A stretch of DNA of 64,000 bases from a virus. Positions 1 through 64,000 of this stretch are shown here, piece after piece. The stretch spans positions 37,835-101,834 of the IMG/VR virus record IMGVR_UViG_3300032236_001457; one strand, written 5' to 3'. A program made the translations under genes and the position numbers. Position 1 is the stretch's first letter, and every line of letters starts with the position of its first letter. Below the pieces are notes generated by a model that did not search any database, was not told the origin of the DNA, and was given only the letters and a program-made list of their open reading frames with translations.

Positions 1-738
1 AATAGTAAACTCGCCAGGATTTCCAATATTAAAAGGACCTACTGTATCATCATCAGTGGCCATCAGTGCCATCATACCATCCAGTAAATCATCAACATAG
101 CAAAAACTACGAGTTTGGTGTCCGGAGCCATACATAGTGATATTCTGACCTTTTAATGCCTGAACAATAAAGTTACTGACCACTCGTCCATCTCCCTCGG
201 CCATTCTAGGTCCATAGGTGTTGAAGATACGCATGATTTTAGCTCTAACCAAATGAACACGATAGTAGTCCATAAACAGTGTTTCGGCAGCACGTTTACC
301 TTCGTCGTAGCAAGACCTAATACCAATTGGGTTAACATTACCCCAATATTCTTCAGGCTGTGGGTGAACGGAGGGATCACCATAGACCTCGCTAGTGCTG
401 GCTTGTAGGATTTTAGCACCAGTTCGTTTTGCCAGTCCGAGCAGGTTGTATGCTCCTAACACACTGGTCTTCATAGTTTGAATAGGGTCCCATTGATAAT
501 GGAATGGGCTGGCAGGACAAGCAAGATTATAAATCTCATCTACTTCCACATATAAAGGGAAGCATACATCTTGACGCATTACTTCAAAGTTTTTACGATC
601 TAACAGATGTTCAATATTCTTTTTGCTGCCTGTAAAGTAATTGTCGACACAGAGAACGTGATGTCCTTGGTTAACTAATCTGTCGCAGAGATGACTACCT
701 AAAAATCCGGCACCGCCGGTTACTAATATTTTCTTCAT
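1..738 (-). CDS. UDP-glucuronate decarboxylase-like SDR (partial, 3' end outside window)
   Basis: The reading frame opens at an ATG and runs off the left edge, so the C-terminus is missing. The N-terminal Rossmann motif TGGAGFLG (residues 7-14) and catalytic YDEGK (Y144, K148) are those of extended short-chain dehydrogenases. [17 protein letters not shown] and NTYGPRM match the UDP-xylose synthase (UXS) branch, which oxidises and decarboxylates UDP-glucuronate to UDP-xylose using bound NAD. It is the last visible gene of a minus-strand operon and starts one base after the epimerase gene stops. A UDP-apiose/xylose synthase cannot be excluded from this fragment. Confidence 0.85.
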
Positions 739-1560
739 TTATACCTTCAATAAATTTGTTATATCATACATTTTTTTCATGTATGGTGATGGGTTATTTA
801 AAACACTGACTTCTAAATCACCTGCTCTTCTGGGCAAAACTTCGATGTCAAAATAACAGTCATTAACTGTTTTAAAAATTTCAACAATTTCCTTTACGCT
901 GTATCCATGCCCGTGTCCGAGATTTTCAATATCGCCGCTGGACTGTTTCACAGCAGTAACTAGTGCTTGGCAGATTTCGTTAACATGAACATAGTCTCTT
1001 ATACAAGTTCCGTCGGATGTATTATAGTCATCGCCATAGAGATTAAATGTTCCTGTTTCCCCGGCACGAATTAAATTATACATTAATCCATCGGGATTGG
1101 TTGGGGCACGACATTCACTACCTAGCACATTATAGAACCTGAATATAGTATGATTTTTTGGTTGATGTATTTTGCAAAACTCTGCTGTTACCTGTTCAGC
1201 GGCTCGTTTGCTCATCCCATAAACATTTTGTGGATTGCTAGCAACCCCGGTACTGGCCAATATAAAATTATCAGTTGTTACACGATTGAGAACATTTAGT
1301 GTGCCTTGAATATTCGTTGAATAATATCGAATCGGGCGTGATTCGCCTTCTCCTACTCTGACCTGTGCTGCTAGATGTATTACAGCATCAAACTGTTGTG
1401 GTATATGGAAATTTCCAACTATATCTACAGGATAAAAATCATGAACAGGAATAACTGGATCGACAATATCTAGTCCGTGGATTTCGTATTGTCCAGCCAT
1501 CATGTGGCATAGATGAGAACCGATGTATCCTGATGATCCTGTGATTAATACTTTCTTCAT
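739..1560 (-). CDS. NAD-dependent sugar-nucleotide epimerase (GalE-like SDR)
   Basis: Extended SDR with TGSSGYIG (residues 7-14) for NAD binding, an active-site Thr/Ser region near residue 103, and catalytic YGMSK (Y114, K118). At 273 residues it is shorter than typical GalE (about 330), with the loss spread through the C-terminal substrate domain. Its ATG overlaps the stop of the DadA-like gene by 4 bases and the UXS-like gene follows directly, so the three are probably co-translated. The likely role is a 4-epimerase or reductase acting on a nucleotide sugar; the substrate is not readable from sequence. Confidence 0.85.
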   Translation of the reverse strand: MKKVLITGSSGYIGSHLCHMMAGQYEIHGLDIVDPVIPVHDFYPVDIVGNFHIPQQFDAVIHLAAQVRVGEGESRPIRYYSTNIQGTLNVLNRVTTDNFILASTGVASNPQNVYGMSKRAAEQVTAEFCKIHQPKNHTIFRFYNVLGSECRAPTNPDGLMYNLIRAGETGTFNLYGDDYNTSDGTCIRDYVHVNEICQALVTAVKQSSGDIENLGHGHGYSVKEIVEIFKTVNDCYFDIEVLPRRAGDLEVSVLNNPSPYMKKMYDITNLLKV

Positions 1561-2735
1561 TGTTTCATTAACATTACTAACATTTTAGCAGTTAATGGGC
1601 TCAATGTCCAACCTAAATGGCCATGTCCAGTATGATAATATACCTTGGGATTTTTCTTGCTACGTTTAACAATGGGCATCATGTTTGGTGTCATAGGACG
1701 CAGACATGCCCAACTGGTATAGTCGCTCGTATCGATATTGGGGAAGTTTGCATGGACCCATTTCAGTAGAGGAACGATTCTATCCTGTCGAATATCATAA
1801 TTCTCTCCGGCTAATTCTGCCGTGCCGGCTACACGAAACCTATTACCCAGTGTGCTGGTTACAATTTTTGCCTGATCATCTAACAAACTAACAGTAGGCA
1901 AATATTTAGGATCAACGTCATTAATTGTGATACTGTATCCTTTTACAGGGTAGATGGGCAAATCATCGCCAATACTACGGGCAAGTTTTACACTGCCTAC
2001 ACCATTGGCCATAACAATCTGATCATAATGATCTATAGTTTTAATATTGTCTATACTGTTGCCATAGAAAAACTGCACACGATATTTCTTAATTAGAATT
2101 TTTTCTAATTCGGCACAGAATTTATGTATGTCGCCTGTAAAGTCCGATGGTGTCCAAGCGCCACCTACGATGCCTTGAATATTTCCTAATGCTGGATCTA
2201 GAGACATTACTTGTTTTGTTTCTAACAAATTCCACTCACACCCATTTGATTCGTAAATGTCTTTGGACTTTATGGCGCTGTTCCAATAGGATTTATTTTT
2301 GTAGAAATGTAGAATTCCGCTGTTGCTCTGATCAAAATCTATACCTTCTTCCTTCATGATCTCACGATATAGATCTCTAGACTCTAGCCCCATTAAGATG
2401 GTTAATTCGGTATTACGACGATAACTGTTTGTAGCAGTATAGAATAAAAATCTAGCCAACCACTTGATTTTATCGGGATCTGATATTAAGCTATCTCGGC
2501 GAATTAGTAGGGGTGCATCTTTTTTACCCAGCCATTTGATACCTTTTAAAACATTACTCCAAGTAGTCCATACTTCGCTATTGCTTACTGAGATTTGTCC
2601 ACCATTTGCGAAACTGGTTTTACGAGCAGGCCCAGATTCTTCTTCATAAACGAATACGCTGTGTCCTGCTCGTGCGAGATAATAAGCAGCAGTAATACCA
2701 GCAATTCCAGCACCAATGACTGCTATTCTTTTCAT
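1557..2735 (-). CDS. DadA-like FAD-dependent D-amino-acid dehydrogenase
   Basis: Starts with the FAD-binding dinucleotide fold GAGIAGITAAYYLARAG (about residues 8-24) and continues with SFANGGQIS and a WLGKKDAPLLIR segment, both close to the DadA small-subunit pattern. The C-terminal GHGHLGWTLS matches the second FAD contact of this family. DadA oxidatively deaminates D-amino acids and passes electrons to the respiratory chain at the inner membrane. The gene overlaps the aldolase stop and the epimerase start by 4 bases each. Glycine-oxidase-type relatives share the fold, so the substrate (amino acid or amino-sugar precursor) is open. Confidence 0.8.
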   Translation of the reverse strand: MKRIAVIGAGIAGITAAYYLARAGHSVFVYEEESGPARKTSFANGGQISVSNSEVWTTWSNVLKGIKWLGKKDAPLLIRRDSLISDPDKIKWLARFLFYTATNSYRRNTELTILMGLESRDLYREIMKEEGIDFDQSNSGILHFYKNKSYWNSAIKSKDIYESNGCEWNLLETKQVMSLDPALGNIQGIVGGAWTPSDFTGDIHKFCAELEKILIKKYRVQFFYGNSIDNIKTIDHYDQIVMANGVGSVKLARSIGDDLPIYPVKGYSITINDVDPKYLPTVSLLDDQAKIVTSTLGNRFRVAGTAELAGENYDIRQDRIVPLLKWVHANFPNIDTSDYTSWACLRPMTPNMMPIVKRSKKNPKVYYHTGHGHLGWTLSPLTAKMLVMLMKQ

Positions 2736-3400
2736 GATTTTTTATAATTCCCGCTGGCCAATACAATTTTACAAATATGTTCAAGGCGTTCAATATGCTC
2801 ATATGCTCGCCAGGGACTGCTATCGATTGCCACAACTCCGTGTCCTTTAATACCTACAATGTCGTATTTGATATGACCACTATAGGGATCAAGTTCTAAT
2901 TTTTCATGACATTGATCGGCCAGTTCTTGGCTAATAGGAGGGACATCACCTACATTAGGTGCTACTTTGGTATATCTACTTAGTTCGGGGAAATCAGTTG
3001 TAAGTTCATTTAGTTGAATACCGGCATGCATTGCTGCAACACAATAAGTAGGATGCAAGTGAACAACCACTCGCACATCATTGTTGTGTTGTCCTAAATT
3101 CTTCTGTAACCCAAAGTGTAAAGGAATTTCACCACTGGGTTTTAGACTAGAGCTGATGGCAGTATATTCCATTTCGCTCCAACTATATCCAAACTTATCA
3201 GACCCTACCGACTCCATTCCCCATTTATGAATTTTAATCTTTTTAAATTGGTCAGGCTGTAGAGTTTGTTTTCTTACGCCAGTAGGAGTAATATAAAAAT
3301 GATCTCTGTCATAATAACGAATACTGACATTAGAATCCCTACTGGTGCTCCAATTACGTTTATATCCTTCAATTAATACATCACAAATTGTTTCTAGCAT
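2732..3400 (-). CDS. class II aldolase/adducin-family protein
   Basis: 222 residues, the usual size for the fuculose/ribulose-phosphate aldolase and MtnB family. Seen: SNVSIR near the N-terminus, an acidic residue in GEIPLHFGL (the usual catalytic Glu region), the metal ligand pair in HLHPT, and a third His in KGHGVVA. These enzymes use Zn2+ to split or dehydrate phosphorylated ketoses. It lies between the QueD-like gene and the DadA-like gene with gaps of only a few bases. Whether it is an aldolase, dehydratase or epimerase cannot be told from motifs. Confidence 0.8.
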   Translation of the reverse strand: MLETICDVLIEGYKRNWSTSRDSNVSIRYYDRDHFYITPTGVRKQTLQPDQFKKIKIHKWGMESVGSDKFGYSWSEMEYTAISSSLKPSGEIPLHFGLQKNLGQHNNDVRVVVHLHPTYCVAAMHAGIQLNELTTDFPELSRYTKVAPNVGDVPPISQELADQCHEKLELDPYSGHIKYDIVGIKGHGVVAIDSSPWRAYEHIERLEHICKIVLASGNYKKS

Positions 3401-3402
3401 AA

Positions 3403-3948
3403 TTAACCCTCGTAGATTGCAGAATTAGCACCGTGTTCAAATACCTCGGCGCTCTTAACCCTTACATTAGGATTAATAGGATATCGCATATTTCCGCTGG
3501 CCAACAATTCAGCCATCTTATCATAGCACATTTTAGCAAACATTTCGCATCCAACGCCTTCTACAATACGTAGATCGCATAGAGAGCCTCTTTGGTATGG
3601 CTCGAAATTATTTCTATCAACTTGCATTTCATCTGGGCCGGTTTCGGGCAAAGTCCAGTTTGTGTCAATTAATGCCATTTGTTTAAAAAATTCTAAATGA
3701 GGATCGTCATGGGCGATAACCAATGTGTGATCAAACATGTAGTCGGCCCAAGCCTTAAATGATTTTAGCCCGCCAAAATCCATACACCAGTTTTTGTCAT
3801 CCAGTGTTTCACATTCAAATACTAGCTTGATTCCGATACTGTATCCATGTAGTGTAGAACAGTGGCTATGACTAGCTCGCCACTGTCTAAAACAGCAGCT
3901 TAGTCCTCGATCATTCCCATAAGTCTTAACACTATAATATTTACTCAT
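3403..3948 (-). CDS. 6-carboxy-tetrahydropterin synthase-like protein (QueD family)
   Basis: T-fold enzyme of the QueD/PTPS family, which turns dihydroneopterin triphosphate into 6-carboxy-tetrahydropterin, the second step to preQ0. Seen: CFRQWRASHSHC with the presumed catalytic Cys, LHGYS in place of the usual LHGHSY, MDFGGLK, FDHTL, and C-terminal EHGANSAIYEG. The LHGY variant loses one classical zinc His. This longer form resembles versions I recall in T4-like marine phages. A GIY-YIG gene overlaps its start by 8 bases. FolE is encoded at 21.9-22.6 kb and could supply the substrate. Confidence 0.8.
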   Translation of the reverse strand: MSKYYSVKTYGNDRGLSCCFRQWRASHSHCSTLHGYSIGIKLVFECETLDDKNWCMDFGGLKSFKAWADYMFDHTLVIAHDDPHLEFFKQMALIDTNWTLPETGPDEMQVDRNNFEPYQRGSLCDLRIVEGVGCEMFAKMCYDKMAELLASGNMRYPINPNVRVKSAEVFEHGANSAIYEG

Positions 3949-4573
3949 ATTTAAACCCTTCTTTTCCTTTAATAATCCAATTTTTTATTGTATCCCATCT
4001 GACATTGTATGCAATGCCTGCTTCTTTAAGTGTAGTATATTTTCCTTGAGGGGTACTAACCGATATTGCCCTGCCATTATTTCCACCTAATACTTTCTTA
4101 CTTTGGTCTGGGCGCTTTTTTCCAGACCAAAATTTATTAAATCCTGTTTCAAAATTTCTTATTGATGCGTCCTGCCTTGTATAGGTTTTGGTAGATTTTG
4201 TTGATATCACAGAATCTCTAATTTGAATTTTAGATTTATTAGAATGAGAATGGCCTTTAAATGGTGGAGATTTTGGTATAAAGTTTTCAACTGTAAAGTG
4301 TTGGTTCATAAATGACTTATGAGTCACAACATTCATTCGTCGTAACACTTTTGCTTCCCAACTATTCATCGCACCTTGTGTTCTAAAGATGCGTCGAATT
4401 TCCCATACAAATGAATGTACCCCATAATTTTTAATTTCTCGTTTAACTACTTTCGAACTTGTAAAATAATGAGTCCAAAAATCCTCTAACGGAGGTTTTT
4501 TACTAGTTCTTTTTCCATAATACACTTTTTCAGTTGTTAAACATTTTAATAGATATGTGTAGAAATACATCAA
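3941..4573 (-). CDS. GIY-YIG homing endonuclease
   Basis: The N-terminal GIY-YIG module reads YTYLLKC followed by VYYGKR (residues 5-21), then a TSSKV segment and the EAKVLRR helix with the family Glu. The C-terminal part (GKYTTLKEAGIAYNVRWDT) looks like a NUMOD-type DNA-binding helix-turn-helix. It is free-standing and overlaps the QueD-like gene's start, so it probably shares its transcript. It resembles the gene at 31984 over the nuclease half (the YFTSSKV motif is in both), suggesting duplication of one mobile gene within this genome. Confidence 0.88.
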   Translation of the reverse strand: MMYFYTYLLKCLTTEKVYYGKRTSKKPPLEDFWTHYFTSSKVVKREIKNYGVHSFVWEIRRIFRTQGAMNSWEAKVLRRMNVVTHKSFMNQHFTVENFIPKSPPFKGHSHSNKSKIQIRDSVISTKSTKTYTRQDASIRNFETGFNKFWSGKKRPDQSKKVLGGNNGRAISVSTPQGKYTTLKEAGIAYNVRWDTIKNWIIKGKEGFKYE

Positions 4574-4611
4574 TATTCTCCTTTGATGTATTTACCACGA
4601 TCGTTCCGTTG

Positions 4612-4785
4612 CTATTTAAGTTCTTTAACTTCTTCTTTAACTATTTTCAATTCTTGTTTAATTTCATTGATCATTTGTAATTCTTGATCACTATACTTAA
4701 AAATATGATATATCACAATACCTAACCCTATCCAACTGCCTATACACCCTAATATTAAAATTAATATAATATGATTATTTTCCAT
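4612..4785 (-). CDS. small single-pass membrane protein
   Basis: 57 residues from the ATG at 4785, preceded at good spacing by GGAG; a longer TTG-started version is possible but lacks a site. Residues about 6-27 form one hydrophobic helix (ILILILGCIGSWIGLGIVIY), followed by a charged, probably coiled-coil tail rich in Lys and Glu. No family recognised. Its start region is folded into a long inverted repeat (see 4784-4835), which may control its translation. Confidence 0.6.
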   Translation of the reverse strand: MENNHIILILILGCIGSWIGLGIVIYHIFKYSDQELQMINEIKQELKIVKEEVKELK

Positions 4786-4835
4786 AAAATTCTCCATAAG
4801 CAATTTATTTACTTGCTGTATGGAGAAAATTTTAT
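4784..4835. promoter_or_regulatory. long hairpin over the start of the small membrane gene
   Basis: The arms 4784-4803 and 4813-4835 are complementary over almost their whole length (only a few bulged bases) around a 9-base AT-rich loop. On the minus strand the second arm carries both the GGAG site and the ATG of the small membrane gene, so the fold would hide the start signal. It follows the clpP stop and could also slow or end the clpP transcript. No U-run characteristic of a classical terminator follows. Confidence 0.6.
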
Positions 4836-4841
4836 CCAGAG

Positions 4842-5429
4842 TTATCGGTTAGCTACAATCTTATCACACAGACCGTATGCCAGTGCTGCTTCAGCTGACA
4901 TAAATGTATCTCGGTCCATATCGCGTTCAAAATCCTCAAAGGTTTTACCTGCTGTATTGTGTTTAACATACAGTTCGGTTAGTCGCTTTTTCCAGAACAT
5001 GATCTCGTTATAGGAGATTTCGATATCACTGGCCATGCCACGAGCACCTCCCGACGGCTGATGTATCATATGGCGACTATTGGGCAGCATGAATCTTTTG
5101 CCTGCTGTTCCGGCTTGTGCTAGAAAACTACCCATACTACAGGCCTGGCCCATAACATAAGTTGCTACATCGGGTTTAACGAACTGCATAACATCATAGA
5201 TACCCATACCGGCGGTAATTACACCACCGGGGCTATTGATATAAAAATGAATGTCCTTTTCGCTGTCAGAACTTTCTAAGTGTAGAATCTGTGCGATAAC
5301 CAAGTTGGCACTGTGATCATCTACAGGTCCATTTAGAAACACGATTCTTTCCGATAATAATCTAGAAAAAATATCAAACGCTCTCTCTCCGCTTCCTGTT
5401 TTTTCAATAACAATAGGAACTAAACTCAT
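4842..5429 (-). CDS. clpP: ClpP-family serine protease
   Basis: 195 residues from the chosen ATG at 5429, matching normal ClpP length; upstream in-frame codons have no family similarity. The catalytic triad is visible: Ser98 in [10 protein letters not shown], His123 in MIHQPSGG, and Asp172 in MDRDTFMS. The substrate-strand motif INSPGG is intact. ClpP forms a double heptamer barrel and needs an AAA+ partner such as ClpX or ClpA, not seen here, so it probably uses host ATPases or mixes with host ClpP. T4-like phages may use such a protease for host takeover or head maturation. Confidence 0.93.
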
Positions 5430-5464
5430 TGTGTTGCTGCCTTCTAAAAGAGTGTGTTGTAAAA

Positions 5465-5472
5465 CATAAATA
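5465..5472 (+). promoter_or_regulatory. T4-type late promoter motif (CATAAATA)
   Basis: CATAAATA lies 23 bases before the ATG of the GIY-YIG gene at 5495, with AAGGA-type ribosome binding between. It fits the NATAAATA form of T4-like late promoters. Based on motif only. Confidence 0.5.
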
Positions 5473-5494
5473 AGTATAACAAGGAAAACTGTAA

Positions 5495-6286
5495 ATGTCA
5501 ACTACTTCTGGAGTATATAAAATAACATTAAAAAATGATGGTAGAATTTATATTGGTAGTTCGGCAGGAATAGAGGACAGATGGAACTGGCACATTCGCA
5601 GACAGATCCAACTTATAGGTAAAATGATTGAAAAATATGGAAAAGAATCTTTTACCTTTGAAATTATTGAAGAAGTTGAACCTGTTAAAGAAAAATTAAT
5701 CGAACGAGAACAATTCTATCTTGATACATTACAGCCATTTCCTTGGGTTAATAACAACGGTTTTAATTTGGCGCCAACTGCCTATTCACCACTTGGAATT
5801 AAACGATCTGAAGAAACTAAAAAGAAAATGAGCAGTTCATGGCATAAATCAAGAAATACTGTTGAATATAAACAACAGGCAAGCGATAGAATTAAAGGTG
5901 ATAAAAATCCAGCAAAGCGCCCTGATGTAGCCGCTAAAATATCTAAATCTAGGCTTGGACAAACTTGGGCCAACGATGCTGATAGAGTTGAGAAGCATCG
6001 ACAGGCAAGACTAGGTAAAACTCATTCTATAGAAACTATAGAAAAAATGCGAATTTCTCAACAAAAAAACAAGACAAGATCTGATGCTGCTAAAGAAAAA
6101 TTCTATCTCTCGCAAAGAACATTATACGAAATAACCAAGCCCGATCAATCTACATTTCAAATTTATAGCCGAGAATTAAAAGAGTATTGTAAAAATAATA
6201 AACTACAATATTCTAATTTAATTACAACGGCCAAAACAGACAAAGTGTATAAGAAAGGTTGGAAGGCTCGAATATTAGTAGACTAA
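5495..6286 (+). CDS. GIY-YIG homing endonuclease with NUMOD3 motifs
   Basis: [18 protein letters not shown] is the GIY-YIG core, followed by the conserved Arg (EDRWNWH) and Glu (EREQFYL). The middle holds NUMOD3-type DNA-binding motifs ([13 protein letters not shown] and [12 protein letters not shown]), and the C-terminus ends in a small DNA-binding module. It is transcribed against its neighbours, between clpP and a PGDYG-like gene, with its own late-type promoter. Free-standing homing endonuclease; no interrupted gene is visible beside it. Confidence 0.92.
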
Positions 6287-6726
6287 TCTACTTTTTGATA
6301 AGTTTGTGCGAAGATATCTTTCTTTACTACGCCATAATCATTAGGGCCATGACGAACAATAACATCTTTGCCTGGATTATAGTGTAGCTTTTCTCCCCAG
6401 CTTGTGTCAACAGTTCCAACGTGATCTGCCAGTTTAGCTACTTTGATAATCTTTTTTGGAGTGCAGATACCATATCCATGATCATCTTTGAGTTCTTTGA
6501 ATTTTTCTGGACTAATTGGATATTTTTCTCCCTTTGGACCAGTCATAATGTAGTAACCCGCAGGATATTTTACAGGACCTTCTAGGGTATCAATAGTTCC
6601 TGGTTCAGTGGCAATGTTATAGTGTTCTTTGGCTGGCTTTTTATAAGTTTCGAATCCACCGTGTTTAAACCAATCATCGGTGATATTATCCAATGATTCC
6701 ACAATATTAATAAATTCTCTAATCAT
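6283..6726 (-). CDS. phage protein with two PGDYG-like segments
   Basis: 147 residues. Two similar stretches, KYPAGYYIMTGPKGEKYPIS (about 54-73) and PGKDVIVRHGPNDYGVV (about 118-134), resemble the small PGDYG domain seen in phage and bacterial proteins of unknown role. No signal peptide or membrane helix. The stop converges with the GIY-YIG gene and its start overlaps the next gene by 4 bases, so it is last in a minus-strand operon. Confidence 0.7.
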   Translation of the reverse strand: MIREFINIVESLDNITDDWFKHGGFETYKKPAKEHYNIATEPGTIDTLEGPVKYPAGYYIMTGPKGEKYPISPEKFKELKDDHGYGICTPKKIIKVAKLADHVGTVDTSWGEKLHYNPGKDVIVRHGPNDYGVVKKDIFAQTYQKVD

Positions 6727-7121
6727 TTTACTACCTTTAAGTTAGATAATCCCGCAATCATTTTAAATTGTTCCCAAGCCGTGCGGGCAGCTGGGTTCTC
6801 ATCCAATTCCTCATCCACTAGCACAACTTCCCGCCAATGATAGTAGGGCGATCTTGGTTGAGCACCAAACTTACGAGGTTGATGTATTTTACCATCATGC
6901 CATAGTTGGCAGATTACTGCGCGAACTTCATCCTCACGCCCTCGCAATCCGGCCCATGGTCCTTGATGTTCGTAAGCATAACCGAGCCAAATGTTATCCC
7001 ATTGATCGTCCAGTGTAGGATCAAAGTGAGTTCTGGTGATTAAGACCTGAACATCTTCGGGGTCTACACGACCTTCTACAATGTCCTTTACGCAACGACT
7101 CAGGGAATAACCAATTTTCAT
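6723..7121 (-). CDS. hypothetical phage protein (132 aa)
   Basis: Soluble protein starting MKIGYSLSRCVKDIVEG, with several Trp and Tyr residues around GPWAGLRGRE and SPYYHWREVV. I associate this type with T4-like phages of aquatic bacteria but know no function. Overlaps the following gene by 4 bases and abuts the preceding one, typical of this operon. Confidence 0.7.
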   Translation of the reverse strand: MKIGYSLSRCVKDIVEGRVDPEDVQVLITRTHFDPTLDDQWDNIWLGYAYEHQGPWAGLRGREDEVRAVICQLWHDGKIHQPRKFGAQPRSPYYHWREVVLVDEELDENPAARTAWEQFKMIAGLSNLKVVK

Positions 7122-7597
7122 TAGACTACCTGATGTTTATCTACAACCTGTTGAATAACTTTCGCTACCAATTGATTAAGTGTGATGTCCTGTTCGTGAG
7201 CCAAGCTCATTAGACGGAACATTTCGACTTCACCCAGTTCTAGTGGAATACTAACACGAGTATCATAGTCTCGACCTGCCACAATGGCTTCAGCCTTTTC
7301 TAACCAATCTGCTTCATCTTCCAAATCTGTCCATTCAACATCATCCCAGGCTTGTTTATCAAGATCCTTACGATGATCTGGGTGGGTATACCGGTAAGCA
7401 CGACTGTTTTTATAGTCGCAGGCTTGGACACAATAGACTGTTTGATCTTGTGTATTGAAGATCACACAGAGGCTATGGCCATCTTGATCGCCGTTCCAAC
7501 TGTCCAGACTGTAGGCACCGGGCTCAAATCCATACCAATCACTACCTTCTGAAATACGATAGTTAACAGTTTCCATGAATTGTTTCAGTGTAATCAT
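7121..7597 (-). CDS. hypothetical phage protein (158 aa)
   Basis: Acidic soluble protein. The N-terminal half (VIFNTQDQTVYCVQACDYKN) looks like a beta-strand-rich domain; the C-terminal 45 residues (SIPLELGEVEMFRLMSLAHE...) resemble a ribbon-helix-helix-like or short helical domain. Function unknown. The start overlaps the upstream gene's stop by 4 bases. Confidence 0.7.
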   Translation of the reverse strand: MITLKQFMETVNYRISEGSDWYGFEPGAYSLDSWNGDQDGHSLCVIFNTQDQTVYCVQACDYKNSRAYRYTHPDHRKDLDKQAWDDVEWTDLEDEADWLEKAEAIVAGRDYDTRVSIPLELGEVEMFRLMSLAHEQDITLNQLVAKVIQQVVDKHQVV

Positions 7598-7806
7598 TTC
7601 CGGTCCTCTTCGTTAATTGTTTCACTATTATAAATGACGGTGCCGTCTGTGTCAAGAACTTCGTATACCAGAGGTTCTGGGCCCAATGCGGATCTCAAGG
7701 AGGAGATGGCCTGTTCGGCTACGATTCTTCCTTGGGATCCAGGTTTGAATGCCACAATGAGCCATTCAAGAGCCTCCAGGGCTTCTCGCATGGCCTCTGT
7801 GCTCAT
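7594..7806 (-). CDS. small hypothetical phage protein (70 aa)
   Basis: N-terminal amphipathic helix (MREALEALEWLIVAFKPG) followed by a short strand-rich tail (LVYEVLDTDGTVIY). Similar N-termini, 'REALEALE', are common in small phage proteins. Starts with ATG overlapping the previous stop by 4 bases. Confidence 0.6.
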   Translation of the reverse strand: MSTEAMREALEALEWLIVAFKPGSQGRIVAEQAISSLRSALGPEPLVYEVLDTDGTVIYNSETINEEDRK

Positions 7807-7973
7807 AGATCGAATTCGGAATCGTTTGGACCTTTTTTAATCTTAGCAGGTGGTTTTTGTTCACTGGCAATAATAGCATTGATCATAGCTCGTTTATAAT
7901 CGGCACGACGATCAGCGGGCATTAGGGCCATTACAGTTTTATATTGTTTAGGGAATTTTACTACTCGTTTCAT
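7803..7973 (-). CDS. small basic hypothetical protein (56 aa)
   Basis: Translated directly: MKRVVKFPKQYKTVMALMPA at the N-terminus, then a Lys/Arg-rich helix and a Lys-rich tail, ending SEFDL. It fills the space between two genes exactly, overlapping the next start by 4 bases, and its ribosome-binding site GGAG sits in the 3' codons (HFGV) of the upstream gene. Confidence 0.6.
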   Translation of the reverse strand: MKRVVKFPKQYKTVMALMPADRRADYKRAMINAIIASEQKPPAKIKKGPNDSEFDL

Positions 7974-7974
7974 T

Positions 7975-8148
7975 TTATTTTACTCCAAAATGTTTTTTAA
8001 TTAGATCGGTGGCGTGGTATGGTTCGGCGGTTTCGGCTATGCGAGCGCATTCTGCTACGGCAAGTTCGATTAGTCGTTCCAATCTATCTTGTTCGTATGT
8101 TGAACTAAATCCTGCCAGTTTGATTAGTTGTTGAATATTTGTGTTCAT
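7975..8148 (-). CDS. MNERI/HFGV-family small protein
   Basis: Member of a family repeated about ten times in this window: a short N-terminal helix (here MNTNIQQLIKLAGF), a central helix with (E/K)FAEL-like or AVAECARIAE core, and C-terminal HFGV. The start is the internal ATG at 8148, which overlaps the methyltransferase stop as ATGA. Function unknown in all copies. Confidence 0.65.
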   Translation of the reverse strand: MNTNIQQLIKLAGFSSTYEQDRLERLIELAVAECARIAETAEPYHATDLIKKHFGVK

Positions 8149-8879
8149 TTTTTGTTGTTTATAAAAATTCCTCTCCAAGAGAGATCTAAAAACTTTGATA
8201 AATTAACATTGGATTCTTTTTCTGTGTGAAAAGGTTCTACATTTTCCTCAGAAAAATAATTCTTTAAATCTCGTAAATTGTCGGTTTTAGGATGAGCCCA
8301 CAAGTGTTTTTTAAAATCTACAGTTTCTTCTGTTATGCCGTCAGGTAGTTCAACATCTACAAGAAATTCGTCGGTTGTATTTTGAGATGGATCCACAGGC
8401 ACAATTGGCCAAGATTTCATCTTTGCATCAAACACACAAAATTTACTATTGAATTTTAATTTTTTTCGTATATTTTTAATAATTGTTTTGGTATCTATGG
8501 TATGTTGCAATGCCCAGACGGCAATACCTACAGTGAAATAATTATCAGGAAGCCGAGAGAATTCCGCATTATTGATGGCTGTGAAATTTGAATGATTAAC
8601 ATATTTGGTTGCATATTCCAACATTTTAGATTGAAAGTCTACACCTATTACTTTACAATTAAATTCTTCAATAATAGGTTTTGCTAACCTTCCTATGCCA
8701 CACCCCCAATCTAGCACAACACTGTCTTCGTTAAAGAGATTGGTCTCGCGAAAATATTTCATTGTCCATTTGGTTTCTGTTTCCCATTGATCGGGAATAG
8801 AATCATCCGTTAGTATTATTTTTTTAGCATGTTCAATATCAGTTGGCTCAAAAAAATCGTAATTGTATTTTACTAACAT
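8145..8879 (-). CDS. class I SAM-dependent methyltransferase
   Basis: 244 residues. Motif I is VLDWGCGIGRLAKP (about 59-72), and motif II region VIGVDFQSKMLEYA has the acidic residue that holds the SAM ribose. IAVWALQHT fits motif IV, as in small-molecule or protein methyltransferases. Its placement among early small genes, unlike the glycan-linked methyltransferases further on, suggests a different target. Overlaps both neighbours by a few bases. Confidence 0.85.
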   Translation of the reverse strand: MLVKYNYDFFEPTDIEHAKKIILTDDSIPDQWETETKWTMKYFRETNLFNEDSVVLDWGCGIGRLAKPIIEEFNCKVIGVDFQSKMLEYATKYVNHSNFTAINNAEFSRLPDNYFTVGIAVWALQHTIDTKTIIKNIRKKLKFNSKFCVFDAKMKSWPIVPVDPSQNTTDEFLVDVELPDGITEETVDFKKHLWAHPKTDNLRDLKNYFSEENVEPFHTEKESNVNLSKFLDLSWRGIFINNKK

Positions 8880-9124
8880 AAAACTCCAAAATGTTTAGAT
8901 ATGCGACTCATAGCCTGTTTCAATGCTCTGTTATGTGCCCGGTATAATCCTTCTATGGATTCATCATGAGGATCAGGTTCAATCAGGTCATCAACGCAGT
9001 TAATACATTCCTTTACTAATAATTCGGCAAACTTTTCCAAACTGAACTGACGAGTATGTAAACCAGTTTGCCCGGGTATATGTATCATTGCTTCTTCTGC
9101 CAATCTTTCAAATTGTTCGTTCAT
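8873..9124 (-). CDS. MNERI/HFGV-family small protein
   Basis: MNEQFERLAEEA at the N-terminus, KFAELLVKEC in the middle, KHFGVLC at the end: the full pattern of the repeated family. The GGAG of the HFGV codons is placed 4 bases before the methyltransferase ATG, acting as its ribosome-binding site. Confidence 0.75.
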   Translation of the reverse strand: MNEQFERLAEEAMIHIPGQTGLHTRQFSLEKFAELLVKECINCVDDLIEPDPHDESIEGLYRAHNRALKQAMSRISKHFGVLC

Positions 9125-9462
9125 CGGCAGACCTCTATAGTAGCATCGGGTTCATTCCAGCAGGCATTACGGTATTCATAAACAAACCGCCAAAGATTAT
9201 CGTAATTACCCCAACCATTCTCTGGATTATGTTGTTTGAAACGATCGGGCTCACTCAGTAGTATGTTCCAACCTTCGTCCAGCAATTCCGCAATATCTTT
9301 AGCATAAACCAATTCATGTTCATCGGGTCGCCATAACACATCGTATAGTGTTAGTCCATTAGACAATTTAACTTCGGAAGCCATCTTACACAAGTTATGA
9401 GTAATGTTGTTGTCATAGACTCTTACAGGTTTGGTCACATTTAAGGATACGGTTAAACTCAT
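9121..9462 (-). CDS. hypothetical phage protein (113 aa)
   Basis: Soluble, with NITHNLCKMA, LYDVLWRPDE and ENGWGNYDNLWRFVYEY segments. I recall related proteins in several phages, always unnamed. It overlaps the small Cys-containing gene upstream and the MNERI-type gene downstream by 4 bases. Confidence 0.7.
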   Translation of the reverse strand: MSLTVSLNVTKPVRVYDNNITHNLCKMASEVKLSNGLTLYDVLWRPDEHELVYAKDIAELLDEGWNILLSEPDRFKQHNPENGWGNYDNLWRFVYEYRNACWNEPDATIEVCR

Positions 9463-9566
9463 TCTTCAATTCCTACTGATTTACATTTGTGGAATGGCAT
9501 AATTCGACCAAGCCATCCAATCAGTTCACCGCAATTTTGGCAACAGTATGATGGGTATTTCTTCAT
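9459..9566 (-). CDS. tiny zinc-ribbon-like protein (35 aa)
   Basis: Translated directly: starts MKKYPSYCCQNCGEL and ends PFHKCKSVGIEE. CxxC plus HxC could bind one zinc ion. It occupies the gap between two genes with 4-base overlaps at both ends, which supports real translation. Confidence 0.55.
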   Translation of the reverse strand: MKKYPSYCCQNCGELIGWLGRIMPFHKCKSVGIEE

Positions 9567-9751
9567 TCTTCAACACCAAAATGTTCTTTGAGATAATCTA
9601 CATTGTCGCCGCGGTGAAACGCAACATCGATACATTCTCTCACCATCAACTCGGCGAACTTTTTACACTCGGGCATATCCCAATGACCAAATCCAAACAT
9701 ATCCGCTTTATATCCAGCCTGTTCGGCAAGTTGTTCAATTCGTTCGTTCAT
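9563..9751 (-). CDS. MNERI/HFGV-family small protein
   Basis: MNERIEQLAEQAG, KKFAELMVRECID, EHFGVEE. Closest in form to the copies starting at 10271 and 10599. The 3' end GGTGTTGAAGAATGA supplies the start of the next gene; here the usual GGAG has become GGTG. Confidence 0.8.
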   Translation of the reverse strand: MNERIEQLAEQAGYKADMFGFGHWDMPECKKFAELMVRECIDVAFHRGDNVDYLKEHFGVEE

Positions 9752-10059
9752 TCGTCAACTCCATACTTCTTGTTTAGTTTTTTAATCTCTGCTCGGAGAT
9801 TTCGTTTCTCATATTCAGCCCAACCAAGTTGCTCCTGCATATCCCGCATTTGTTGAGCAAAGTCACGATCAGCAGGTGAGAGTTCTTCTTCTGCTCGTAG
9901 AATAAACTTACCATTTTCCCAATCAAATCCATTCTGAGCACTTTTAACAGCGACCATAGGAATCGCACCAACTGTAGAGTAGGGCAGTTTAATGGCAATC
10001 ATTACTTCATTCTCATCGCGGACATGTTCCAGTATGCGTTTGAGTTCGCTAACTTTCAT
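9748..10059 (-). CDS. hypothetical phage protein with C-terminal coiled coil (103 aa)
   Basis: An N-terminal half of the type MKVSELKRILEHVRDENEVM, seen widely in phage proteins, then a long charged helix ending KKYGVDE. The C-terminal YGVDE copies the HFGVEE signature of the neighbouring family and carries the same GGAG-before-ATG arrangement. Confidence 0.7.
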   Translation of the reverse strand: MKVSELKRILEHVRDENEVMIAIKLPYSTVGAIPMVAVKSAQNGFDWENGKFILRAEEELSPADRDFAQQMRDMQEQLGWAEYEKRNLRAEIKKLNKKYGVDE

Positions 10060-10271
10060 TCTTCAACTCCAAAATGTTCTAGAATCTGTAGGCTACAATG
10101 TTGTCTGCTTCTAACATCATCACCGGGGCTGGGACGACTTTCACATATTAGAGCACATTCCCGCACAATCAACTCGGCGAACTTCTCAGCAAACTTTCCA
10201 TAAGTTGAAAACTGGTCGTTGACAATGACCATTCCAGCCTGTTCGGCAAGTTCTTTAATTCGTTCGTTCAT
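10056..10271 (-). CDS. MNERI/HFGV-family small protein
   Basis: MNERIKELAEQAG, EKFAELIVRECALI, LEHFGVEE: a textbook copy of the local family. The 3' end carries GGAG seven bases before the next ATG. Confidence 0.8.
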   Translation of the reverse strand: MNERIKELAEQAGMVIVNDQFSTYGKFAEKFAELIVRECALICESRPSPGDDVRSRQHCSLQILEHFGVEE

Positions 10272-10381
10272 GGTTTACCCCATATTGCTTCTAATACTGT
10301 ATTAAGAGATACATTCAATATCCTTGAGATTACTTCTATTTGGAATCCTTCTTTATACATCTCTCTGATTTCATCCTTCAT
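10268..10381 (-). CDS. tiny helix-turn-helix-like protein (37 aa)
   Basis: Translated directly: MKDEIREMYKEGFQIEVISR, then a second helix around NVSLNTVLEAIWGKP. The spacing looks like a resolvase-type helix-turn-helix (Y-x-E-G-x-x-x-x-x-I-x-x-x-L-x-V-S). Tight 4-base overlaps on both sides and a GGAG inside the upstream HFGVEE codons support expression. Could be a miniature DNA-binding regulator. Confidence 0.55.
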   Translation of the reverse strand: MKDEIREMYKEGFQIEVISRILNVSLNTVLEAIWGKP

Positions 10382-10599
10382 TCTTCAACTCCGAAATGTT
10401 CTAGTTTCTCGTTTAAGAGATTCCAACTGACGCTACCAACTATGAACATATCACGGCAAATCTCAATCTGTTCTTTCGCAATCAACTCGGCGAACTTTTC
10501 TAATTCATCGTAGCCTACAGTAGTGGCAGGTTTACTGCCAAACCAAAAACACTCTTCTGCTCTAGCCTGCTCTAAAAGTTGTTCAATTCGTTCGTTCAT
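10378..10599 (-). CDS. MNERI/HFGV-family small protein
   Basis: MNERIEQLLEQARAE, EKFAELIAKEQIEICRD, EHFGVEE. Same layout as its relatives; the final codons provide the ribosome-binding site of the tiny HTH gene. Confidence 0.8.
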   Translation of the reverse strand: MNERIEQLLEQARAEECFWFGSKPATTVGYDELEKFAELIAKEQIEICRDMFIVGSVSWNLLNEKLEHFGVEE

Positions 10600-10952
10600 T
10601 TCATATTCCTTCCAATTTCAGCCGCGGCCCTGACGATGGCACGGCGGGTGGCGGCGTAGGGGTCGGTGCCGTACATGATTTTTCCAGTGCCTATGTAGCC
10701 TCCGTCAAACCAGCCGACCACGTAGTCGTCGTAATGCTTTATGTCGATCTTCAACTTCACCGCCATCCTGAAGGCATCTCCATCGTCGGTCAGGGGTAGC
10801 CAAGCAAACGGTCGCCGGCTAGGCGTTGATGGGTCGCTGACATAAAGACAATTGTCCATCATGTCGTCCCAGCCAGAGATTCCATACCCCGCCGCCTTGG
10901 CAGCGTACTGGAGCAATTCATGGTCCAATTCTTGTATTCGTTCATTCATCAT
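10596..10952 (-). CDS. Phage ABA-sandwich-like protein with MNERI N-terminus
   Basis: The N-terminal MMNERIQELDHELLQYA is followed by a domain typical of the phage 'ABA sandwich' group: WLPLTDDGDAFRMAVKLKI and DPYAATRRAIVRAAAEIGR. The core coding DNA is clearly richer in G+C (runs such as gcacggcgggtggcggcgta) than the AT-rich genes around it, which suggests recent arrival from a GC-rich phage and fusion to a local leader. Function unknown. Confidence 0.75.
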   Translation of the reverse strand: MMNERIQELDHELLQYAAKAAGYGISGWDDMMDNCLYVSDPSTPSRRPFAWLPLTDDGDAFRMAVKLKIDIKHYDDYVVGWFDGGYIGTGKIMYGTDPYAATRRAIVRAAAEIGRNMK

Positions 10953-11215
10953 TTTCTTTCCCTAGTTTTTAACAACATCACTTGTTCTTCGGTGGCAAAT
11001 TCACTAATAAAGACACTGCTGTATTCTTTGCCTAACACTTTGTTTAGTAGGCCTGGCCCTAGTCCGATAAATTCATATCTATAGTTATCCAGTTCGACTA
11101 TCATGTTTTTAGTATCAACACGAAGATTTTGATTGGTAGTAAGGGTATCTTTACATTGATTAAATTTATGTTTGGCTTGTTCGTGCGTATCACAAACAAA
11201 TAGTGTGCTATTCAT
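10949..11215 (-). CDS. hypothetical phage protein (88 aa)
   Basis: Alternating strands and helices (STLFVCDTHEQAKHKF ... YRYEFIGLG), resembling small phage proteins with an N-terminal P-loop-less fold. No recognised motif. Overlaps both neighbours by 4 bases. Confidence 0.6.
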   Translation of the reverse strand: MNSTLFVCDTHEQAKHKFNQCKDTLTTNQNLRVDTKNMIVELDNYRYEFIGLGPGLLNKVLGKEYSSVFISEFATEEQVMLLKTRERK

Positions 11216-11427
11216 CCGTCAACTCCGAAATGTTCTTTAATCGCATCAATCATCTTCTCGCAAGCACGGTTATATCCAATAACAAAGTGTGTATCAGTTT
11301 TCGGTTCTCCTCTAACCTCTGAGGCAATGTCTAAAAATTCCCGAACAATTAACTGGGCGAACTTGAAATCATCATAGTGTGCTGAGCCATATACTTGTTC
11401 AGCAAGTTCTTTAATTCGTTCATTCAT
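11212..11427 (-). CDS. MNERI/HFGV-family small protein
   Basis: MNERIKELAEQVYG, FKFAQLIVREFLDIAS, KEHFGVDG. The internal ATG at 11427 is chosen because it matches all relatives and overlaps the upstream stop by 8 bases; the longer frame would read through the upstream gene's 3' end. Confidence 0.75.
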   Translation of the reverse strand: MNERIKELAEQVYGSAHYDDFKFAQLIVREFLDIASEVRGEPKTDTHFVIGYNRACEKMIDAIKEHFGVDG

Positions 11428-11650
11428 TGTTTGCCACACTATATCGTTCTGCCAGTCGGCGAATAGTGTCAATCCTTGGGCTTCCTAATGAATCATCATT
11501 GGTCAATTCGCTTAGAACATCGTAGACAATACACTTGTAGAATTTGGTCAGTTCTTCACGATTGAAAGTAAAAGATGCTGGAGGTTTGGGAAAGTCCCAT
11601 TCTTTTTGACCGGCACAATCAATAGCAAGTTGTTCAAATAGTTCGTTCAC
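11420..11650 (-). CDS. divergent MNERI-type small protein, first gene of an operon
   Basis: MNELFEQLAIDCAG at the N-terminus and an IRRLAERYSVANNE end; the middle is longer than in other copies and HFGV is lost. It starts about 33 bases after a near-consensus sigma-70 promoter, so it opens the minus-strand transcript that runs through the small-gene array. Confidence 0.65.
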   Translation of the reverse strand: MNELFEQLAIDCAGQKEWDFPKPPASFTFNREELTKFYKCIVYDVLSELTNDDSLGSPRIDTIRRLAERYSVANNE

Positions 11651-11682
11651 GATTCAATTCCGTTTTTACACTGTATGAATAC

Positions 11683-11711
11683 ATTATACAGACATTGCAG
11701 GGAATCGTCAA
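11683..11711 (-). promoter_or_regulatory. sigma-70-type promoter
   Basis: Minus strand TTGACG, 17-base spacer, TATAAT, ending 33 bases before the gene start at 11650. Such a near-consensus promoter should be read by unmodified host RNA polymerase. Confidence 0.8.
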
Positions 11712-11734
11712 TCCGTTGTGGTTATACAACAATT

Positions 11735-11980
11735 TTAGGACCACCTCAACATAAACCACATAAATTTCTTTTCATCAACAATGCGGTAGTCTTCAATACT
11801 GTGGAGTTTGTGATTCAAATCAAGTTCTATGCCGTATTCAACTAGTATACGATGTATTTGAGCGTCAAGTCTTGCATTGCCCGTGACAAGTCGTGCTTCT
11901 GGTGTAAGAGTGACTGGAACATGACGCCCAAATTCACTGTATTCTCGACTTAATATTGTTTGTAATTCGCAAGGCTTCAT
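11735..11980 (-). CDS. LRWS-family small protein (last of four tandem copies)
   Basis: 81 residues from the ATG at 11980. It ends FMWFMLRWS, the signature of four neighbouring genes; the rest is divergent (RIVDEKKF precedes the ending). As the terminal copy it alone ends in TAA rather than in the TGA that overlaps a following start. Function unknown. Confidence 0.7.
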   Translation of the reverse strand: MKPCELQTILSREYSEFGRHVPVTLTPEARLVTGNARLDAQIHRILVEYGIELDLNHKLHSIEDYRIVDEKKFMWFMLRWS

Positions 11981-12183
11981 GACCACCTCAATATGAACCA
12001 AGCATAATCACGATCATTGTCAAAATGAAACAGCATCTCTTGAGCCATAATACGAAATCCCCATCTAAACTGGTCGCCTACACTGTATAGGTCAGGAGCC
12101 ATTTGTCCAAATTGTTGATCGCACCAATCCAGCATTTTACTCACTACATACGGATTCATACACTGAAATTTAGCTTCAATCAC
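11977..12183 (-). CDS. LRWS-family small protein
   Basis: GTG start at 12183 overlaps the previous TGA (GTGA). Ends DRDYAWFILRWS. The terminal codons give GAGGTGG five bases before the next ATG. Confidence 0.65.
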   Translation of the reverse strand: MIEAKFQCMNPYVVSKMLDWCDQQFGQMAPDLYSVGDQFRWGFRIMAQEMLFHFDNDRDYAWFILRWS

Positions 12184-12362
12184 GACCACCTCAAAGAAAA
12201 CATTAACGCATCTTTTTCGTCGCTAAAATGATAATCAACCTTAGTATGATCATATGTATTGTATCCATCCATGTGCATATCGTTAGTAATATAACTTGAA
12301 CAATATTTTTTAGCCCAATGCAATGGTTCCCAAAATGGATCGTAAGGTATGGTAACTGTCAT
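12180..12362 (-). CDS. LRWS-family small protein
   Basis: 60 residues starting MTVTIPYDPFWEPLHWAKKY; ends SDEKDALMFSLRWS. The ATG overlaps the upstream stop as ATGA. Internal WAKKY and YHFSDEKDA segments match the other copies in position, suggesting tandem duplication followed by divergence. Confidence 0.7.
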   Translation of the reverse strand: MTVTIPYDPFWEPLHWAKKYCSSYITNDMHMDGYNTYDHTKVDYHFSDEKDALMFSLRWS

Positions 12363-12577
12363 GACCACCTCAATATAAACCACGCACAGTCAGGTTCATT
12401 GCGAAATTTGAAAACACCCTCGCCATCATAATGCCAGCTAGAGTCCAGGGTGTAACCAAACTGTTTCTCGCACCATTCTATACAGGGTGTCCAACCTTCA
12501 TACATTTCTCCTCTTGGAGGAACCGTTGTAATCGGTGCCGGCACACTGGCCACATACCATCCATCGTAGGTCTGCAT
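12359..12577 (-). CDS. LRWS-family small protein (first of four)
   Basis: 72 residues: MQTYDGWYVASVPAPITTVP then CIEWCEKQFGYTLDSSWHYDG and the ending CAWFILRWS. The W-CEKQFG segment recurs as WCDQQFG in the copy at 11977. First member of the tandem set. Confidence 0.7.
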   Translation of the reverse strand: MQTYDGWYVASVPAPITTVPPRGEMYEGWTPCIEWCEKQFGYTLDSSWHYDGEGVFKFRNEPDCAWFILRWS

Positions 12578-12578
12578 T

Positions 12579-12683
12579 TTAACAAAGACCGAATGTAGAG
12601 TGGGTGATTAAGTAATGGGCACTGATGATCATCACAATGATGCCAAACAGTTGGATGATTCGATCCATGTGATTATTTTTCAT
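12579..12683 (-). CDS. tiny membrane peptide (34 aa)
   Basis: Translated directly: MKNNHMDRIIQLFGIIVMII then SAHYLITHSTFGLC. One hydrophobic helix. The second Met (12668) is an alternative start. It fills the gap between two family genes. Expression is likely from position but unproven. Confidence 0.45.
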   Translation of the reverse strand: MKNNHMDRIIQLFGIIVMIISAHYLITHSTFGLC

Positions 12684-12882
12684 TACTGGGCAATCCAAAA
12701 TGTTGTCGAATTTCTCTTGCGGTGCCTCCGCCGGTCATTTTGCTTTCGGCAATTTTGACACATTCAATAGCAATCGACTCAGCGAATTCTCGCATCTGCT
12801 CAAAAGTGTATCCGTGGAGATCGCCTCGTTCTGGATCATACCCTAGCCATTCTTGAGCGGGTAGTTTAATTCTTTCGTTCAC
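12673..12882 (-). CDS. MNERI/HFGV-family small protein
   Basis: GTG start. MNERIKLPAQEWLGY, MREFAESIAIECVKIAES, RQHFGLPSNEK. The C-terminus is extended by SNEK, and HFGV has become HFGL. Confidence 0.7.
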   Translation of the reverse strand: MNERIKLPAQEWLGYDPERGDLHGYTFEQMREFAESIAIECVKIAESKMTGGGTAREIRQHFGLPSNEK

Positions 12883-12969
12883 TCAATACCCCCAAGATAG
12901 TATACCACCACACCCGCTCCAATAGTAATTGTCGCAACCAATTAATTGAATAGGATAAAATTCAATCAC
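12883..12969 (-). CDS. possible tiny Cys/Gly-rich peptide (28 aa)
   Basis: GTG start overlapping the upstream stop (GTGATTGA); peptide IEFYPIQLIGCDNYYWSG then CGGILSWGY. The stop abuts the next GTG start exactly. Only the tight packing supports it. Confidence 0.35.
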   Translation of the reverse strand: MIEFYPIQLIGCDNYYWSGCGGILSWGY

Positions 12970-13168
12970 CTTTACCAACCCACATATGAGCTACTTCTTC
13001 AAAGTCAAAGATTTCTCCTGCTTGTCGATAACGATCTTCACATGGTCCGCAGACAGTTTGATACACGATGGCTCGCTCGCCATAACGATCTGTGCCTTTG
13101 GTCATAATATGATAAGCGTGTGGAAAGTCAAATACCTCATGACCGCAACTCAGTATAATTCTGCTCAT
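12962..13168 (-). CDS. small putative zinc-binding protein (68 aa)
   Basis: SCGHEVFDFPHAYH near the N-terminus and TVCGPCEDRYRQAG later: Cys-x-His plus CxxC could form a zinc-finger. Abuts its upstream neighbour without a gap. Confidence 0.65.
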   Translation of the reverse strand: MSRIILSCGHEVFDFPHAYHIMTKGTDRYGERAIVYQTVCGPCEDRYRQAGEIFDFEEVAHMWVGKGD

Positions 13169-13302
13169 TACCGATCCTTGGTATCCTTTGTTTCTTCAAC
13201 TTGCGTTTCAAACCTAGGTTCGATATATCGATCCCAAACCTTTTGGCCACTGTTCCAACCAAATACTGAGAAAAACCCAAATAGTATAGCACCCCAGATC
13301 AT
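13168..13302 (-). CDS. small single-pass membrane protein (44 aa)
   Basis: Starts at the ATG overlapping the previous stop (ATGA). MIWGAILFGFFSVFGWNSG is a membrane helix; a charged tail follows (EPRFETQVEETKDTKDR). No family known. Confidence 0.6.
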   Translation of the reverse strand: MIWGAILFGFFSVFGWNSGQKVWDRYIEPRFETQVEETKDTKDR

Positions 13303-13508
13303 AGTGGTCTCGTATAAAAGTCTTTGATTTCCTGTGCCACTTGGCGGCCATTGCCATCTGACAGTAGTGCAATTCCTATGCAATCTTCAATGATCAACCG
13401 AGCAAAGCGTGTTAATTCTTTTTCGTAAGCCATTATTGGTTTACCGTGTTCAAATCCAGCAGATGCGAATCCTGATTCAAACGCTAGTTCTTTAATTCTT
13501 TCGTGCAT
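13299..13508 (-). CDS. MNERI-family small protein, variant C-terminus
   Basis: MHERIKELAFESGFA and RFARLIIEDCIGIALL keep the family pattern, but the end is DFYTRPL rather than HFGV. It overlaps the upstream gene by 25 bases, more than is usual here. Confidence 0.65.
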   Translation of the reverse strand: MHERIKELAFESGFASAGFEHGKPIMAYEKELTRFARLIIEDCIGIALLSDGNGRQVAQEIKDFYTRPL

Positions 13509-13840
13509 GATTCCTCTCCTTTAAGAATACTCATTATTTGACGATTGCGTTCATCTTGTTCTTTACGCTCACGAGTCTTGTCGTGTTTAACGCCAAACAC
13601 CATACGATCGTATTGTCGAGCCCATTGAATACCCCTAAGCCATAGTTCGAGTTGGTCAATGGTGCCTAAAAATAATTCAGCATCGCGACTGTATACAGGG
13701 AGACTATTTTGATCTTTTGGTTTAAGGGCAAGAACATCTTGTCCGTAACTACCAAATTTACTGTGACAGAACATGAGACCCAATTCATCACATTCTCGCT
13801 CAAGACGACGAATTTTAAGAACTGCTTCGTATCCGCTCAT
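13484..13840 (-). CDS. hypothetical phage protein (118 aa)
   Basis: Two long helices flank a short strand region: KIRRLERECDELGL, FLGTIDQLELWLRGIQWARQYD, then a basic/acidic tail. Similar 'WLRG...WARQYD' proteins are common in T4-like phages; function unknown. Confidence 0.7.
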   Translation of the reverse strand: MSGYEAVLKIRRLERECDELGLMFCHSKFGSYGQDVLALKPKDQNSLPVYSRDAELFLGTIDQLELWLRGIQWARQYDRMVFGVKHDKTRERKEQDERNRQIMSILKGEESCTKELKN

Positions 13841-14256
13841 TTTACAACCTTAGCAATTTGTTTATAACCTGCCCAACTGGGGTGAATACCATCACTTTCT
13901 GCACGGGCAATTGGGATTACCGTATCACCGTGTAGTGCAGCAATTACCTTAATTATACGCTGAACCTCTTCAACGGGCAAGCCTCCCTTAGGATTGTTGC
14001 CCTTTGGCAACACCCAGAACACACGACTGGCCTGAACCTTTTCCCGCAACCGTTCTAATTCTGCTTGAGTTTGAATACCTTTATGATCATTGCTGCCCAA
14101 ACTGATAATCACAGTGCCGGCAGTGAGGTCGTATTTGAGATAATCTCGATTCCATTGTGCTGTATTCCAGCCGGTCTTGCTGAGGGATTCACAGGGAGCC
14201 ACATGATGGTATAGGCCTACAGCAATGCTATCGCCTAACAATAAACATTCAAACAT
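13837..14256 (-). CDS. SGNH/GDSL-type hydrolase
   Basis: Compact 139-residue SGNH fold. Block I LLLGDSIAVG holds the nucleophile Ser, block III IISLGSNDHKG holds the oxyanion Asn, and block V ESDGIHPSWAGY holds the catalytic Asp and His. Such enzymes remove acetyl or acyl groups from sugars or lipids. No signal peptide, so it probably acts in the cytoplasm or as a virion part. Confidence 0.85.
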   Translation of the reverse strand: MFECLLLGDSIAVGLYHHVAPCESLSKTGWNTAQWNRDYLKYDLTAGTVIISLGSNDHKGIQTQAELERLREKVQASRVFWVLPKGNNPKGGLPVEEVQRIIKVIAALHGDTVIPIARAESDGIHPSWAGYKQIAKVVK

Positions 14257-14263
14257 TTTATTT

Positions 14264-14860
14264 CTATACTACTGGATCAGTTATGACTAGGGAATCGCCG
14301 CGTTTCATAATATTACTTAGATTCAAATCATCGTCGCCGTTGTAACTACTTAGATCTAGAATGGTTTCAAAAGCGGCCAAAAGATCAGGCCAATGTTCTT
14401 TTAAAAAGTCCTCATTCTCTGGCCAAAATATTTCTTCCCAACTCCTGCTGTTTAATTCAGGATCTATATATTTGGCAAAAACAGGATCTGTTTTTGAGTT
14501 AAATGGCGTTAATCTTTCCATTCTAACTGCATAGGCTGTGGGACTTATACGCCACATCTTACCATATACTCTAGGCAAAAATGGATTTTTTTGATTGGCC
14601 ACAACATACTTGAGCCAATCTACACCCCCGGTGTGTTCAGTAAATACTTTAAGAACATACTCATATTTTGGATTAGAGTATACTAGAGAGAACATACCAC
14701 TACCCAACAGCGTCCAACCAAGTTTTTCTAAATGAGTTGATAAATTCTCTTGTTCCTTTTTTCCATAGAATTTATCATTTAATCCAGGATCGCTGCCAAG
14801 TTGTTGTGCAGCCTGAAAAGCAGGATGTTGTTTATAGCCAGTTAGTTCATTTATTCTCAT
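14264..14860 (-). CDS. protein-kinase-fold phage protein
   Basis: Residues about 50-72, LLGSGMFSLVYSNPKYEYVL, look like a kinase glycine loop followed by the ATP-binding Lys of LKVF. The C-terminal GDDDLNLSNIMKRGDSLVIT matches the D-x-x-x-x-N catalytic loop, and TDPV stands where DFG is expected. At 198 residues it is minimal, lacking much of the C-lobe. A small phage kinase or pseudokinase is inferred. AATAAATA sits just before its start, too close to be an ordinary promoter for it. Confidence 0.7.
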   Translation of the reverse strand: MRINELTGYKQHPAFQAAQQLGSDPGLNDKFYGKKEQENLSTHLEKLGWTLLGSGMFSLVYSNPKYEYVLKVFTEHTGGVDWLKYVVANQKNPFLPRVYGKMWRISPTAYAVRMERLTPFNSKTDPVFAKYIDPELNSRSWEEIFWPENEDFLKEHWPDLLAAFETILDLSSYNGDDDLNLSNIMKRGDSLVITDPVV

Positions 14861-14883
14861 GTAATTATTTATTTCGATAAGAT

Positions 14884-15525
14884 CTATTGTTCCATTAGAT
14901 CATTGACAAAATTCAATAATAACTCATGATGCCGAAACTCATGCCAATGTTCTTTCATGTAAGGTTGGCGATACCATGATAGCGATGATTCCGGATGACA
15001 CCCAATTAGACCAATACGGTTTTGAATGATTGCCATTGGATCACCGTTGGCATAGGTGGCAATGGTTTTTTGTTTATGTGGTTTACTGACAAAAGCACAC
15101 CCATCGTAGAAATACATGGTCTCTGGATTGCCATTCCAGGTCACTTCGGCTACAGTAGCATAACTGCGTTTGATTTCGGTGTTGGGTCGTTTGATATACT
15201 GAACTGCTTTAACGCCATCTAATAGATCAAAGTAGTAATGACCTGCCCAGTATGCTCCCATACAGATACCGAGGTATCTGCCACCTCCTGCGAGATATTC
15301 TTTAACTGTATCAACACGATCTTCGAGCAGTTCTTCAAATGATCCACTATTGCCTATACCGCCCGGGAAGGCAATAATGTCGGCTTTTTTAAGAGTTTTT
15401 TTATTAAGGTCGTGGCGAGTAAAAATACGAATATCATAGACTTCAGACAGCGCCTCATACATACCAGCACAGCAGATAACTGAGCATTCTGGATCGTTGA
15501 GGAATATTGCTATCTTAGGTTTCAT
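14884..15525 (-). CDS. class I amidotransferase-like protein (BPL_N type)
   Basis: 213 residues with the nucleophile elbow GGGRYLGICMGAYWAG (Cys near residue 88), and C-terminal His-Pro-Glu in GLIGCHPESS. FPGGIGNSGS is the loop typical of the biotin-protein-ligase N-terminal-like (BPL_N) family. These are stand-alone amidotransferase-like folds of unclear substrate. Confidence 0.75.
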   Translation of the reverse strand: MKPKIAIFLNDPECSVICCAGMYEALSEVYDIRIFTRHDLNKKTLKKADIIAFPGGIGNSGSFEELLEDRVDTVKEYLAGGGRYLGICMGAYWAGHYYFDLLDGVKAVQYIKRPNTEIKRSYATVAEVTWNGNPETMYFYDGCAFVSKPHKQKTIATYANGDPMAIIQNRIGLIGCHPESSLSWYRQPYMKEHWHEFRHHELLLNFVNDLMEQ

Positions 15526-15730
15526 TCTTGTTTTTTAGTCTATTAATTTCTAATTTAAGTCTTTCGCAATCATGTTTATAGCTTTCGCTAAGATTACGAT
15601 ATAGTTCTAAATCTTTTCTAACCTGTTGATCAACTTCATAAAATGTTTTATTGTATTGATCAGCAAGTCGTTGGGTTCTCATGGTAACTCCAACTAAGAT
15701 ACCTGCTATAAAAAATATAAGTTCTAACAT
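15515..15730 (-). CDS. small membrane-anchored coiled-coil protein (71 aa)
   Basis: MLELIFFIAGILVGVTM is a membrane anchor; the remainder is a charged coiled coil (YRNLSESYKHDCERLKLEIN). The layout is that of an inner-membrane spanin subunit, but no matching outer subunit adjoins it, so this is only a possibility. Confidence 0.6.
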   Translation of the reverse strand: MLELIFFIAGILVGVTMRTQRLADQYNKTFYEVDQQVRKDLELYRNLSESYKHDCERLKLEINRLKNKNET

Positions 15731-15972
15731 TCTTTATCTTGATCGTATTGTTTAACCCATCTATACAGCGGTTCCATTTCTTTTTGGAAAACACGTGGAG
15801 CCAAGTTAGCGGTCTCCTGCATTTCCCATTCGGAAGGAAAATGTCTAAGACAGCGTCTTGCCTCTAATCTTAGGACCGCCGGCACTCTTGGCGTTTGCTT
15901 TGGATCCATCAATTTAGTTAGCAAATGACGGGCCATTGTGATGGAAAGGTATCGTTCATCTGGTAATGTCAT
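15724..15972 (-). CDS. BPSL0761-type small protein
   Basis: From the internal ATG at 15972 it reads MTLPDERYLSITMARHLLTK and then DPKQTPRVPAVLRLEARRCL, HFPSEWEM. This is the pattern of a small family (BPSL0761-like) known mainly from betaproteobacteria and relatives; function unknown. It hints at the host lineage. Confidence 0.75.
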   Translation of the reverse strand: MTLPDERYLSITMARHLLTKLMDPKQTPRVPAVLRLEARRCLRHFPSEWEMQETANLAPRVFQKEMEPLYRWVKQYDQDKEC

Positions 15973-15998
15973 GATCTGTCTCTTTCTATTTAAACTGG

Positions 15999-17180
15999 TC
16001 ACTTGAACACTTTGAGAATAACTACATCCTCGTTAAGACGGCCAGTTAGCACAGTCTCAGTAGTTTTAATACGACTAAACCAAGTCTCTACTCGTTTCTG
16101 TGTATTCTGTTCTTTAAACTCTTTAAGCTCTACTAATGGCTTACGCAGAGTCTTCTGGAAACTCTTTTCTGTAAAGTTGGTAATAGTAGTGCCTTTAATC
16201 CCAAAGCCTTCGGAATTTGTAGCATAATACAGTCCCAACTTGCGAGTTTTGCTGTTAAACACAATAGCTGACTGCGCTCGAATCAATTGTGCAGGTGGCA
16301 CACTGGTAATGCCCAGTTTGTCATCGCTGACTTTGAATTTAACACGCTTAACCAACTCCTCCGCAGGCTTGACCTTACGAGCACGAGGCTTCTTAATAAC
16401 TTTGGCCTCTGCGGCAATTTGGTCACAAGCGGTAAGCACAGACTGATAAAACTCAATCAATTTGCGTACATTCTTACGGGTATGACGGCTATAGGCCTCG
16501 CGCAGTTGTTCGTCAGCATTACCACTGGCCAGTTCCGTCAGTTCATCATGCCCACGCTGGAAGAAACTTTTAATATAGCGGGCCTGTTGGGCCTTACAGC
16601 CTTTACCTCTCAGCATATTAAGCACTTTGTATGCTTTGGGATCAAATGCTTCGCTATCCACAATCCAACTGTCAATAGTGTAGTCAATATCCTCACTGAT
16701 CTTCACGGCCTGGTCTCGGATCTTTTCTTGGATAGTGGGTTCTGGTGCTGCCACCTTTTTAACTTCAGCAACCGGCACTTCATCCTCCTGCCCTGCAGAG
16801 ACCACATCGGCAATAGCATTGCGGAGCCACTCTGCGGTATTGCGACCACCGTTAAAGTCCGGGCGGGATTCTGGCATACCACGAAGCAGGCAAGCGGCAA
16901 TAGCCCCCATTACTACACTACACCGCCAATCTTTAGTGTCCTTAAATGCTCGAATTTGGTCACGGTCATAGTCGTTACGACCCATCCAATCGATCACCTT
17001 GCTTTTAAGTTCTCGCCCACTATGCTCCAGATTGTAATAACTCATCGCTTCGCGATAGCGGCGACCAAACTCAGCGCCGGTCCATTCTTCCGCACCTTCC
17101 CACTTAGGGCTACGGTCGCGTTTGGCTGCGGCACTGGCAGATTCTTTTGCGGCAATTTTACGAGTTTTAACTTCAGTCAT
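15999..17180 (-). CDS. hypothetical phage protein (393 aa)
   Basis: Charged, mostly helical protein. The N-terminus is Lys/Ala-rich, followed by AEEWTGAEFGRRYREAMSYY and a C-terminal domain (VLTGRLNEDVVILKVFK). GC content is higher than nearby. I recall similar proteins in T4-like phages without function. It is the first gene after a perfect sigma-70 promoter, so it is probably early and well expressed. Confidence 0.75.
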   Translation of the reverse strand: MTEVKTRKIAAKESASAAAKRDRSPKWEGAEEWTGAEFGRRYREAMSYYNLEHSGRELKSKVIDWMGRNDYDRDQIRAFKDTKDWRCSVVMGAIAACLLRGMPESRPDFNGGRNTAEWLRNAIADVVSAGQEDEVPVAEVKKVAAPEPTIQEKIRDQAVKISEDIDYTIDSWIVDSEAFDPKAYKVLNMLRGKGCKAQQARYIKSFFQRGHDELTELASGNADEQLREAYSRHTRKNVRKLIEFYQSVLTACDQIAAEAKVIKKPRARKVKPAEELVKRVKFKVSDDKLGITSVPPAQLIRAQSAIVFNSKTRKLGLYYATNSEGFGIKGTTITNFTEKSFQKTLRKPLVELKEFKEQNTQKRVETWFSRIKTTETVLTGRLNEDVVILKVFK

Positions 17181-17211
17181 TTTGGGTCTCTGTTATTTAA
17201 ACAATACATAC

Positions 17212-17240
17212 ATTATACGGCCAGATCTCGGCTGTGTCAA
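17212..17240 (-). promoter_or_regulatory. sigma-70 promoter, exact consensus
   Basis: Minus strand TTGACA, 17-base spacer, TATAAT; the -10 box ends 32 bases before the ATG at 17180. The -35 box with its flank, TTGACACAGCC, recurs before folE. Confidence 0.88.
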
Positions 17241-17260
17241 TGGGTGTGGCATTTTTGCGA

Positions 17261-17842
17261 TCAGCTGTCGCAGTCGTCGTAATCGACTAGTATCCAGCCA
17301 AGCCGTTTTAGGTCTGCTCGAATCTCTTCAGTAACACAACTTTCTCCGACAAACTGATTAGTAATGGCCAATCGTTGTTGCATCTCTTCAGTTATTTCTA
17401 CTTCAGTGGTATCATACATCTCGCCTTTAATTCCACTGCAATACCAATCAATATAATCACCAGATTGCCGCATGTCAGCAACGATGCCGCCGGCATAACG
17501 CCAACTGCATGACCATTTATCATTTCGAAGAATAGGCATGACTTCTAATTTTTGGAACTCGTTATTACACATGGCAGCATATAAATGCTGGGCATATACT
17601 TCACTTGCACGAACTTTGTTGAGAATCCAATCGGTGCTACGCAGATCGTATTCCATATTATCTTTTTTCCAGGCAGGATCTTGTTCTCTTTGTTCTGTCA
17701 TGATCTTCACATTTTTATAGTATTGAATCATTTCCTGAGTATGAGTATCAGTATCTACATCAAGGCCTTTTTCTTTGGCTCGACGAATAATACCGTTTAT
17801 ACCAAAAGTTCCGCGATCTGGGCTGTTAGATAAGATCGACAT
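17261..17842 (-). CDS. hypothetical phage protein (193 aa)
   Basis: Soluble acidic protein with RSTDWILNKVRASEVYAQHL, RYAGGIVADMR and a C-terminal ITNQFVGESCVTEEIRADLK segment. Typical of T4-like phages of aquatic bacteria; no function known. Precedes the promoter at 17212, so it ends the upstream transcript. Confidence 0.7.
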   Translation of the reverse strand: MSILSNSPDRGTFGINGIIRRAKEKGLDVDTDTHTQEMIQYYKNVKIMTEQREQDPAWKKDNMEYDLRSTDWILNKVRASEVYAQHLYAAMCNNEFQKLEVMPILRNDKWSCSWRYAGGIVADMRQSGDYIDWYCSGIKGEMYDTTEVEITEEMQQRLAITNQFVGESCVTEEIRADLKRLGWILVDYDDCDS

Positions 17843-17845
17843 AAT

Positions 17846-18589
17846 TTAATCCCACAACCCTTGATAATATTTTCCAAAAAGTTTTAGTCCGTTGTTAATA
17901 CGATCTTGATGTGCCTTTAATCCTTCTTGATCGATTTTAACAGTATGATTAGGCCCATCTTTCATTTCATACATTGTAGGCTTGCCGTCCTCACCCCATG
18001 CAGTGGGAACGCTACGCAAGTCATACTCTCCTGTGTAGTATTGTTTTTCCCAATCACATTCAGGTTGTAATTGCTCAAATGTCCAAATTAATTCGTCCAT
18101 GATCCAATCCCACCGAGCAAAATGGTTGCCATCGACATCGTATTCATTTTCTCTTGGTGGTGCTGCAGTGCTACGCAGGTGTTCTGGAACATCGTCATCA
18201 TCGACCAGTGGAGCACCGTGTTTGGTAGCATGTAGTTGTTTCAGCATGGGCAGAATGATCATGCTCAGTGTAGAGTCCATGCCCCAAGTATCGTATCGAT
18301 CAATACGGATTTTGACTTTGCGTTTGCGTTTGGATTCAATCCACAGTAAAAACCGATACAGTAGTGTATTGGGGCGATCCCGATCACGATTGAGAATGTC
18401 GATGCCTGTATGGAAATCTGGCTCAGGTTCTACGCTACCATGAGCCAGCCATTCTCCAAAGTTATGGACCCAGTCTGGTTTGCTTTCAATACCATATTTG
18501 TCCTTTACAGGCTTAGCCCAAAAGCATAGCTTTTCGGCAATTTGATATGGCCCAACCCAGGACTTATGAGGTCCAATATAAACTTTCAC
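17846..18589 (-). CDS. conserved hypothetical phage protein (247 aa)
   Basis: Begins MKVYIGPHKSWVGPYQIAEK and contains DRYDTWGMDSTLSMIILPML and GNHFARWDWIMDELIWTFEQ. This distinctive set of motifs is widespread in T4-like phages of marine and freshwater bacteria, though its role is unknown. Overlaps the Bax-inhibitor gene's stop by 4 bases. Confidence 0.8.
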   Translation of the reverse strand: MKVYIGPHKSWVGPYQIAEKLCFWAKPVKDKYGIESKPDWVHNFGEWLAHGSVEPEPDFHTGIDILNRDRDRPNTLLYRFLLWIESKRKRKVKIRIDRYDTWGMDSTLSMIILPMLKQLHATKHGAPLVDDDDVPEHLRSTAAPPRENEYDVDGNHFARWDWIMDELIWTFEQLQPECDWEKQYYTGEYDLRSVPTAWGEDGKPTMYEMKDGPNHTVKIDQEGLKAHQDRINNGLKLFGKYYQGLWD

Positions 18590-19272
18590 TCTTTTCTTCC
18601 GCCAAATAGTTGTAACAAACTTAGGAACAGGTTGATAAAATCCATATACAGTGTCAATGCACCCATGATTTCCACACGATGATCATCATCATACATTAGC
18701 ATTTCGCGAATCTTTTGGGTATCGTAAGCAGTCAACCCGGTAAAGATCACAATAGCCAGTGCGCTAACCACCTGTGCCAGTGGGCCACTTTGCAAGAACA
18801 TGTTAATTATACTGGCAATACAGATAGCAACCAACCCCACAAACATCCATTTTCCAATGCTGTCCAAACTGCGTTTAGTGAAGTATCCATAAAAACTCAT
18901 CACACCGAACAGCACAGCAGCACTCATAAATGCACCGGCAATACTGCCCATTTGGTAGACAGCAAAAATTACAGAAAAACTCAGTCCCATAGCTGCCGCA
19001 AATACATGTAGCAGTAATGGTGCCATGGTCTTGCCAGCATTACTCAGTGCCCAAGGCACAACAAATGCCAGAACCAATGGAAGAAACATCACAATCCATT
19101 TCATTACGCCGGTAAAGAAAAAGGCGAGTAGTGATGGACTGGTTCCTACAAAGTAACTGACAATCATACTGGTCACTACTGCCAATCCCATGTGGCCATA
19201 CACACGAGCCATAGCGGTATTGATTGCTTCGGCTCCTCTATAACTACTTCCGTAATAACTGGTTCCGTACAT
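18586..19272 (-). CDS. Bax inhibitor-1/YccA-family membrane protein
   Basis: 228 residues with about seven membrane helices and the family motif GLTAYDTQKI (about 187-196) plus YMDFINLFLSLL near the end. In bacteria YccA/YbhL relatives affect calcium leak or the FtsH protease. A phage version may protect a ClpP- or FtsH-sensitive step or the membrane during infection (inference). Confidence 0.88.
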   Translation of the reverse strand: MYGTSYYGSSYRGAEAINTAMARVYGHMGLAVVTSMIVSYFVGTSPSLLAFFFTGVMKWIVMFLPLVLAFVVPWALSNAGKTMAPLLLHVFAAAMGLSFSVIFAVYQMGSIAGAFMSAAVLFGVMSFYGYFTKRSLDSIGKWMFVGLVAICIASIINMFLQSGPLAQVVSALAIVIFTGLTAYDTQKIREMLMYDDDHRVEIMGALTLYMDFINLFLSLLQLFGGRKE

Positions 19273-19276
19273 GGTA

Positions 19277-19648
19277 TTACTCCTTTGTTAAAAATGGTTT
19301 AAGGTCAGGAGGTGAGTAAGTGATGGGTTTAAGAACTTTTCCATCTTCACGCTTTCTAACCATTCCGGTTTCTTTATCAATCTTACTGAGATTTGAGCGC
19401 ATAACTTCCTTCCACGCTCCTTCGGCATCTACGCCGAGACTATGCAATGCTCCAACGGTGACCACTAGGATATCAATCAGTGCGTCTAGTTCTTCAAGAC
19501 GGTCGTTGCGAGCAAATGCTGTAGAGTGCTCTTCCATTTCTTCTCTAATAAGTTTTAGATAAAGTTTATACTGATCGTCGTCATATTTACCAACGATTTG
19601 ATCGCAAGCCCGCATAAACTTTTCTTGATCGCGAAACACATTAGGCAT
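19277..19648 (-). CDS. MazG-like NTP pyrophosphohydrolase
   Basis: All-alpha fold with the metal-binding pattern LIREEMEEH (about 38-46) and EELDALIDILVVTVGAL (about 57-73). Such enzymes cleave NTPs, dNTPs or alarmones to monophosphates. The 123-residue size fits a phage single-domain MazG/PRA-PH-like protein. Confidence 0.85.
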   Translation of the reverse strand: MPNVFRDQEKFMRACDQIVGKYDDDQYKLYLKLIREEMEEHSTAFARNDRLEELDALIDILVVTVGALHSLGVDAEGAWKEVMRSNLSKIDKETGMVRKREDGKVLKPITYSPPDLKPFLTKE

Positions 19649-19832
19649 CTTTCTTCTCCACTAGCCGTAGAATTTTTTCACTGTAAACATGTAGCACACC
19701 ACGATCGTCTTCCACAACCAAACGAATTGCTCCACTCAGTTTGGCAAATACGCAAACAACGTGTCCTACAAATTGATAATCCCCGCCGACCTTTTCCACA
19801 AGGTCACCTACTTTAAATTGTGCGTTTTCCAT
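19641..19832 (-). CDS. small beta-barrel-like protein (63 aa)
   Basis: Starts at ATG overlapping the upstream TAA (TAATG). FKVGDLVEKVGGDYQFVGHV and VLHVYSEKILRLV resemble an SH3/KOW-like barrel often seen next to MazG in phages. Function unknown. Confidence 0.65.
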   Translation of the reverse strand: MENAQFKVGDLVEKVGGDYQFVGHVVCVFAKLSGAIRLVVEDDRGVLHVYSEKILRLVEKKDA

Positions 19833-20122
19833 TATGTTCCCCATTTTAAATAATATTCTGTTACTCTTGGTCCCGGCAGTTCTGCCATTATTGCGTATCT
19901 ATATCCAAAGCTGTTATGGTCTATATCTCTATGCCAGGTCGGTGGTTCTACGGCATGTTCCATTACCCATTGACCTTTTAGTGATCGTTCCCACACCCAA
20001 AGTGGTTGTGCGGCGTAAATGTCTGGATCCGCAACATCACTTACTCTAAAAATGTGTACCACAATTTTATGTATTTCCTCAATGGAACCATCTTCTCTAA
20101 TACGTTTTCTTACTCTGCCCAT
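19832..20122 (-). CDS. hypothetical phage protein ending LKWGT (96 aa)
   Basis: EIHKIVVHIFRVSDVADPDI then QPLWVWERSLKGQWVM, ending VTEYYLKWGT. The ending resembles the LRWS/LKWAE endings elsewhere, and its codons place GGGG just before the next start. Confidence 0.65.
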   Translation of the reverse strand: MGRVRKRIREDGSIEEIHKIVVHIFRVSDVADPDIYAAQPLWVWERSLKGQWVMEHAVEPPTWHRDIDHNSFGYRYAIMAELPGPRVTEYYLKWGT

Positions 20123-20439
20123 TTTAGATTGTATAAGGTGATGAATTTTTCAGCATCTCGTTTATGTTTGAAATGCCACATGTCCCACGCTTGCCTACTG
20201 ACATTTTCCCAAGTATCCAGTTGATGAGCGGCCCAAATCACTCGTGCGTCAAGGCTAGGTGTGCCCCACGGATTGCCGTAGTCATCAAACATGCCCCAGT
20301 CTATTTTAATTCGTAGAACCCAAGTTCGTTTAACCAATTCTAGCATTGGTTTAATTTGCGGCCCTTTATCCATGAATTCTTTTAACTCATCATAATTGGG
20401 TTGTAGCATACGAAGGGTATGACCCCAAGGTTGAGTCAT
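20110..20439 (-). CDS. hypothetical phage protein ending LKWAE (109 aa)
   Basis: Contains RTWVLRIKIDWGMFDDYGNP and WDMWHFKHKRDAEKFITLYN, ending LKWAE. Layout (Trp-rich core, 'AEKF' then L-K/R-W ending) matches the LRWS family at 12 kb, so probably a larger relative. Confidence 0.65.
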   Translation of the reverse strand: MTQPWGHTLRMLQPNYDELKEFMDKGPQIKPMLELVKRTWVLRIKIDWGMFDDYGNPWGTPSLDARVIWAAHQLDTWENVSRQAWDMWHFKHKRDAEKFITLYNLKWAE

Positions 20440-20903
20440 GGCTTGCGTGGTTTTTTATTATAACGTCGAGGTTTATTGGACTTGGAATCTTTAAGAACCA
20501 GCGGTGGAAGAACCGCGGTTTGTTGAGATCTTTCCATAGCAGCATGAATTTCTTCCGGAGTAGGATCATCTGATTCTTCATCTCCGTCAAAAAAGTCAGC
20601 AGTCCTGCCGAGATCAAACCCAGTCTTTGCCAATACCTTTCTATCTGCAGTGTCATCAAGTCCACGCAAACCACCAACCGGACCCTGATCGTCTTGACTA
20701 ATAGTTTCCCAGGTTCGCACTTCAATTAAGGGTTCAATGTGACTGTCCACAGCGATAACATAATGTTCTACGGTAGGATCAAACCCTTCAAATTTGAGAT
20801 TGAACCGATGAATGATTCGTCCCTGGCATGGAACATCGTTACGAACATAGATGCCATAAATCCAAACTGTTTCGCCGATGCTATATCGTTTTCGAATAGT
20901 CAT
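20436..20903 (-). CDS. hypothetical phage protein (155 aa)
   Basis: The N-terminal half resembles a small beta barrel (YSIGETVWIYGIYVRND, CQGRIIHRF); the C-terminal half is disordered, ending in a basic RRYNKKPRKP tail that could touch nucleic acid. Known as an unnamed family in aquatic phages. Confidence 0.65.
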   Translation of the reverse strand: MTIRKRYSIGETVWIYGIYVRNDVPCQGRIIHRFNLKFEGFDPTVEHYVIAVDSHIEPLIEVRTWETISQDDQGPVGGLRGLDDTADRKVLAKTGFDLGRTADFFDGDEESDDPTPEEIHAAMERSQQTAVLPPLVLKDSKSNKPRRYNKKPRKP

Positions 20904-21067
20904 GCTTCGGCCTGTTCGCGGGTCTTGGTCTCCAGCAGATCCTTGACAAATTTAACTGCCTTCCGATCCGTGTCGTAGACGTATTCTTCATCTTCGTCCT
21001 CATCGGTTCGCAAGGTCACAATGACCCCATTCTTAACCTTGCGAATTTCAATACTTTCGAACATCAT
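20900..21067 (-). CDS. small acidic hypothetical protein (55 aa)
   Basis: Translated directly: MMFESIEIRKVKNGVIVTLR, an acidic run DEDEDEEY, then FVKDLLETKTREQAEA. The start context has two adjacent ATGs; the second could be used. Overlaps the next start by 4 bases, which supports it. Confidence 0.6.
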   Translation of the reverse strand: MMFESIEIRKVKNGVIVTLRTDEDEDEEYVYDTDRKAVKFVKDLLETKTREQAEA

Positions 21068-21079
21068 AAGTAAACCTTT

Positions 21080-21814
21080 TTATTTTGGTACGCTAAGGTT
21101 ATAGTTGAAATGAAAGATACCAATATGTGATGTTTCACGACTGAGTTCCTGATCACACCAAATCTCATAACCTGCTTTTTGTGCCTGTTGACAGAAGAAA
21201 ATATCCTCACCAATCTCAAGATTAAGACTAGGAACATATTCTTGCAAGTAGTGTGGGTGAGGAATCTTCTCGTAAACTTCACGTTTAACCATAACCAATC
21301 CGTGTGGCAGAACGTCAATCAATTCCATAGCCGGGCTGTTATCAGTTGTTTGAAACTCAGTAAATTGTCCGCTTTTACCCATCATACCAGTAAAGTTTGG
21401 ATTAGGGAAGCGCCGACGACGATAGTTAGCACCAACAATGTCTTTGTTACGTTGAAGCAGTCTTACTGGAGCGTCAATTGGAAACTTCATATCACTGTCA
21501 ACCCAAAAGATATAATCAAAGTCTGACTTCAAAAAGATATCAACCAAGTTGCGACGAGCAATAGTAATCACCGAACCGATGTTAAAGGCACAGTTGATTT
21601 TGATATTGTGTGCTACCATGTTGGCAGCAGCCATAGCTAGGTGTTGAGCAAATTCAGCATTAACCATTTCCATAGCAGGAACTGCAATCATTACGCTAGG
21701 GGGACGGCCTTTTGGGGCAGCACCAGGAGCATTGATAGCACCCTGAGTAGGTGGTGGCATAGTCTTCGGTTGTGCCGAGCGACTGGGAATATTCAATTTA
21801 CCTTTATTTTTCAT
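21080..21814 (-). CDS. GT-A-fold glycosyltransferase
   Basis: A Pro-rich leader (MPPPTQGAINAPGAAPKG) precedes a GT-A domain: VMIAVPAMEMVNAEF, NIGSVITIARRNLVDIFL, and the metal-binding FWVDSDMKFP. LEIGEDIFFCQQAQKAGYEIW is the acceptor-side acidic motif. This type of glycosyltransferase is common in T4-like phages and may modify DNA or virion proteins. A weak TTGACA/TACAAC pair lies upstream. Confidence 0.82.
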   Translation of the reverse strand: MKNKGKLNIPSRSAQPKTMPPPTQGAINAPGAAPKGRPPSVMIAVPAMEMVNAEFAQHLAMAAANMVAHNIKINCAFNIGSVITIARRNLVDIFLKSDFDYIFWVDSDMKFPIDAPVRLLQRNKDIVGANYRRRRFPNPNFTGMMGKSGQFTEFQTTDNSPAMELIDVLPHGLVMVKREVYEKIPHPHYLQEYVPSLNLEIGEDIFFCQQAQKAGYEIWCDQELSRETSHIGIFHFNYNLSVPK

Positions 21815-21882
21815 TTCATTCCTTAGATGTTGTAATTGTATGAGGTTATTGTGTCAAGAGCAATGACTAATTTGCTCAAAGT

Positions 21883-22569
21883 TTAACCATGTCCTTTCAT
21901 GCTGAGACAGATGTCGTAGAACTCTTTCTTTAGGGCAGGGTCGGTTCCGAATGCCCCTAGCATGATAGCAGTGGTCATGTCCGATTCATGTTCACGAACA
22001 CCACGCATTGTCATGCAATGATGCTCGGCTTTGACCACAACAGCAATATTTTCTGTCTTAGCATATTGTCGCAGTGCTTCGGCAATCTGTGTGGTCATTT
22101 CTTCCTGGATCTGTGGTCGTTCGCAAATATGGTGGACTAGTCTGTTAAACTTACTTAGTCCAATGACCTCCTGCTCTGGCACAATTCCGACCCAGCATTT
22201 GCCTACGATATTCTGAAAATGATGGGCACAGGTGCTGCGAACACTGATTGGCCCTGTGGTATATAGACTTTTGTATCCCATATTAGGAAATGCTGTTACC
22301 TTAGGAATGTTCCTATAACGACCGCTAAATGTTTCACGCACAAACATTTTGGCTACACGACGAGCAGTATCTTGTGTGTTGTGATCATTGTCTGTGTCAA
22401 TGATGAGACTAGAGAGAACACCTTGGAATCGTTCTGCTACTTCGTCTACCAGTTGATCAATTTCTTCTTCGTCTTCAATGAATTCTGCAATGTTGTCGTT
22501 ACAGTGAAACCGGGCATTTGCTGCCTTGATGCGGGCGCGAATTACTTCGCTGATGTATTTGTCACTCAT
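21883..22569 (-). CDS. folE: GTP cyclohydrolase I
   Basis: 228 residues, normal length. Zinc ligands are visible: Cys114 and His117 in STCAHHF and Cys185 in EHHCMTMRG; VGIVPEQEVIGLSKFNRLV is the conserved core. FolE makes dihydroneopterin triphosphate from GTP, feeding folate or, with QueD, the preQ0 route. It has its own sigma-70 promoter and is separated from QueD-like by 18 kb. Confidence 0.95.
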   Translation of the reverse strand: MSDKYISEVIRARIKAANARFHCNDNIAEFIEDEEEIDQLVDEVAERFQGVLSSLIIDTDNDHNTQDTARRVAKMFVRETFSGRYRNIPKVTAFPNMGYKSLYTTGPISVRSTCAHHFQNIVGKCWVGIVPEQEVIGLSKFNRLVHHICERPQIQEEMTTQIAEALRQYAKTENIAVVVKAEHHCMTMRGVREHESDMTTAIMLGAFGTDPALKKEFYDICLSMKGHG

Positions 22570-22611
22570 TTATTATTCTCCGATGTTAAGGCAGAGGATT
22601 GCCAATTGTTT

Positions 22612-22640
22612 ATTTTAAACGATTATTTAGGCTGTGTCAA
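22612..22640 (-). promoter_or_regulatory. sigma-70-type promoter of folE
   Basis: Minus strand TTGACA, 17-base spacer, TAAAAT, about 43 bases before the folE ATG. The -35 region reads TTGACACAGCC, as at 17240. Confidence 0.78.
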
Positions 22641-22661
22641 CCATAGAACAACAAAAAGAAA

Positions 22662-22702
22662 GTGCCATTGTTTACAGGATTCGTTTCTGTAAACAATGGC
22701 AC
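22662..22702 (-). terminator. rho-independent terminator after rubredoxin
   Basis: A perfect 15-base-pair stem (22662-22676 with 22688-22702) and an 11-base loop. On the minus strand it is followed by TTTCTTTTTGTTG. It lies 21 bases beyond the rubredoxin stop and separates that transcript from the folE promoter. Confidence 0.85.
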
Positions 22703-22723
22703 AGCGATTAATAAAAAGTTAAG

Positions 22724-22864
22724 TTAGACTAACTCAAAGTCTTGTTTTCCAACTCCGCATTCTGGGCAGGCATAGTCTTCTGGTAAATCTTCCCAAGGCC
22801 CGTGATTTTCTTCAGAATGAATATAACCGCAGACAATGCAAACGTGTTCTTGTTGTTCAGTCAT
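22724..22864 (-). CDS. rubredoxin
   Basis: 46 residues read directly from the sequence. Two CxxCG motifs, CIVCGYIH (9-16) and CPECGVGK (33-40), hold a single Fe(Cys)4 centre; the Tyr, Trp and Phe core positions of rubredoxins are present. It passes electrons, here most likely to the adjacent rubrerythrin. Its ATG overlaps the rubrerythrin stop by 8 bases (ATGACTGA), giving translational coupling. Confidence 0.92.
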   Translation of the reverse strand: MTEQQEHVCIVCGYIHSEENHGPWEDLPEDYACPECGVGKQDFELV

Positions 22865-23318
22865 GATGTAGTAATACCTCCAATTGTTGTTGATAAGCAG
22901 CAGCGTGTCTCTGTTCCACGCTCTTCAATGCAGCAAATCTTTTCTCTGCTTTAGCCAGCACAGCCTTAAATTCTTCAGCATGTTCCTGACTTTCGGCGAT
23001 TTGATCAACCATTTCTTTTTCGGCCAACTCATTGCCTTCGTAAACAGCGTCATCTCTAAAATTTGGATACATTGTGGTGAACTCGTAAGTTTCACCTGCA
23101 ATGGCTTTTTCCAAACATTCTTTAGTCGATGGGCGACCAACCAGCAGTTCCAAGTGACCCCACGCATGTTTGAGTTCTTGATCTGCGGTGTGTTCAAAGT
23201 GTTGAGCAATATCTTCGTGACCTTCTTCACGAGCAATACGGGCAAAGTAGCGATATTTGACATGTGCCATAGATTCGCCTGCCAGTGCGCTTTCTAAATT
23301 CTTTAATGTAGCTGACAT
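22857..23318 (-). CDS. rubrerythrin (diiron peroxidase domain only)
   Basis: Four-helix ferritin-like protein of 153 residues. Diiron ligands: Glu15 (AGES), Glu48 and His51 (QELKHAW), Glu76 (GETYE), Glu109 and His113 (ESQEHAEEF). Rubrerythrin reduces hydrogen peroxide in the cytoplasm. The usual C-terminal rubredoxin domain is absent and is encoded instead by the next gene, so the two-domain protein has been split. Strong AAGGAG ribosome site and its own promoter. Confidence 0.93.
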   Translation of the reverse strand: MSATLKNLESALAGESMAHVKYRYFARIAREEGHEDIAQHFEHTADQELKHAWGHLELLVGRPSTKECLEKAIAGETYEFTTMYPNFRDDAVYEGNELAEKEMVDQIAESQEHAEEFKAVLAKAEKRFAALKSVEQRHAAAYQQQLEVLLHHD

Positions 23319-23356
23319 ACAAGTGATCTCCTTAAAGTGTGTGTTGTCTTACATAT

Positions 23357-23386
23357 ATTATATATGCTTTTAATACCGGAGATCAA
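23357..23386 (-). promoter_or_regulatory. sigma-70-type promoter of the rubrerythrin operon
   Basis: Minus strand TTGATC, 18-base spacer, TATAAT. The -10 box sits inside the near-palindrome CATATATAATATATG, which could also bind a regulator. Confidence 0.7.
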
Positions 23387-23451
23387 GTGGATTTTCACTA
23401 GTTTTGTTAAGGATAATTTCTATAACTATTATAGGAAAAGTCAATAACGAT

Positions 23452-24093
23452 TTAAATTGTTCCAGGGTCAATTCGCCCCAGTTGATCAAATCCCCATTGC
23501 CGTTCATTGCAACCGTTGCAGGATCCGCACTTACCGGGCATGTTACAACTGTGGGTAAGTTCAAATAATTTTTCTTGATTGAAATGGTAAATCAAATCTA
23601 CTATGTGGCTTTTGTTTAGATCTTTAAATGGATATTTACGAGTTTCTGTTTCTGTCCATTTTATTGGGTCTCTCCAACCTATAGTATGTATAGCCAGTTC
23701 TTCGATTAATCCTAAGTATAAAATATTTGATTTTTCTAGCACATCGGCGCACCCAGATTCTACCTGTAAGGATTCTGGTAAGGCAGGGTCTCCTGCAATC
23801 TCGGTCGATAGGTGAGGTAAATTGAATTGATCGTGAACATAGTCAATTACGGATTGAGCGAATTGACAAGATCCGTCTTTTCTAAGAATAGTATAAGGAG
23901 TAATCTTATGTGTAAGACCTTGTTCTATGTTTAGTTTCACTAACAAATAATAAAGTAAGGCACTATCCATTCCTCCACTTATCAATATGCCAACCCGTCT
24001 TCTTAATGGGTTTAGGTAAATTTTTAAGATTTTTCGGTTGATGGAGGGACCGCATTCGACTACAATTTTGTTTTTAATATTAAGAGGAAACAT
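23452..24093 (-). CDS. QueC-like PP-loop ATPase
   Basis: ATP-pyrophosphatase motif SGGMDS (39-44) and a C-terminal zinc site Cys183, Cys189, Cys192, Cys195 (CNMPGKCGSCNGC), the arrangement of QueC, which makes preQ0. Between them the sequence is divergent: the QueC PGRN region is not evident. It may be a phage QueC completing FolE and QueD, or a relative with another substrate. It follows a second PP-loop gene by 13 bases. Confidence 0.72.
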   Translation of the reverse strand: MFPLNIKNKIVVECGPSINRKILKIYLNPLRRRVGILISGGMDSALLYYLLVKLNIEQGLTHKITPYTILRKDGSCQFAQSVIDYVHDQFNLPHLSTEIAGDPALPESLQVESGCADVLEKSNILYLGLIEELAIHTIGWRDPIKWTETETRKYPFKDLNKSHIVDLIYHFNQEKLFELTHSCNMPGKCGSCNGCNERQWGFDQLGRIDPGTI

Positions 24094-24106
24094 TTAATAT
24101 GTAGAG

Positions 24107-24961
24107 TTATATTTTATTTGTTATTATTTTTAACATAGGTGATTGCAGTTTTTTTTCGTAAGGATGTCTTAGTAATAGATCAAAAACTCTACGACTAATA
24201 TTCCTAGAAATCATTAATTTATGTTTCGGAGTTATCAAGTTCATGTAATGCTGATCATAGTAATCTTTAACTTTTTCAAATCCTGTATACTTTTGATCTT
24301 GGGGAATAACAGGATATCCGCCTAGATGATAACATTTCGTGTCGTGTATATATCCATCTGTTGTCGATGACAATTGTTGAACTATTTTTTCAAAAGAATA
24401 TGCCAGCTCGGGTGTTGCTAAAAAGAAAAATGGAACTATCGATGTATTGGAAATTTCAGAATATCTTTTTATTCCTAACTGGGTATAATCTATCGGGACC
24501 ATGGAATTAACAATGTAATTACCACTAAAAATTCTGGTTCCTGAATCTACTAAGCTAGCAATCTTCATATGTACACAAATCTGAGGGCTGCTACAATGAT
24601 ATTCAGTTGCCCAATTATCATATTCGTTGTCTAAAAAGCCAAATAGATCAAAATTTATAAATGTTATAGGTATATGATAAAGAGAGGAAAATTCTTCAAT
24701 GTTTTTTAAATCATAATCATTTAAATTATGATTGTATCTAGCAGATAATGTATTAAATTTATGTCCAGACATGTGCCAGGCCCATAGCATAGCCTGGCTA
24801 TCGATGCCACCACTTAACATTAGTGTATATGGTGGGGGATAGTTTTCTACAATATAATTGACCGTGTATATTCCGGCATCGACCGGAAACATGTCATTAA
24901 CGTTTGCTGTAAAGTCTAATGTTATTTGATTATTAGTATTCTCAAATCGAACCCAATTCAT
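24107..24961 (-). CDS. asparagine-synthetase-type PP-loop protein
   Basis: SGGIDS at residue 50 (start chosen at 24961, just after the protease stop; a longer start at 25039 would overlap the protease). YPPPYTLMLSGGIDSQAMLW is typical of the ATP-pyrophosphatase half of asparagine synthetases; no glutaminase domain is present. It could activate a carboxylate for amidation or ligation. In an operon with a protease and a QueC-like protein. Confidence 0.7.
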   Translation of the reverse strand: MNWVRFENTNNQITLDFTANVNDMFPVDAGIYTVNYIVENYPPPYTLMLSGGIDSQAMLWAWHMSGHKFNTLSARYNHNLNDYDLKNIEEFSSLYHIPITFINFDLFGFLDNEYDNWATEYHCSSPQICVHMKIASLVDSGTRIFSGNYIVNSMVPIDYTQLGIKRYSEISNTSIVPFFFLATPELAYSFEKIVQQLSSTTDGYIHDTKCYHLGGYPVIPQDQKYTGFEKVKDYYDQHYMNLITPKHKLMISRNISRRVFDLLLRHPYEKKLQSPMLKIITNKI

Positions 24962-24965
24962 TTCA

Positions 24966-26612
24966 TTAGCAGGTGCAATTTTTCCTTGTTGCCGGTGTTT
25001 TACAAGTGCTACTATTACAAGGGGTTGAGGTACAATCATTAGTGCAACTAATACCGGTTAAAATTCCAGTAGGACACGCAGAATTGTTAGAGCAATTAGC
25101 GGCATCTAAGTTAATTTGTAAAATAGGATCACCAGCAGGAACTTGAGTTTTATCAAACTCGGGACTTAATATTGCTATAACCAAAGTAGTATCTCTTACT
25201 ACATCGTTGGTATCGGTAATTCTTACCAACGAATTAAAAATCTGATAACTACTACTAATTGAGTCGGCAATACCTCCAATTTGGCCACTAGTCATGATAT
25301 AAAAGCCAGGGGGTAATGGATTGATAATTTCTACATGTTTGGTAATTTGAGGGTTGTAAATTTGTCCTATTATTTTGTTAGAACCAACGTAGGTATGAAA
25401 CTCGTAGTAATCTAGGTCAATACTCTCATGTAGTAGTTTATTAATTAATGTAGAAATACGATTTGTAGAATTGGCATATTTAGGATCTGATAAATCCATC
25501 AGACCTCGACGAAGCATACTAATTTCTGACAACTGAAAAATGGATCCGGGTTGAAACACTCCTGGCTTTGTATTTCCACCAAGAAGTATATCTGATGTAT
25601 TATACGCCAATACACAGCTATGAATTGCTGCCGATATACTAGTTCCTGAACAATATCCATAACTTCCATCTAATGCTGCTACCCAAATTTGCTCTCCCGG
25701 AGCCCATCCATTTAGCTGACCGCTGTTAACTGTATTGGCAGTATTACTAATCACCGATGAATTAGAATAGTTTGAAAAATCGCTAGGTTCAAAATTGAGA
25801 CCATATGACCCAATGGTCAATACTTCGGGCATGGATGCTGGAGTTACTGTTTCAATAGGCACTCCGCTATTGCCAGCTGATGCTACAACAGAAATTCCCT
25901 GACTAATTAATTTTAGAAACTTGCTTTCGATATAGCTATTTTTAGCAATGTGCCAGCTACAATTTAATATAGCAGCCTGGTTATTATTATTTGAAAAATC
26001 CCCTAAAATAGAATCTAGAGCATTCAACATATCACTTTGTTTTGTTGGTTGATTTTTATCAAATATTTTTACAATTTTCAAAGTAGCATTACTTAGTCCA
26101 CAGGTTTTTCCTGAAATAATACTAGCGATAGCAGTGCCGTGGCCACTTGTATCAGTATAATTATCTGTGATTGAAAATAAATTTACAATGGTAGAATCTG
26201 AAAATTCTGTATGTGTTTCTTCTATACCGCTATCCATAATATAAACTGATACTCCGTTTCCTTTTCGGCTTACATTTACAGTTGGATTATCAAAATCGGG
26301 ATCTAATAACACATAATTTTTCCACCAATCTTTTTCATCTGTAGTTGATATAGTAGAGGATGGGTAGTTAGGGTTAGGCAAGTGATAGTATTGATTAACA
26401 GAAACAATTTCTCCGAGTGGGGATATTGTAATGTCATCGTCATTTATAATAGATTCAACAATGCCGGTAGTTGGAGGTGTGGATTCACTATTGACCAGAT
26501 ATACTCTTAAAAAACTATTGTATATTTTAATAATCTCGCATTTATTTTCTGCAAAATAATCAGTAATATCGCTATCATTTGCTACAGCAGCAAAGTCTAT
26601 AATAAATTTCAT
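24966..26612 (-). CDS. subtilisin-like serine protease with Cys-rich tail
   Basis: S8 family. Triad: Asp127 (YIMDSGIEETH), His158 (TSGHGTA), Ser325 (CSGTSISAA); oxyanion Asn248 (SAGNSG). No clear signal peptide. The last 45 residues hold ten or so Cys in a Ser/Thr/Asn-rich stretch (CTNDCTSTPCNSSTC), unusual for this family and perhaps disulfide- or metal-bound. Expressed from a T4-type late promoter two genes upstream, so it may belong to the virion or lysis stage. Confidence 0.88.
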   Translation of the reverse strand: MKFIIDFAAVANDSDITDYFAENKCEIIKIYNSFLRVYLVNSESTPPTTGIVESIINDDDITISPLGEIVSVNQYYHLPNPNYPSSTISTTDEKDWWKNYVLLDPDFDNPTVNVSRKGNGVSVYIMDSGIEETHTEFSDSTIVNLFSITDNYTDTSGHGTAIASIISGKTCGLSNATLKIVKIFDKNQPTKQSDMLNALDSILGDFSNNNNQAAILNCSWHIAKNSYIESKFLKLISQGISVVASAGNSGVPIETVTPASMPEVLTIGSYGLNFEPSDFSNYSNSSVISNTANTVNSGQLNGWAPGEQIWVAALDGSYGYCSGTSISAAIHSCVLAYNTSDILLGGNTKPGVFQPGSIFQLSEISMLRRGLMDLSDPKYANSTNRISTLINKLLHESIDLDYYEFHTYVGSNKIIGQIYNPQITKHVEIINPLPPGFYIMTSGQIGGIADSISSSYQIFNSLVRITDTNDVVRDTTLVIAILSPEFDKTQVPAGDPILQINLDAANCSNNSACPTGILTGISCTNDCTSTPCNSSTCKTPATRKNCTC

Positions 26613-26893
26613 ATCGATTCTTCCTGTGATTTATCAACAATAGGTATACTTTTCCACTTACCGATCGGGCAAGATTGAGAGGGCATATAAGTTTTAACAG
26701 CCATAAAGCATCCGCATTTTTTACAATTGTTCGTTGGAGTAAATAGCCACTCGCATTTTTTACAGATATCATATCTGGAATTTCTTTCGTCTTCTGATAA
26801 CTTTATCTTTTCCCACTCTATTTCTGCAGCGAAGGCGGCCTCTTCGGCTTTTTCTGCAAGTTGAGTTATTTTATTTTTTAATGCGTTTAACAC
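26609..26893 (-). CDS. small zinc-ribbon phage protein (94 aa)
   Basis: GTG start. Helical N-terminus, then a zinc ribbon: YDICKKCEWLF, NNCKKCGCFM and SCPIGKWKS. This 'CKKCGCFM..K' protein is frequent in T4-like aquatic phages. First gene after the late promoter; overlaps the protease start by 4 bases. Confidence 0.82.
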   Translation of the reverse strand: MLNALKNKITQLAEKAEEAAFAAEIEWEKIKLSEDERNSRYDICKKCEWLFTPTNNCKKCGCFMAVKTYMPSQSCPIGKWKSIPIVDKSQEESI

Positions 26894-26912
26894 TATACTT
26901 TCCTTGTATACG

Positions 26913-26920
26913 TATTTATA
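26913..26920 (-). promoter_or_regulatory. T4-type late promoter, exact TATAAATA
   Basis: Minus-strand TATAAATA, 19 bases before the GTG start at 26893 with AAGGAAAG between. Exact T4 late consensus. Confidence 0.7.
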
Positions 26921-26939
26921 TCGGATACCGAGATGTTTT

Positions 26940-27596
26940 TTAGTTTTTAAAATACTGTTTTACTGTCACAGGATGTAAAGTTATATCGGTTGTTAGGCTC
27001 TCCTTGTTTTCTTTTTGATATATAGTTCCAGAAAAAAATGTGTTAAATGCTACAGTATATCTAGCATATGAATCAAGATTAGGGCGAGTTCCGTGTATCA
27101 ATGAACTAGGAAATAATATTAGTTTTCCCTTTTCTGGTCTAACCTTTCCGGTTAGTGTAGTAGGATGATCCGCTAGATCTTTTTCTATATCTTTGCTAGC
27201 ACGAAGAAGATCTGTTTTACCTATTTCGAAAAATGGATTTTTGTAATAAAACATCGTCTCTGCTTTTTCATGCGTAGTAAGATAGAATATACCGCTTATT
27301 ACCGCATTAGAGTGCAAATGTATATGATGTTTTTCTAGTTTAGAGGATTTATTTACCCAACAAGATACGATTGGCAATGATATTTCATCTTTATAGTAAA
27401 TCTTACTGACCTGATCTACACACTGGTCAAACCATTCGAACAATTTTTCATGGTAAAACCGATCTCGATCTGCTATTTTATTATCGGTGTTTTTTACAAA
27501 AACGGATGATACAGCATGATTGTAAATTTCTTCAGTCAGTAACTCATCGCAATAAAATTCGTAAATCGGTATTGATAATAGATTAACAATGTTCAT
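26940..27596 (-). CDS. 2OG-Fe(II) oxygenase-like protein
   Basis: 218 residues of the putative oxygenase group TIGR02466: metal/substrate region KHHIHLHSNAVISGIFYL, then LFPSSLIHGTRPN with the second His and RYTVAFN with the Arg that binds 2-oxoglutarate. Target unknown; similar phage genes lie in glycan clusters, as here. Confidence 0.75.
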   Translation of the reverse strand: MNIVNLLSIPIYEFYCDELLTEEIYNHAVSSVFVKNTDNKIADRDRFYHEKLFEWFDQCVDQVSKIYYKDEISLPIVSCWVNKSSKLEKHHIHLHSNAVISGIFYLTTHEKAETMFYYKNPFFEIGKTDLLRASKDIEKDLADHPTTLTGKVRPEKGKLILFPSSLIHGTRPNLDSYARYTVAFNTFFSGTIYQKENKESLTTDITLHPVTVKQYFKN

Positions 27597-27637
27597 AAAT
27601 TTTAAAACTCATATATAATCAAAAAGTAAATATCTGT

Positions 27638-28096
27638 ATGGTAATAAAGATTACATGGAAAGAAATATACAATATATGGCACGACTATCTTTGGCCAAAT
27701 AGATTCAGCCCTATCGAACCTGTTAGCGCCATGTGCTACCCTAACGGATACAATATAATCAATATGCAATCAATTCCCACTTTCTATGGTTATATTATAA
27801 ATGATAAAATTATAGCTGTCAATAGCGGTCATTCTTGCCCTAATCAAAATAATTACAGGTCTAGAGGGTTATGGGTCGATCCTGATTATAGGGGAAAAGG
27901 TATAGCTCAACAACTATTAACAGCTACGATTGAACAAGGACAACAAGAAGGATATACACAAATATGGAGTTATCCTAGACAGTCTAGTTGGCCTACGTAT
28001 AGAGCAGTAGGGTTCGAATTGACCAGTGCATGGGAAACTAGTGAGACCAGTGAAGCCAACGCTTATTGTGTATATTCGTCACCGTTACGGCTATGA
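27638..28096 (+). CDS. GNAT acetyltransferase
   Basis: 152 residues; acetyl-CoA-binding motif A is GLWVDPDYRGKGIAQQLL (about 78-95), and YRAVGFELT closes the fold. Divergent from the oxygenase and overlapping the 3' end of the next minus-strand gene by 34 bases. An amino-sugar acceptor is plausible from context. Confidence 0.85.
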   Translation: MVIKITWKEIYNIWHDYLWPNRFSPIEPVSAMCYPNGYNIINMQSIPTFYGYIINDKIIAVNSGHSCPNQNNYRSRGLWVDPDYRGKGIAQQLLTATIEQGQQEGYTQIWSYPRQSSWPTYRAVGFELTSAWETSETSEANAYCVYSSPLRL

Positions 28097-28854
28097 TATT
28101 TTTTCTCCGGATCGAATCTTTCAAACTGCTCATAGCTGGGCTCACCGGGCAACACTCTTTTACCCACAAAATATTCGCCAATATGATTAATGTAATTCTT
28201 ACCTTGACTATTTTTAATCAACGCACCTACCAATCCAAGGCCCTCATGCAGTGCTTTACCGGTCATACCTTCATTGTAATTAACCGAACCCATGTTTAAT
28301 TCTGGATAACGAGTTTCGTAAAATGCATGATAGTCATAACGAGAACGGTCTATAGGATATAGACTGGCCATAGGACTGAATAACACACTACCTTTTTCAT
28401 ATCTGTAATTACCAAACGTCCAGTCTGTGGGTAATGCTGCTGATTCATTTTCACCATAATACCATGCCTGCCTCTTGAGAACAACCTGGCTTAGATCTTT
28501 ATCTAACTGTAGTAGGGTTATGAGATCCTTAACCTTAACTGGTTCTAATATTTCTACATCGTCTTCTTGATGCCAAACATAGTCATAATCCCGATCTCTA
28601 ATCAATTTCCAAAATTCACTCCAGGTAGAGCTAAGACCTTGGTTGACTTCGTGTAGATAGATTTCATTGTAACCGAAACATTTTACCAATTCGGTAATCA
28701 TTACATTGTTTCGATCTTTTGGAAAATCATCAAAAAATATTTTGTCTACTTGACAATCACCAAAATCTAAATGACGTTGAGCAGCCAGCGTTCTAGTTAG
28801 GTATTCTATTCTGTTGGTAGAAAAGATTACTTGACAGATTTTATATGACATCAA
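28063..28854 (-). CDS. glycosyltransferase-like protein (GT-A type)
   Basis: 263 residues: QVIFSTNRIEYLTRTLAAQ at the N-terminus, then YVWHQEDDVEILEP as the likely metal-binding acidic motif. C-terminal QFERFDPEKKYHSR. Overlaps the oxygenase-like gene's stop by 4 bases, so the two are co-expressed. Confidence 0.72.
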   Translation of the reverse strand: MMSYKICQVIFSTNRIEYLTRTLAAQRHLDFGDCQVDKIFFDDFPKDRNNVMITELVKCFGYNEIYLHEVNQGLSSTWSEFWKLIRDRDYDYVWHQEDDVEILEPVKVKDLITLLQLDKDLSQVVLKRQAWYYGENESAALPTDWTFGNYRYEKGSVLFSPMASLYPIDRSRYDYHAFYETRYPELNMGSVNYNEGMTGKALHEGLGLVGALIKNSQGKNYINHIGEYFVGKRVLPGEPSYEQFERFDPEKKYHSRNGDEYTQ

Positions 28855-29399
28855 CGTCTCTCAGTATCAAAGAAAAAAGTCTGAAATAACCGACAGTTTT
28901 CGGGTTGATCACCGAAATAGTCTAAGCTAGCGTGAAATAAGTCTCCACGATACAGGATCAATCGATTATATCTATTACCAATTCTGTCAAACAGGTCCCA
29001 TTTGGTATAATCGTATCCTTCCCAATCGGTTGTTTCTCTGCGGTGTTGACCTGTGGCCTTATGCCTAAATAATCCCGTTCCTCCTGTATGCGGAGCATCC
29101 GGAGTTAGATAGCATACACCTGCCCACATGTTATATGGATCGCTATGCACCCAAGTTCTATCCTGTGCTGTAGTTAGTTGAAATGCTCCTGTATATCCTG
29201 AGCTTTCATAGGTATTAGTAATCTTTCCAGCAAATTGCATGTGGTGTTCAATAGCCGATCGAACATCGTCGGTAAAAAACGGCACGGTTCTTGAACCTGG
29301 AAAATTCCCCCGCACTTTAAATTCTTGGGATAGTGCAAATGATCTTACACCGTCGGGATTAGAATAAAAGTTGTCAACAACAATAAGTGTTACTTCCAT
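28851..29399 (-). CDS. DUF6445-type 2OG-Fe(II) oxygenase-like protein
   Basis: Begins LIVVDNFYSNPDGVRSFALS and has FPGSRTVPF, then the metal motif WVHSDPYNMWAGVCYL and LILYRGDLFHASLDYFG with the distal His. Matches small phage/bacterial oxygenases of unknown substrate (DUF6445). Confidence 0.75.
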   Translation of the reverse strand: MEVTLIVVDNFYSNPDGVRSFALSQEFKVRGNFPGSRTVPFFTDDVRSAIEHHMQFAGKITNTYESSGYTGAFQLTTAQDRTWVHSDPYNMWAGVCYLTPDAPHTGGTGLFRHKATGQHRRETTDWEGYDYTKWDLFDRIGNRYNRLILYRGDLFHASLDYFGDQPENCRLFQTFFFDTERR

Positions 29400-29402
29400 A
29401 AT

Positions 29403-30164
29403 TTAATATCTCATAAATTGGCCACCGGCACCTAACCACCCGGTTATTTGCCAATCAGTTTCGATGACATCATTGACCCAAGGGCGGGTTAAATGATAAG
29501 TCAGTGTTTCAATATCCAGTGTTCTCATTCGTTCGCTATCTAACATATATGGGACAGCAGTCAGTAGGTCCAACATTCTATTGTGATATCCACTGCCCCA
29601 TCCGTAGAATATGGTGCAATATTGTCTCAGCTCGTTATCGCCCTGTTCAGCTCGCCGATCTACGATACCATATCTCCAATTGTCATCCCAAGGCCATCTC
29701 AGTGGATGTTTAAAAAACAACCGATTGACATTGTGTTCATTGAGCAATGAGTCATTGAAACTGCGGTTTAAGAAATATCTACCACTGACTTTGAAAAAAT
29801 AATCAAACTCTTTTAGTTCTCGTTGATATGCTCGTATGAACGTGGCCATTAACAGTGTTTCACAGAAACTTTTATTTTTGTGTGTTGTAATGGATTCGTG
29901 TATTTCTGGGAATTCTTTTTTAATACTAACATATTTGACATTGGGTTGCCAACTAAAAAAGTTTTCGTAGAGATGATAATTTTCGCTGGTGTCTACGATA
30001 TAGATCTGTGTATCTGTTGGACTGACAGTATCTATGCTGGACACTGTCATTACTGTTTGTCTTAATCGTTCTTCTGTAGAAAAATAACTTCTGGTCTGAC
30101 TATAACTCAATGGATAGTTGTTGTCAACTTCGATACTGCTGGTAACTATAAATGCTTTTTTCAT
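29403..30164 (-). CDS. putative glycosyltransferase (253 aa)
   Basis: KKAFIVTSSIEVDNN start, RLRQTVMTVSSIDTV, and DYFFKVSGRYFLN as the probable donor-site acidic region; CTIFYGWGSGYH later. The fold looks like the WaaG-less GT-A type found in phage glycan clusters. One base separates it from the GT4 gene. Confidence 0.6.
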   Translation of the reverse strand: MKKAFIVTSSIEVDNNYPLSYSQTRSYFSTEERLRQTVMTVSSIDTVSPTDTQIYIVDTSENYHLYENFFSWQPNVKYVSIKKEFPEIHESITTHKNKSFCETLLMATFIRAYQRELKEFDYFFKVSGRYFLNRSFNDSLLNEHNVNRLFFKHPLRWPWDDNWRYGIVDRRAEQGDNELRQYCTIFYGWGSGYHNRMLDLLTAVPYMLDSERMRTLDIETLTYHLTRPWVNDVIETDWQITGWLGAGGQFMRY

Positions 30165-31183
30165 TATCTGTAAAAGTTCTTTTCTTGTATTTTTTTAAAG
30201 TATCGGTCGAATTGATCATGCACGATACCTGCTTCGTATTTGGACATTGCCCACTCTCTGCAACGATGCGGATCAATTTGATCAATACGATTTAATGCGT
30301 CAACAAATTCTCTCATTTCTCTACAGCGAAAACCGGTCTCACCGTGTATCACAGTTTCGGTAAATCCACCCCAGTCTGAAGTAATGGCAGGAGTTCCACT
30401 AAAGTATCCCTCAGCAACCATATTGCCAAACGGTTCAACATAGTAGGTTGGTCCAATTATGGCACAGGCATTGCTCATTAATTCACGTCGTTGATCAGCA
30501 TCGCAAAGACCTACCGCAGTAACATGATCAGGAATTTGATTATATCCTAAATGTGCAAGGTCACCTGGCCCTGCTACAATCAATTTATATCCAGTTCTCT
30601 CAGTTGCCTGAATAGCAATATGAACACCTTTCTCTGCAATCACTCGTCCAAAATACAAAACATAGTCGCTTTTTTTATCATTGAATGTAAACTCATCGGG
30701 ACTAAAGGCATTGGGAATAACAGCATCAAACCACGAAGGGCTCATCAACATATCATTCTGCCCATAATACATGTGCATTTGAGCATAACTGGTAAAGGCT
30801 CTGTAAGGAGCCCACACTGCTCTTGTATCATAACCGATACTGGGTTCTACTGCCAATAGGTCATTATTGGCTTGGGCTGCTTCTCGATTCTCCCACCCAT
30901 GAAAACACATGATAAGATCACCGGGTTGTTTTCTTTCGGCAATGGCTCGCCCTGCCTGGCGATTGTATTCCGCAATTTTAAAATTATTATCATTGCCGGA
31001 ATCGTTGAGACACACAACAGTTTCGCATGGAGCATTGCAGCCTGCTATACCATAATGAATACACCGCCAGCCACGCTGGGTCATATGCTCAATAAACTTA
31101 ATTGCTGCTATACTGAAAGGATCGATTCTGTTGAGAATATTAACAGGACTTTTAGGACTGGTCAATATGTGTAATGTGTTCAT
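30164..31183 (-). CDS. GT4-type glycosyltransferase
   Basis: GT-B fold. The C-terminal donor domain shows YVLYFGRVIAEKGVHIAI, YKLIVAGPGD, and VEPFGNMVAEGYFSGTPAI, the E-x7-E region of retaining GT4 enzymes. Start set at ATG 31183 (MNTLHILTSPKSP). Adds a sugar from a nucleotide donor to a glycan or lipid in the cytoplasm. Confidence 0.88.
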   Translation of the reverse strand: MNTLHILTSPKSPVNILNRIDPFSIAAIKFIEHMTQRGWRCIHYGIAGCNAPCETVVCLNDSGNDNNFKIAEYNRQAGRAIAERKQPGDLIMCFHGWENREAAQANNDLLAVEPSIGYDTRAVWAPYRAFTSYAQMHMYYGQNDMLMSPSWFDAVIPNAFSPDEFTFNDKKSDYVLYFGRVIAEKGVHIAIQATERTGYKLIVAGPGDLAHLGYNQIPDHVTAVGLCDADQRRELMSNACAIIGPTYYVEPFGNMVAEGYFSGTPAITSDWGGFTETVIHGETGFRCREMREFVDALNRIDQIDPHRCREWAMSKYEAGIVHDQFDRYFKKIQEKNFYR

Positions 31184-31213
31184 GCTGTTAATTATCTCTT
31201 GAGACGTCAGCAA

Positions 31214-31315
31214 TCAACGATTACGATTTTTTGTAAGAATATGGATTAAAGTTAGCGCAATTGGAATCATCATTGCAATATAAATCATTAATAGTGTGTC
31301 AATTGAATCTTCCAT
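31214..31315 (-). CDS. tiny membrane peptide (33 aa)
   Basis: Translated directly: MEDSIDTLLMIYIAMMIPIA then LTLIHILTKNRNR. One hydrophobic helix with a basic end. It fills the gap between the phosphoesterase and GT4 genes. Confidence 0.45.
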   Translation of the reverse strand: MEDSIDTLLMIYIAMMIPIALTLIHILTKNRNR

Positions 31316-31318
31316 GTT

Positions 31319-31915
31319 TTAATCCACAACGGGTCCATTGCCATTACGAAATCCCACAGTGCCACCTTCTGATTCAATACGCTTGATTACATCTTCAAAC
31401 AGTATTGGTGCAAAGTCGGTCTGTTCTACACAAACACTGTGATACCGCACATCAATCTGTTCATCAACGTATTCGGTATTACCGTAACGAGTTTTTACCA
31501 TAACACGGTTAGAGTGGAGATGACCGTGTATATTGACACCAAACCTGCCCAGACTTTCTGGATGGATGGGAATGTGAGTCAGTATCATGCCATTCAGCAC
31601 ATGACAGCCCCTAATGGCTCTAAAATATTGTCGATATTCGTCATCGGTGAAAATATCGTGATTACCACGAATCAGCACCTTGTCCCCATTCAGCCTGGCC
31701 AGAGTGGGAAATGCTTTACGATTAATTATCACATCCCCTAAAAAATAACACTTATCTTTGGTGCGAACTCTTTCATTGAACCGTTTAATGAGTTCTTCGT
31801 CCATTTCCTCGGGAGTGTTCCAAGGTCTTAATTTAGTAACACCGTCGTTTCGCATAAATCGGCAAACACCGGCATGTCCAAAATGAGGATCGGAATATAA
31901 AAAGGTAGCAGACAT
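31319..31915 (-). CDS. calcineurin-like metallophosphoesterase
   Basis: 198 residues with the full set of metal motifs: SDPHFGH, FLGDVI, LIRGNHDIF, LTHIPIH and NIHGHLHS. Small phage members may hydrolyse nucleotide or RNA phosphates. Its promoter at 31949 is a near-perfect sigma-70 type. Confidence 0.9.
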   Translation of the reverse strand: MSATFLYSDPHFGHAGVCRFMRNDGVTKLRPWNTPEEMDEELIKRFNERVRTKDKCYFLGDVIINRKAFPTLARLNGDKVLIRGNHDIFTDDEYRQYFRAIRGCHVLNGMILTHIPIHPESLGRFGVNIHGHLHSNRVMVKTRYGNTEYVDEQIDVRYHSVCVEQTDFAPILFEDVIKRIESEGGTVGFRNGNGPVVD

Positions 31916-31940
31916 AACAACATCTCCGTTGTGATAAAAT

Positions 31941-31948
31941 GATAAATA
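31941..31948 (+). promoter_or_regulatory. T4-type late promoter motif (GATAAATA)
   Basis: GATAAATA lies 35 bases before the ATG of the GIY-YIG gene and just beside the opposing sigma-70 promoter, giving a bidirectional early/late control region. Confidence 0.45.
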
Positions 31949-31977
31949 ATTATAACATAAAACAAGTTAGGAGTCAA
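31949..31977 (-). promoter_or_regulatory. sigma-70-type promoter of the phosphoesterase gene
   Basis: Minus strand TTGACT, 17-base spacer, TATAAT; its -35 overlaps the ribosome-binding region of the divergent GIY-YIG gene. Confidence 0.78.
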
Positions 31978-31983
31978 CCAAAA

Positions 31984-32721
31984 ATGGCCTATGTTTATAA
32001 AGTAATTTTTTTACCTACAACCCAATACTATATTGGATATCGGGGCAGTAAAAAAGCAACACCAGATGACTTATTTACAACATATTTTACATCAAGTAAA
32101 GTAATAGCAAATCTAATTAAAGAGCACGGCGTAGATAAATTTTCTAAAGAAATATTGGCAGAGTTTGAAACTGGTATCGAAGCATATGAATATGAACAAC
32201 AGTTGCTTCGAGAACACAATGTAGAGGCAAATACACAGATGTTAAACAAACGCCTTACCTCCTGTGCATTAGATTCTTTTAAAAAACATACAGAAAAATC
32301 TAAAACACAAATGAGCAATAGCAGAAAATCTCTTTGGGAAGATCCTGATTACAGATCAAAAGTATCTAATTCTATTAGACAGTCTTGGGAAGATCCTGAT
32401 AGAATCAAAAGTTTGCAAACCGATGAGTTTCGACTACTAAAAAGCCAACAATCAAAAAAGTTATGGAAAGATCCTGCCTATTTAGAAAATTATAATCAGG
32501 CACACGCCAAAGCGGTAGACGATCCGGACTATCGAGTATGGCACAGTAATCACAAAACTGAATTATGGAAAGATCCTATTTATAAACAGCAACAAAATGA
32601 ATCTCGCAAAAAACGATGGGCGGATCCGGAATATAAAAAAATGATGAGTGATCGTCGTAAGGCCAAGTGGGCCGATCCTGAATACAAGGCCATGATGCTA
32701 GCCTCAAGAAAGAAAAGTTAA
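31984..32721 (+). CDS. GIY-YIG homing endonuclease with W-x-DP-x-Y repeats
   Basis: Start ATG 31984 follows AGGAG. VYKVIFLPTTQYYIGYRGSK is the GIY-YIG core; YFTSSKVIANLIKEHG and the Glu helix (EYEQQLL) follow. The C-terminal half is a run of about seven repeats of W-(E/K/A)-D-P-x-Y spaced 18-22 residues, a repeated DNA-binding helix of NUMOD type. It sits at the edge of the tRNA array. Confidence 0.9.
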   Translation: MAYVYKVIFLPTTQYYIGYRGSKKATPDDLFTTYFTSSKVIANLIKEHGVDKFSKEILAEFETGIEAYEYEQQLLREHNVEANTQMLNKRLTSCALDSFKKHTEKSKTQMSNSRKSLWEDPDYRSKVSNSIRQSWEDPDRIKSLQTDEFRLLKSQQSKKLWKDPAYLENYNQAHAKAVDDPDYRVWHSNHKTELWKDPIYKQQQNESRKKRWADPEYKKMMSDRRKAKWADPEYKAMMLASRKKS

Positions 32722-32728
32722 AAATATA

Positions 32729-32802
32729 TGGTAGCCCCTGACGGTAACGCTCCGCCGTATCCCACGTGTAAGGAGGGTGTTCTGCTTTTAAACTAAGGGG
32801 CC
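32729..32802 (-). tRNA. degenerate tRNA-Val(UAC)-like sequence
   Basis: GGCCCCT pairs with AGGGGCT, followed by A and CCA, and a loop CTTACAC gives anticodon UAC with U33 and A37 in place. The T-arm is not recognisable (no TTCRA loop) and the anticodon stem has a T-T mismatch. Directly 5' lies an orphan tRNA D-arm (AACTCAGTTGGTAGAG, about 32804-32822) with no body. Probably a decayed or recombined tRNA. Confidence 0.4.
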
Positions 32803-32832
32803 CTCTACCAACTGAGTTAAGGTCCTGGATTA

Positions 32833-32906
32833 TGGAGCGGGATGCGAGAATCGAACTCGCGACTTCAGCTTGGAAGGCTGAGGTAATACCATTTTACGAA
32901 TCCCGC
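32833..32906 (-). tRNA. tRNA-Gly(UCC)
   Basis: Acceptor GCGGGAT/ATCCCGC, anticodon loop CTTCCAA (UCC), T-loop TTCGATT, encoded CCA. Regular cloverleaf. Confidence 0.92.
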
Positions 32907-32916
32907 AATAAATTTG

Positions 32917-32990
32917 GTGCCCCATGACAGAATCGAACTGCCGAATTCGGATTACAAAACCGACGTTTTACCACTAGAACTAATAGGGCA
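32917..32990 (-). tRNA. tRNA-Thr(UGU)
   Basis: Acceptor TGCCCTA/TGGGGCA with one wobble, anticodon loop TTTGTAA (UGU), T-loop TTCGATT. The 3' end reads CCAA, so CCA may overlap the discriminator position. Confidence 0.88.
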
Positions 32991-32999
32991 TATGAACAT

Positions 33000-33242
33000 T
33001 TACTTAGTCTTTGTTAGGGGTGTTCGAACTTTTTTTAGGTATTCACGTCCGACCAATCCTGCTTCAATTTCTTGAAGTGCGCTAACGATTGGACCGTTGT
33101 TGGTATTTACTCGCTTGGCATCGCCGCGTTTAAGTTCTCGAGCACGAGCAGCAGCAATCAACACCATGTCAAATTTATTACCAACTTGGTGGGCAGCACG
33201 AATAACATCTACACTATTGGTCAACGCTTTAACTTTATTCAC
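33000..33242 (-). CDS. rpoZ: RNA polymerase omega-subunit-like protein
   Basis: 80 residues. GNKFDMVLIAAARARELKRG (22-41) and NNGPIVSALQEIEAGLV (48-64) reproduce the two most conserved parts of bacterial omega (GNRFDLVLVAARRARQ and N-D-K-x-x-V-x-A-L-x-E-I-x-x-G). Omega clamps the beta-prime subunit and takes part in ppGpp binding. Lying between phage tRNA genes, it could remodel host polymerase. A host-derived copy is possible, but sequence drift from typical omega suggests long residence in phage. Confidence 0.82.
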   Translation of the reverse strand: MNKVKALTNSVDVIRAAHQVGNKFDMVLIAAARARELKRGDAKRVNTNNGPIVSALQEIEAGLVGREYLKKVRTPLTKTK

Positions 33243-33286
33243 ACTATTTCCTTTAAATTAAAAATATACACACAAAACAAAACTAC

Positions 33287-33360
33287 TGGCTCCGGTGGAT
33301 GGAATCGAACCACCACTAGTGGTTTTGGAGACCACCGCACTGCCATTATACTACACCGGA
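33287..33360 (-). tRNA. tRNA-Trp(CCA)
   Basis: Acceptor TCCGGTG/CACCGGA, anticodon loop CTCCAAA, T-loop TTCGATT, G73 and encoded CCA. Confidence 0.92.
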
Positions 33361-33367
33361 ATAAAAT

Positions 33368-33455
33368 TGGCGGAAGTGGTGAGATTCGAACTCACGGAGC
33401 CTTTCGACTCTTCAATTTTCAAGACTGACGGATTAAACCACTCTCCCACACTTCC
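33368..33455 (-). tRNA. tRNA-Ser(UGA)
   Basis: Class II tRNA: acceptor GGAAGTG/CACTTCC, anticodon loop CTTGAAA (UGA), long variable arm, T-loop TTCGAAT, G73, encoded CCA. Confidence 0.92.
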
Positions 33456-33461
33456 TAAAAC

Positions 33462-33544
33462 TGGCTCCGCGGCTAGGGCTCGAACCTAGCTAGTCTCTCG
33501 ACACAGATTAACAGTCTGCTGCCACACCCGGCGGCTCCCGCGGA
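33462..33544 (-). tRNA. tRNA-Asn(GUU) with an unusually long variable arm
   Basis: The acceptor TCCGCGG/CCGCGGA, G73 and encoded CCA are those of bacterial tRNA-Asn, and the loop CTGTTAA gives GUU. The variable region is about 13 bases and can form GTC-GAGA-GAC, as in class II tRNAs, whereas tRNA-Asn normally has 5. The D-arm (GCCGCCGGGTGTGGC) is also atypical. Confidence 0.75.
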
Positions 33545-33553
33545 ATAAAACTT

Positions 33554-33645
33554 TGGAGGACAGTGCGAGATTCGAACTCGCGGTCCATATTACTACAGAC
33601 GAGGGTTTAGCAAACCCTTGATTTAAGCCACTCATCCAACTGTCC
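33554..33645 (-). tRNA. tRNA-Ser(GCU)
   Basis: Class II: acceptor GGACAGT/ACTGTCC, anticodon loop TTGCTAA, long variable arm, T-loop TTCGAAT, encoded CCA. Confidence 0.92.
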
Positions 33646-33651
33646 AAACTC

Positions 33652-33737
33652 TGGTGGGTAGCCAGGGAATCGAACCCCGTATGTCTAAAGACGCCGGATT
33701 TACAATCCAGTGCAGTCACCAATGCTGCTCGCTACCC
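33652..33737 (-). tRNA. tRNA-Tyr(GUA)
   Basis: Class II: acceptor GGGTAGC/GCTACCC, A73, encoded CCA, loop TTGTAAA (GUA). Its first two bases overlap the outer arm of the nested inverted repeat next to it. Confidence 0.9.
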
Positions 33738-33969
33738 ATATTGAAACACACTGCGGAAGGGCTTGCACCTTCACTTTGGCTTTCCTTTCGGATACCCCAT
33801 CAAAGACCTGTTGCGGACAATGTGTTTCCATATGGTGTCAGTGTTGCTGACTCGGGAATCCCGACGCCCAGTGCTAAGAGAACACCTATTCGTCACCCTA
33901 CTCTTACCATATGGAAACACACTATGCCACGCTCTGAACCTGGACTCTTAGTAATGTGTTTCAATATGG
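33736..33969. repeat. nested pair of perfect 15-base inverted repeats in the tRNA array
   Basis: Outer arms 33736-33750 and 33955-33969 are exact reverse complements, and inner arms 33821-33835 and 33907-33921 are too. The two pairs differ from each other at one position as matched base pairs (T-A versus C-G), which argues for the nested fold, although each left arm can also pair with its neighbour with one mismatch. Between the arms lie further hairpins (for example GAAGG-TGCAAGC-CCTTC and a GAAA-capped stem on the minus strand). The right flanks of both units carry a GTCA...TGAC hairpin. No tRNA, CRISPR or known ribozyme matched. The stretch to 34058 holds no gene. Confidence 0.7.
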
Positions 33970-34058
33970 TGTCACTCTCCTGACCACTTTTAACGGAGGG
34001 GGTAGAGCCTTGAGTGACGTGTCTTAGACAGGCTTTATTCCTGGTTACGTAACCATTT

Positions 34059-34143
34059 TGGTGGGAATGGTGAGACTCGAACTCACACGTCTTTCAACGC
34101 CAGAACCTAAATCTGGTGCGGCTGCCAATTACGCCACATTCCC
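34059..34143 (-). tRNA. tRNA-Leu(UAG)
   Basis: Class II: acceptor GGGAATG/CATTCCC, anticodon loop TTTAGGT (UAG), variable arm GTTGAAAGAC, T-loop TTCGAGT, encoded CCA. Confidence 0.92.
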
Positions 34144-34155
34144 AATAATCTTTTT

Positions 34156-34206
34156 TGGTGCCCAGGGCGGGACTCGAACCCGCATGCCATTACAGCGAGA
34201 GATTTT
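34156..34206 (-). tRNA. 3' half of tRNA-Leu(UAA), downstream exon of a group I intron
   Basis: Reads AAAATCTCTCG, a class II variable arm, T-arm GCGGG-TTCGAGT-CCCGC, acceptor strand CCTGGGC, A73 and CCA. The junction ...TAAG/AAAATC is the position, between U34 and A35, where the classical tRNA-Leu(UAA) group I intron sits. No 5' half (acceptor GCCCAGG, Leu-type D-arm, GAGATT) was found upstream in the window. Confidence 0.75.
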
Positions 34207-34399
34207 CTTACCACTATAGTTTTCACTACCCTTTCAGTTTGTGGTCTGGACTATACCTTGACCGTTGCTTTCGCTTTAGGTCCTCGCCGTCTAGTCTCTA
34301 CACGTTCCTAACATTTCTATTAGGCTTCGCTCGGTATTAGCATTTTACAGCCTTCACCGAATTTGACGAGTTCTACTCCTGCCGTTTCCTGCAGGGCAC
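34207..34399 (-). other. group I intron catalytic core
   Basis: On the minus strand, in order: P2-like hairpin CCTGC-AGGAAACG-GCAGG, element P AAATTCGGTGAAGGC (34350-34364), Q AATACCGAGCGAAGCC (34323-34338), a P6 stem CCTAA/TTAGG, R GTGTAGAGACTAGACGG (34287-34303), S AAGGTATAGTCCAGACC (34243-34259), P9 with a GAAA-capped TAGT/ACTA stem, and terminal G at 34207. Order and wording match phage/cyanobacterial group IA-type introns. P1 and the 5' splice site are not clear because an HNH gene ends right at its 5' side. Confidence 0.82.
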
Positions 34400-35056
34400 T
34401 CAAATTTCTTTCAAGTCTCTTATGTCTACCGATTTCATCACCCGGGCGGTTAATCGTTTTAATCTTTCGTAGTTTCCACCTTTAGCAGCAAGACCCACTT
34501 CTATTAACGCTTGTCTAATGTTACTACATCTTTCATATGCTGTCAATAGTTCTTGGTCAGTTACTTTAGGTTTTCCACTATTTTTATTTCTACCTTTGTA
34601 AGTATCAGTTTGGCTATGACAATTAGGGCAGAGGTATCTTAAATTTGTTAATCTGTTATCACGATTATTACCGTTGATATGATCAAGATCTAAAACAATA
34701 GTTTCTCCACACCATTCATTAATACCGCACTTGATACATTTATATTCTAACAAATTATCTTTTACGATCCTTTGCTTAACCATTTCGTTTGAATACAAAC
34801 TATTTTCTGTAAAGACCAATTCATTTGGGATTAAATTTTTACCTTTTGCCCAATTCATTTTATCTTTAGTTTCCTGCGGTAACCTGTTATAAACAGTTGT
34901 CGACGCAGGTCTTTTATTAGCAGTATAAGACAATTTGGTTTTTTCAGAATTGATTTTTTTCAAAACTTCACAACCAGATGGTCTTTTACTACAACAATTT
35001 TTACCATTTTTAAGAGTAAAATTTGCGGCTCTACTACATCCATAATCACATAACAT
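34400..35056 (-). CDS. HNH endonuclease, probably intron-encoded
   Basis: 218 residues. The HNH core is KCGINEWCGETIVLDLDHIN followed by NGNNRDNRLTNLRYLCPNCH, with two CxxC zinc pairs. The N-terminal region carries a further Cys pair, and the C-terminus a helix-turn-helix-like ERCSNIRQALIEVGLA. AGGAG precedes the ATG. Its stop directly abuts the group I core, and it is the first gene after the tRNA-array promoter. Confidence 0.9.
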   Translation of the reverse strand: MLCDYGCSRAANFTLKNGKNCCSKRPSGCEVLKKINSEKTKLSYTANKRPASTTVYNRLPQETKDKMNWAKGKNLIPNELVFTENSLYSNEMVKQRIVKDNLLEYKCIKCGINEWCGETIVLDLDHINGNNRDNRLTNLRYLCPNCHSQTDTYKGRNKNSGKPKVTDQELLTAYERCSNIRQALIEVGLAAKGGNYERLKRLTARVMKSVDIRDLKEI

Positions 35057-35116
35057 GATAATCTCCTGTTATGATTATTTATCTGGTAAAGACAAATTTT
35101 AACTTAAAACACAACT

Positions 35117-35132
35117 AATTTTTAAAGAACAA
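35117..35132 (-). promoter_or_regulatory. boxA-like antitermination sequence in the tRNA leader
   Basis: The minus strand reads TTGTTCTTTAAAAATT about 12 bases into the predicted transcript. Bacterial boxA is TGCTCTTTAACA, and betaproteobacterial rRNA leaders carry very similar GTTCTTTAAAAATT. It would recruit NusB-S10 for antitermination of a long untranslated tRNA transcript. Confidence 0.65.
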
Positions 35133-35150
35133 TTAACTAACTAAGTATCT

Positions 35151-35179
35151 ATTGTATGACAACTATCTCACGCTGTCAA
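35151..35179 (-). promoter_or_regulatory. sigma-70 promoter of the tRNA array
   Basis: Minus strand TTGACA, 17-base spacer, TACAAT. Start expected near 35144, upstream of the boxA-like site, the HNH gene and the tRNA genes. Confidence 0.82.
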
Positions 35180-35189
35180 CACACTGTGG

Positions 35190-35369
35190 CTATTTTCCTA
35201 CAGTTTTGGCAACTTTCCTCAAACTGTCTCGTCTAACTAAACATTCTCTACGATTGCTTTCACGCAGAACACGCAAGTATTCAATACCGTCGATCAGCCT
35301 GATATCGGTGGGATCTGGGCAGACAAATCGTTCTTTGTTTACAATGTTTTCAAAATGTGTAGATTTCAT
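35190..35369 (-). CDS. small phage protein (59 aa)
   Basis: Translated directly: MKSTHFENIVNKERFVCPDP, DIRLIDGIEYLRVLRES, RRDSLRKVAKTVGK. I recall this short 'HFENIVNKERFVC' protein from T4-like phages; it has a basic C-terminal end. It lies one base beyond the GNAT-like gene's stop. Confidence 0.65.
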   Translation of the reverse strand: MKSTHFENIVNKERFVCPDPTDIRLIDGIEYLRVLRESNRRECLVRRDSLRKVAKTVGK

Positions 35370-35370
35370 T

Positions 35371-35811
35371 TCATGCTCCCATGTATTCGTAGTTTACAGT
35401 TTCTGCGTTTTCCCTAAAAACTCGGGCACCGTTTTTCAAGTGGAACCTACGAGCCATTTCGGTCTGTGGGCTCAGCGTAACAAAACGGTTGATACTGGGT
35501 TTGTTGGTTCGAATATAGTTTACAGCATTTAGTATCAAATCTCTACCTGCTCCGGGTTTATAACTCCAGATAGTGTAGAATACAGCAACTTCCGGTTCTT
35601 GCTTAACATCAAATAGTTCGTTCTCTGTGGTAGGAACGCTGTCCTGATAACTGACACAAGTAATAGCAGTAGGGTCATCCTTGTCGTTTTTAAGGACAAA
35701 AATATCTCGGTTATTGCCAATTCTTTTATTATGGTCAATACTAGGGCGTACCGGATCTTCCTTGAGTTTAGGAAAGTATTGGTCTTGATCTGATGTGATG
35801 AGGTATAGCAT
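35371..35811 (-). CDS. GNAT-like acetyltransferase
   Basis: From ATG 35811 (MLYLITSDQDQYFPKL), 146 residues. VFYTIWSYKPGAGRDLILNAV carries a short acetyl-CoA loop (PGAGRDL), and FVTLSPQTEMARRFHLKNGA matches the closing part of the GNAT fold. Common as an unnamed gene in T4-like phages; acceptor unknown. Confidence 0.7.
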   Translation of the reverse strand: MLYLITSDQDQYFPKLKEDPVRPSIDHNKRIGNNRDIFVLKNDKDDPTAITCVSYQDSVPTTENELFDVKQEPEVAVFYTIWSYKPGAGRDLILNAVNYIRTNKPSINRFVTLSPQTEMARRFHLKNGARVFRENAETVNYEYMGA

Positions 35812-35865
35812 GATAGGGGAGTTATTAACGCTATTTATAATGATTAAAAAGGATTGGATAGAATA

Positions 35866-35955
35866 CGACCGGTAGGTTTCGAACCTACAAAGGCTGTGTC
35901 TAAGACTGCGCCCCATCCTGCTTTAGCAGAGGTCTGCCAATTCCACTCACGGTCG
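35866..35955 (-). tRNA. abnormal tRNA-Leu-like gene
   Basis: Closing stem CGACCG/CGGTCG, Leu-type D-arm GAGTGGAATTGGCAGACC, T-arm TAGG-TTCGAAA-CCTA. Between D- and T-arms there are two hairpins: CCTCTGC-TAAA-GCAGG and GGC...GTCTTAGAC...GCC, the second with a CTTAGAC loop that would read UAG. The first behaves as an extra arm. No encoded CCA. Possibly an insertion-bearing or decaying tRNA; it has its own promoter. Confidence 0.5.
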
Positions 35956-35962
35956 TCTAGTA

Positions 35963-35992
35963 ATTATACATTAAGTATAGGATCTGTGTCAA
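35963..35992 (-). promoter_or_regulatory. sigma-70-type promoter of the Leu-like tRNA
   Basis: Minus strand TTGACA, 18-base spacer, TATAAT, 8 bases before the tRNA-like 5' end. The -35 flank TTGACACAG matches those at 17240 and 22640. Confidence 0.8.
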
Positions 35993-35997
35993 CACTT

Positions 35998-36843
35998 TTA
36001 ATAGGTTGAAAGCACCATAGGTATATCTCCGGGAACATGTTCTAACACGGATTTTTCACCATCGGGTAATATATAATTTTTAAACTTATCTTTATTATCA
36101 ATAATATATTTTGGAAAATAGTTATCAAATTTAACTGGACAAAAAACAAAGCCTGGTCTTGCCATAATATCTTTACCTTTTTCGATTGCTTTCGCAACAT
36201 TAAAACGACTGGTAATATGTGGAAGATTCCATTCAGAATGGGAAAAGCTACGCAATTTATTTCTACAATATTCTTCGTCCCCTAAGTAGCTAAAATGCCA
36301 TCCTGAGTGATGAAGATCAACGTGTCTTCCGTCTGGAACGCTATGTACATTTCTCATTCCGTCCATACCTTCTATAAAGTATCCACGGAATGCTTTAACT
36401 GACGGCCATGGGTTATGCGGACTTAAATTTAAATAATTAAATTTCAAATTAAAGAAAGGCATCCCTAATCTATAAAAATCATAGTCAGTTTCTTTAATAA
36501 AGTCAAATGCTTCAGGGCGTAGTATTTCATCTAAATCTGTAATCAGAACAACGTCATCTTGTGTTAAATTGTTCCATTGTGTTTGAAAATGATTACGCAT
36601 CCAGTGTTCGGAACGCCATGGATTATTATATGGTGGTTTACCTGGTTGCACTAGTTTAACTTTATCCCACCATTGAGCATAGCGGTCTTTTTGTTTGATT
36701 AAATTAAATCCTTTATGTATACCAGTAAATGTATGGTCACATTCTACAATAGTAAATTGATCTACATGATCATAATGTGTGCCTAATCGAATTTCTAAAA
36801 GATCAAATTCATTATGAAATAAGAAATTATCGATAATTTTCAT
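35998..36843 (-). CDS. GT17-type glycosyltransferase
   Basis: 281 residues: IIDNFLFHNEFDLLEIRLGT, VECDHTFTGIHKG, metal-binding VLITDLDEILRPE, and HHSGWHFSYLGDEEYCRNKL. These are the marks of GT17, the family of eukaryotic bisecting GlcNAc-transferase with many phage and bacterial members. Two paralogues lie at 43.5-45.3 kb on the other strand. Confidence 0.88.
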   Translation of the reverse strand: MKIIDNFLFHNEFDLLEIRLGTHYDHVDQFTIVECDHTFTGIHKGFNLIKQKDRYAQWWDKVKLVQPGKPPYNNPWRSEHWMRNHFQTQWNNLTQDDVVLITDLDEILRPEAFDFIKETDYDFYRLGMPFFNLKFNYLNLSPHNPWPSVKAFRGYFIEGMDGMRNVHSVPDGRHVDLHHSGWHFSYLGDEEYCRNKLRSFSHSEWNLPHITSRFNVAKAIEKGKDIMARPGFVFCPVKFDNYFPKYIIDNKDKFKNYILPDGEKSVLEHVPGDIPMVLSTY

Positions 36844-36850
36844 ATGCTGT

Positions 36851-37480
36851 TTATTTTTTTACGGCATACCAGATCTTATCATTATCGTGACCGCTTCTAT
36901 TGTCATGATGGCAAGTAACGAACATATCAAACTCTAAATCATTTTTTTCAATTAGGTGATCAAAGCGATCTTCAGGATCATTTCTGTAAATATCTTCGAT
37001 AATTAATATCCCTCCACTCTTTAAGAATTTTGGAGCGGTCCTAATAATATTAAGTTGGTGGGGATAGTGATGAGATGAATCGTCGATGATAATATCAAAA
37101 GTAACGCCTGTATCTAAAAAGGTTTGATTTAATATTTGTTTATCATCAACATTGGTTTCGAGGAATGTTGTTTTGGTTGTTAATTTTTTAGATTTTTCAA
37201 TTTTATCAGGATCCAATTCAAACGCAAATAAATTTGCCCGGGTAAAATAATTTTCCCACATTTGGATAGATCCGCCGTCTTCAATTCCAATTTCACAAAA
37301 ATTAATTGCTTGATTTCTCAAACCGGCAAATATCATTGAATAGAATGGAGTGAAACCTTTTCGTGCCTTAAGAGTGTCTCCACCGGGATTGAATGGAGAC
37401 TTATCTGTTTTAAATTTTTCACCTAACAGACATAAATCTGTTACACAATTGGTGCCATCTAAAAAGATTGTTTTAGACAT
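36851..37480 (-). CDS. class I methyltransferase of sugar-modifying type
   Basis: GEKFKTDKSPFNPGGDTL and YSMIFAGLR, then motif I INFCEIGIEDGGSIQMW and LFAFELDPDKIEKSK; IIIDDSSHHYPHQL and GGILIIEDIY follow. The layout fits macrocin/cephalosporin-hydroxylase-like methyltransferases acting on glycans. It overlaps the FkbM-type gene by one base. Confidence 0.8.
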   Translation of the reverse strand: MSKTIFLDGTNCVTDLCLLGEKFKTDKSPFNPGGDTLKARKGFTPFYSMIFAGLRNQAINFCEIGIEDGGSIQMWENYFTRANLFAFELDPDKIEKSKKLTTKTTFLETNVDDKQILNQTFLDTGVTFDIIIDDSSHHYPHQLNIIRTAPKFLKSGGILIIEDIYRNDPEDRFDHLIEKNDLEFDMFVTCHHDNRSGHDNDKIWYAVKK

Positions 37481-38166
37481 TACTTTACTGCGGCTTCAAT
37501 TAAGTATTTTTTGATACAGACTAAATCGCTTTCACCATGCGGATGGTCAATTACTGCTTGGAGATCGATTACTTCGGTGTCAAAGTTTTGTTGATGTAGC
37601 CATTCTTCTAGTTCGTTCTTTAGAATATGTCCTTTGTAGTAGGGCCTCAGTGCTGCTTCGGCATGGATCATTTTGATATGGTCGATGTAAGTGCCCATAC
37701 CTTTTAGTGCTTTAAGTTCAACTCCTTGGACATCCATCCAAACAAGATCTACCTTTTCCACACCCAACTCACACAATACATTATCAATTCTTCTAGCACG
37801 AATCCCGGAGATTTTATCCCATGTGCAAGACCTGTATCCATACTGCCAACCGGCGTTGATTTCAATGGGTTCCAGCATAGAGGAAGCGCCTTGATTTTCG
37901 TTCACGATCCAAAAGTCTACAATAGATTCTTCGTCGCTACAAGCATATTCATGCACTTCGATATTGGGATAGTTTTTGCTTAATTCATAGCAATATTGAA
38001 ATTGTTTAGGATTGGGTTCGAAAGCAATTATTCTTGAGCTAGGAAATGCCTGGCTAAGCTGGATGCTTTCTTCAAGATCTCTAGTCCCAACATCTAGTAT
38101 TACTTCTGGGGAATAATTACCCAATATCTTTTTTACTGACTTTATAAAATTTCCAGCAACCGGCAT
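37480..38166 (-). CDS. FkbM-family methyltransferase
   Basis: 228 residues with motif I EVILDVGTRDLEESIQLSQ, IIAFEPNPKQFQYCYEL, and the FkbM hallmark VDLVWMDVQGVELKALKGMG. FkbM enzymes O-methylate sugars or polyketides. AAAGGA precedes the ATG. Followed directly by the second methyltransferase and a GT17 gene, suggesting sequential glycan methylation. Confidence 0.88.
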   Translation of the reverse strand: MPVAGNFIKSVKKILGNYSPEVILDVGTRDLEESIQLSQAFPSSRIIAFEPNPKQFQYCYELSKNYPNIEVHEYACSDEESIVDFWIVNENQGASSMLEPIEINAGWQYGYRSCTWDKISGIRARRIDNVLCELGVEKVDLVWMDVQGVELKALKGMGTYIDHIKMIHAEAALRPYYKGHILKNELEEWLHQQNFDTEVIDLQAVIDHPHGESDLVCIKKYLIEAAVK

Positions 38167-38207
38167 TTGTTTTATCCTTTAAATTACACTTACTTATATA
38201 ACATTAT

Positions 38208-38250
38208 GTCTTCGATAGAGAGAATCGAATCACTGCTATACTACATAGGA
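38208..38250 (-). pseudogene. tRNA remnant
   Basis: The minus strand here reads TCCTATGTAGTATAGCAGTG, similar to the tRNA-Trp 5' half, followed almost at once by a T-loop-like GATTCGATTCTC. The anticodon arm is missing. Its edge overlaps the 3' end of the oxygenase gene. Looks like a deleted tRNA copy. Confidence 0.4.
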
Positions 38251-38789
38251 CCTGTTTCATTAATTTTTTCTCCGTTTTGACTAAAATTAAAAGCGATTAC
38301 AGTTTTTCTTTTTTGTGAAATATTAGGCGGAGATCGATGTTCTAACCACCCTGGAAATATCAGCACATCACCTTCCTTAATACTAGGGAAAATTGGAGTA
38401 TTTGAAACATAATTTTTGAATTGAGTACCCGGAGATTTTTTATCAAGTTCTACATAGTAGATTCCAGACCATTGGTTATTATGAATATGAAATGAATGGT
38501 GATCCAATTTAATATATTGTTGATACCAAATATGGTTATCATGATCGATAAAACTACAATTAATTGGTAAGTCTTTTAATATTTCAGTTATAAACGGAGA
38601 TAGTATATTAAAATATTCTCTATTTTCTTTTTTTAAAAAATAGTCAGTTTTGTAAATAGTTTGATCAAAATCTGTTCTTCGTTGTCCTTCGTCCTTTTCT
38701 ATTATTTCTAATAGTTTTTCCTTAATTTCTAAATGTTCTTTTATAGGAACTATAAAATATGGAATTTCAAAGGTGCCGGTAAACAACAT
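38241..38789 (-). CDS. 2OG-Fe(II) oxygenase-like protein
   Basis: 182 residues: YFLKKENREYFNILSPFI, then KLDHHSFHIHNNQWSGIYYV with the first metal site, VLIFPGWLEHRSPP with the distal His and RKTVIAFNFS with the cosubstrate Arg. Third such gene in the glycan region. The nearest upstream sequence is an abnormal tRNA, so it may be cotranscribed with it. Confidence 0.75.
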   Translation of the reverse strand: MLFTGTFEIPYFIVPIKEHLEIKEKLLEIIEKDEGQRRTDFDQTIYKTDYFLKKENREYFNILSPFITEILKDLPINCSFIDHDNHIWYQQYIKLDHHSFHIHNNQWSGIYYVELDKKSPGTQFKNYVSNTPIFPSIKEGDVLIFPGWLEHRSPPNISQKRKTVIAFNFSQNGEKINETGPM

Positions 38790-38801
38790 AAATTATTTTG
38801 T

Positions 38802-38896
38802 TGGTAGTAGACCAGGGTTACGATCCCTGCCGTTCCAGCCCATCTGACCAGTCTCCGGGAATTATAAGGCCCCGCCGCACACCAGTGCTGTCTACC
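38802..38896 (-). tRNA. class II-like tRNA with Ile(UAU) anticodon
   Basis: Acceptor GGTAGAC/GTCTACT, A73 and encoded CCA, T-stem CAGGG/CCCTG with loop ATCGTAA (first T of the T-loop replaced). Loop CTTATAA gives UAU. The region between anticodon and T-arm is long (about 25 bases, with GAC-TG-GTC). tRNA-Ile is normally class I, so identity is uncertain. Confidence 0.55.
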
Positions 38897-38899
38897 ATT

Positions 38900-39211
38900 T
38901 TACGATCTTCTTCGTCTAAATCTATATTCCATATCTTCCATTGCGCTGCGATTTTCGTATCTCACACGATCCCGTCTATTTTCGCTAGCAGTGCCCCAAT
39001 ATAGATGTTTTGGATTGCTACACTTACCGTTGTTACAAGCATGGCACACATGAATCATGTGTCCGCTAGGTATTGTTGTTTCCAACAAGTGAGCAAGCAA
39101 TCCTTTACAATATGTGCTACCACCGCCTCTTTCGATACAAGGATCGTCAAGATCCAAATGTTCTTGTCGCTGAACTTTTGGAAGTTCTATGTATTCGTAG
39201 ATGTTTCGCAT
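38900..39211 (-). CDS. HNH homing endonuclease-like protein (103 aa)
   Basis: Short HNH protein: GHMIHVCHACNNGKCSNPKH (51-70) then LYWGTASENRRDRVR. The Cys/His pattern and CSNPKHLYWGT are typical of phage HNH genes. Placed beside a tRNA gene, like the other homing genes here, and preceded by a strong sigma-70 promoter. Confidence 0.85.
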   Translation of the reverse strand: MRNIYEYIELPKVQRQEHLDLDDPCIERGGGSTYCKGLLAHLLETTIPSGHMIHVCHACNNGKCSNPKHLYWGTASENRRDRVRYENRSAMEDMEYRFRRRRS

Positions 39212-39231
39212 CCACTATTTACAGTGTATAT

Positions 39232-39260
39232 ATTATATGGTAGAAATTTGTGATTGTCAA
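39232..39260 (-). promoter_or_regulatory. sigma-70 promoter, exact consensus
   Basis: Minus strand TTGACA, 17-base spacer, TATAAT, 20 bases before the HNH gene's ATG; it would also transcribe the tRNA-like gene at 38802. Confidence 0.85.
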
Positions 39261-39267
39261 CGGCTAA

Positions 39268-39678
39268 TTAAATCAAAGCATCCAAATCTTCATGAGTTGT
39301 TGCAGCATCAACTGCTGCTTCTTTGGTCAGCATGGTTTGACGGGCTGTCTCTACTACAGATACATCGAGTTGTTGATTAGAATCAGCAGATAGTTGTTGT
39401 TCAAGTTGATCGTTTACAACCTTACGAAAATCTTGCTTTAATTTATTTTTCATTGAAATCTTACGTTCATCAACAGTAATGTCGGATGCATCCCAAATAA
39501 TCTGTACCGGATCGGTGTTCAAATCGAACCTGTGTGAATTGTATCTTTGACGATTTGGTGTAAGAGTAGGACGTATTTCAACGGCATTCCTCCATCCATT
39601 ATGCCCAACTCCTTCTGCAGGGGCTGTGTCCCAAACATCCTTAACTTCACCGTTTACTACTCTAACAAAATGTGTCAT
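39268..39678 (-). CDS. putative tail-fibre-associated protein (136 aa)
   Basis: THFVRVVNGEVKDVWDTAPA and WRNAVEIRPTLTPNRQ at the N-terminus, a long helix in the C-terminal half (KLKQDFRKVVNDQLEQQLSA). Proteins of this shape sit near tail-fibre genes in T4-like phages; role not established. Strong AAAGGAG site. Confidence 0.6.
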   Translation of the reverse strand: MTHFVRVVNGEVKDVWDTAPAEGVGHNGWRNAVEIRPTLTPNRQRYNSHRFDLNTDPVQIIWDASDITVDERKISMKNKLKQDFRKVVNDQLEQQLSADSNQQLDVSVVETARQTMLTKEAAVDAATTHEDLDALI

Positions 39679-39704
39679 TTAAATCTCCTTTGTAAATGTT
39701 TTGT

Positions 39705-41471
39705 TTATGCTATTTTTCTCAATTTCGAACCTTTAAGCAACTGTTTGACTCGCTTGAACGGATGTGTCCAATCTCCAAAAACTTCTTGCCTAATTAAACG
39801 CATTGAGTCGTAATACGGTGTTCGATCGCCATCCATAGCATATAGGAAATACGGCATCACTGGAACAATGACCCAGGTCTCTACACCCATCGCTGCTGCC
39901 AAATGACTTACACTAGTGCAGGAAGAAATAATTAAATCGCATGATGCTATGGCCTGTTGAGTATCCCTCCATGTGTCTAAAGGCACTTGTTTAACCCAAT
40001 CAGGACATGCATCAGCTCCTTCATCGCGTTGCAGACTGACAAACTCGGCATCAACATTCTCAACAGCATCGAACATTAGATCATAAGGAAATTTCTTATG
40101 ATGCTCGTGCTCAAATCGAGATTGGCCCTGCCATCTTAATCCTATGCGTTTTTTACGTCCCTTAATAGCGATTGGTTTTTCAATATATTGTTTACCGGAT
40201 AAGTCTTTCAGTGATAATCCTAATGGAACCACGGCCGACATTCCGGCGACCCAATAGTCATGATAAATGCCAAAGGCAGCTTCATGCTGCACTACTGCAC
40301 TGACTCCTTCGACTCCTACAAACAAACCAACTAAAGAACCACTAGCAGCAACCACAACATGGCATCCGCGTTCGGCGATATTTTTAGCATAGCGTATTTG
40401 ATGTATTTGATCACCTAGCCCGCCTTCCAAATATAACAACACAATTCCACGTTCTCTACCTGTCCATTGCGGGGTAGGAACGTTAGGCCGTTGATTGCCA
40501 AATACCCCAACTATTCGTCCCCGATCCATTAGTTCATAGCCTTTTTGAATTTGACCCTGGCGTAGATAATACCATCCTCGATTGTATGCGGCACGATGGT
40601 TATTAGGTTGTTCTAATTCAATCTTCTGTGCTAATCTCCACCCTTCGGCAAAGTTACCTATAGTGGATGCTGTTAATTGTAGATCAAGGTCCTGCACTTC
40701 AAGAACAGTGCGGGGGCTGTCCAACCAAAATTCAGGTTGGCAAAAATCTGGATAATAGTGTTTTAAAACATCGCGAGGATCTTGATTGTGCTGTCGAGCT
40801 AGCACTGGTTTGATGTCATGCATGCCTGCATACCCATGTAGGTTTTCATCATCCTCCTTGACCGTGGATCCATCTATATTTTTAAAATCATATTCGAATG
40901 GATCTAATTCTAAAAATTCGTGTATGCGATCTAACTCAGTTTTAGGATCTTTGATTAGATCTTCATATTCAACGAATAGAAAGTTTTCCGGAGACTGCTG
41001 ATATCCGTCCTGCAGACTAATATAGGCCGCACGAAGATGATCCATTAATCCGCCATTGGCCATGAAATGATCAAGATTGTCAGGATTAGCTATACGCACA
41101 AATGAAGCAGCACAGTCCGGAATAGATCGCACAGTGGCAATGATTCTTGGAGGACGCTCTATTACCTGCGACATAGCACTCATGATTTCAGCAATAGGCC
41201 AACCACGACTTTTATCAATGACAACAGGCTTGGCAGTATCTTGATAAAAAGCGTCAATTAACCCACGCATGGTCTGAGCAAGTTTCTTTCGTTCAGGATC
41301 ATTTTCGCCCAACAATTCTGCAGAATGCCAAGTAGTTGCCAGTCCATTCAATGCAGCAACTAGTCCTGAGGTAGTAGAAACATGCACCGCAGGATTTTGG
41401 TTCAATATGGCCGCAAGAACAGTAGATCCGCTACGTGGAATACCGGATAAAAAATGTAGTGTTTTATTCAT
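39705..41471 (-). CDS. sulfotransferase-TPR-GT9-like fusion protein
   Basis: 588 residues. Residues 1-250: sulfotransferase with the PAPS 5'-phosphosulfate loop SGIPRSGSTVL and YEDLIKDP. Residues about 275-325: TPR-like helices (RAAYNRGWYYLRQGQIQKGY). Residues about 340-560: a heptosyltransferase/GT9-like half with LYLEGGLGDQIHQIRYAKN and ISSCTSVSHLAAAMGVETW. The parts suggest sulfation plus glycosylation of one acceptor. Host sulfotransferase-TPR proteins exist, but this three-part order is uncommon. Confidence 0.8.
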   Translation of the reverse strand: MNKTLHFLSGIPRSGSTVLAAILNQNPAVHVSTTSGLVAALNGLATTWHSAELLGENDPERKKLAQTMRGLIDAFYQDTAKPVVIDKSRGWPIAEIMSAMSQVIERPPRIIATVRSIPDCAASFVRIANPDNLDHFMANGGLMDHLRAAYISLQDGYQQSPENFLFVEYEDLIKDPKTELDRIHEFLELDPFEYDFKNIDGSTVKEDDENLHGYAGMHDIKPVLARQHNQDPRDVLKHYYPDFCQPEFWLDSPRTVLEVQDLDLQLTASTIGNFAEGWRLAQKIELEQPNNHRAAYNRGWYYLRQGQIQKGYELMDRGRIVGVFGNQRPNVPTPQWTGRERGIVLLYLEGGLGDQIHQIRYAKNIAERGCHVVVAASGSLVGLFVGVEGVSAVVQHEAAFGIYHDYWVAGMSAVVPLGLSLKDLSGKQYIEKPIAIKGRKKRIGLRWQGQSRFEHEHHKKFPYDLMFDAVENVDAEFVSLQRDEGADACPDWVKQVPLDTWRDTQQAIASCDLIISSCTSVSHLAAAMGVETWVIVPVMPYFLYAMDGDRTPYYDSMRLIRQEVFGDWTHPFKRVKQLLKGSKLRKIA

Positions 41472-41479
41472 GCGTATAC

Positions 41480-42670
41480 TTATGTCGAGATCGCTGCCGA
41501 GACACTAGTTCCCATATTTGATTCAGGCAACTTGATCCACGTGGTCAACGCACCAACCTGCACTGGAGAATTATAATCGGTAGAACCGCCAAGACCCAAC
41601 TGACCATAATATCCACGGCCCCATGCCCATAATGTACCGTTAGTTTTGAGAGCAAGCGTATGATCATACCCGGTAGCAACACTGAGCCAATTGGTCAATG
41701 CACCAACTTGAGTGGGAGAAGATCGACCTAACGCATCACCTACTCCTAGTGGGGTACCATCACCCCACGCCCATAGTGTACCATCTGTTTTTACCGCAAG
41801 TGTGTGATAACGAGATGCAGTGACACTTAACCAATTAGTTAACGCTCCGACCTGTACTGGCGATTGATAATAAGTTAGATTACCTAATCCTAATTCACCG
41901 CTGGAATTTTTACCCCATGTCCATAATGTCCCATCAGACTTGACAGCAGCCATATGATAGGTTCCACAGGCAACATCTGTCCATGTAGTCAACGCTCCTA
42001 CTTGGTTTGGGGAAGATTTCACAGTATATGAACCAATCCCTAGCTGCCCACTGCTGTTCTGTCCCCACGTCCACAATGTCCCATTGGTCTTAATGGCAGC
42101 AGTGTTGAGCTTGCCTTTGACAATCTTCGACCAATTGGTTAACGCACCGACTTGTTTGGGTGAACTATAGGCTGTTGTATTGCCTAAACCGAGATTTCCA
42201 GTATTTCCCGATCCCCATGACCATAAAGTACCATCAGTCTTGACAGCAGCCATACTGATCAATGAAGTACTGCCCTTACTGACAGAAATCTTACTCCAAT
42301 TAGTTAGTGCGCCAACCTGCTTAGGAGAACTGTAACCAGTTATGTTACCTAATCCAAGGTTTCCAGATCCTCCACTACCCCATGTCCATAATGTGCCATC
42401 GGTTTTAACGGCACCCATACTGTATCCACCGGTGGCAATGGCTGTCCAAGTGGTTAATGCGCCAACTTGGTTTGGAGAATATTTTATTACCTTGTTGTTA
42501 AGACCTAGTTGACCACTGCTATTAGTACCCCATGTATACAATTTTCCATTGGTGGCACCGCCTCCGCCGCCACCTCCGCCACCTGCTACAGGTCTCGGTG
42601 TGGCTGTCATTTTATGAGCTCTTGTAGGACCTCCGGTTCCAAATGTACCTTTTCTCCAGATCGTTGCCAT
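41480..42670 (-). CDS. RCC1-repeat beta-propeller protein
   Basis: 396 residues, nearly all made of about seven repeats of roughly 48 residues with the core LYTWGTNSSGQLGLN...SPNQVGALT, the RCC1/BNR blade pattern. The N-terminus has a Gly run after PRPVAGGG. No signal peptide. In phages RCC1 proteins are thought to be virion or fibre parts that bind host surface. Confidence 0.88.
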   Translation of the reverse strand: MATIWRKGTFGTGGPTRAHKMTATPRPVAGGGGGGGGGATNGKLYTWGTNSSGQLGLNNKVIKYSPNQVGALTTWTAIATGGYSMGAVKTDGTLWTWGSGGSGNLGLGNITGYSSPKQVGALTNWSKISVSKGSTSLISMAAVKTDGTLWSWGSGNTGNLGLGNTTAYSSPKQVGALTNWSKIVKGKLNTAAIKTNGTLWTWGQNSSGQLGIGSYTVKSSPNQVGALTTWTDVACGTYHMAAVKSDGTLWTWGKNSSGELGLGNLTYYQSPVQVGALTNWLSVTASRYHTLAVKTDGTLWAWGDGTPLGVGDALGRSSPTQVGALTNWLSVATGYDHTLALKTNGTLWAWGRGYYGQLGLGGSTDYNSPVQVGALTTWIKLPESNMGTSVSAAIST

Positions 42671-42755
42671 CGATGTCTCCTTAATATTGAGTATTTAGTG
42701 TTTTTTCAATATCAAATTCGTTGACTCTTAGCGGTAAGTGTGTTTAAATAGCAGG

Positions 42756-43544
42756 ATGAAAAGAAATCTTTTAGTTGTACTAAGAACTTGTACAATAATA
42801 AATTCCGCTAGTAAAAGCGACAGATATATCCCAGTTAGCAAACACGAGTTAGTTAAGGTCTGTATCAGTAGTCTAGTTAACAGTATTAACCAAGTTGCGG
42901 ACCACGATGTTAAACTTATAGTGTTAGATGATCACAGCAGCCCAGAGGCTGTAGCAGATATCACTAATATTATTTCACACTGCCGGTTTCCAGTTGAGTT
43001 CATTCCTGTAACGGATGGAACAGGCAATGGACACACTATGGGCCGTGTTTACGAACAGGTAGAAAAACATTGCACAGATCTTTGGTATCATATCGAAGAC
43101 GATTATCTACACGTTCCGGAAGCCATTAACGACATGATTGAGTCGGTGGATCAATTTGAAGGTAATACTGGAAAATTGGTAGCTATCAATCCGCATGATG
43201 ATATTTGGCGATATACCAAACAGATTTACGAAAGTTTCCTGTTGTTAGGACCATATCGTCACTATAGAACAGTTAGACATACTACCTACACCTGCTTGGC
43301 CAGTCGTGCTTTGTTTGATCGATACAGGGAAGTATTTCGTGCCCTAGTTGATTTGACTATACAGGATGCCGGTTGGGTCGAAGATCGATCCATCAATCAA
43401 ATTTGGAATCAACCGGATGTCATGTTGTTCAGTCCTATTCCCGGATTAGGATTTCACATTATGGATGAAAGCGGACGTGATCCTTATATTGATATTATGG
43501 CTATATGGAATAGTGTGCCAAAATTATGGTTGGAGACCAAATGA
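42756..43544 (+). CDS. GT2-like glycosyltransferase
   Basis: Start at ATG 42756 (MKRNLLVVLRTC). VKLIVLDDHSSPEAVADI is the nucleotide-binding strand and DLWYHIEDDYLHVPEA the metal-binding DxD-like site. C-terminal acceptor part DAGWVEDRSINQIWNQ. Its stop overlaps the first of two GT17 genes as ATGA; the three form a plus-strand operon. Confidence 0.78.
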   Translation: MKRNLLVVLRTCTIINSASKSDRYIPVSKHELVKVCISSLVNSINQVADHDVKLIVLDDHSSPEAVADITNIISHCRFPVEFIPVTDGTGNGHTMGRVYEQVEKHCTDLWYHIEDDYLHVPEAINDMIESVDQFEGNTGKLVAINPHDDIWRYTKQIYESFLLLGPYRHYRTVRHTTYTCLASRALFDRYREVFRALVDLTIQDAGWVEDRSINQIWNQPDVMLFSPIPGLGFHIMDESGRDPYIDIMAIWNSVPKLWLETK

Positions 43545-44386
43545 AAATTTACGATTGTTTTACTTTTTTTAATGAATTAGATCTGCTAGAAATCAGGCTA
43601 CAAGAGCTGTATGATACTGTAGATTATTTTGTAATTGCCGAAGCCAATATGAGTCACAGTGGTAAGCCCAAGGGATATACACTTTTAGAAAATTGGGAGA
43701 GATTTGCGCCATGGCATGATAAAATCCGTCGTATCGCAGTAGATGACATGCCTGTTACCAATAACAGTTGGGTTAGAGAAAAGTTTCAGCGTGATGCGTT
43801 GTCAAGAGGATTGACTGATCTCGAATCAGATGATCTCATTATAGTCAGCGACTTGGATGAAATTCCACGAGCAGAAATCATTGCAATGATTCGTGAGGAC
43901 GAGAATCGGTATGAACGTTATGTATTGCGTGTTCCCTTATTCCGTTACAAGTTTAATTTCCTAAAATGGCATCAACCTGTGATCAATAATCAAATGATTG
44001 TTACCAGGGCCCATGTGTTTACTCATCCCGAAAAAGAGCGTGATTATACTCATGCTTGGTTACCACCTGCTCCAGATTTTGTCTATGTTGATCATGCCGG
44101 ATGGCATTTTAGTTATTTGGGCGATGATCGCAACGCAGTCCATAAATTACAGAACTTTGCTCATACCGAACAGAACATTCCAGAGATTGTAGATGTGTTT
44201 AGCATTGATCGTATGATCGCAGAAAAGTGCGGGCCTAATCCCAACGATCCGGAAAAGTTTGAGCATGTGGTCATGGATGATTATTTTCCTGCTTGTATTG
44301 TGAATAACATGGAAAAATACAGTCATTTGATTATACCCAATGCAACTGCAAATGTTACTGATTTTTATCCAATGGGTGAAGAATGA
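43541..44386 (+). CDS. GT17-type glycosyltransferase
   Basis: From ATG 43541: IYDCFTFFNELDLLEIRL, IAEANMSHSGKPKG, IIVSDLDEIPRAE, and VDHAGWHFSYLGDDRNAV. Clear paralogue of the next gene and of the minus-strand gene at 35998. Overlaps both neighbours by 4 bases. Confidence 0.9.
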   Translation: MKIYDCFTFFNELDLLEIRLQELYDTVDYFVIAEANMSHSGKPKGYTLLENWERFAPWHDKIRRIAVDDMPVTNNSWVREKFQRDALSRGLTDLESDDLIIVSDLDEIPRAEIIAMIREDENRYERYVLRVPLFRYKFNFLKWHQPVINNQMIVTRAHVFTHPEKERDYTHAWLPPAPDFVYVDHAGWHFSYLGDDRNAVHKLQNFAHTEQNIPEIVDVFSIDRMIAEKCGPNPNDPEKFEHVVMDDYFPACIVNNMEKYSHLIIPNATANVTDFYPMGEE

Positions 44387-45267
44387 AAGTTTATGACGTA
44401 TTCTCTTTCTATAATGAATTTGACATTTTAGAAATACGACTAAAAGAGTTATGGGATACTGTTGACCATTTTGTGTTGCTCGAAGCCAGCACAACCTTTG
44501 TTGGGAATCCAAAAGAATATCTTTTTGAAAAAAATAAAGAACGTTTTGCTCCATACATGAGTAAAATTAGGCATATCAAATTAGATGATTCTATTGAAAT
44601 GCAGAAACAGGTTTTTCCAAGAGAGATTGACGATACCTGGGTTCGTGAAAAGTATCAGAGATACGCTGCTCGTACAGCGTTACATGATATCGGTCCTGAT
44701 GATATTATTGTTATCAGTGATTGCGATGAAATACCTCGTGCCGATATGATCGAATTGATCAAAGAAGATGAAAACGATTATGATCGATATATTTTGTATG
44801 TTGCTCAGTTCAACTACAAAATTAACTATATGAAAATTCAAAATCCCAGTAGGCATCCAGCAATCATAGCAACCAGAGGAAGAGTATTCACTAACCCTCA
44901 ACAAGAAAGAGAATATTCGTTCTATTGGAATCAGAAGCCAGAAAACACCATCGGAGTAGATCACGGCGGGTGGCATTTTACATATTTCGGTGATGAAAGG
45001 CATTGTGTCAACAAGATTCAAAACTTTGCTCACACTGAACAAAATAATCCTAACATAATTGACGAATTTAGTATTGAGTGGATGATTCGTAACAAGTATG
45101 GGCATGAAGGCATAGATAGCAAAGACAATGAAAGATTTGAATATGTAATTATTGATGAATACTTTCCTAAATGTATCACCGACAATATCAACGATTGGGC
45201 AGATATGATCATTCCCGATGCTGTATTTCGAGTAGAAGATTTATATCGAACCAACGAGAACAATTAA
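44383..45267 (+). CDS. GT17-type glycosyltransferase
   Basis: VYDVFSFYNEFDILEIRLKE, LEASTTFVGNPKE, IIVISDCDEIPRADM (Leu to Cys within the acidic motif), and VDHGGWHFTYFGDERHCV. Second of a tandem pair, so probably adds a different residue in the same glycan. Confidence 0.9.
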   Translation: MKVYDVFSFYNEFDILEIRLKELWDTVDHFVLLEASTTFVGNPKEYLFEKNKERFAPYMSKIRHIKLDDSIEMQKQVFPREIDDTWVREKYQRYAARTALHDIGPDDIIVISDCDEIPRADMIELIKEDENDYDRYILYVAQFNYKINYMKIQNPSRHPAIIATRGRVFTNPQQEREYSFYWNQKPENTIGVDHGGWHFTYFGDERHCVNKIQNFAHTEQNNPNIIDEFSIEWMIRNKYGHEGIDSKDNERFEYVIIDEYFPKCITDNINDWADMIIPDAVFRVEDLYRTNENN

Positions 45268-45268
45268 A

Positions 45269-46006
45269 ATGAAAATACCCCCGAAGAATGTTCCGCATAG
45301 CCCAACCCCTGATCAAGAAACATCTATAGTGTTTGCCGGAGAGTGGGATTCTGAATTATCTGCTAAAATGCAAAATGCGTGGTTTAGTTCTATTGCTATG
45401 GAATTTAAACTGCCAGATTGGATAAGATACATGGAAGGTGCTAGTGGCAAAAAATACAGATACTTTATCAATAATTTTATCGAATCTATAGATGATGCTA
45501 GGTATTTAGAAATAGGCACTTGGGCAGGGTCAACAGCTTGCTCTGCTTTATATGGGAATAAAGTTAAAACTATTTGCATAGATAATTGGGCAGAATTTGG
45601 CGGACCAAAAGATCGATTCTTTTCCAATATTGAAAAGGTGCGATCGCCTGATATAGATTTTTCATTCATTGAAAGTGATTTTAATTTAGTCGATTATACA
45701 GATATTGGAAAATTTAATATCTATATGTATGACGGAGATCATTCTGAAGAATGTCAATATAAAGGAATTGCACATGTTCTTCCTGCACTTGACGACGATT
45801 TTGTGTTAATCGTCGATGATTGGAATTGGGAAAGAGTTAGAGTGGGCACATTAAATGCTATCAAAGACAACAATTTAGAAATAATCTCTAGTATAGAAAT
45901 ACGAACCATGCAAGAAGAAGTTTGGTGGGCACCCGATGTGTTAGGAGCAAATAGCGATTGGCATAATGGATATTTTATAGCAGTAATTAAAAAAGGTAAT
46001 CAATGA
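45269..46006 (+). CDS. class I methyltransferase, glycan-cluster type
   Basis: 245 residues: motif I ARYLEIGTWAGSTACSALYG, ICIDNWAEFGGPKDRF, then YMYDGDHSEECQYKGI with acidic metal-site residues and LIVDDWNWERVR. Fits the Methyltransf_24-type sugar O-methyltransferases. One base after the GT17 gene; the next start overlaps its stop. Confidence 0.8.
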   Translation: MKIPPKNVPHSPTPDQETSIVFAGEWDSELSAKMQNAWFSSIAMEFKLPDWIRYMEGASGKKYRYFINNFIESIDDARYLEIGTWAGSTACSALYGNKVKTICIDNWAEFGGPKDRFFSNIEKVRSPDIDFSFIESDFNLVDYTDIGKFNIYMYDGDHSEECQYKGIAHVLPALDDDFVLIVDDWNWERVRVGTLNAIKDNNLEIISSIEIRTMQEEVWWAPDVLGANSDWHNGYFIAVIKKGNQ

Positions 46007-46779
46007 CAACTTTTTCACATTCTGGCACAACTGGAGACACTTTCTGTGCCTTGGTCATTCCAAAGATTTTCGGAGAGGGCGAAGTATACCTCAAGTTGAA
46101 TAATATTCAAAATGTAGTTACCAGTAAACTAGGTTGGGGTGATGTCGGCCGACATCGTGGTCGAATGACCGCAGAAGATTACGACCTCATGCGTGAACTA
46201 ATTTTACATCAAAAATACGTTACTGATTTTAAAATCTGGAACGGTGAAACTATTGACTATGAGTTAGAAGATGCTTATGATCATTTAGAAACAGGCTTCT
46301 TCCCTAGAAATTTCAGTAACCAGTATGCTCTAGCAGTTGGGCTTGATCCTAAAAAACACTATAAAGAATTACAGATGCTGCCTTGGATGGAGTGTCGAGA
46401 AGAAAGAAAGTTTCCAGGTCGCCCGGTTGTCATACATCGTAGTCCTAATTATCAAGAAGGCAATCCAGTAGATAGTCCAAAATGGAAAGGATTTATCCAA
46501 CGTGGACTGATTGAACAGGCAGTGTTTGTTGGTGGCGAAAGCGATCATGCGTATTTTGAAGAGACTTTCAAAGTTCGTGTCCCTCATTATAGAACACCAG
46601 ACTGGATGGAATTAGCCCGTGTTATTCAAGGCAGTGAATTGATGATTACCAGTATGGGTGGTCCTAGTGCATTATGTCTATGCTTGGGCAAGACTATGAT
46701 GTTAGAAAGTCGTAAGAATGAAACCCATGAAAGACTGGAAATTAATTATCCTTCAAGGATCAACATTCAGTATTTTTAA
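46003..46779 (+). CDS. GT9-like glycosyltransferase domain protein
   Basis: 258 residues. HSGTTGDTFCALVIPKIFGE at the N-terminus resembles the GDT/L-E-x loop of heptosyltransferase-like folds, and VFVGGESDHAYFEETF plus ELARVIQGSELMITSMGGPS the donor-side half. Function inferred from fold only. Confidence 0.6.
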   Translation: MTTFSHSGTTGDTFCALVIPKIFGEGEVYLKLNNIQNVVTSKLGWGDVGRHRGRMTAEDYDLMRELILHQKYVTDFKIWNGETIDYELEDAYDHLETGFFPRNFSNQYALAVGLDPKKHYKELQMLPWMECREERKFPGRPVVIHRSPNYQEGNPVDSPKWKGFIQRGLIEQAVFVGGESDHAYFEETFKVRVPHYRTPDWMELARVIQGSELMITSMGGPSALCLCLGKTMMLESRKNETHERLEINYPSRINIQYF

Positions 46780-47498
46780 TTGCTATCGCCTCTGAGAGAT
46801 ACGATAAAATCACCGTGAGTTAGTGGAACACGATTTACCAATAGATACAATGCCAATGCACTTTCAGTATGCCATTGCCGTCTGTTCTGTGTGAAAAAGT
46901 TTTGTTGAGCGGTTTGAATCATTCCACTATAGATATTCATATGTTCGGCTGAAGCAATTGCAAACAAGTCACACATTTCTGGACTATTGATACTAAAATG
47001 AAAGTGCCCAGCAACTTTATTTTTAGGTGTAACGATAGCCATTTTTAACAGATCAAGATTTATACCACGCAGATCCAACACATTGACTAGCCCAGTATCA
47101 GGTCTTGTTCTTATAACCATGTCGTAGGTAACATTGTTTTGCTGTTCATACTTTAATCGAAGTTGGTTAACCTGAAACATGTTATACCACATTTTATAAG
47201 CAGGAGTTGGCACACCGTTGGGTTCTGTCGGGAGATCAATATAATCACTATCAGACAGTTCGAATGATTTTACATAATTATTTTTTGGTAGTATCGATTC
47301 TAAATAGTCTGATGTTTTTTTAGTATCGGTTATTTCTCTCCAAATGTTTGATGGTAATTTTTCAGGAGGAAGATGACGATTGTCCCCGGTGAAGTAACAA
47401 AACCAATCTGCTTGATCGTAACCTGTTAGATTGTTTAGAAAGTTAGTGAAATCGGAAGTAAAGCGTGGTTGTCCACAAATTTGTATAGCAATTCTCAT
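46776..47498 (-). CDS. 'GQPRF'-family glycan protein
   Basis: Start at ATG 47498 (MRIAIQICGQPRF). Contains YDQADWFCYFTGDNRHLP, a YDMVIRTRPDTGLV acidic motif and MCDLFAIASAEHMNIYSGM. Two relatives lie at 47563 and 50300. The pattern (G-Q-P-R-F ... D-x-V-I-R-x-R-x-D) is that of glycosyltransferase-like proteins in capsule/LPS clusters. Divergent from the next gene. Confidence 0.7.
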   Translation of the reverse strand: MRIAIQICGQPRFTSDFTNFLNNLTGYDQADWFCYFTGDNRHLPPEKLPSNIWREITDTKKTSDYLESILPKNNYVKSFELSDSDYIDLPTEPNGVPTPAYKMWYNMFQVNQLRLKYEQQNNVTYDMVIRTRPDTGLVNVLDLRGINLDLLKMAIVTPKNKVAGHFHFSINSPEMCDLFAIASAEHMNIYSGMIQTAQQNFFTQNRRQWHTESALALYLLVNRVPLTHGDFIVSLRGDSN

Positions 47499-47529
47499 AT
47501 CATTATTTAAACGCATTAAAACATAGAAA

Positions 47530-47537
47530 AATAAATA
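47530..47537 (+). promoter_or_regulatory. T4-type late promoter motif (AATAAATA)
   Basis: Lies 25 bases before the ATG at 47563 in the 64-base gap between divergent GQPRF genes. Confidence 0.45.
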
Positions 47538-47562
47538 TTGAGTCCTATTATAAAGCATAAAA

Positions 47563-49212
47563 ATGAAAATAGCATTAATAGCTAGCGGATTACCTAGGTT
47601 CATGCCAGACTTTATTGACCTAATGAGCAAACTCAAAGGGTTTGAATGCGCTGACATATATATGTGTCTTTGGAAAACAGATTGGGCAACAACTGCCGAA
47701 GAAGCTAGAAACAAAATTGAAAAAATACTAGCACCTGAATTTCGTTTGGCAAAAATAAAAGTTGTTGATGAGCCGCCATATCAATTACCTGATCATACTT
47801 TTCCCTTGGCTCCTCCGGCTCCTGAAAACACAACTTGGTGGTATAAAAGGATATTTGCTCAGTTCACAGGCCTTACTATGGCATTCGATCTTATTGATCA
47901 AGAATACGATGCTGTTATTAAGTTTAGAGTCGATGGATCATTAGAAAAAGAATTAGATGTAAGAACACTAGATCTCAAAACACATCCTTTATTATTTCCC
48001 TGTAATAATGGGGCAGGATTTGACTATTGTCGAGTAAGTGATTTGTTTTTTGTCGGAACACAGGAAGCAATGAGATTTACCTGTAACCTCAGTAAAGAAT
48101 TTCGCGAGTTGGTTCCTGCTGCTGATCCTACGTGGGGAGACTCGGATATTGTCGATGGCACCTGGAATTGGGGCACTGAACACTTAATCGGGTTCTATAT
48201 GAGGAAATATAACTTTCCTGTAGCTTATGGCGATTTTCGTGCTACACTAAATTCGTTCGGCAGGTCAAAATATACCGATAGGCATTACCATCACAGGATA
48301 GTTCCCGACCCCACTGAAACAAATCCTAAGGTTTTGTTGTTAGGTGATTCCCATACAGATGTATTCTTAGGCAGCCCAAATGTAAATAGATTCGATATGA
48401 GATTGTGCAGTCAACGGGCATTTACAATCCATAGATTTACAGATTTTAATGAAACAGATCTTTGGGCTCCTTTGATCAATTGGTTTGAGCAGAACACTAT
48501 CAATTCTCAAGACCCTTGCAGAACGTTAGTTATTACCGGAGGTGAAATTGATGTTCGTGCTCATTTCTGGAGACACATCCCTCGGCATTATCAAGGAAAG
48601 GACAGTATCTTAAATTATGTTCAATCTGTTGCTGTAAAATTTTATCAGGCGTTGGCAGCAGTTTGCAATCATTATGATATAAGACGAGTAGTAGTTTGGG
48701 GATCACCAGTTGCAGGAGAACGTGCTCATTACAATAGCGAGCATCCGTTTGTCGGTCCATCACAAACAAGAAACCGGTTAATTCACATTTGGAACCGAGA
48801 ATTTGTTAGAGCGATTGAAAATGATCAAAGAATTTCATTAGCAACTGCGTATTACAACTTTATCGATCCTACAAACTATTCTACCGTAGATCCTTCTCCG
48901 TCGCATGACGGAGTGCATTGGCATGATAGTTATGGTCCTGTATTTTGGGAAAAGCTCATTCAGCCTTGTATAGATGGTAATAAAATTGCAGTAGGAATGA
49001 ATTGGAATAACATGTATAATGATCAATTTGACATTGTTGAATCAATTTCTCAAGGTACTCAACAATATGATACTTGGGCAAGGACAGATCAAATTTCAAA
49101 TCTAGATGGAATTGATCGTCATGTTGTAATAAATGGTCAATCATATTCATGGGTTCGAGCAGAGCATCGTAGTTTATTGCCATCGCAATATAACGAAATA
49201 GTAATACAATAA
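47563..49212 (+). CDS. GQPRF domain fused to an SGNH-hydrolase-like domain
   Basis: 549 residues. 1-250: MKIALIASGLPRFMPDF, YDAVIKFRVDGSLE, the GQPRF family. About 260-470: SGNH-like domain with VLLLGDSHTDVF (nucleophile Ser), VITGGEIDVRAHF, and SHDGVHWHDSYG (Asp/His). It may build and deacylate, or trim, the same sugar. The C-terminal 70 residues have no match I can name. Confidence 0.75.
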   Translation: MKIALIASGLPRFMPDFIDLMSKLKGFECADIYMCLWKTDWATTAEEARNKIEKILAPEFRLAKIKVVDEPPYQLPDHTFPLAPPAPENTTWWYKRIFAQFTGLTMAFDLIDQEYDAVIKFRVDGSLEKELDVRTLDLKTHPLLFPCNNGAGFDYCRVSDLFFVGTQEAMRFTCNLSKEFRELVPAADPTWGDSDIVDGTWNWGTEHLIGFYMRKYNFPVAYGDFRATLNSFGRSKYTDRHYHHRIVPDPTETNPKVLLLGDSHTDVFLGSPNVNRFDMRLCSQRAFTIHRFTDFNETDLWAPLINWFEQNTINSQDPCRTLVITGGEIDVRAHFWRHIPRHYQGKDSILNYVQSVAVKFYQALAAVCNHYDIRRVVVWGSPVAGERAHYNSEHPFVGPSQTRNRLIHIWNREFVRAIENDQRISLATAYYNFIDPTNYSTVDPSPSHDGVHWHDSYGPVFWEKLIQPCIDGNKIAVGMNWNNMYNDQFDIVESISQGTQQYDTWARTDQISNLDGIDRHVVINGQSYSWVRAEHRSLLPSQYNEIVIQ

Positions 49213-49215
49213 ATA
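49208..49215 (+). promoter_or_regulatory. T4-type late promoter motif (AATAAATA)
   Basis: Includes the TAA stop of the preceding gene and lies 19 bases before the ATG at 49235, with AAAGGA between. Confidence 0.45.
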
Positions 49216-49234
49216 ACACTTTAAAGGAAAACGC

Positions 49235-49849
49235 ATGAAATGGGAAGGTGATTTAGTTCGAGATATTAGAACATATACGGAGTTTGATAACGAAGATGGT
49301 AATCAATTAGGAAGAGTTATCAGAGACGTGCCCGGTAGTGGAACGCATCGAGAATTTAGTGATTGTAATCGCGCTGAACTAACTGAAAAATTTCTAAAAG
49401 TTAAAGATCAAGCAAAAGCCGTTTTAGAAATAGGAGTTTGTAGGAATGGGGAGGAAAGTTCTACATTTTGTTTTCTCAATAATAAACTCGACGAAACAGC
49501 ATATGTTGGCATAGATCTTGAAAATAAATCTTTTTTAGATAATCAAGAAAAAAGAATTTATACTATTTGTGGAAACAGTAGTGATGTTGACCATAATATC
49601 GAAATCATGAAATCGTGGGGAATCACTGAGTTAGATTTTATTTTTATCGACGGATGGCACAGTATCAATCAAGTTCTCGTTGATTGGGAGTATACTAAAA
49701 TCTTATCACCTGGAGGTATTGTAGCATTTCATGATGTTAGTGAGCACCCCGGACCACATATGTTTATAAGAAATCTAAATACAGACATATGGAATGTAGA
49801 AATTCTTTGCCCCACCGATTGGGGTATTGGATTTGCCTGGCGCAAATGA
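49235..49849 (+). CDS. class I methyltransferase, glycan-cluster type
   Basis: 204 residues: KAVLEIGVCRNGEESSTFCF (motif I), YVGIDLENKSFLD, DFIFIDGWHSINQVLVDWEY and GGIVAFHDVSEHPG. Close in form to phage-encoded sugar methyltransferases. Its stop overlaps the GDPD start by 4 bases. Confidence 0.8.
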   Translation: MKWEGDLVRDIRTYTEFDNEDGNQLGRVIRDVPGSGTHREFSDCNRAELTEKFLKVKDQAKAVLEIGVCRNGEESSTFCFLNNKLDETAYVGIDLENKSFLDNQEKRIYTICGNSSDVDHNIEIMKSWGITELDFIFIDGWHSINQVLVDWEYTKILSPGGIVAFHDVSEHPGPHMFIRNLNTDIWNVEILCPTDWGIGFAWRK

Positions 49850-50346
49850 AATTAATAGCGCATCGTGGGCTAATCAACGGTCCGGATAAAACTATAGAAA
49901 ATCATCCGGATCAGATTGAATTTGCAATCGAGCAAGGATTTGATTGCGAAATTGATTTATGGTTCGAAGATGCTAGATTTTGTCTTGGGCATGATAATCC
50001 ACAATATCCTATAGATAAAGATTTTCTTATTAAACATAAGAAACGGCTATGGATTCATGCCAAGAATTTAAAAGCATTACATTGGTTATCTACCACCAAT
50101 GGGTTTTTTAATTATTTTTGGCATCAAAACGATGACTGTGTTATTACCAGTCAGGGGTATATTTGGACCTACCCCGAAAAGCCATTAACTGATCGTAGTG
50201 TTAGATTAATGCCAGAATGGGCAGATCCCGAATTTAAAACTATTTTAAAAAATCACTGCTATGCTGTATGCAGTGATTATGTTGTTAGAATTAAAGCAAT
50301 TATTTCCAACGACCATAATCTACAAAATCAGGATGTGACAAGCTAA
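49846..50346 (+). CDS. GDPD-like phosphodiesterase (short)
   Basis: From ATG 49846: KLIAHRGLINGPDKTIENHP, FDCEIDLWFEDARFCLGHD. His-Arg and Glu-x-Asp correspond to the catalytic/metal residues of glycerophosphodiester phosphodiesterases. At 166 residues it is shorter than cellular GDPDs. Its 3' end overlaps the opposing GQPRF gene by 47 bases. Confidence 0.75.
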   Translation: MKLIAHRGLINGPDKTIENHPDQIEFAIEQGFDCEIDLWFEDARFCLGHDNPQYPIDKDFLIKHKKRLWIHAKNLKALHWLSTTNGFFNYFWHQNDDCVITSQGYIWTYPEKPLTDRSVRLMPEWADPEFKTILKNHCYAVCSDYVVRIKAIISNDHNLQNQDVTS

Positions 50347-51037
50347 CTGGGGTTTGATATTCGTTCTTAACCTGTTCAATTCCAGTTAGTGGATAAACAA
50401 TTCCGTTTACTTTTAAGTGCTGTCCTAATAAAGTTTCAGCATGATAATGCAGTCCTTGTCTATGATATTGCTCAAAGTAATCTATAGCATTACAATAGAC
50501 CGACATTGCAGCACTAGTTCCAAATGCAATCATATCATTTAAAGCGAATCCGATACCATTTCGAAGATTATCAGGTGTAATTATAACATTAGGATTTGCC
50601 TGTATAAACTGATTTACCAGTCTAAGATTCAGTTTAGATCGTATCCCAACATCACCCCTTGACCTAATTACCATATCATAGGGGTTGTGTTTTTCTCTTA
50701 GTATATTGACCTGTTTTAGTGCTGAATAATTATTCCACACATGAATAGGATTGGTCCATGGATTGCGCTGTAGCCAATCTGGTATGGTATATTCGGGAGG
50801 GTTAGTCACTACTAATTCTACCAGATTGGACTTAGGTGGGAGATTTTTAATTATCCTTGATTTTACATCTTCCTCAGCGATTGGCCAAGTCCTGGGTATT
50901 AGCATACTTTCTTCATGCTTGGCTATCCATATATAGAAGAAAAAATCTAGTTGATCATAATCTTCTAAATTATCAAGGAAATCATCGAATTCACGAGTGA
51001 ATCTGGGCTGTCCTGTGATAAGAACAGCAGCCTTCAT
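50300..51037 (-). CDS. 'GQPRF'-family glycan protein
   Basis: Start at ATG 51037, overlapping the RuBisCO-like stop (TGATG). KAAVLITGQPRFTREFDDFL, YDQLDFFFYIWIA, PYDMVIRSRGDVGI. The coupling to the RuBisCO-like gene ties that enzyme to glycan building. Confidence 0.72.
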   Translation of the reverse strand: MKAAVLITGQPRFTREFDDFLDNLEDYDQLDFFFYIWIAKHEESMLIPRTWPIAEEDVKSRIIKNLPPKSNLVELVVTNPPEYTIPDWLQRNPWTNPIHVWNNYSALKQVNILREKHNPYDMVIRSRGDVGIRSKLNLRLVNQFIQANPNVIITPDNLRNGIGFALNDMIAFGTSAAMSVYCNAIDYFEQYHRQGLHYHAETLLGQHLKVNGIVYPLTGIEQVKNEYQTPVSLSHPDFVDYGRWK

Positions 51038-52227
51038 CAGCAATATCCCCATTTAGCAATGGCAACACGATATTCTTCGCCTGGTGTTTTGTCCACGGCT
51101 TGACGCATGGCACGAGCACCCGCTACAGTTCCCCCGGGGTGTCCGTGAACAGCACCGCCCACATTGGCCATATAATCTACGCCAACCTGTCCTGTAACAT
51201 AATCAATTAGCCCCGCATGCATTCCGCAACTGAGAACAGGAGTAGTATTGCCATCTCTTAGTACTCGCATACTTTCCATTAGCTCTTCAGGATCGTCATT
51301 ACTATATCCACCAATCATTCCGGTTTGAATAGTGTCTACTCCCATTAGAGTGGCTAGTTGACAAATCACAGGCCATGCAATGCTAAATCTATGACTGGCA
51401 TCTGTAAAGACTTTATCTCCGCTTTTCTGGAAATGTAGGAATAATGGCAAGTCTAATTTACGAATACTGTTATAAACACCTAGTCCACTGAATACATTAA
51501 TGTGAACACCGTTGCCGCCTAGTTCATGCACTCGGTTAACACGATCAACAATAACATGTGGATCAGCATTGATAGTATGACAGATTACAACTTTACGACT
51601 TTGTTTAGCCATATAGTTGGCAATCAAGTCAACCCTACGTTCTAACGGAGCACAGGCAGGGTTACTCATGATTTCATCCTCTTTGATAAAATCAACACCG
51701 CCGTCGACCATTTGTTTTACCATTTCTAGCAATACTTCTGGAGTGATACCAATCTTAGGTTTAACAATACTACCAAATAGCGGTTTACCGTATTGTCCTG
51801 TAAACTGTCTAAATCCACTTAATCCAAATTTAGGTCCTAGAAAATGTTTAGTAACGGTCTCAGGTAGTTCTAATTTAATCAATCTACAGCGTGTGATAAT
51901 ATCAATATCAACATGCCCGCCCATTAATTGGCATAGCAAGTGACTGATACCATCGGTTTCCCAATCTGTATTAGCTACAGGAAAGGCAATGGATACCTCT
52001 CCGTGTTTTGCAACTTCTAAGTTATGTTCGTTTCCAAGAATAATACAACTGTGATTTTCAAATAGGTCATCAGTTTCCCATTCGTTACGCACATTGGGAT
52101 TACCTACACTTTGACCGATGGCTAGGTTCCATGCGGCTTCTTTAAGATTTTTACTACTTGCCATGTCGTAGGTAGCAATGTAGTAATCGTTTTTGTTGAT
52201 CTCATTAATGGTTTTAAAGAACTTCAT
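51037..52227 (-). CDS. RuBisCO-like protein (form IV type, not a carboxylase)
   Basis: 396 residues from ATG 52227 (GGAG eight bases upstream). Seen against plant RuBisCO: Lys156 and Lys158 in VKPKIG (K175, K177), Lys182-x-Asp184-Glu185 in FIKEDE (K201, D203, E204, the carbamate/metal site), and GGAVHGHPGG (phosphate loop) are kept. Lost: H294 (region LFLHFQKSG), H327 is Gln301, and loop-6 K334 is Tyr308 in TGMIGGYSND. Metal binding and enolisation are therefore plausible, CO2 fixation is not. Known RuBisCO-like proteins enolise or decarboxylate sugar phosphates (methionine salvage, apiose-type pathways). Operon: nucleotidyltransferase, cupin, this gene, GQPRF. Confidence 0.9.
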   Translation of the reverse strand: MKFFKTINEINKNDYYIATYDMASSKNLKEAAWNLAIGQSVGNPNVRNEWETDDLFENHSCIILGNEHNLEVAKHGEVSIAFPVANTDWETDGISHLLCQLMGGHVDIDIITRCRLIKLELPETVTKHFLGPKFGLSGFRQFTGQYGKPLFGSIVKPKIGITPEVLLEMVKQMVDGGVDFIKEDEIMSNPACAPLERRVDLIANYMAKQSRKVVICHTINADPHVIVDRVNRVHELGGNGVHINVFSGLGVYNSIRKLDLPLFLHFQKSGDKVFTDASHRFSIAWPVICQLATLMGVDTIQTGMIGGYSNDDPEELMESMRVLRDGNTTPVLSCGMHAGLIDYVTGQVGVDYMANVGGAVHGHPGGTVAGARAMRQAVDKTPGEEYRVAIAKWGYC

Positions 52228-52537
52228 ATTTGTCTCCGGGTAAGCTAGGTGTTTTAACACAGACCAATTGGCAATCCTCTAAAAATTCAGGTTCGGCAAC
52301 TTCTCCGGGTTCGATAACAAATACATCTCCTGCTACCATTTCTACTCCATTTATTTTCATATGTCCTTTAATTAATACATTATATTCAGTAGCGACAGCA
52401 TGATAATGTTTAGCCCACTGTTCGCCTTTGGTATGATTCAGTAGACTAACTTCAAATTGATCAGTTTTAAGTAGGGTGGGTTCAAAATTGCCAATAAACC
52501 AACCACGATAGAATTCACTAATATTACGCTTTATCAT
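52214..52537 (-). CDS. cupin-domain protein
   Basis: 107 residues forming one small barrel: LLNHTKGEQWAKHYHAVATE (His-x-His and Glu of the first cupin motif) and VAGDVFVIEPGEVAEPEF (second motif, with the His missing). May be a sugar isomerase or binding subunit. Overlaps the RuBisCO-like start by 14 bases and the nucleotidyltransferase stop by 14. Confidence 0.82.
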   Translation of the reverse strand: MIKRNISEFYRGWFIGNFEPTLLKTDQFEVSLLNHTKGEQWAKHYHAVATEYNVLIKGHMKINGVEMVAGDVFVIEPGEVAEPEFLEDCQLVCVKTPSLPGDKYEVL

Positions 52538-53237
52538 GTTTCAGGAATCTCTCTAAATCTACAGGAACTCCTACAGCATGGTGCTGCTCATTAGGTATAT
52601 GATATATACCTACACTTAGTCCTTCTTTGATCATATAGTTATAGCTAGGACCGATATAGAACTCTCCGTTAGGAGCTCGATCATCGGCAGCAATCATAGC
52701 TTCGGCACTGCGAACAAAATGTCGACCTTGTCGCCAATAATGAATGCCGTTTAAACTAACATTGCTGATAACTTCTTTCTCGCGGATTTCTTTGACAAAA
52801 CCCTTGCGATCGAGCCGGGCATAACTGTTTTTATCAGTGTCACTGTAGTAGGTAACCACAGCACCATCATATAGCCTAACATTATGAAAAAATGCCGAGC
52901 TATTCCATTCCATGATTTGATCACAGTTGGCTGTAATTAATTCATCGTCATTGTTGATTTTGTCTTTAAACAACAGAACAGATGATGCTGGTCCACGTGT
53001 AGTTTGTGTAACTTCAACGAACCTAGGATTATCTACAGTCCTACTGATAATTTCTTCGATGATTGGAGTATATTCGTTGCGTCTAATAACAAAATGATAC
53101 TGTCCATCAATGTTCAAACTTTCTATAGCGCGAACTATCATGGGCTTGCCATTTACGTCGATTAAGGGTTTGGGCAGATATTGATCTTTGGGAAACCGGG
53201 TGCCCTCTCCGGCCATTGGGATTACGATATTAACCAT
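52524..53237 (-). CDS. sugar-1-phosphate nucleotidyltransferase
   Basis: 237 residues: VIPMAGEGTRFPKDQYLPKP is the NTP/G-x-G-x-R-x-x-P-K signature, LITANCDQIMEW the metal-binding region. Activates a sugar phosphate to an NDP-sugar. First gene of the operon holding the cupin and the RuBisCO-like protein. Confidence 0.88.
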   Translation of the reverse strand: MVNIVIPMAGEGTRFPKDQYLPKPLIDVNGKPMIVRAIESLNIDGQYHFVIRRNEYTPIIEEIISRTVDNPRFVEVTQTTRGPASSVLLFKDKINNDDELITANCDQIMEWNSSAFFHNVRLYDGAVVTYYSDTDKNSYARLDRKGFVKEIREKEVISNVSLNGIHYWRQGRHFVRSAEAMIAADDRAPNGEFYIGPSYNYMIKEGLSVGIYHIPNEQHHAVGVPVDLERFLKHDKA

Positions 53238-53318
53238 GCTGATATTTATTAAGGGGTTTTAACTGCATATATTTTATTGATAATATACTAAGTAAATACG
53301 GTGTAGGAGGATACGCCA

Positions 53319-53600
53319 ATGGATTCTGATTTTTTTAAATTAATCGCCGAGTTAGGTTTTCCTATCGCAGCCGCATGTGCATCGGGATATTTTGTATTCC
53401 TCACTATCAAGTTTATTTTAGCAGGTGTTACTAGCAGTGTCAATAGTATGAATAATATTGTTCGTGGGTTAGATGACAGAATTGACACCATGACAGACGA
53501 ATTACAAAGACTTGATATTAAAATTAGTCAAACACTAGGGCTTGACCCTGATTATGATCGCATTGCTAGAGCAGAGCGTATAGATCACCGGAGAGACTAA
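53319..53600 (+). CDS. small membrane protein with coiled coil (93 aa)
   Basis: FPIAAACASGYFVFLTIKFI is a membrane helix; the rest is a helical coiled coil (RGLDDRIDTMTDELQRLDIK). Paralogue of the next gene in layout. Holin-like small proteins of this shape precede lipoproteins in T4-like aquatic phages. AGGAGG site. Confidence 0.7.
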   Translation: MDSDFFKLIAELGFPIAAACASGYFVFLTIKFILAGVTSSVNSMNNIVRGLDDRIDTMTDELQRLDIKISQTLGLDPDYDRIARAERIDHRRD

Positions 53601-53601
53601 A

Positions 53602-53898
53602 ATGGAAAATCTAGCAGACTTGATCAATAGATTCGGGTTTCCTGTAGTAGCTGCTGTAGGTCTCAGCGGAATGACTTACTATGTATGGTCTTGGGCTACT
53701 AAAGAAATTAAGCCTGTACTCAGCCAAGCAAACACAACACTGGTAGCATTAATTGATCGTATTCGAGTGCTGGATAACGATCTCATACGACTGGATCAAA
53801 AGGTACAAACAGTAATTCAACTACGCAGAATAGTTTTAGAAATAGAAAAAAAAGATGCTTATGAAAAAATTAATCAACAAGATGAGGAATTAAAATGA
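53602..53898 (+). CDS. small membrane protein with coiled coil (98 aa)
   Basis: LINRFGFPVVAAVGLSGMTY anchor followed by SQANTTLVALIDRIRVLDND, a coiled coil with the same spacing as its neighbour. Candidate holin or inner-membrane spanin partner; unproven. Confidence 0.7.
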   Translation: MENLADLINRFGFPVVAAVGLSGMTYYVWSWATKEIKPVLSQANTTLVALIDRIRVLDNDLIRLDQKVQTVIQLRRIVLEIEKKDAYEKINQQDEELK

Positions 53899-54260
53899 AG
53901 AAATTTATTCTCGCTGCTGTGTTAATGTCATTAACAGGATGTGCCAGCACAGTCGATACCGTGCGTAAATATTGGCCCAGAGATCACGATCCGGTAGCAT
54001 TTCATCAATTGGTGCTGATCAATATTGCTGTCGAACGTATTGATTGTGATGAACCAAATTGGGTACCGGTTGTAGACATGTCACACGCATTGGCAAAAAA
54101 TACAGAATGGCGTCGTGATCCGCAAGCAGAAAACATCACAGGGTTATACAAGCATACACTAAAGATGTTTAGCAGTAGCAATAAAACCTTTTGCGAATTT
54201 GGCAAAAGAACAGCACTAGAAAGAATTAACGCTGTTAAATCAGCATGGGCAGGGAGATAA
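53895..54260 (+). CDS. lipoprotein (121 aa)
   Basis: Signal peptide and lipobox MSLTGCAS (Cys17). The mature part is charged and carries two further Cys (DCDEPNW, KTFCEFG). As third gene after two anchored coiled-coil proteins it may form a lysis cassette outer component. Confidence 0.75.
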   Translation: MKKFILAAVLMSLTGCASTVDTVRKYWPRDHDPVAFHQLVLINIAVERIDCDEPNWVPVVDMSHALAKNTEWRRDPQAENITGLYKHTLKMFSSSNKTFCEFGKRTALERINAVKSAWAGR

Positions 54261-54262
54261 CA

Positions 54263-54451
54263 ATGCATCCATTAGAACAAGAAATCCAAAATATTGAAGC
54301 TGCTTATCGTGCGGGACAACTAAGTCTCGACGAGCGTAATTATCTATTACAAGAAATTAGAGATGTTCGTGCTGCCCAAGACTGTGCCGACAACGAAGAA
54401 ATGTTTAGATATATTGTCCAAGCCTGCAATTTAGCAGCGTCAGTTGCCTGA
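54263..54451 (+). CDS. SHOCT-like small protein (62 aa)
   Basis: Start at ATG 54263. IEAAYRAGQLSLDERNYLLQEI is a SHOCT-type short helical domain. Three bases from the lipoprotein stop. Confidence 0.7.
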   Translation: MHPLEQEIQNIEAAYRAGQLSLDERNYLLQEIRDVRAAQDCADNEEMFRYIVQACNLAASVA

Positions 54452-54453
54452 CA

Positions 54454-54461
54454 TATAAATA
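54454..54461 (+). promoter_or_regulatory. T4-type late promoter, exact TATAAATA
   Basis: Exact TATAAATA 17 bases before the next gene's ATG, with AAAAGGTG between. Best late-promoter match on the plus strand. Confidence 0.7.
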
Positions 54462-54478
54462 TTACAAAAGGTGTATAC

Positions 54479-55105
54479 ATGAGCGAAATTGCTGTTACTT
54501 CGATACGTGAAACATTGAGAATTCAACGTTGGGACGACCACAGATACTATCATCACAGTAGAATTAATCAATTTTTACATTTGATTTCGGCTACCAGCTT
54601 TCTAGTTGCTTATGTGTATTTGTTCATTAATCCTGTAATTAGTGCTTACATTGCTTGGTTCATTGCCATGACTACTAGACAAATTGGTCATTTCTTTTTT
54701 GAGCCCGATGGATATGATGAATACAATAAAGCCACTTTTGAATATAAAGAAAAAATCAAAGTTGGGTTCAACTTAAAACGAAAAAGAGTATTGTTAACCT
54801 GTTGGGCATTAGTTCCTGTATTAGCCTTTTTTGATGCTGCTAACTTTAACTTAATCATGCCGGATACTAGTCCGGATACATTGTTTAACCGCATCGGTTG
54901 GGGATGGTTATGGTTGGGTGTAGCAGGAGTGGTATTTAGAATGATTCAACTTACTGCGATTGAAAGCCGTCGCACTGCTATCACTTGGTGTATTAAGATC
55001 GTTACAGATCCATTCCACGATGTAATAATTTATCGTAACAGTTGGTTATACTTATTACGGGGCCAACTAATTGACCCCGATCTACGCCAAGATTACGAAG
55101 ATTAA
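54479..55105 (+). CDS. DUF962/Mpo1-like membrane protein
   Basis: 208 residues, about four membrane helices. His-rich motifs YYHHSRINQFLHLISATSFL and RQIGHFFFEPDGY recall the HxxxN...H and GHxxFE patterns of DUF962 (Mpo1, a fatty-acid dioxygenase family). Possible lipid-modifying enzyme; the match is partial. Confidence 0.6.
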   Translation: MSEIAVTSIRETLRIQRWDDHRYYHHSRINQFLHLISATSFLVAYVYLFINPVISAYIAWFIAMTTRQIGHFFFEPDGYDEYNKATFEYKEKIKVGFNLKRKRVLLTCWALVPVLAFFDAANFNLIMPDTSPDTLFNRIGWGWLWLGVAGVVFRMIQLTAIESRRTAITWCIKIVTDPFHDVIIYRNSWLYLLRGQLIDPDLRQDYED

Positions 55106-55106
55106 A

Positions 55107-55727
55107 TTACTTTCCGGCTAATGGATTGTCCATAGCCTTTTGAATCTTTTGATCAACTTCCCGCTTTAGTGTTTCTACTTCGCGATTAATTTCTCTACGT
55201 GCAGTGGTAAACTCTGAATTAATCTCTTTGCGAGTCTGTTCCATGTCTTTGCGAATAGTAGCAGCTTCACTACGAGCTCTTTCCAAATCTTCACGCACTG
55301 CTTTACGCATATCACGCATTTCACTTTCAGTTTCACGTTGTGCCTGTTTAACACTGCGTTCTACCTGTTCAGTAACAGTTTCATTACGTCGTATGTCATT
55401 CTTTAAATCGTTCTTAATATCGCGTGTATAATCGCTGGTTTTGCCTGAATTTTCTTCAATAACCGCCAATCTTTTGTCAAAACCTGACAGATCTGGGGCA
55501 GAATATTCAGAGATCTTTTTCTTCATTGAAATATAGTCTTTGTATACCTCAAAGCAGCCGTATAGTCCACCCAGCAGCGAACTGGCCAGTGTAAATGCTA
55601 CCATCAGTTTAGCAGGGGTGAATTCGTATCCACCAATACTGATCACTGTGTCCTTGCTGGCATACTTTTTTACTGCGGCTTCTGCTTCGTCAATTGTGGC
55701 ATTGACGTCTTTAATTTCTTCGGTCAT
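55107..55727 (-). CDS. membrane-anchored coiled-coil protein (206 aa)
   Basis: YEFTPAKLMVAFTLASSLLG is a membrane segment (about 29-48); residues 90-200 are one long charged coiled coil (RSVKQAQRETESEMRDMRKA). The topology suggests a periplasmic or cytoplasmic rod tied to the inner membrane. Related unnamed proteins occur in T4-like aquatic phages. Confidence 0.72.
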   Translation of the reverse strand: MTEEIKDVNATIDEAEAAVKKYASKDTVISIGGYEFTPAKLMVAFTLASSLLGGLYGCFEVYKDYISMKKKISEYSAPDLSGFDKRLAVIEENSGKTSDYTRDIKNDLKNDIRRNETVTEQVERSVKQAQRETESEMRDMRKAVREDLERARSEAATIRKDMEQTRKEINSEFTTARREINREVETLKREVDQKIQKAMDNPLAGK

Positions 55728-55728
55728 A

Positions 55729-57651
55729 TCATCTCCTATACTGTTGCTCTATCATCTGTTGATGTAGGCGATCTGTTGATAACTGCCTTAATGCCCTAGC
55801 ATTATCAACTGGTGTTTGATTTTTATAAATCTCCTTTGGTTCATACATTTTTCCATCTTGTAGCATTAAACTGGTATAACTGCCATATCCAACTGGGGTT
55901 GTGGCTAATTTACTGATATCCACTCCACCTGCTAGTTCGTTATCCGATACTGAGGTTTTAATTGGTTGAGCAGATTCTGTAGTATTGGTAGTGGTTACTG
56001 CGGTCTTTGATTCAACAACTTCGTTCAGTGGATCTGTGCGATTGGTCATAAAACCTGCTGTGTTACTGACCTGTTCTATTTCTGCTTGTCTAGCGAAACT
56101 CACCTGCTGTGCTGTGGCCTGTTGCTGTTGTTCAACCGGTGCTGCTGCCATAGCATAGAACATGGTGTTCTGTGGTTGAGTATAAGCCGAAATCATTGTG
56201 GACTGTTGGGAGTCTGTGTTGGCCTGTGAGAATGTTGGAGTGTTAGTTGTTGTTACGGTTATAGGAACAACTGTTACCAAAGGTGCAGTAGTGGCAGATT
56301 TATTAGGCTGCGGTGGCAGTGTAGGTATGCTGGGTGCATCCTGAACTGTCTGTGTTGATGTAGGCTGTGTCCTAGAAAAATAAGACTGTAGTGTGGGTAT
56401 GCTGAACTGTTGTGTGTCTACATTAGAAACGCTTGAAACTACGGTTGCATTGGTAGTAACAGGAGTTGATGTCCTCGGTGCTGGCATTTGAAAAGTAGGC
56501 GATACTGAAACAGATTTATTTTCATTGTTGGAATTAGCAGTGTTAGGAGTAGGTGGTGCTAATGTTGTTTGGCTTGTGGTAGGGCTAGCAACAGGAGTAG
56601 TTGATTGCCGTTGTGTTTGAATTGTTGCATTAGACAGTGCTTGACTCATTGCGGCCGAACTAGCAGCAACGGCTACAGCCTGTTGTTGTGCTGCGGTAGC
56701 TGATGCGGCTGCTTCTGCTACGGCTGCTTGTGATACACTGGTTTGTAATGCCTGTGTTTGTTGTTGATTCCTAGCAATTAAATTCAGTGCTGTGGCCACG
56801 GTTTTAGACGGTGGTTTAATGGCAGCAGTATCCGTTTGTGATTTATTAGTTGTGCTAACAGTTACAGCAGGTGCGGTAGTAATGGCAACTGTTTCTACTG
56901 CGGGGGCCGCGGTTACTGCCATACTAGGAATAACTGTTGGGTTTTTAGCGCTCATTGCTGCGGCATAGCCTGGACATGCTGGGCTACTAGTAGGATCTGT
57001 AGCACAAGGATCAACACGATATTTTAGATTGAAACTGACATTGGTGATTTCTGGACCATAATTGCCTGCCCAATAGTTGTTGTCTCTGCCAATGAATCCA
57101 TACTGTGCCGCTCTATAACTTGTTGCTAGACTGGGATTGGCAAATGTTTCACTAAAATTAAAATTGGTCCAATCATATTGTCTATTAGTATATTGACCAT
57201 AACCATATAGGGCAGCCACACCACCGTCGGGTCTGTAAAATTGCACATAGGCATTCAAATAGTCTTGTCTACCGTCATCCCACCCATTGCCATTTTTAGC
57301 CATAAAGCCAAAATTAAATCCAGTAACTTGTAGATTATTACCTGCTGCTTTTAACGCTGCATTTATGTTGACTACTTGATATAGATTAACTCCTCCATAA
57401 CTAAAGTTAATATTACCAGATTGATTAACACTTGGATAAGGTCCGCAGTTACCTGGATCACCAGCATGAAAGCATATTGTATTGGTATAAACGCCATTGA
57501 CCCAGTTACCGGTTGTGGCCGTAGGTGTACCGGTAAAATTAACTAGATTACCGGTGGTAGGGTCCGGAGTTAATGCGTTAGTGGAAGCCGAATAGCTTGA
57601 AAGCAAACATGCCCAATAAACTACCCAAACCAATTTTCTTAAGGCTGTCAT
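55729..57651 (-). CDS. large secreted Thr/Ala/Gln-rich protein (640 aa)
   Basis: Signal peptide KLVWVVYWACLLSSYSASTN. Residues about 30-215 form a beta-rich domain with Tyr/Trp/Asn and paired Cys (CFHAGDPGNCGPY). The rest is low-complexity Thr, Ala, Ser and Gln (QQQAVAVAASSAAMSQALSN), ending in a basic tail. No family function known. Overlaps the Asn-rich gene's 3' end by 74 bases, but the signal peptide requires this start. Confidence 0.72.
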   Translation of the reverse strand: MTALRKLVWVVYWACLLSSYSASTNALTPDPTTGNLVNFTGTPTATTGNWVNGVYTNTICFHAGDPGNCGPYPSVNQSGNINFSYGGVNLYQVVNINAALKAAGNNLQVTGFNFGFMAKNGNGWDDGRQDYLNAYVQFYRPDGGVAALYGYGQYTNRQYDWTNFNFSETFANPSLATSYRAAQYGFIGRDNNYWAGNYGPEITNVSFNLKYRVDPCATDPTSSPACPGYAAAMSAKNPTVIPSMAVTAAPAVETVAITTAPAVTVSTTNKSQTDTAAIKPPSKTVATALNLIARNQQQTQALQTSVSQAAVAEAAASATAAQQQAVAVAASSAAMSQALSNATIQTQRQSTTPVASPTTSQTTLAPPTPNTANSNNENKSVSVSPTFQMPAPRTSTPVTTNATVVSSVSNVDTQQFSIPTLQSYFSRTQPTSTQTVQDAPSIPTLPPQPNKSATTAPLVTVVPITVTTTNTPTFSQANTDSQQSTMISAYTQPQNTMFYAMAAAPVEQQQQATAQQVSFARQAEIEQVSNTAGFMTNRTDPLNEVVESKTAVTTTNTTESAQPIKTSVSDNELAGGVDISKLATTPVGYGSYTSLMLQDGKMYEPKEIYKNQTPVDNARALRQLSTDRLHQQMIEQQYRR

Positions 57652-59134
57652 CTTCTTTTACCTCTATTGCTACTGGCATTTTTTCAGGATTAGCTTCCCA
57701 TGCCGCTCTTGCTGCATCACCAATCTTGCCTTCATATGGGCAAGGAGTACCTGCTGACCACATAGCATCAAATACACGGCGATCTTGACACATAGTAGCT
57801 ACAGCAGCCACTTTCATTCCCATGTCATATAATGTTTTGGCTAGTTTCAATCTTTCACAATTGACATCTCTAATAGTGGATCCGCTGCTTACACCAAAGA
57901 TTTGTGTTTGAACAGCACCACTTACGCCGGTGGTACATAGGTCAGCATTACCGCCACTCATCATTGTTGGGGCAATTGCTGTGGGCGGTGGTTGTATGAC
58001 TCGCTGTGTGATCTCCGATGAGTTGATATTGCGGTTTGTCATGTCACCAGTTTGTACATTTTGATTAACATTGTTGCTGTTATTGACATTATTACTAGTG
58101 CTTGCGCTGACACTGGTATTCACATTATTGTTATTATTGGTCATTGTGCCAGTGTTAATGTTGTTATTGGTATTAACATTGCTATTTGAACTGGTGCTGG
58201 TATTAATATTCCTATTAGTCATGCTGCCACTAGTAATGTTATTATTAGTATTAACATTGGTACTAGTGCTTGTGCTAGCATTGTTATTGTTATAAGTCAT
58301 TGTACCAGTATTAACATTGATATTTTTATTTGTATTGCTACTGGTGCTGTTACTTGTATTAATGTTATTATTAGTCATTGTACCATAATTGTAATTAGTG
58401 CTTGTACTGGTGTTAATGTTTTTATTCACATTATTGCTAGTACTGCTATTGAGATTAACATTTTTATTAACCGAGCTACTAACATTATTGTTATTATATG
58501 TCATCGTACCACTGTTAATGTTATTATTGGTATTGACATTTGTGCTTGTGCTACTACTGGTGCTAGCATTATTGTTATTATATGTCATCGTGCCACTGTT
58601 AATGTTGTTATTAGTATTGACACTGGTACTTGTGCTGGTATTAATATTGCGATTAGTCATATCGCCGGTATTCACATTATTGTTATTGTTTGTTATTGTG
58701 CCACTTTGAATGTTATTGTTAGTATTAACCGATGTACTAGAATTAGTATTGTTATTATTGTTTGTTACAGTTCCGCTTTGAATGTTATTGTTATTGTAGG
58801 TAACGGTTCCGCTATTAACGTTGTTATTGTTATTGTTGTAGGTAACGGTGCCACTATTAACGTTGTTGTTTGTTACAGTGCCACTTTGAATATTATTATT
58901 TGTATTAACACTGGTGTTGAGGTTAGTGCTGTTACTGTTTACCGTGGACTGGCTAGTGCTTGTGCTATTGCTTGTGCTGTTATTTGTGGTGTTAACAATG
59001 CTGGTGCTGTTACTGGTACTATTGGTATCTACCAGTGTCTTTGAATCGTAGCCACCTTGATTGATTAATGTTTGAGCATTGGTGGCAGTAATGGCAAAAA
59101 TCATACCAATACTTACTACTATTTTTTTGAACAT
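57578..59134 (-). CDS. secreted Asn-rich repeat protein (518 aa)
   Basis: Signal peptide (VSIGMIFAITATNAQ). Residues about 36-375 are almost only Asn, Ser, Thr, Val, Ile and Gly in a repeat such as NTNNNINSGTMTYNNNNAST, roughly 12-28 residues apart. The C-terminal 130 residues are a conserved phage domain with Cys pairs (ADLCTTGVSGAVQTQIFGVS, CERLKLAKTLYDMGMKVAAV, MCQDRRVFDAMWSAGTPCPY). The repeat could form a beta-solenoid or adhesive rod. Two tiny Leu-rich frames opposite are its antisense. Confidence 0.85.
   Translation of the reverse strand: MFKKIVVSIGMIFAITATNAQTLINQGGYDSKTLVDTNSTSNSTSIVNTTNNSTSNSTSTSQSTVNSNSTNLNTSVNTNNNIQSGTVTNNNVNSGTVTYNNNNNNVNSGTVTYNNNNIQSGTVTNNNNNTNSSTSVNTNNNIQSGTITNNNNNVNTGDMTNRNINTSTSTSVNTNNNINSGTMTYNNNNASTSSSTSTNVNTNNNINSGTMTYNNNNVSSSVNKNVNLNSSTSNNVNKNINTSTSTNYNYGTMTNNNINTSNSTSSNTNKNINVNTGTMTYNNNNASTSTSTNVNTNNNITSGSMTNRNINTSTSSNSNVNTNNNINTGTMTNNNNNVNTSVSASTSNNVNNSNNVNQNVQTGDMTNRNINSSEITQRVIQPPPTAIAPTMMSGGNADLCTTGVSGAVQTQIFGVSSGSTIRDVNCERLKLAKTLYDMGMKVAAVATMCQDRRVFDAMWSAGTPCPYEGKIGDAARAAWEANPEKMPVAIEVKEDDSLKKIGLGSLLGMFAFKLFGFH
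58030..59020 (-). repeat. degenerate tandem repeats coding Asn/Ser/Thr
   Basis: The plus strand shows repeated attattgttatt/gttattag-type units with variants of TGGTACTAGT and CATTGTGCCACT. Unit boundaries vary from about 36 to 84 bases, so slippage and recombination probably reshaped it. Confidence 0.7.
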
Positions 59135-59189
59135 GGCGATTATTTCCTTATGTTGGCATCTCCGCTTATTATTTAAAGATTAATAACAA

Positions 59190-60188
59190 TCATTTATCTA
59201 CCAAGTTATCTCTGAATATACGCCAGCACTCTTCCCAACTCCAACGTAGACTAGCTTCTTCTACTCTAACACGATCTAGTCTCAAACATTGGTCTATAGC
59301 AACTTTTAGATCCTCATCCATATAACCTGTTATTCCCTGATCAATAACATCTTTAGGACCGGTCACTGGATATGCTGCTACTGGGGTGCCGCAGGCCATG
59401 GCTTCGATCATTACTATACCAAATGTATCCCACCGACTGGGGAATACAAATACATCAGCATCGGCGTAATGTTTAGCTAACTCTGCCCCGCGTTTTACTC
59501 CAACGAACTGTACATCGGGGTATTCACGCTCCATACGACGACGGCATGGACCATCACCTACTACTATTTTAGTAGCACCGGGATAATATAGTCTACAAAA
59601 GTCATCTAAATTCTTTTCTTTGCTTACACGGCCTACACTTAACAATATAGGTTGTGACTGTTCTGTGGCAGTTCTACTACTGCTACCAAATACTTTACGA
59701 TCGACACCGCGAGTCCATGGTTTAATATCAGTTCTAAACCCACGACTGACCAAATCATCTACCATGCTTTGTGTAGTGGTTAGCACACGGCCGCTGTGTT
59801 TATGAAACCAGCGTAGGTATCGATAACTCCAATCTGTGGGTATGCCTGCAATTTTTTCTATGGCTTCAGGAAAACGGGTATGATAACTGGTATTATATCG
59901 CCAGCCCCAATAGTCCATCCAGCAACGAGCAGCAAATCCTACTGGGCCTTCTGTGGCAATATGTATGTAGTCAGGATTTACTCGTTCGATGATTTTGCCA
60001 ATGCCCCACGTCCAGCTAAGTTTAATCTCACTATAGCCAGGACAGGGAATATTAGCAAACTGCCGGGGATCAAGATAAACAAAATCATAGCCATCACGCT
60101 CAGCAAGGATTTCCAAGTTGTGAAATGTTGTAACAACGCCGTTAACTTGTGCAGGTTCATTATCTGTTATAATTAAAACTTTTTTCAT
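59190..60188 (-). CDS. GT4-type glycosyltransferase
   Basis: 332 residues, GT-B. N-terminal VLIITDNEPAQVNGVVTTFH (typical of SqdX/PimB-like glycolipid enzymes), C-terminal LLSVGRVSKEKNLDDFCRLY, IVVGDGP, and VFVFPSRWDTFGIVMIEAMA (E-x7-E). Likely transfers a sugar onto a lipid or glycan at the inner membrane. Overlaps the RimK-like gene by 4 bases. Confidence 0.9.
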   Translation of the reverse strand: MKKVLIITDNEPAQVNGVVTTFHNLEILAERDGYDFVYLDPRQFANIPCPGYSEIKLSWTWGIGKIIERVNPDYIHIATEGPVGFAARCWMDYWGWRYNTSYHTRFPEAIEKIAGIPTDWSYRYLRWFHKHSGRVLTTTQSMVDDLVSRGFRTDIKPWTRGVDRKVFGSSSRTATEQSQPILLSVGRVSKEKNLDDFCRLYYPGATKIVVGDGPCRRRMEREYPDVQFVGVKRGAELAKHYADADVFVFPSRWDTFGIVMIEAMACGTPVAAYPVTGPKDVIDQGITGYMDEDLKVAIDQCLRLDRVRVEEASLRWSWEECWRIFRDNLVDK

Positions 60189-61075
60189 TGTATTTTAAAT
60201 TTTATGTAGTCTGTTATTATATCTGCAACATTGACTCCACAATATTTTTCAAATCCTGAAAATCCCGGATTGCTATTTGCTTCGCATACTCTAAATCCAC
60301 GACTATCAAATAATAAATCAATGCCCGCGATATCTAAGTTTAATGCTCTAGCCGTTTCTCTAGCTATATATTCTATTTCATCTGTAACAGGAAAACTTTC
60401 TCCTGTGCCACCACCGGTAATATTAGCACGGAAATCACCTTCGGGTGCTGTGCGTTTCATGGCACCTATTACTTTTCCGCCAACTACCAGAACACGAAGA
60501 TCTTCCCCCACTCGTTCGCCTAGATATTCCTGTACGATCATTGTTTTCTTGTTACCTAAGTTATCGATAAATTCCATTAATTTTTTATAATCTCTTTGTT
60601 TTTCACAAAGGTAAACTCCTTCACCGTAACTACCTGTAACAACTTTTACTACACAAGGGAATCCTATATTATCTTTTACTAAGTTATCATCGATGGGCAT
60701 ACGCACCATCATAGTGTTAGGGATTGGTATACTATATCTACTTAATATTTGACTTGTTCTTAATTTATCTTTAACTGTTTCAATAGCAACACTACCATTG
60801 ACACAATGAACTCCGGCCTGTTCTAAATGACGAATAACGGCCAATTGAAAAGGAAGTATACCAGCACCTAGTCGTACAAGTACTAAACTAGGCAGATCCA
60901 TATCCTTACCATTATATTTTAATCCTTTGTGTATGTCACGATCAACAATGATATCAAAATCATCTGGATGTGCCATAGTTATTGGAATACCTTTGGCTTC
61001 AAAACTTTCGACCAGTTTGTTAGATTCATATTCGTTACGATCTAACTTTGTTATCATTAAGACTTTTTTATACAT
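60185..61075 (-). CDS. RimK-like ATP-grasp ligase
   Basis: 296 residues: VLVRLGAGILPFQLAVIRHL, FPCVVKVVTGSYGEGVYLCE (ATP-grasp Lys and Gly loop), IVQEYLGERVGEDLRVLVVG, and FRVCEANSNPGFSGFEKYCG (metal-binding Glu/Asn). RimK adds glutamates to ribosomal S6; LysX/CofF relatives ligate other amino acids. A phage copy next to a GT4 may attach an amino acid to a protein or glycan. Confidence 0.88.
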   Translation of the reverse strand: MYKKVLMITKLDRNEYESNKLVESFEAKGIPITMAHPDDFDIIVDRDIHKGLKYNGKDMDLPSLVLVRLGAGILPFQLAVIRHLEQAGVHCVNGSVAIETVKDKLRTSQILSRYSIPIPNTMMVRMPIDDNLVKDNIGFPCVVKVVTGSYGEGVYLCEKQRDYKKLMEFIDNLGNKKTMIVQEYLGERVGEDLRVLVVGGKVIGAMKRTAPEGDFRANITGGGTGESFPVTDEIEYIARETARALNLDIAGIDLLFDSRGFRVCEANSNPGFSGFEKYCGVNVADIITDYIKFKIQ

Positions 61076-61236
61076 CGACCTTCTACCTTGAAACTGTCAA
61101 ACTTGAGCCAATAATCAATACTATTTAAACTGCGTTCGCAGGCCGCTTGGCTATCAAACTCCAGTGTTACTCGCCCGGGAATATCGTTAGAATTAGTTTT
61201 GTGTACTGCTAACAGTATTAATAGCCATGTTGTCAT
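61057..61236 (-). CDS. small secreted or anchored protein (59 aa)
   Basis: Translated directly: MTTWLLILLAVHKTNSNDIP then RVTLEFDSQAACERSLNSID, ending KVEGRCIKKS. Hydrophobic N-terminus and two Cys suggest export. It overlaps the phosphoesterase 3' end by 44 bases and the RimK-like start by 19. Support is moderate. Confidence 0.5.
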   Translation of the reverse strand: MTTWLLILLAVHKTNSNDIPGRVTLEFDSQAACERSLNSIDYWLKFDSFKVEGRCIKKS

Positions 61237-61990
61237 CTTTACGCACCTCTGCCCACGTTACGATTTCCCAACGACCATCCCAATGTTCAACCAGTGCTGT
61301 ACAACTTTCGCACCAATCGCCATCATTCATGTAGGTTATGCCGTTAATATCTTTAATTTCGGCCTTGTGAATATGACCGCAGATTACACCATCGTAGCCT
61401 TTCTTTTTACAATAATTGGCTAGATTTAGTTCAAACTGGAACATAAAGTCTACCGCTTTTTTGACACGGTGCTTAAGGAACAGGCTAAGGCTCCAGTAGC
61501 CAAAACCCATACGATGACGAATCCAATTGAATTTAGTATTAATGTTGAGTACGCAGTCATATGCTTTGTCTCCTAACATGCTGAGCCATGGTGCTAATCT
61601 TGTAATACCGTCAAACATATCGCCATGCACTACAAGATATCTCTTGCCATCTAATCCGATATGTTCTGCTTGGTTACAAATTTTAATTCGACCAAAACTT
61701 ACACCATATGGTATAAGCGGGCGTAAAAATTCATCATGGTTACCTGCTATGTAAATTACTTGGGTTCCATGTTTGGCATGGCCCAATACACGGCGAATCA
61801 CATTGGTATGGCTTTGATGCCACTTCAGTGTGTTTTGTTTCATTTTCCATGCATCTATTATATCGCCTACTAGATATAATGTTTCACATGTATTATTTTT
61901 GAGAAAATTATTTAGAAAGTCTGCTTTACAGGCTTTGGTACCAAGGTGTACATCGCTGATAGAGATTGTACGGTAAGTTTTCTTCGGCAT
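61193..61990 (-). CDS. LpxH-like metallophosphoesterase
   Basis: Start ATG 61990. TISISDVHLGTKACKADFLN, YLVGDIIDAWKMKQ, VIYIAGNHDEFLRPLI, VVHGDMFDG and VICGHIHKAEIK: complete calcineurin-type metal site in the form of the UDP-2,3-diacylglucosamine diphosphatase-like group. May act on a lipid-A or glycan pyrophosphate. Neighbouring GT4 and ATP-grasp genes support an envelope role. Confidence 0.85.
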   Translation of the reverse strand: MPKKTYRTISISDVHLGTKACKADFLNNFLKNNTCETLYLVGDIIDAWKMKQNTLKWHQSHTNVIRRVLGHAKHGTQVIYIAGNHDEFLRPLIPYGVSFGRIKICNQAEHIGLDGKRYLVVHGDMFDGITRLAPWLSMLGDKAYDCVLNINTKFNWIRHRMGFGYWSLSLFLKHRVKKAVDFMFQFELNLANYCKKKGYDGVICGHIHKAEIKDINGITYMNDGDWCESCTALVEHWDGRWEIVTWAEVRKDDNMAINTVSSTQN

Positions 61991-62038
61991 AATATTATTT
62001 AACTTTAGCAATATTACAATCCTATTACAGCCATAAAA

Positions 62039-62058
62039 AAAGAGCCTTTCGGCTCTTT
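62039..62058 (-). terminator. rho-independent terminator
   Basis: Stem AAAGAGCC/GGCTCTTT with a four-base loop; on the minus strand it is followed by a run of T. It ends the transcript of the small zinc-ribbon gene. The stretch to 62104 holds no gene. Confidence 0.85.
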
Positions 62059-62104
62059 AGTGCTGGTTACGAGCATCCAGCGATCCCTCTATCATGGGCC
62101 CGAT

Positions 62105-62323
62105 TTACAATTGCCCTCCACAATGTGGGCATTTATGCTCTGAACTTTTACGGAGTTGCTTGAGGGTAGAGTTCCAACTTTTGATTTCCTTAATAACAGA
62201 TTTCAAAGTTCGCCGATTTCGTTCCTTTTTATCTTTAGCTAATTCATCTTTAAGACGCTTGCGCAAAAGACCTACTCGTTGTTCGAATACCGCTATAAAC
62301 CCACCACCAGCATCTCCGCTCAT
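62105..62323 (-). CDS. small coiled-coil protein with C-terminal CPHCG (72 aa)
   Basis: Basic coiled coil (RVGLLRKRLKDELAKDKKER) followed by HKCPHCGGQL, half of a zinc ribbon, so it may dimerise to bind metal. Between a promoter and a terminator, it is a single-gene transcript. Confidence 0.7.
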   Translation of the reverse strand: MSGDAGGGFIAVFEQRVGLLRKRLKDELAKDKKERNRRTLKSVIKEIKSWNSTLKQLRKSSEHKCPHCGGQL

Positions 62324-62349
62324 TTGCTCTCTCCTGTTGTGTTTCTAAC

Positions 62350-62378
62350 ATTATACAATACTTTTGGTAACTTAGCAA
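62350..62378 (-). promoter_or_regulatory. sigma-70-type promoter
   Basis: Minus strand TTGCTA, 17-base spacer, TATAAT, 26 bases before the ATG at 62323. Confidence 0.7.
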
Positions 62379-62389
62379 CAGTATTTGGC

Positions 62390-63649
62390 TTAAGGTTTGA
62401 CCATTCTCGTCCATTTAAATGGGCCAAATGCGTCAACACCATGAGCAGCATTTACGCTAGGATCAATAGTCAACTTCAAATACTCTAGTGGCAATGTGCT
62501 ACCGTGATAAGTGATTCTGTGAAAGTTAGGAACATTGTATCCGCCTGGCTGATTCAGATAAGCATCAGTGCCATATACACTGAGCCCGGCAGTATCAGCA
62601 CAGGTATTAGCAGTAACACCCGAAGTAACACCGACTCCCCCAGTATTGACCACTAGGTCTTTTACACAACTAAATCCCGAAACAAACGGGTTATCACTGC
62701 GATAAGCATGAGAGTCACCATTCAGCAACAGCACAGGATTACCAAATGACTTGGCAGCAGTGGCTAGTGCATCAACTAATGGTTTGTGCTGTGTCAAGTG
62801 GGCACGACCTGCTACAAAGTCAGTGGTGTCTGGGTCCCACATGTCGCCCTGTACAGTGATTACAACACCAGCAACCTTATTGGTAGTGGCCTGCGTGAAT
62901 GCTGTATTGAGCCAACGAATATTGGCAGCAGTACGATTAGCAATTTCTGCTGTTTGGGCAGCAGTCATAGTAGGGGTACCATACCAAATGTCATTGTCGT
63001 TGTTGGACCCACCGGGCACATTTAAGGTAACAAACAGCACATTGTTCTTAATGAACCAAACATTCTCTACATAGTCTTTATCAGTGGGGAATTTGGTATC
63101 ATATTCAACCGCTTGACTATGCACAGCCATTGCTCCACCAATAGTCTTACCTGCTGTAGGAAAGAAAATTTGGCGAACTAATGCTAGGTTAGCGATAGGA
63201 TCACCACCGGCATAACTAACTGGTTTGCCATCAGTGCCTAATACATAGTTAATAGCGTTGGTTGTAGCACTATACGATCCACCGCCCTGTTTGACTTTAT
63301 GACAATCAGTCCACTCATTATCACCTGGTGTATAAACAATAGGCAATGTGATTGCTGTAGTAAGTTGGCTGTAGATACTACGGTCATATGCTTCTGTGCA
63401 GTATTCTTTACCGCTGTGAATATCACCACCGTGGATAACAAAACTAAGGTCCTTGTCATCATTAATGGTTTTCAAAAAAGCAGGTTGTAATAGGAACTGA
63501 GCTGTATCTGTTGGAGTAAGACCATATGGTGTATCACCAATTACACCTACGCTGAATTTTTGTGATACTGGTGCTGCTGCGTTATCGCTGCCACATGCCG
63601 CAAGACATACTACTAGTCCTGCAGCAAGCACTGAGAGTTTTAATTTCAT
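62390..63649 (-). CDS. secreted lipoprotein phosphoesterase
   Basis: 419 residues. Signal peptide and lipobox CLAACGSD (Cys19). Metal motifs GVIGDTPYGL, VIHGGDIHSG, YTPGDNEWTD, VVITVQGDMWDPDT and LLNGDSHAYR fit the calcineurin/PhoD-like phosphatase fold. Anchored outside the inner membrane it could release phosphate from organic sources. Next to pstS, which supports a phosphate-scavenging role. Confidence 0.82.
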   Translation of the reverse strand: MKLKLSVLAAGLVVCLAACGSDNAAAPVSQKFSVGVIGDTPYGLTPTDTAQFLLQPAFLKTINDDKDLSFVIHGGDIHSGKEYCTEAYDRSIYSQLTTAITLPIVYTPGDNEWTDCHKVKQGGGSYSATTNAINYVLGTDGKPVSYAGGDPIANLALVRQIFFPTAGKTIGGAMAVHSQAVEYDTKFPTDKDYVENVWFIKNNVLFVTLNVPGGSNNDNDIWYGTPTMTAAQTAEIANRTAANIRWLNTAFTQATTNKVAGVVITVQGDMWDPDTTDFVAGRAHLTQHKPLVDALATAAKSFGNPVLLLNGDSHAYRSDNPFVSGFSCVKDLVVNTGGVGVTSGVTANTCADTAGLSVYGTDAYLNQPGGYNVPNFHRITYHGSTLPLEYLKLTIDPSVNAAHGVDAFGPFKWTRMVKP

Positions 63650-63669
63650 CGAATTTTCCTTTTGTTAGT

Positions 63670-64000
63670 TTATTTTACGAGTTTTGCCCAATCGGCACGG
63701 ACTTGATCCTTAACCTTTTGGGGTAGTGGAACATAGTCTAAATCAGTTGCTTCTTTGTCGCCCTTGTTATACACCCAATCAAAGAACTTAATGACTTGTT
63801 TTGTTTTCTCTCCAGTAGGATAGATTAGAATAAATGTAGCGGCTGTGATGGGCCATCCATCTAGATCATTTAGATTGACTGCCATGTTAGGCACTGACCA
63901 ATCTGCTGTTTTAGCACTTTCAGCAAATGTTAAGTCATCCGGTTGAACAACAACACCTTTGCGATTTCGCATAGCCACATGAGTTAGTTTGCTCTGTTTA
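63670..64000 (-). CDS. pstS: PstS phosphate-binding protein (partial, N-terminus outside window)
   Basis: Open to the right edge in frame; visible part about 110 residues. WPITAATFILIYPTGEKTKQ, VIKFFDWVYNKGDKEATDLD and a VPLPQKVKDQVRADW end match the C-terminal third of bacterial PstS, the periplasmic phosphate-binding subunit. Phage pstS copies are classic auxiliary metabolic genes in phosphate-poor waters. It sits 20 bases upstream of the phosphatase gene, so the two form an operon. Confidence 0.92.
   Translation of the reverse strand, partial: KQSKLTHVAMRNRKGVVVQPDDLTFAESAKTADWSVPNMAVNLNDLDGWPITAATFILIYPTGEKTKQVIKFFDWVYNKGDKEATDLDYVPLPQKVKDQVRADWAKLVK

What the first reader, a model, noticed from the sequence alone, without database searches (positions are those of the whole stretch)
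33736..33969. Nested perfect inverted repeats forming a structured element in the tRNA array
Two perfect 15-base arm pairs are nested, and the one position that differs between them changes as matched base pairs (T-A versus C-G). The interior holds further stable hairpins, one T-arm-like and one GAAA-capped. The element abuts the tRNA-Tyr 5' end, where an RNase P or processing role is possible. I recognise no known RNA family.
Basis: partly seen in the sequence, partly recalled or inferred. Interest (0 to 1): 0.75.

Follow-up and report, generated by a model that had tools for sequence, protein, structure and literature searches.

The report
CCA-clamped RNA hairpins in phage tRNA arrays
The marked stretch is two neighbouring members of an undescribed, widespread class of phage RNA hairpins whose long stem begins on the CCA tail of the preceding tRNA (or tRNA-like RNA) and encloses interchangeable small RNAs; this matters because it may be a new way for phages to process, protect or exploit their tRNAs.

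Summary
The inverted repeats are real, but the nested reading is not the conserved one. On the tRNA-sense (minus) strand the four arms read F-R-F-R: two tandem hairpins, F = CCATATnGAAACACATT and R = AGTGTGTTTCnATATGG, separated by a conserved RNA that itself ends in CCA. Relatives occur in well over 100 IMG/VR phage contigs. There the stem starts on the CCA of the upstream tRNA, and in about a quarter of cases its last two bases are the first two of the next tRNA. Stems covary strongly, wobble pairs show that the sense RNA is what folds, and unrelated stem sequences keep the same architecture. The enclosed RNA (4-217 nt) is exchangeable: 30 tRNA-Lys hairpins with identical arms carry 26 unrelated cargoes, and 17 of 25 recurrent cargoes follow different tRNA isotypes. 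The hairpins favour tRNAs with UUN anticodons (Lys, Glu, Gln; odds ratio 26). No Rfam family matches. Cultured Aeromonas and Vibrio phages have them too, unannotated. I propose a processing/carrier stem that releases tRNAs and cargo RNAs; shielding of CCA ends from host defence is the most interesting rival. Anatomy is well supported; function is inferred.

The parts
34059..34143 (-). tRNA-Leu(UAG), upstream in the sense direction
   Evidence: ARAGORN, Rfam tRNA 52.4 bits
33967..34018 (-). tRNA-like RNA 1 (52 nt): 7-bp acceptor-like stem 34012-34018/33971-33977 (GTCACTC/GAGTGAC), discriminator A 33970, CCA 33967-33969
   Evidence: sequence; acceptor-like 7-bp stems before non-tRNA-adjacent hairpins exceed controls (12 of 62 vs 2.9; 10 of 56 vs 1.8); no homologue found for this one
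33953..33969 (-). hairpin 1, 5' arm F (CCATATTGAAACACATT), starting on the CCA of tRNA-like RNA 1
33924..33952 (-). hairpin 1 cargo, ACTAAGAGTCCAGGTTCAGAGCGTGGCAT (29 nt)
   Evidence: same cargo, 97-100% identical over 26-29 nt, in nine other loci, among them after tRNA-Lys, Glu, Leu or Pro
33907..33923 (-). hairpin 1, 3' arm R (AGTGTGTTTCCATATGG)
33833..33906 (-). spacer RNA between the hairpins (74 nt), ending in hairpin GTCAG-CAACA-CTGAC, A, CCA; its CCA is the start of hairpin 2
   Evidence: conserved in L091, L139 (96%), L085, L145, L146, L155, L165, with two-sided changes in 3 of 12 predicted pairs
33819..33835 (-). hairpin 2, 5' arm F (CCATATGGAAACACATT)
33753..33818 (-). hairpin 2 cargo (66 nt) with the T-arm-like and GAAA-capped hairpins; no homologue found
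33736..33752 (-). hairpin 2, 3' arm R (AGTGTGTTTCAATATGG); its last two G are tRNA-Tyr nucleotides 1-2
33652..33737 (-). tRNA-Tyr(GUA), downstream in the sense direction
   Evidence: ARAGORN, Rfam tRNA 43.3 bits

Best explanation
In the sense RNA of a phage tRNA array, the 3' end of a tRNA or tRNA-like RNA (often U72-N73-CCA) is the start of a 17-19 bp helix, a 'CCA clamp'. The helix encloses a small, often structured cargo RNA and may end on the first bases of the next tRNA. The window holds two such clamps in tandem, with a CCA-tailed non-tRNA RNA between them. SHOWN by comparison: the helix, its fixed position on CCA, folding of the sense strand, exchangeable cargo, preference for tRNA-Lys(UUU), Glu(UUC) and Gln(UUG). 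INFERRED: the clamp is a processing and carrier module. The polycistronic transcript folds into tRNAs and clamps; a double-strand-cutting host nuclease such as RNase III opens the stem; exonucleases trim the 5'-arm remnant to the CCA; RNase P cuts at the next tRNA; the cargo is released or kept as a stem-protected small RNA. Cargoes move between clamps by recombination in the shared arms and flanking tRNAs. What the cargoes do is unknown; most likely they act as small regulatory or decoy RNAs during infection.
For: Of 2117 CCA-ending tRNAs in the fetched loci, 163 are followed by a hairpin of score 15 or more (of 17) starting exactly at CCA, versus 4 in the control. Arms located by cargo homology, not by pairing: 245 two-sided, 70 one-sided, 165 broken changes; own pairing 15.4/17, arms swapped within a family 11.8/17. 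G-U exceeds A-C mismatches in the sense strand, 57 to 10 outside positions 8 and 16, p = 4e-9, on a score neutral to both. Pairing extends to positions 73 (75%) and 72 (65%), against 30-36% further in. 44 of 167 3' arms end on nucleotides 1-2 of the next tRNA. Loops of 4-9 nt show that the stem can exist nearly without cargo. Cargo structure covaries: A3, 22 of 45 pairs changed on both sides, 96.4% paired vs 85.0% shuffled; A1, same cargo in two stem versions in Aeromonas phages. Exchange of cargo.
Against: No expression or cleavage data. Most tRNAs in the same arrays have no clamp, so it is not needed for tRNA processing in general, and the UUN preference has no explanation under plain processing. 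None of 20 clamp-family records encodes RNase III, so a host enzyme must serve. Average cargo folding is only slightly better than shuffled (mean z -0.5; 11% below -2), so many cargoes may be weakly structured. In the window both clamps carry a mismatch at position 7 and the nested fold is more stable. Contigs are not independent, and part of the sample was collected by the motif.
Confidence: 0.45

Rival explanations
1. CCA shield or anti-defence RNA. The clamp hides NCCA (and opens pair 1:72) in the precursor, delaying maturation or protecting the tail, or the cargo acts as a decoy for tRNA-targeting defence. Clamps sit on the tRNAs such defences favour, and cargo diversity reflects an arms race.
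For: 104 of 240 UUN-anticodon tRNAs carry a clamp versus 51 of 1780 others, OR 26; 13 of 38 versus 5 of 396 in loci collected by a protein, not by the motif. Position 72-73 also pairs. Cargoes differ even with identical arms. Host effectors that cut tRNA CCA tails (Cas12a3, PMC12851939) and tRNA anticodons such as that of tRNA-Lys (PMC11042736, PMC12409363, titles/abstracts) are known.
Against: No direct link to any defence system. The clamped tRNA is nearly always the only copy in its stretch, with a normal anticodon loop, so it is probably used in translation and must be freed. A codon-like match between arm and anticodon was tested and rejected.
Confidence: 0.2
2. DNA-level mobile cassettes (MITE-like terminal repeats or recombination sites), with pairing in RNA incidental.
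For: Identical cargoes in different tRNA contexts; shared inverted termini; homing endonucleases nearby, GIY-YIG at 31939-32721 and HNH at 34400-35056.
Against: Fixed orientation to tRNA: position 16 is U-G in 113 cases and the reverse C-A mismatch is not among the listed types. G-U excess over A-C. Stems of unrelated sequence keep pairing. Fixed register on CCA.
Confidence: 0.12
3. One nested RNA, perhaps a switch between nested and tandem folds.
For: In the window the nested fold is 14.5 kcal/mol better and both its stems are perfect.
Against: Tandem pairing is better in 47 of 61 double hairpins and equal in 12. Single hairpins without a second pair are common. In homologue L091 nested and tandem pair about equally well (arms).
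Confidence: 0.08
4. Decayed tRNA genes or intrinsic terminators.
For: T-arm-like hairpin in cargo 2; acceptor-like stem upstream; some other cargoes contain a T-arm.
Against: No tRNA covariance match in 33738-33975 even at E 10 in 1.7 kb. No T-run after the stems; the second runs straight into tRNA-Tyr.
Confidence: 0.03

Closest known systems
Transcribed spacers of bacterial tRNA operons acting as sponges (E. coli 3'ETS-leuZ; papers mentioning it: PMC6191717, PMC5222698; details from own knowledge)
   Same: RNA next to a tRNA 3' end, cut from the tRNA precursor, possibly with its own regulatory role
   Different: No long stem that captures the CCA, no exchangeable cargo, no recurrence across genomes with fixed arms
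Processing stems around 16S/23S rRNA cut by RNase III (own knowledge)
   Same: Inverted repeats that enclose an RNA in a polycistronic stable-RNA transcript
   Different: Here the stem starts on the CCA of a tRNA and the enclosed RNA is small and exchangeable; cleavage is not shown
Phage T4 stable RNAs C and D (rnaC, rnaD)
   Same: Small non-tRNA RNAs inside a phage tRNA array
   Different: T4 region fetched and tested: no CCA-anchored stem after any T4 tRNA
T4-type mobile regulatory cassettes (PeSL; own knowledge)
   Same: Exchangeable stem-loop modules in phage genomes
   Different: Those carry an early promoter and lie between protein genes; these lie on tRNA CCA ends
T-box antiterminator (own knowledge)
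   Same: A UGG(N) strand pairs with NCCA of a tRNA
   Different: Here the pairing is in cis in the precursor; no specifier match to the anticodon

Membership tests
tRNA (RF00005), decayed | match to the tRNA covariance model | tested here: not met
   no match in 33738-33975 up to E 10 in a 1661-base search
any Rfam 15 family | match above gathering score | tested here: not met
   window and 15 relative loci: no cargo or clamp matched above threshold
CCA-clamp class (defined here) | stem of about 17 bp whose 5' strand starts on the CCA of a tRNA or CCA-tailed RNA | tested here: met
   both window hairpins start on the CCA of non-tRNA RNAs; 16 of 17 standard pairs each
CCA-clamp class (defined here) | cargo shared with members in other tRNA contexts | tested here: met
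   hairpin 1 cargo found in nine other loci; hairpin 2 cargo has no homologue
RNase III processing stem | long, nearly perfect double helix | tested here: met
   17-19 bp
RNase III processing stem | cleavage by RNase III in the stem | not testable with these tools
   no RNA data
MITE-like DNA element | insertion in both orientations | tested here: not met
   orientation fixed to tRNA sense by the U-G pair at position 16
Intrinsic terminator | hairpin followed by a T-run | tested here: not met
   followed by TAAGAG and by tRNA-Tyr
T-box | specifier codon matching the tRNA | tested here: not met
   AAA/GAA/CAA at F8-10 do not follow the anticodon

The most novel reading that the evidence does not exclude
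Large phages hang a hypervariable library of small RNAs on the CCA ends of exactly those tRNAs that host tRNA-cutting defences favour (Lys UUU, Glu UUC, Gln UUG): the clamp guards the tRNA tail and the exchangeable cargo is an anti-defence RNA, a cassette system built of RNA.
Probability: 0.13. Interest if true: 0.93.

Novelty: categorically new. Interest (0 to 1): 0.77.

Why it matters
It adds a large, so far unannotated set of RNAs (104 cargo clusters among 161 CCA-anchored cargoes examined) to phage tRNA arrays, whose role is debated. It shows a strict architectural rule (stem on CCA, often ending on the next tRNA) and an unexplained bias to tRNAs with UUN anticodons. Because cultured Aeromonas and Vibrio phages carry the same architecture, processing, CCA protection and anti-defence roles can be tested directly.

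Tried and rejected
Nested single element as the conserved fold. Decayed tRNAs. Terminators. Purely DNA-level element. Specifier/codon match between the arm and the anticodon of the upstream tRNA, suggested by AAA after Lys and GAA after Glu: fails for Gln, Leu and others. T4 RNA C/D as relatives: no clamp there. Phage-encoded RNase III as the processing enzyme: absent from 20 records; a T4 RNA ligase 1 search was uninformative because no control rang. Decoy tRNA duplicates: clamped tRNAs are almost always single copies. Bacterial hosts: of nine genome hits for the 3' arm only one contig, from a Lac Pavin MAG with 15 tRNAs, shows a paired hairpin, perhaps phage DNA; a second short Polynucleobacter MAG contig has the arm cut off by its end but runs into a tRNA. 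Relatives in INPHARED by DNA similarity to the window element or to the largest cargo: none. An open-access literature search found no description of such hairpins; subscription journals were not searchable.

Full report
OBSERVATION. The two arm pairs exist and are perfect, at the stated coordinates, and the strand folds far better than shuffles (z -6.4, 0 of 200). Rfam 15 finds tRNAs around but nothing in 33738-33975 above threshold, and no tRNA match there at all. The motif does not occur elsewhere in the 101.8-kb virus record.

ANATOMY. tRNAs here are on the minus strand, so I read the minus strand. Each arm has a direction: F = CCATATnGAAACACATT, R = AGTGTGTTTCnATATGG, which pair over 17 bp with a U-G pair near the loop. 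The window reads tRNA-Leu, a 52-nt tRNA-like RNA with a 7-bp acceptor-like stem and ACCA, F-cargo(29)-R, a 74-nt spacer RNA ending in a small hairpin, A and CCA, F-cargo(66)-R, tRNA-Tyr. Both F arms start on a CCA, and the last two G of the second R are tRNA-Tyr nucleotides 1-2.

FAMILY. A neighbouring gene (198 aa, 31319-31915) was used to fetch 80 related virus loci and the R arm to fetch more. An automatic search found 292 sense F-R hairpins, in IMG/VR contigs up to 525 kb. In 145 of the 252 with a tRNA upstream, F starts exactly on the CCA of an ARAGORN tRNA. An unbiased test took every CCA-ending tRNA (2117) and asked for the best 17-bp partner of the 17 nt starting at CCA: 163 reach a score of 15 or more, against 4 when downstream sequences are exchanged. 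In the loci collected by protein alone, 19 of 59 tRNA-bearing stretches have one.

RNA, NOT DNA. Stems differ widely in sequence yet stay paired, for example CCATTTGTTTTGTTGAT/GTCAGCAAAACAAATGG and CCAAACTAAAACATATT/AGTATGTTTTAGTTTGG. When arms are located by cargo homology rather than by pairing, 245 changes are two-sided, 70 one-sided and 165 break pairs (some from register shifts and spurious families); own arms pair 15.4/17, swapped arms 11.8/17. Mismatches that are wobble pairs in the sense RNA outnumber their antisense counterparts 57 to 10 outside positions 8 and 16, on a score that counts both as mismatches (p = 4e-9). Position 16 is U-G 113 times, and the reverse C-A is not among its listed types. 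An exception is position 8, where A-C is common (75 of 178), mainly after tRNA-Lys; I cannot explain it.

THE CCA. Pairing continues past CCA to the discriminator (75%) and position 72 (65%), then drops to 30-36%. Where no tRNA precedes, the stem may start TTA and end TAA, so both ends change together. In 44 of 167 cases the 3' arm ends on nucleotides 1-2 of the next tRNA. Non-tRNA RNAs before F carry acceptor-like stems or a hairpin directly before the discriminator more often than controls.

CARGO. Loops range from 4 to 217 nt. Thirty tRNA-Lys hairpins with identical arms hold 26 unrelated cargoes; 161 cargoes fall into 104 clusters, and 17 of the 25 recurrent clusters follow two or more tRNA isotypes. 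The window's first cargo recurs after Lys, Glu, Leu and Pro tRNAs. Some cargoes are clearly structured: alignment A3 (10 sequences, about 210 nt) has 22 of 45 pairs with two-sided changes and 96.4% paired cells, 85.0% after shuffling, about 40% when slid; a covariance model from it recovers a second subgroup at E down to 2e-13. On average, however, cargo folding is only slightly better than shuffled. The window's spacer RNA is conserved in seven other loci, with two-sided changes. The window's own hairpin-1 family is too uniform to test.

CULTURED PHAGES. Vibrio phage phiKT1024 and relatives have a clamp with a short loop after tRNA-Lys(UUU). Aeromonas phages Aswh_1 and ZPAH1 have a clamp with a 110-nt cargo (after tRNA-Leu(UAA) in Aswh_1), and phages Aeh1, Ah1, PX29, AsFcp_1 and AsFcp_2 have the same cargo in a different, again fully paired stem, after an unannotated CCA-tailed tRNA-like RNA. 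Aeromonas phage TSW001 has perfect 17-bp clamps after Leu(UAA) and Arg(CCU). The 2006 paper on Aeh1 lists its tRNAs and contains none of the words hairpin, stem-loop or inverted repeat (PMC1524935). T4 has none.

WHICH tRNAs. Clamps follow tRNA-Lys(UUU) 47 of 71, Glu(UUC) 36 of 92 and Gln(UUG) 21 of 77; UUN anticodons together 104 of 240 versus 51 of 1780 others, and 13 of 38 versus 5 of 396 in the protein-collected loci. Dereplication was by sequence, not by phage lineage, so the p-values (2e-67, 1e-11) are too small, but the tRNA-Lys bodies with clamps are very diverse. An idea that the arm carries the matching codon was tested and failed.

NESTED OR TANDEM. In the window the nested fold is better by 14.5 kcal/mol. 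Over 61 double hairpins tandem wins 47, ties 12, loses 2; that set was collected by tandem pairing, so the ratio is inflated, but the many single hairpins make the point independently. Arm exchange or template switching between the two hairpins would explain the window; this is inference.

MECHANISM. The anatomy fits a processing and carrier module: a helix that starts at the mature 3' end of one tRNA and can end at the mature 5' start of the next is well placed to separate them, and a stem around a small RNA protects it. The enzyme is unknown; no RNase III gene is present in 20 records of the family, so a host enzyme would act. The rival with the highest stakes is protection of NCCA or anti-defence by the cargo: the UUN bias and CCA-tail-cutting immunity (PMC12851939) make it worth testing, but nothing here shows it.

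LIMITS.

Noticed in passing
34157-35056: 3' half of a tRNA (GGCATGCGGGTTCGAGTCCCGCCCTGGGCACCA in sense) beside a group I intron match (34225-34422, 45 bits, just under Rfam's cut-off) and an HNH endonuclease gene (34400-35056): probably a tRNA interrupted by a group I intron; the 5' exon was not identified.
   Followed up: partly
33000-33242: 80-aa protein matching RNA polymerase Rpb6/omega (Pfam PF01192, E 1e-11) encoded inside the tRNA array, minus strand.
   Followed up: no
31939-32721, 3941-4573, 5495-6286: GIY-YIG (SegE-like) homing endonuclease genes, one directly next to the tRNA array.
   Followed up: no
14264-14860: Protein matching the PHROG of a phage protein kinase / host transcription inhibitor / RNase III regulator, E 3e-15.
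   Followed up: no
32732-32802: A tRNA found by Rfam (42.8 bits) but not by ARAGORN.
   Followed up: no
L002-L204, arm position 8: An A-C mismatch at stem position 8 recurs in 75 of 178 CCA-anchored hairpins, mostly after tRNA-Lys(UUU), against the general excess of G-U.
   Followed up: partly
L226, about 313-387 (Aeh1), and L225, L227-L229: Unannotated CCA-tailed tRNA-like RNA (GGGGACGTAG...CGTCTCCACCA) before the clamp in Aeromonas phages.
   Followed up: partly
L011, L013, L014, L021: ARAGORN reports tRNA-Pyl(cta), i.e. likely amber-suppressor tRNAs, in related phage contigs; L026 also carries a tmRNA.
   Followed up: no
41480-42670: 396-aa protein of repeated RCC1-like units in a region rich in glycosyltransferase-like genes.
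   Followed up: no

Follow-up and report, generated by a model that had tools for sequence, protein, structure and literature searches.

A mainly viral RuBisCO-like protein encoded in a putative sugar-nucleotide cassette of uncultured phages

The locus

We analyzed a 64,000-nucleotide stretch of a viral record (IMG/VR IMGVR_UViG_3300032236_001457, positions 37,835 to 101,834), hereafter the window. A sequence-only reading of this DNA had proposed a RuBisCO superfamily protein of 396 residues among sugar genes. The protein is indeed present (PF00016, E = 5.7e-38, Pfam search), and its gene lies within the following set:

49235..49849 (+): methyltransferase (Methyltransf_24; PF13578, 5.9e-08)
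49846..50346 (+): short GDPD-like phosphodiesterase with the motifs HRG..EN..ExD..GHD, convergent with the operon
50300..51052 (−): GQPRF protein, putatively glycosyltransferase-like (phrog_13607, 3.2e-13), overlapping the end of the next gene
51037..52227 (−): RuBisCO-like protein (RLP), the core of the finding; ATG at 52227, 396 aa
52214..52537 (−): small cupin with the metal motif HxHxxxxE (H44, H46, and E51)
52524..53237 (−): MobA-like nucleotidyltransferase (NTPt; PF12804, 6e-08; phrog_3980, 3.7e-55)

As the same reading had held, RLP is coupled by gene overlaps to the nucleotidyltransferase, the cupin, and the GQPRF protein. These measure 14 nt (NTPt/cupin), 14 nt (cupin/RLP), and 16 nt (RLP/GQPRF), the last shrinking to 1 nt if the GQPRF gene begins at its second Met. 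An alternative GTG start for RLP, in a frame from 52260, would give 407 aa. The rest of the record encodes tail fibre proteins and a phage ATP-dependent protease, as expected of a phage.

The NTPt exceeds the curated PF12804 cut-off (33.5 bits versus 27), and the nearest PDB entry to its profile is a nucleoside-diphosphate-sugar pyrophosphorylase (4evw, 1.8e-34). The cupin matches phrog_24762 (1.9e-34) and was modeled with a pLDDT of 97 (AF2). Its nearest folds are a mixture of isomerases, dioxygenases, and ectoine synthase, and its fold neighbors include the archaeal cupin phosphomannose isomerases 7zvm/7zvy (Foldseek). In the GDPD-like protein, residues H6, R7, E35, D37, and H49 are invariant in 26 sequences, across which the catalytic residues of HRG, EN, ExD, and GHD are invariant or nearly so. 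Its profile matches the glycerophosphodiester phosphodiesterase 7e0v (1.5e-4), of which it is not a full-length counterpart (~150 aa versus 255), and it has no Pfam match. The GQPRF protein likewise has no Pfam match; it is linked to the cassette but variable (neighbor cluster 4, in 46 loci). The methyltransferase is a frequent, not constant, neighbor of RLP (cluster 6, in 39 loci).

A distinct and mainly viral clade

The RLP model (AF2; pLDDT 92, pTM 0.91) has a type III RuBisCO as its best Foldseek match (TM 0.89), and a form III RuBisCO is also its best PDB profile match (208 bits). MtnW is among the nearest solved structures. Its fold and PF00016 match, together with the loss of carboxylation residues described below, place RLP in form IV of the RuBisCO superfamily.

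In our tree, RLP falls into a clade of its own with 100/100 support. It branches apart from RuBisCO forms I to III, from MtnW, from the OiaX/apiose group, and from the group of 3qfw, which we take to be R. palustris RLP1 (DeepYkr RLP). This tree was built without IV-Photo (C. tepidum RLP) sequences, and form labels were assigned to genomes in it from NCBIfam hits to representatives. RLP is thus not inside a methionine-salvage clade, a placement that had been named as a possible objection. Assignment to an established type was rejected in each case: to forms I to III by clade and by the residues at K334 and H294, to MtnW by score (125 bits versus a TIGR03332 cut-off of 513.6) and separate clade, to OiaX by score (156.8 bits versus an NCBIfam cut-off of 700) and separate clade, and to the DeepYkr 1,3-isomerase RLP by its position outside the 3qfw group.

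Homologues sharing 57-88% identity, nearly all full length, occur in 38 viral loci, and one scan found 283 viral loci that encode a relative of RLP. Hundreds of uncultured phages carry this distinct RLP branch. Compared with the copy in locus L031, the window gene has a dN of 0.095 and a saturated dS (>2), and purifying selection on RLP is strong. Given the 38 loci with homologues, the 283 with a relative, and this selection, RLP is not a chance occurrence. A match was absent from all 50,697 sequenced phage records of INPHARED; thus, its function is not named by any annotated phage relative. We found no description of this clade in the open-access papers searched, and it is not treated in PMC13269706 or PMC12168267.

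The phage context that had been proposed holds in that the clade is mainly viral, but it is not restricted to phages, since it also occurs sporadically, and rarely, in cells such as Legionella and SAR11. Cellular copies adjoin the same NTPt family in Legionella, SAR11, Nanoarchaeia, and Elusimicrobia. In three Legionella species, a LicD gene (PF04991, 6e-44) lies beside the RLP-NTPt pair. In SAR11 single-cell genomes, RLP lies beside glycan genes.

A conserved metal site without the carboxylation lysine

The equivalents of K175, K177, K201, D203, and E204 (spinach numbering) are invariant in all 89 aligned viral copies and in a mixed viral/cellular set, as are those of S379, G381, and G403. 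All 89 viral copies carry H294 to Gln, K334 to Tyr, D202 to Glu, and N123 to Gly replacements, and G380 is substituted by Cys in the clade. The residues that the sequence-only reading had picked out are all seen in the window protein: K182, D184, and E185 are kept, the loop-6 lysine is replaced by Y308, and the H294 equivalent is lost (Q267). N123 corresponds to G104. The same reading listed the H327 equivalent as lost; this is true of the window protein (Q301) and of 55/89 viral copies in total, which have Gln, but 34/89 retain His, as do 19/24 of the mixed set, and the loss is not a family trait.

H294 and N123 are important in true RuBisCO. Their replacement in all members, along with Lys or Ser at the R295 position, changes the second phosphate site, and a phosphate may be missing from that part of the substrate. 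Judged by its residues, the branch cannot fix carbon.

A conserved cassette with an exchangeable position

We find that RLP belongs to a conserved cassette. In 64 non-redundant viral loci, NTPt lies within 4 kb of RLP in 60, the cupin in 50, and the GDPD-like protein in 42. The distances of cassette partners co-vary (Mantel r 0.38-0.44, p 0.0005). Neighbors in other phages are sugar genes, whose absence there had been named as a second possible objection.

Several cupin loci without RLP keep the order NTPt-cupin-X-GDPD, where X resembles phosphomannomutase (PF03332, down to 1.8e-18; PDB 5ue7, 2.2e-17). Thus, in some other viruses, a phosphomannomutase-like protein takes the place of RLP at the same position. 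Cyanophages carry members of this NTPt family as fusions with RpiB, DHBP synthase, or HAD phosphatase. The NTPt-RpiB fusion (PF02502, 3.9e-32) has a PfkB-like kinase and this same type of cupin as neighbors, and the NTPt-DHBP synthase fusion (PF00926, 5e-65) is found in S-SKS1.

The non-redundant cupin loci comprise 73 with RLP, 24 with RpiB, 6 with the phosphomannomutase-like protein (PMM), 1 with RLP plus DHBP synthase, and 9 with none of these; in no locus did RLP occur together with RpiB or PMM. RpiB loci were obtained with an RpiB-fusion query, and the bait used for cupin loci was headed by an RLP-type cupin, so these counts describe exclusivity within the fetched stretches and are not frequencies. 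A few loci (L033, L034, L091, and L102) carry HAD-NTPt fusions alongside RLP, and the partners are therefore not all exclusive. The phosphomannomutase-like protein in the RLP slot and the NTPt fusions to RpiB and DHBP synthase strengthen the earlier proposal that the operon builds an NDP-sugar, a product that we regard as putative.

Proposed function and alternatives

On balance, we consider it probable that RLP is an enolase-type sugar-phosphate isomerase or epimerase that feeds the nucleotidyltransferase. In the phage cassette, it would be the step that shapes the sugar and that other enzymes can take over. We infer its catalytic activity, substrate class, step order, and end product as follows. 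RLP would act as a putative metal- and carbamate-dependent enzyme, forming an enediolate from a small ketose phosphate or a similar sugar phosphate and isomerizing or epimerizing it without carboxylation. RLP and the cupin, probably itself a sugar-phosphate isomerase, would prepare the sugar phosphate, which NTPt would activate with a nucleotide. Nearby transferases might then place the activated sugar onto a surface glycan, and the short GDPD-like enzyme may act on a phosphodiester along the way. There is a precedent in which an RLP followed by a cupin acts in the 1,3-isomerization of a pentulose phosphate (PMC5893883). Points that weigh against the proposal are the replacement of H294, N123, and R295, the mixed fold neighbors of the cupin, and the HAD-NTPt fusions that accompany RLP in a few loci.

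A more specific form of this proposal, which we offer only tentatively, is that RLP is a ketose-phosphate 1,3-isomerase converting pentulose-5-phosphate to pentulose-1-phosphate, with NTPt loading the product to give an NDP-ketose donor. If true, this would be the first case of the RuBisCO fold serving biosynthesis, in the building of a glycan, and the phosphomannomutase-like protein of the same slot would likewise supply a 1-phosphate.

Other roles within sugar synthesis could also explain the cassette. RLP might be a decarboxylase or another C-C bond enzyme, comparable to OiaX or an aldolase, that delivers a shortened or branched sugar phosphate to the same NTPt. OiaX, a decarboxylating relative, matches the window protein as closely as MtnW does (156.8 versus 155.2 bits), DHBP synthase, which also removes carbon, is fused to this NTPt in S-SKS1, and the retained K175 and K177 fit proton delivery following C-C cleavage. 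However, the OiaX group is a separate clade that retains H294, R295, and K334, all replaced in the RLP clade, and most of its plasmid loci have a four-carbon acid sugar kinase, while no sugar-acid kinase was recognized near RLP. We consider this reading possible but unlikely. It is doubtful that the sugar-shaping role leads instead to a phosphodiester-linked alditol or similar product, made through a CDP-type donor and a LicD-like transferase. The Legionella LicD genes and the frequency of the GDPD-like phosphodiesterase point this way, but no LicD was found in viral RLP loci (phmmer), only the Legionella loci carrying one, and the profile of NTPt is nearest to a sugar pyrophosphorylase.

RLP could in principle be a non-catalytic binding or regulatory subunit of NTPt or another cassette enzyme, given its several replaced catalytic residues. 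In alphaproteobacterial genomes, a RuBisCO domain that has lost the carbamate lysine is fused to an HTH domain, which makes a non-catalytic use of the fold plausible. Nevertheless, a binding protein would not need the carbamate/metal triad, K175, and K177, all fully invariant here, and this role is improbable. Methionine salvage, with RLP as MtnW-type enolase or methylthioribulose-1-phosphate 1,3-isomerase and the cupin as the downstream enzyme, would agree with the RLP-cupin pairs of R. rubrum and R. palustris (PMC5893883) and with the structural proximity of MtnW. It is highly improbable: RLP lies outside both groups (100/100), its active-site residues differ, its neighbors are NTPt and glycan genes with no methionine-salvage gene recognized among them, and the cassette cupin family was not found beside the 3qfw-group loci examined. 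The chance that RLP is a carboxylase/oxygenase aiding host carbon fixation is close to negligible; the fold, nearest to type III RuBisCO, allows it, but the replacements at K334, H294, and N123 and the sugar cassette speak against it. Tree, residues, and gene context thus lead us to reject both methionine salvage and carbon fixation.

To our knowledge, RuBisCO-like proteins have few known reactions, all salvage or catabolic. A large and mainly viral clade that has an active-site signature of its own and is tied to a sugar-activation cassette would extend the RuBisCO fold to surface-sugar biosynthesis. The exchangeable enzymes around one NTPt family (RLP, phosphomannomutase-like protein, RpiB, DHBP synthase, and HAD) offer a testable route to the substrate. 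The cassette also suggests how phages diversify sugars that they may place on host surfaces, for which the usual proposal is the exclusion of other phages (PMC7029224, PMC7824862).

Comparison with known systems

Form III RuBisCO (8dht, 3a12, and 2cwx) resembles RLP in fold and in K175, K177, K201, D203, and E204. In contrast, RLP forms a separate clade with Gln, Tyr, Gly, Glu, and Cys at positions 294, 334, 123, 202, and 380, and has no carboxylation lysine. MtnW, the 2,3-diketo-5-methylthiopentyl-1-phosphate enolase (2oej), shares with RLP the fold, the carbamate lysine, the metal residues, and the absence of the loop-6 lysine; however, RLP keeps K177, which MtnW lacks, Q267 and Y308 are unique to RLP, and the gene neighborhoods differ. 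The DeepYkr RLP, a methylthioribulose-1-phosphate 1,3-isomerase, is likewise paired with a cupin and might share 1,3-isomerase chemistry (PMC5893883), but the window clade keeps E204, where that protein has His, and lies outside the 3qfw clade. OiaX, the 3-oxo-isoapionate-4-phosphate decarboxylase, is also an RLP and acts on a small sugar-acid phosphate, whereas it belongs to a separate clade, occurs in operons for catabolism alongside a four-carbon acid sugar kinase, and keeps H294 and K334.

The novel GOS groups of RuBisCO homologues may be the "IV-GOS" of later reviews. The 2007 ocean survey found 65 GOS homologues outside known forms, and its novel groups may, in a comparison by the text of the paper, include the window clade; a viral origin, cassette, and function were not assigned there (PMC1821046). 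Cyanophage sugar clusters (S-CAM9, Bellamy, and S-SKS1; reviewed in PMC7824862) have NTPt and GDPD or cupin families in common with the RLP cassette, along with sugar kinases, isomerases, and glycosyltransferases, but use RpiB, DHBP synthase, or HAD in place of RLP.

A divergent RuBisCO-like protein

The sequence-only reading had proposed a RuBisCO-like protein (RLP) gene overlapping sugar-related neighbors. We confirm the gene and both of its chain's overlaps, each of 14 nt (RLP/cupin and cupin/NTPt).

51037-52227 (-): RLP, 396 residues from an ATG start; Pfam RuBisCO_large, 5.7e-38
52214-52537 (-): small cupin
52524-53237 (-): MobA-like nucleotidyltransferase (NTPt)
49846-50346 (+): short GDPD-like phosphodiesterase (GDPD)

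The top NCBIfam score is to form III (162.9; cut-off, 497), and OiaX (156.8; 700), MtnW NF007095 (155.2; 409), and MtnW TIGR03332 (125; 513.6) likewise leave all best scores far under the curated cut-offs. An AlphaFold2 model built with the family alignment (pLDDT 92, pTM 0.91) matches type III RuBisCO at TM 0.89, MtnW at 0.83-0.85, and the C. tepidum RLP at 0.81-0.84 (Foldseek). We placed the family in a 57-protein maximum-likelihood tree, assembled without IV-Photo sequences: its 25 members form one group (support 100/100), separate from MtnW, from forms I, II, and III, and from the OiaX/apiose and 3qfw groups. Scored with the family profile, members reach at least 460 bits, and no protein tested from elsewhere in the superfamily exceeds 250.

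Among 89 viral copies, the equivalents of spinach K175, K177, K201, D203, E204, S379, G381, and G403 are invariant, while five replacements are fixed in all 89: H294 to Gln, K334 to Tyr, N123 to Gly, D202 to Glu, and G380 to Cys. The R295 equivalent is Lys or Ser. The residues first read from the sequence are correct for the window protein, but the H327 loss does not hold across the family: this position is Gln in 55 copies and His in 34. This residue combination is absent from the form I, form III, MtnW, OiaX-type, and 3qfw-type proteins compared.

Separately, four loci from the class of Azospirillum (L139-L142; genomes G067, G207, G189, and G092) encode proteins in which an HTH precedes a RuBisCO-like domain at the N-terminal end; in the tree they branch as the sister of form I. 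The HTHs of L139 and L142 have TrbA/RstR-like matches. L139 and L140 have GGVDITCDP or GGVDITADP at the carbamate Lys motif and have therefore lost the catalytic Lys. These proteins are possibly a RuBisCO-derived transcription factor.

Distribution and selection

The gene is not a chance feature of the window: a single-protein scan of viral contigs found 38 loci whose homologues share 57-88% identity with it and are almost all of full length, and a scan with the alignment found 283 viral loci with a relative. None was detected in 50,697 sequenced phage records. Between the window gene and its counterpart in locus L031, dN is 0.095 with dS saturated (>2); thus, the gene evolves under strong purifying selection. 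Membership is mostly viral. Cellular copies are sporadic (SAR11 single cells, Nanoarchaeia, Patescibacteria, Verrucomicrobia, Elusimicrobia, Azospirillum, and Legionella), reaching family-level scores in only 4/143 genomes of the Legionella order, 2/297 of the SAR11 order, 1/195 of the Verrucomicrobiia phylum, and 1/287 of the Patescibacteria phylum.

A cassette with exchangeable partners

After removal of near-duplicates, 64 viral RLP loci remained, of which 60 have NTPt, 50 cupin, and 42 a GDPD-like gene within 4 kb. The usual order is NTPt-cupin-RLP-GDPD, amid glycosyltransferase-like and methyltransferase genes. RLP pairwise distances correlate with those of cupin, NTPt, and GDPD (Mantel r 0.38-0.44, p 0.0005), as expected for parts travelling together. 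NTPt also accompanies 18 of 22 cellular RLPs, and in three Legionella species a divergent LicD gene lies beside RLP-NTPt.

The strongest functional hint is partner swapping. With cupin as bait, 80 viral loci were fetched; most of them bear RLP, which this bait would lead one to expect. Twelve lack RLP, and seven of these carry, in the order NTPt-cupin-X-GDPD, a 234-248 aa protein (X) resembling eukaryotic phosphomannomutase (PF03332 down to 1.8e-18; PDB 5ue7, 2.2e-17) with the DxD motif kept. Synechococcus phage Bellamy has a fusion of NTPt with ribose-5-phosphate isomerase B (RpiB), and the cupin and a PfkB-like kinase lie next to it; the same NTPt family is fused to DHBP synthase (RibB) in S-SKS1 and to a HAD phosphatase, with GDPD nearby, in S-CAM9. 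Among 30 RpiB-type viral loci, PfkB occurs in 30, cupin in 27, and GDPD in 25. Among non-redundant cupin loci, RLP never shares a locus with RpiB or with the phosphomannomutase-like protein. This exclusivity does not extend to HAD fusions, since HAD-NTPt is present in a few RLP loci. Most GDPD-anchored loci carry HAD-NTPt.

Phosphoheptose isomerase, GHMP kinase, and transaldolase genes occur in the sugar clusters of Bellamy (L202:12368-14923) and S-SKS1 (L203:7377-8539), which suggests phage-made heptose- or pentose-type donors.

Other features of the window include three GQPRF/GLPRF copies and the following:

3406-3948 (-): QueD-like protein, by eye
about 7978-13508 (-): row of several short similar ORFs starting MNERIKELAEQ or alike
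23455-24093 (-): PP-loop ATPase, possibly QueC-like, by eye
43526-45267 (+): tandem glycosyltransferase family 17-type proteins (first, PF04724 1.5e-29; second by eye)
47563-49212 (+): GLPRF-type N-terminal domain with a GDSH/SGNH hydrolase-type C-terminal half (latter by eye)
55729-57651 (-): secreted-looking protein of 640 aa containing a long Ala/Thr/Gln stretch; homologue in L031
57578-59134 (-): 518-aa protein, mostly Asn/Ser/Thr repeats (NTNNNINSGTMTYNNNN), adjacent to the 640-aa protein

The QueD-like and possible QueC-like genes hint at deazaguanine (queuosine-type) modification.

Proposed chemistry

The enzymes found as swapped partners act on small sugar phosphates, and two of them, RpiB and RibB, take ribulose-5-phosphate as substrate or product. 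Invariance of the carbamate Lys, the metal acids, and K175/K177 argues for enediolate chemistry; carboxylation is disfavored by the lack of the loop-6 Lys. An RLP followed by a cupin is known from R. rubrum and R. palustris, and that RLP 1,3-isomerises 5-methylthioribulose-1-phosphate to 1-methylthioxylulose-5-phosphate (PMC5893883). Given the conserved site, the swapped enzymes, and this precedent, we consider that the viral RLP is probably a sugar-phosphate isomerase or epimerase that would supply NTPt. That it flips a ketose 5-phosphate to the 1-phosphate is possible, though rather unlikely. The main rival, a decarboxylase, appears similarly improbable.

Relation to known systems

Earlier work describes, for jumbo phages and cyanophages, sugar clusters that contain cupin isomerases, PfkB kinases, and nucleotidyltransferases (PMC7824862), and pelagimyophages carry LPS-type glycosyltransferases (PMC7029224); neither paper mentions RuBisCO. 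In the open-access literature searched, we found no description of a RuBisCO-like protein in such a sugar cassette. Sixty-five RuBisCO homologues that fit none of the known forms were reported in the 2007 Global Ocean Sampling paper (PMC1821046), and these may include the RLP clade.
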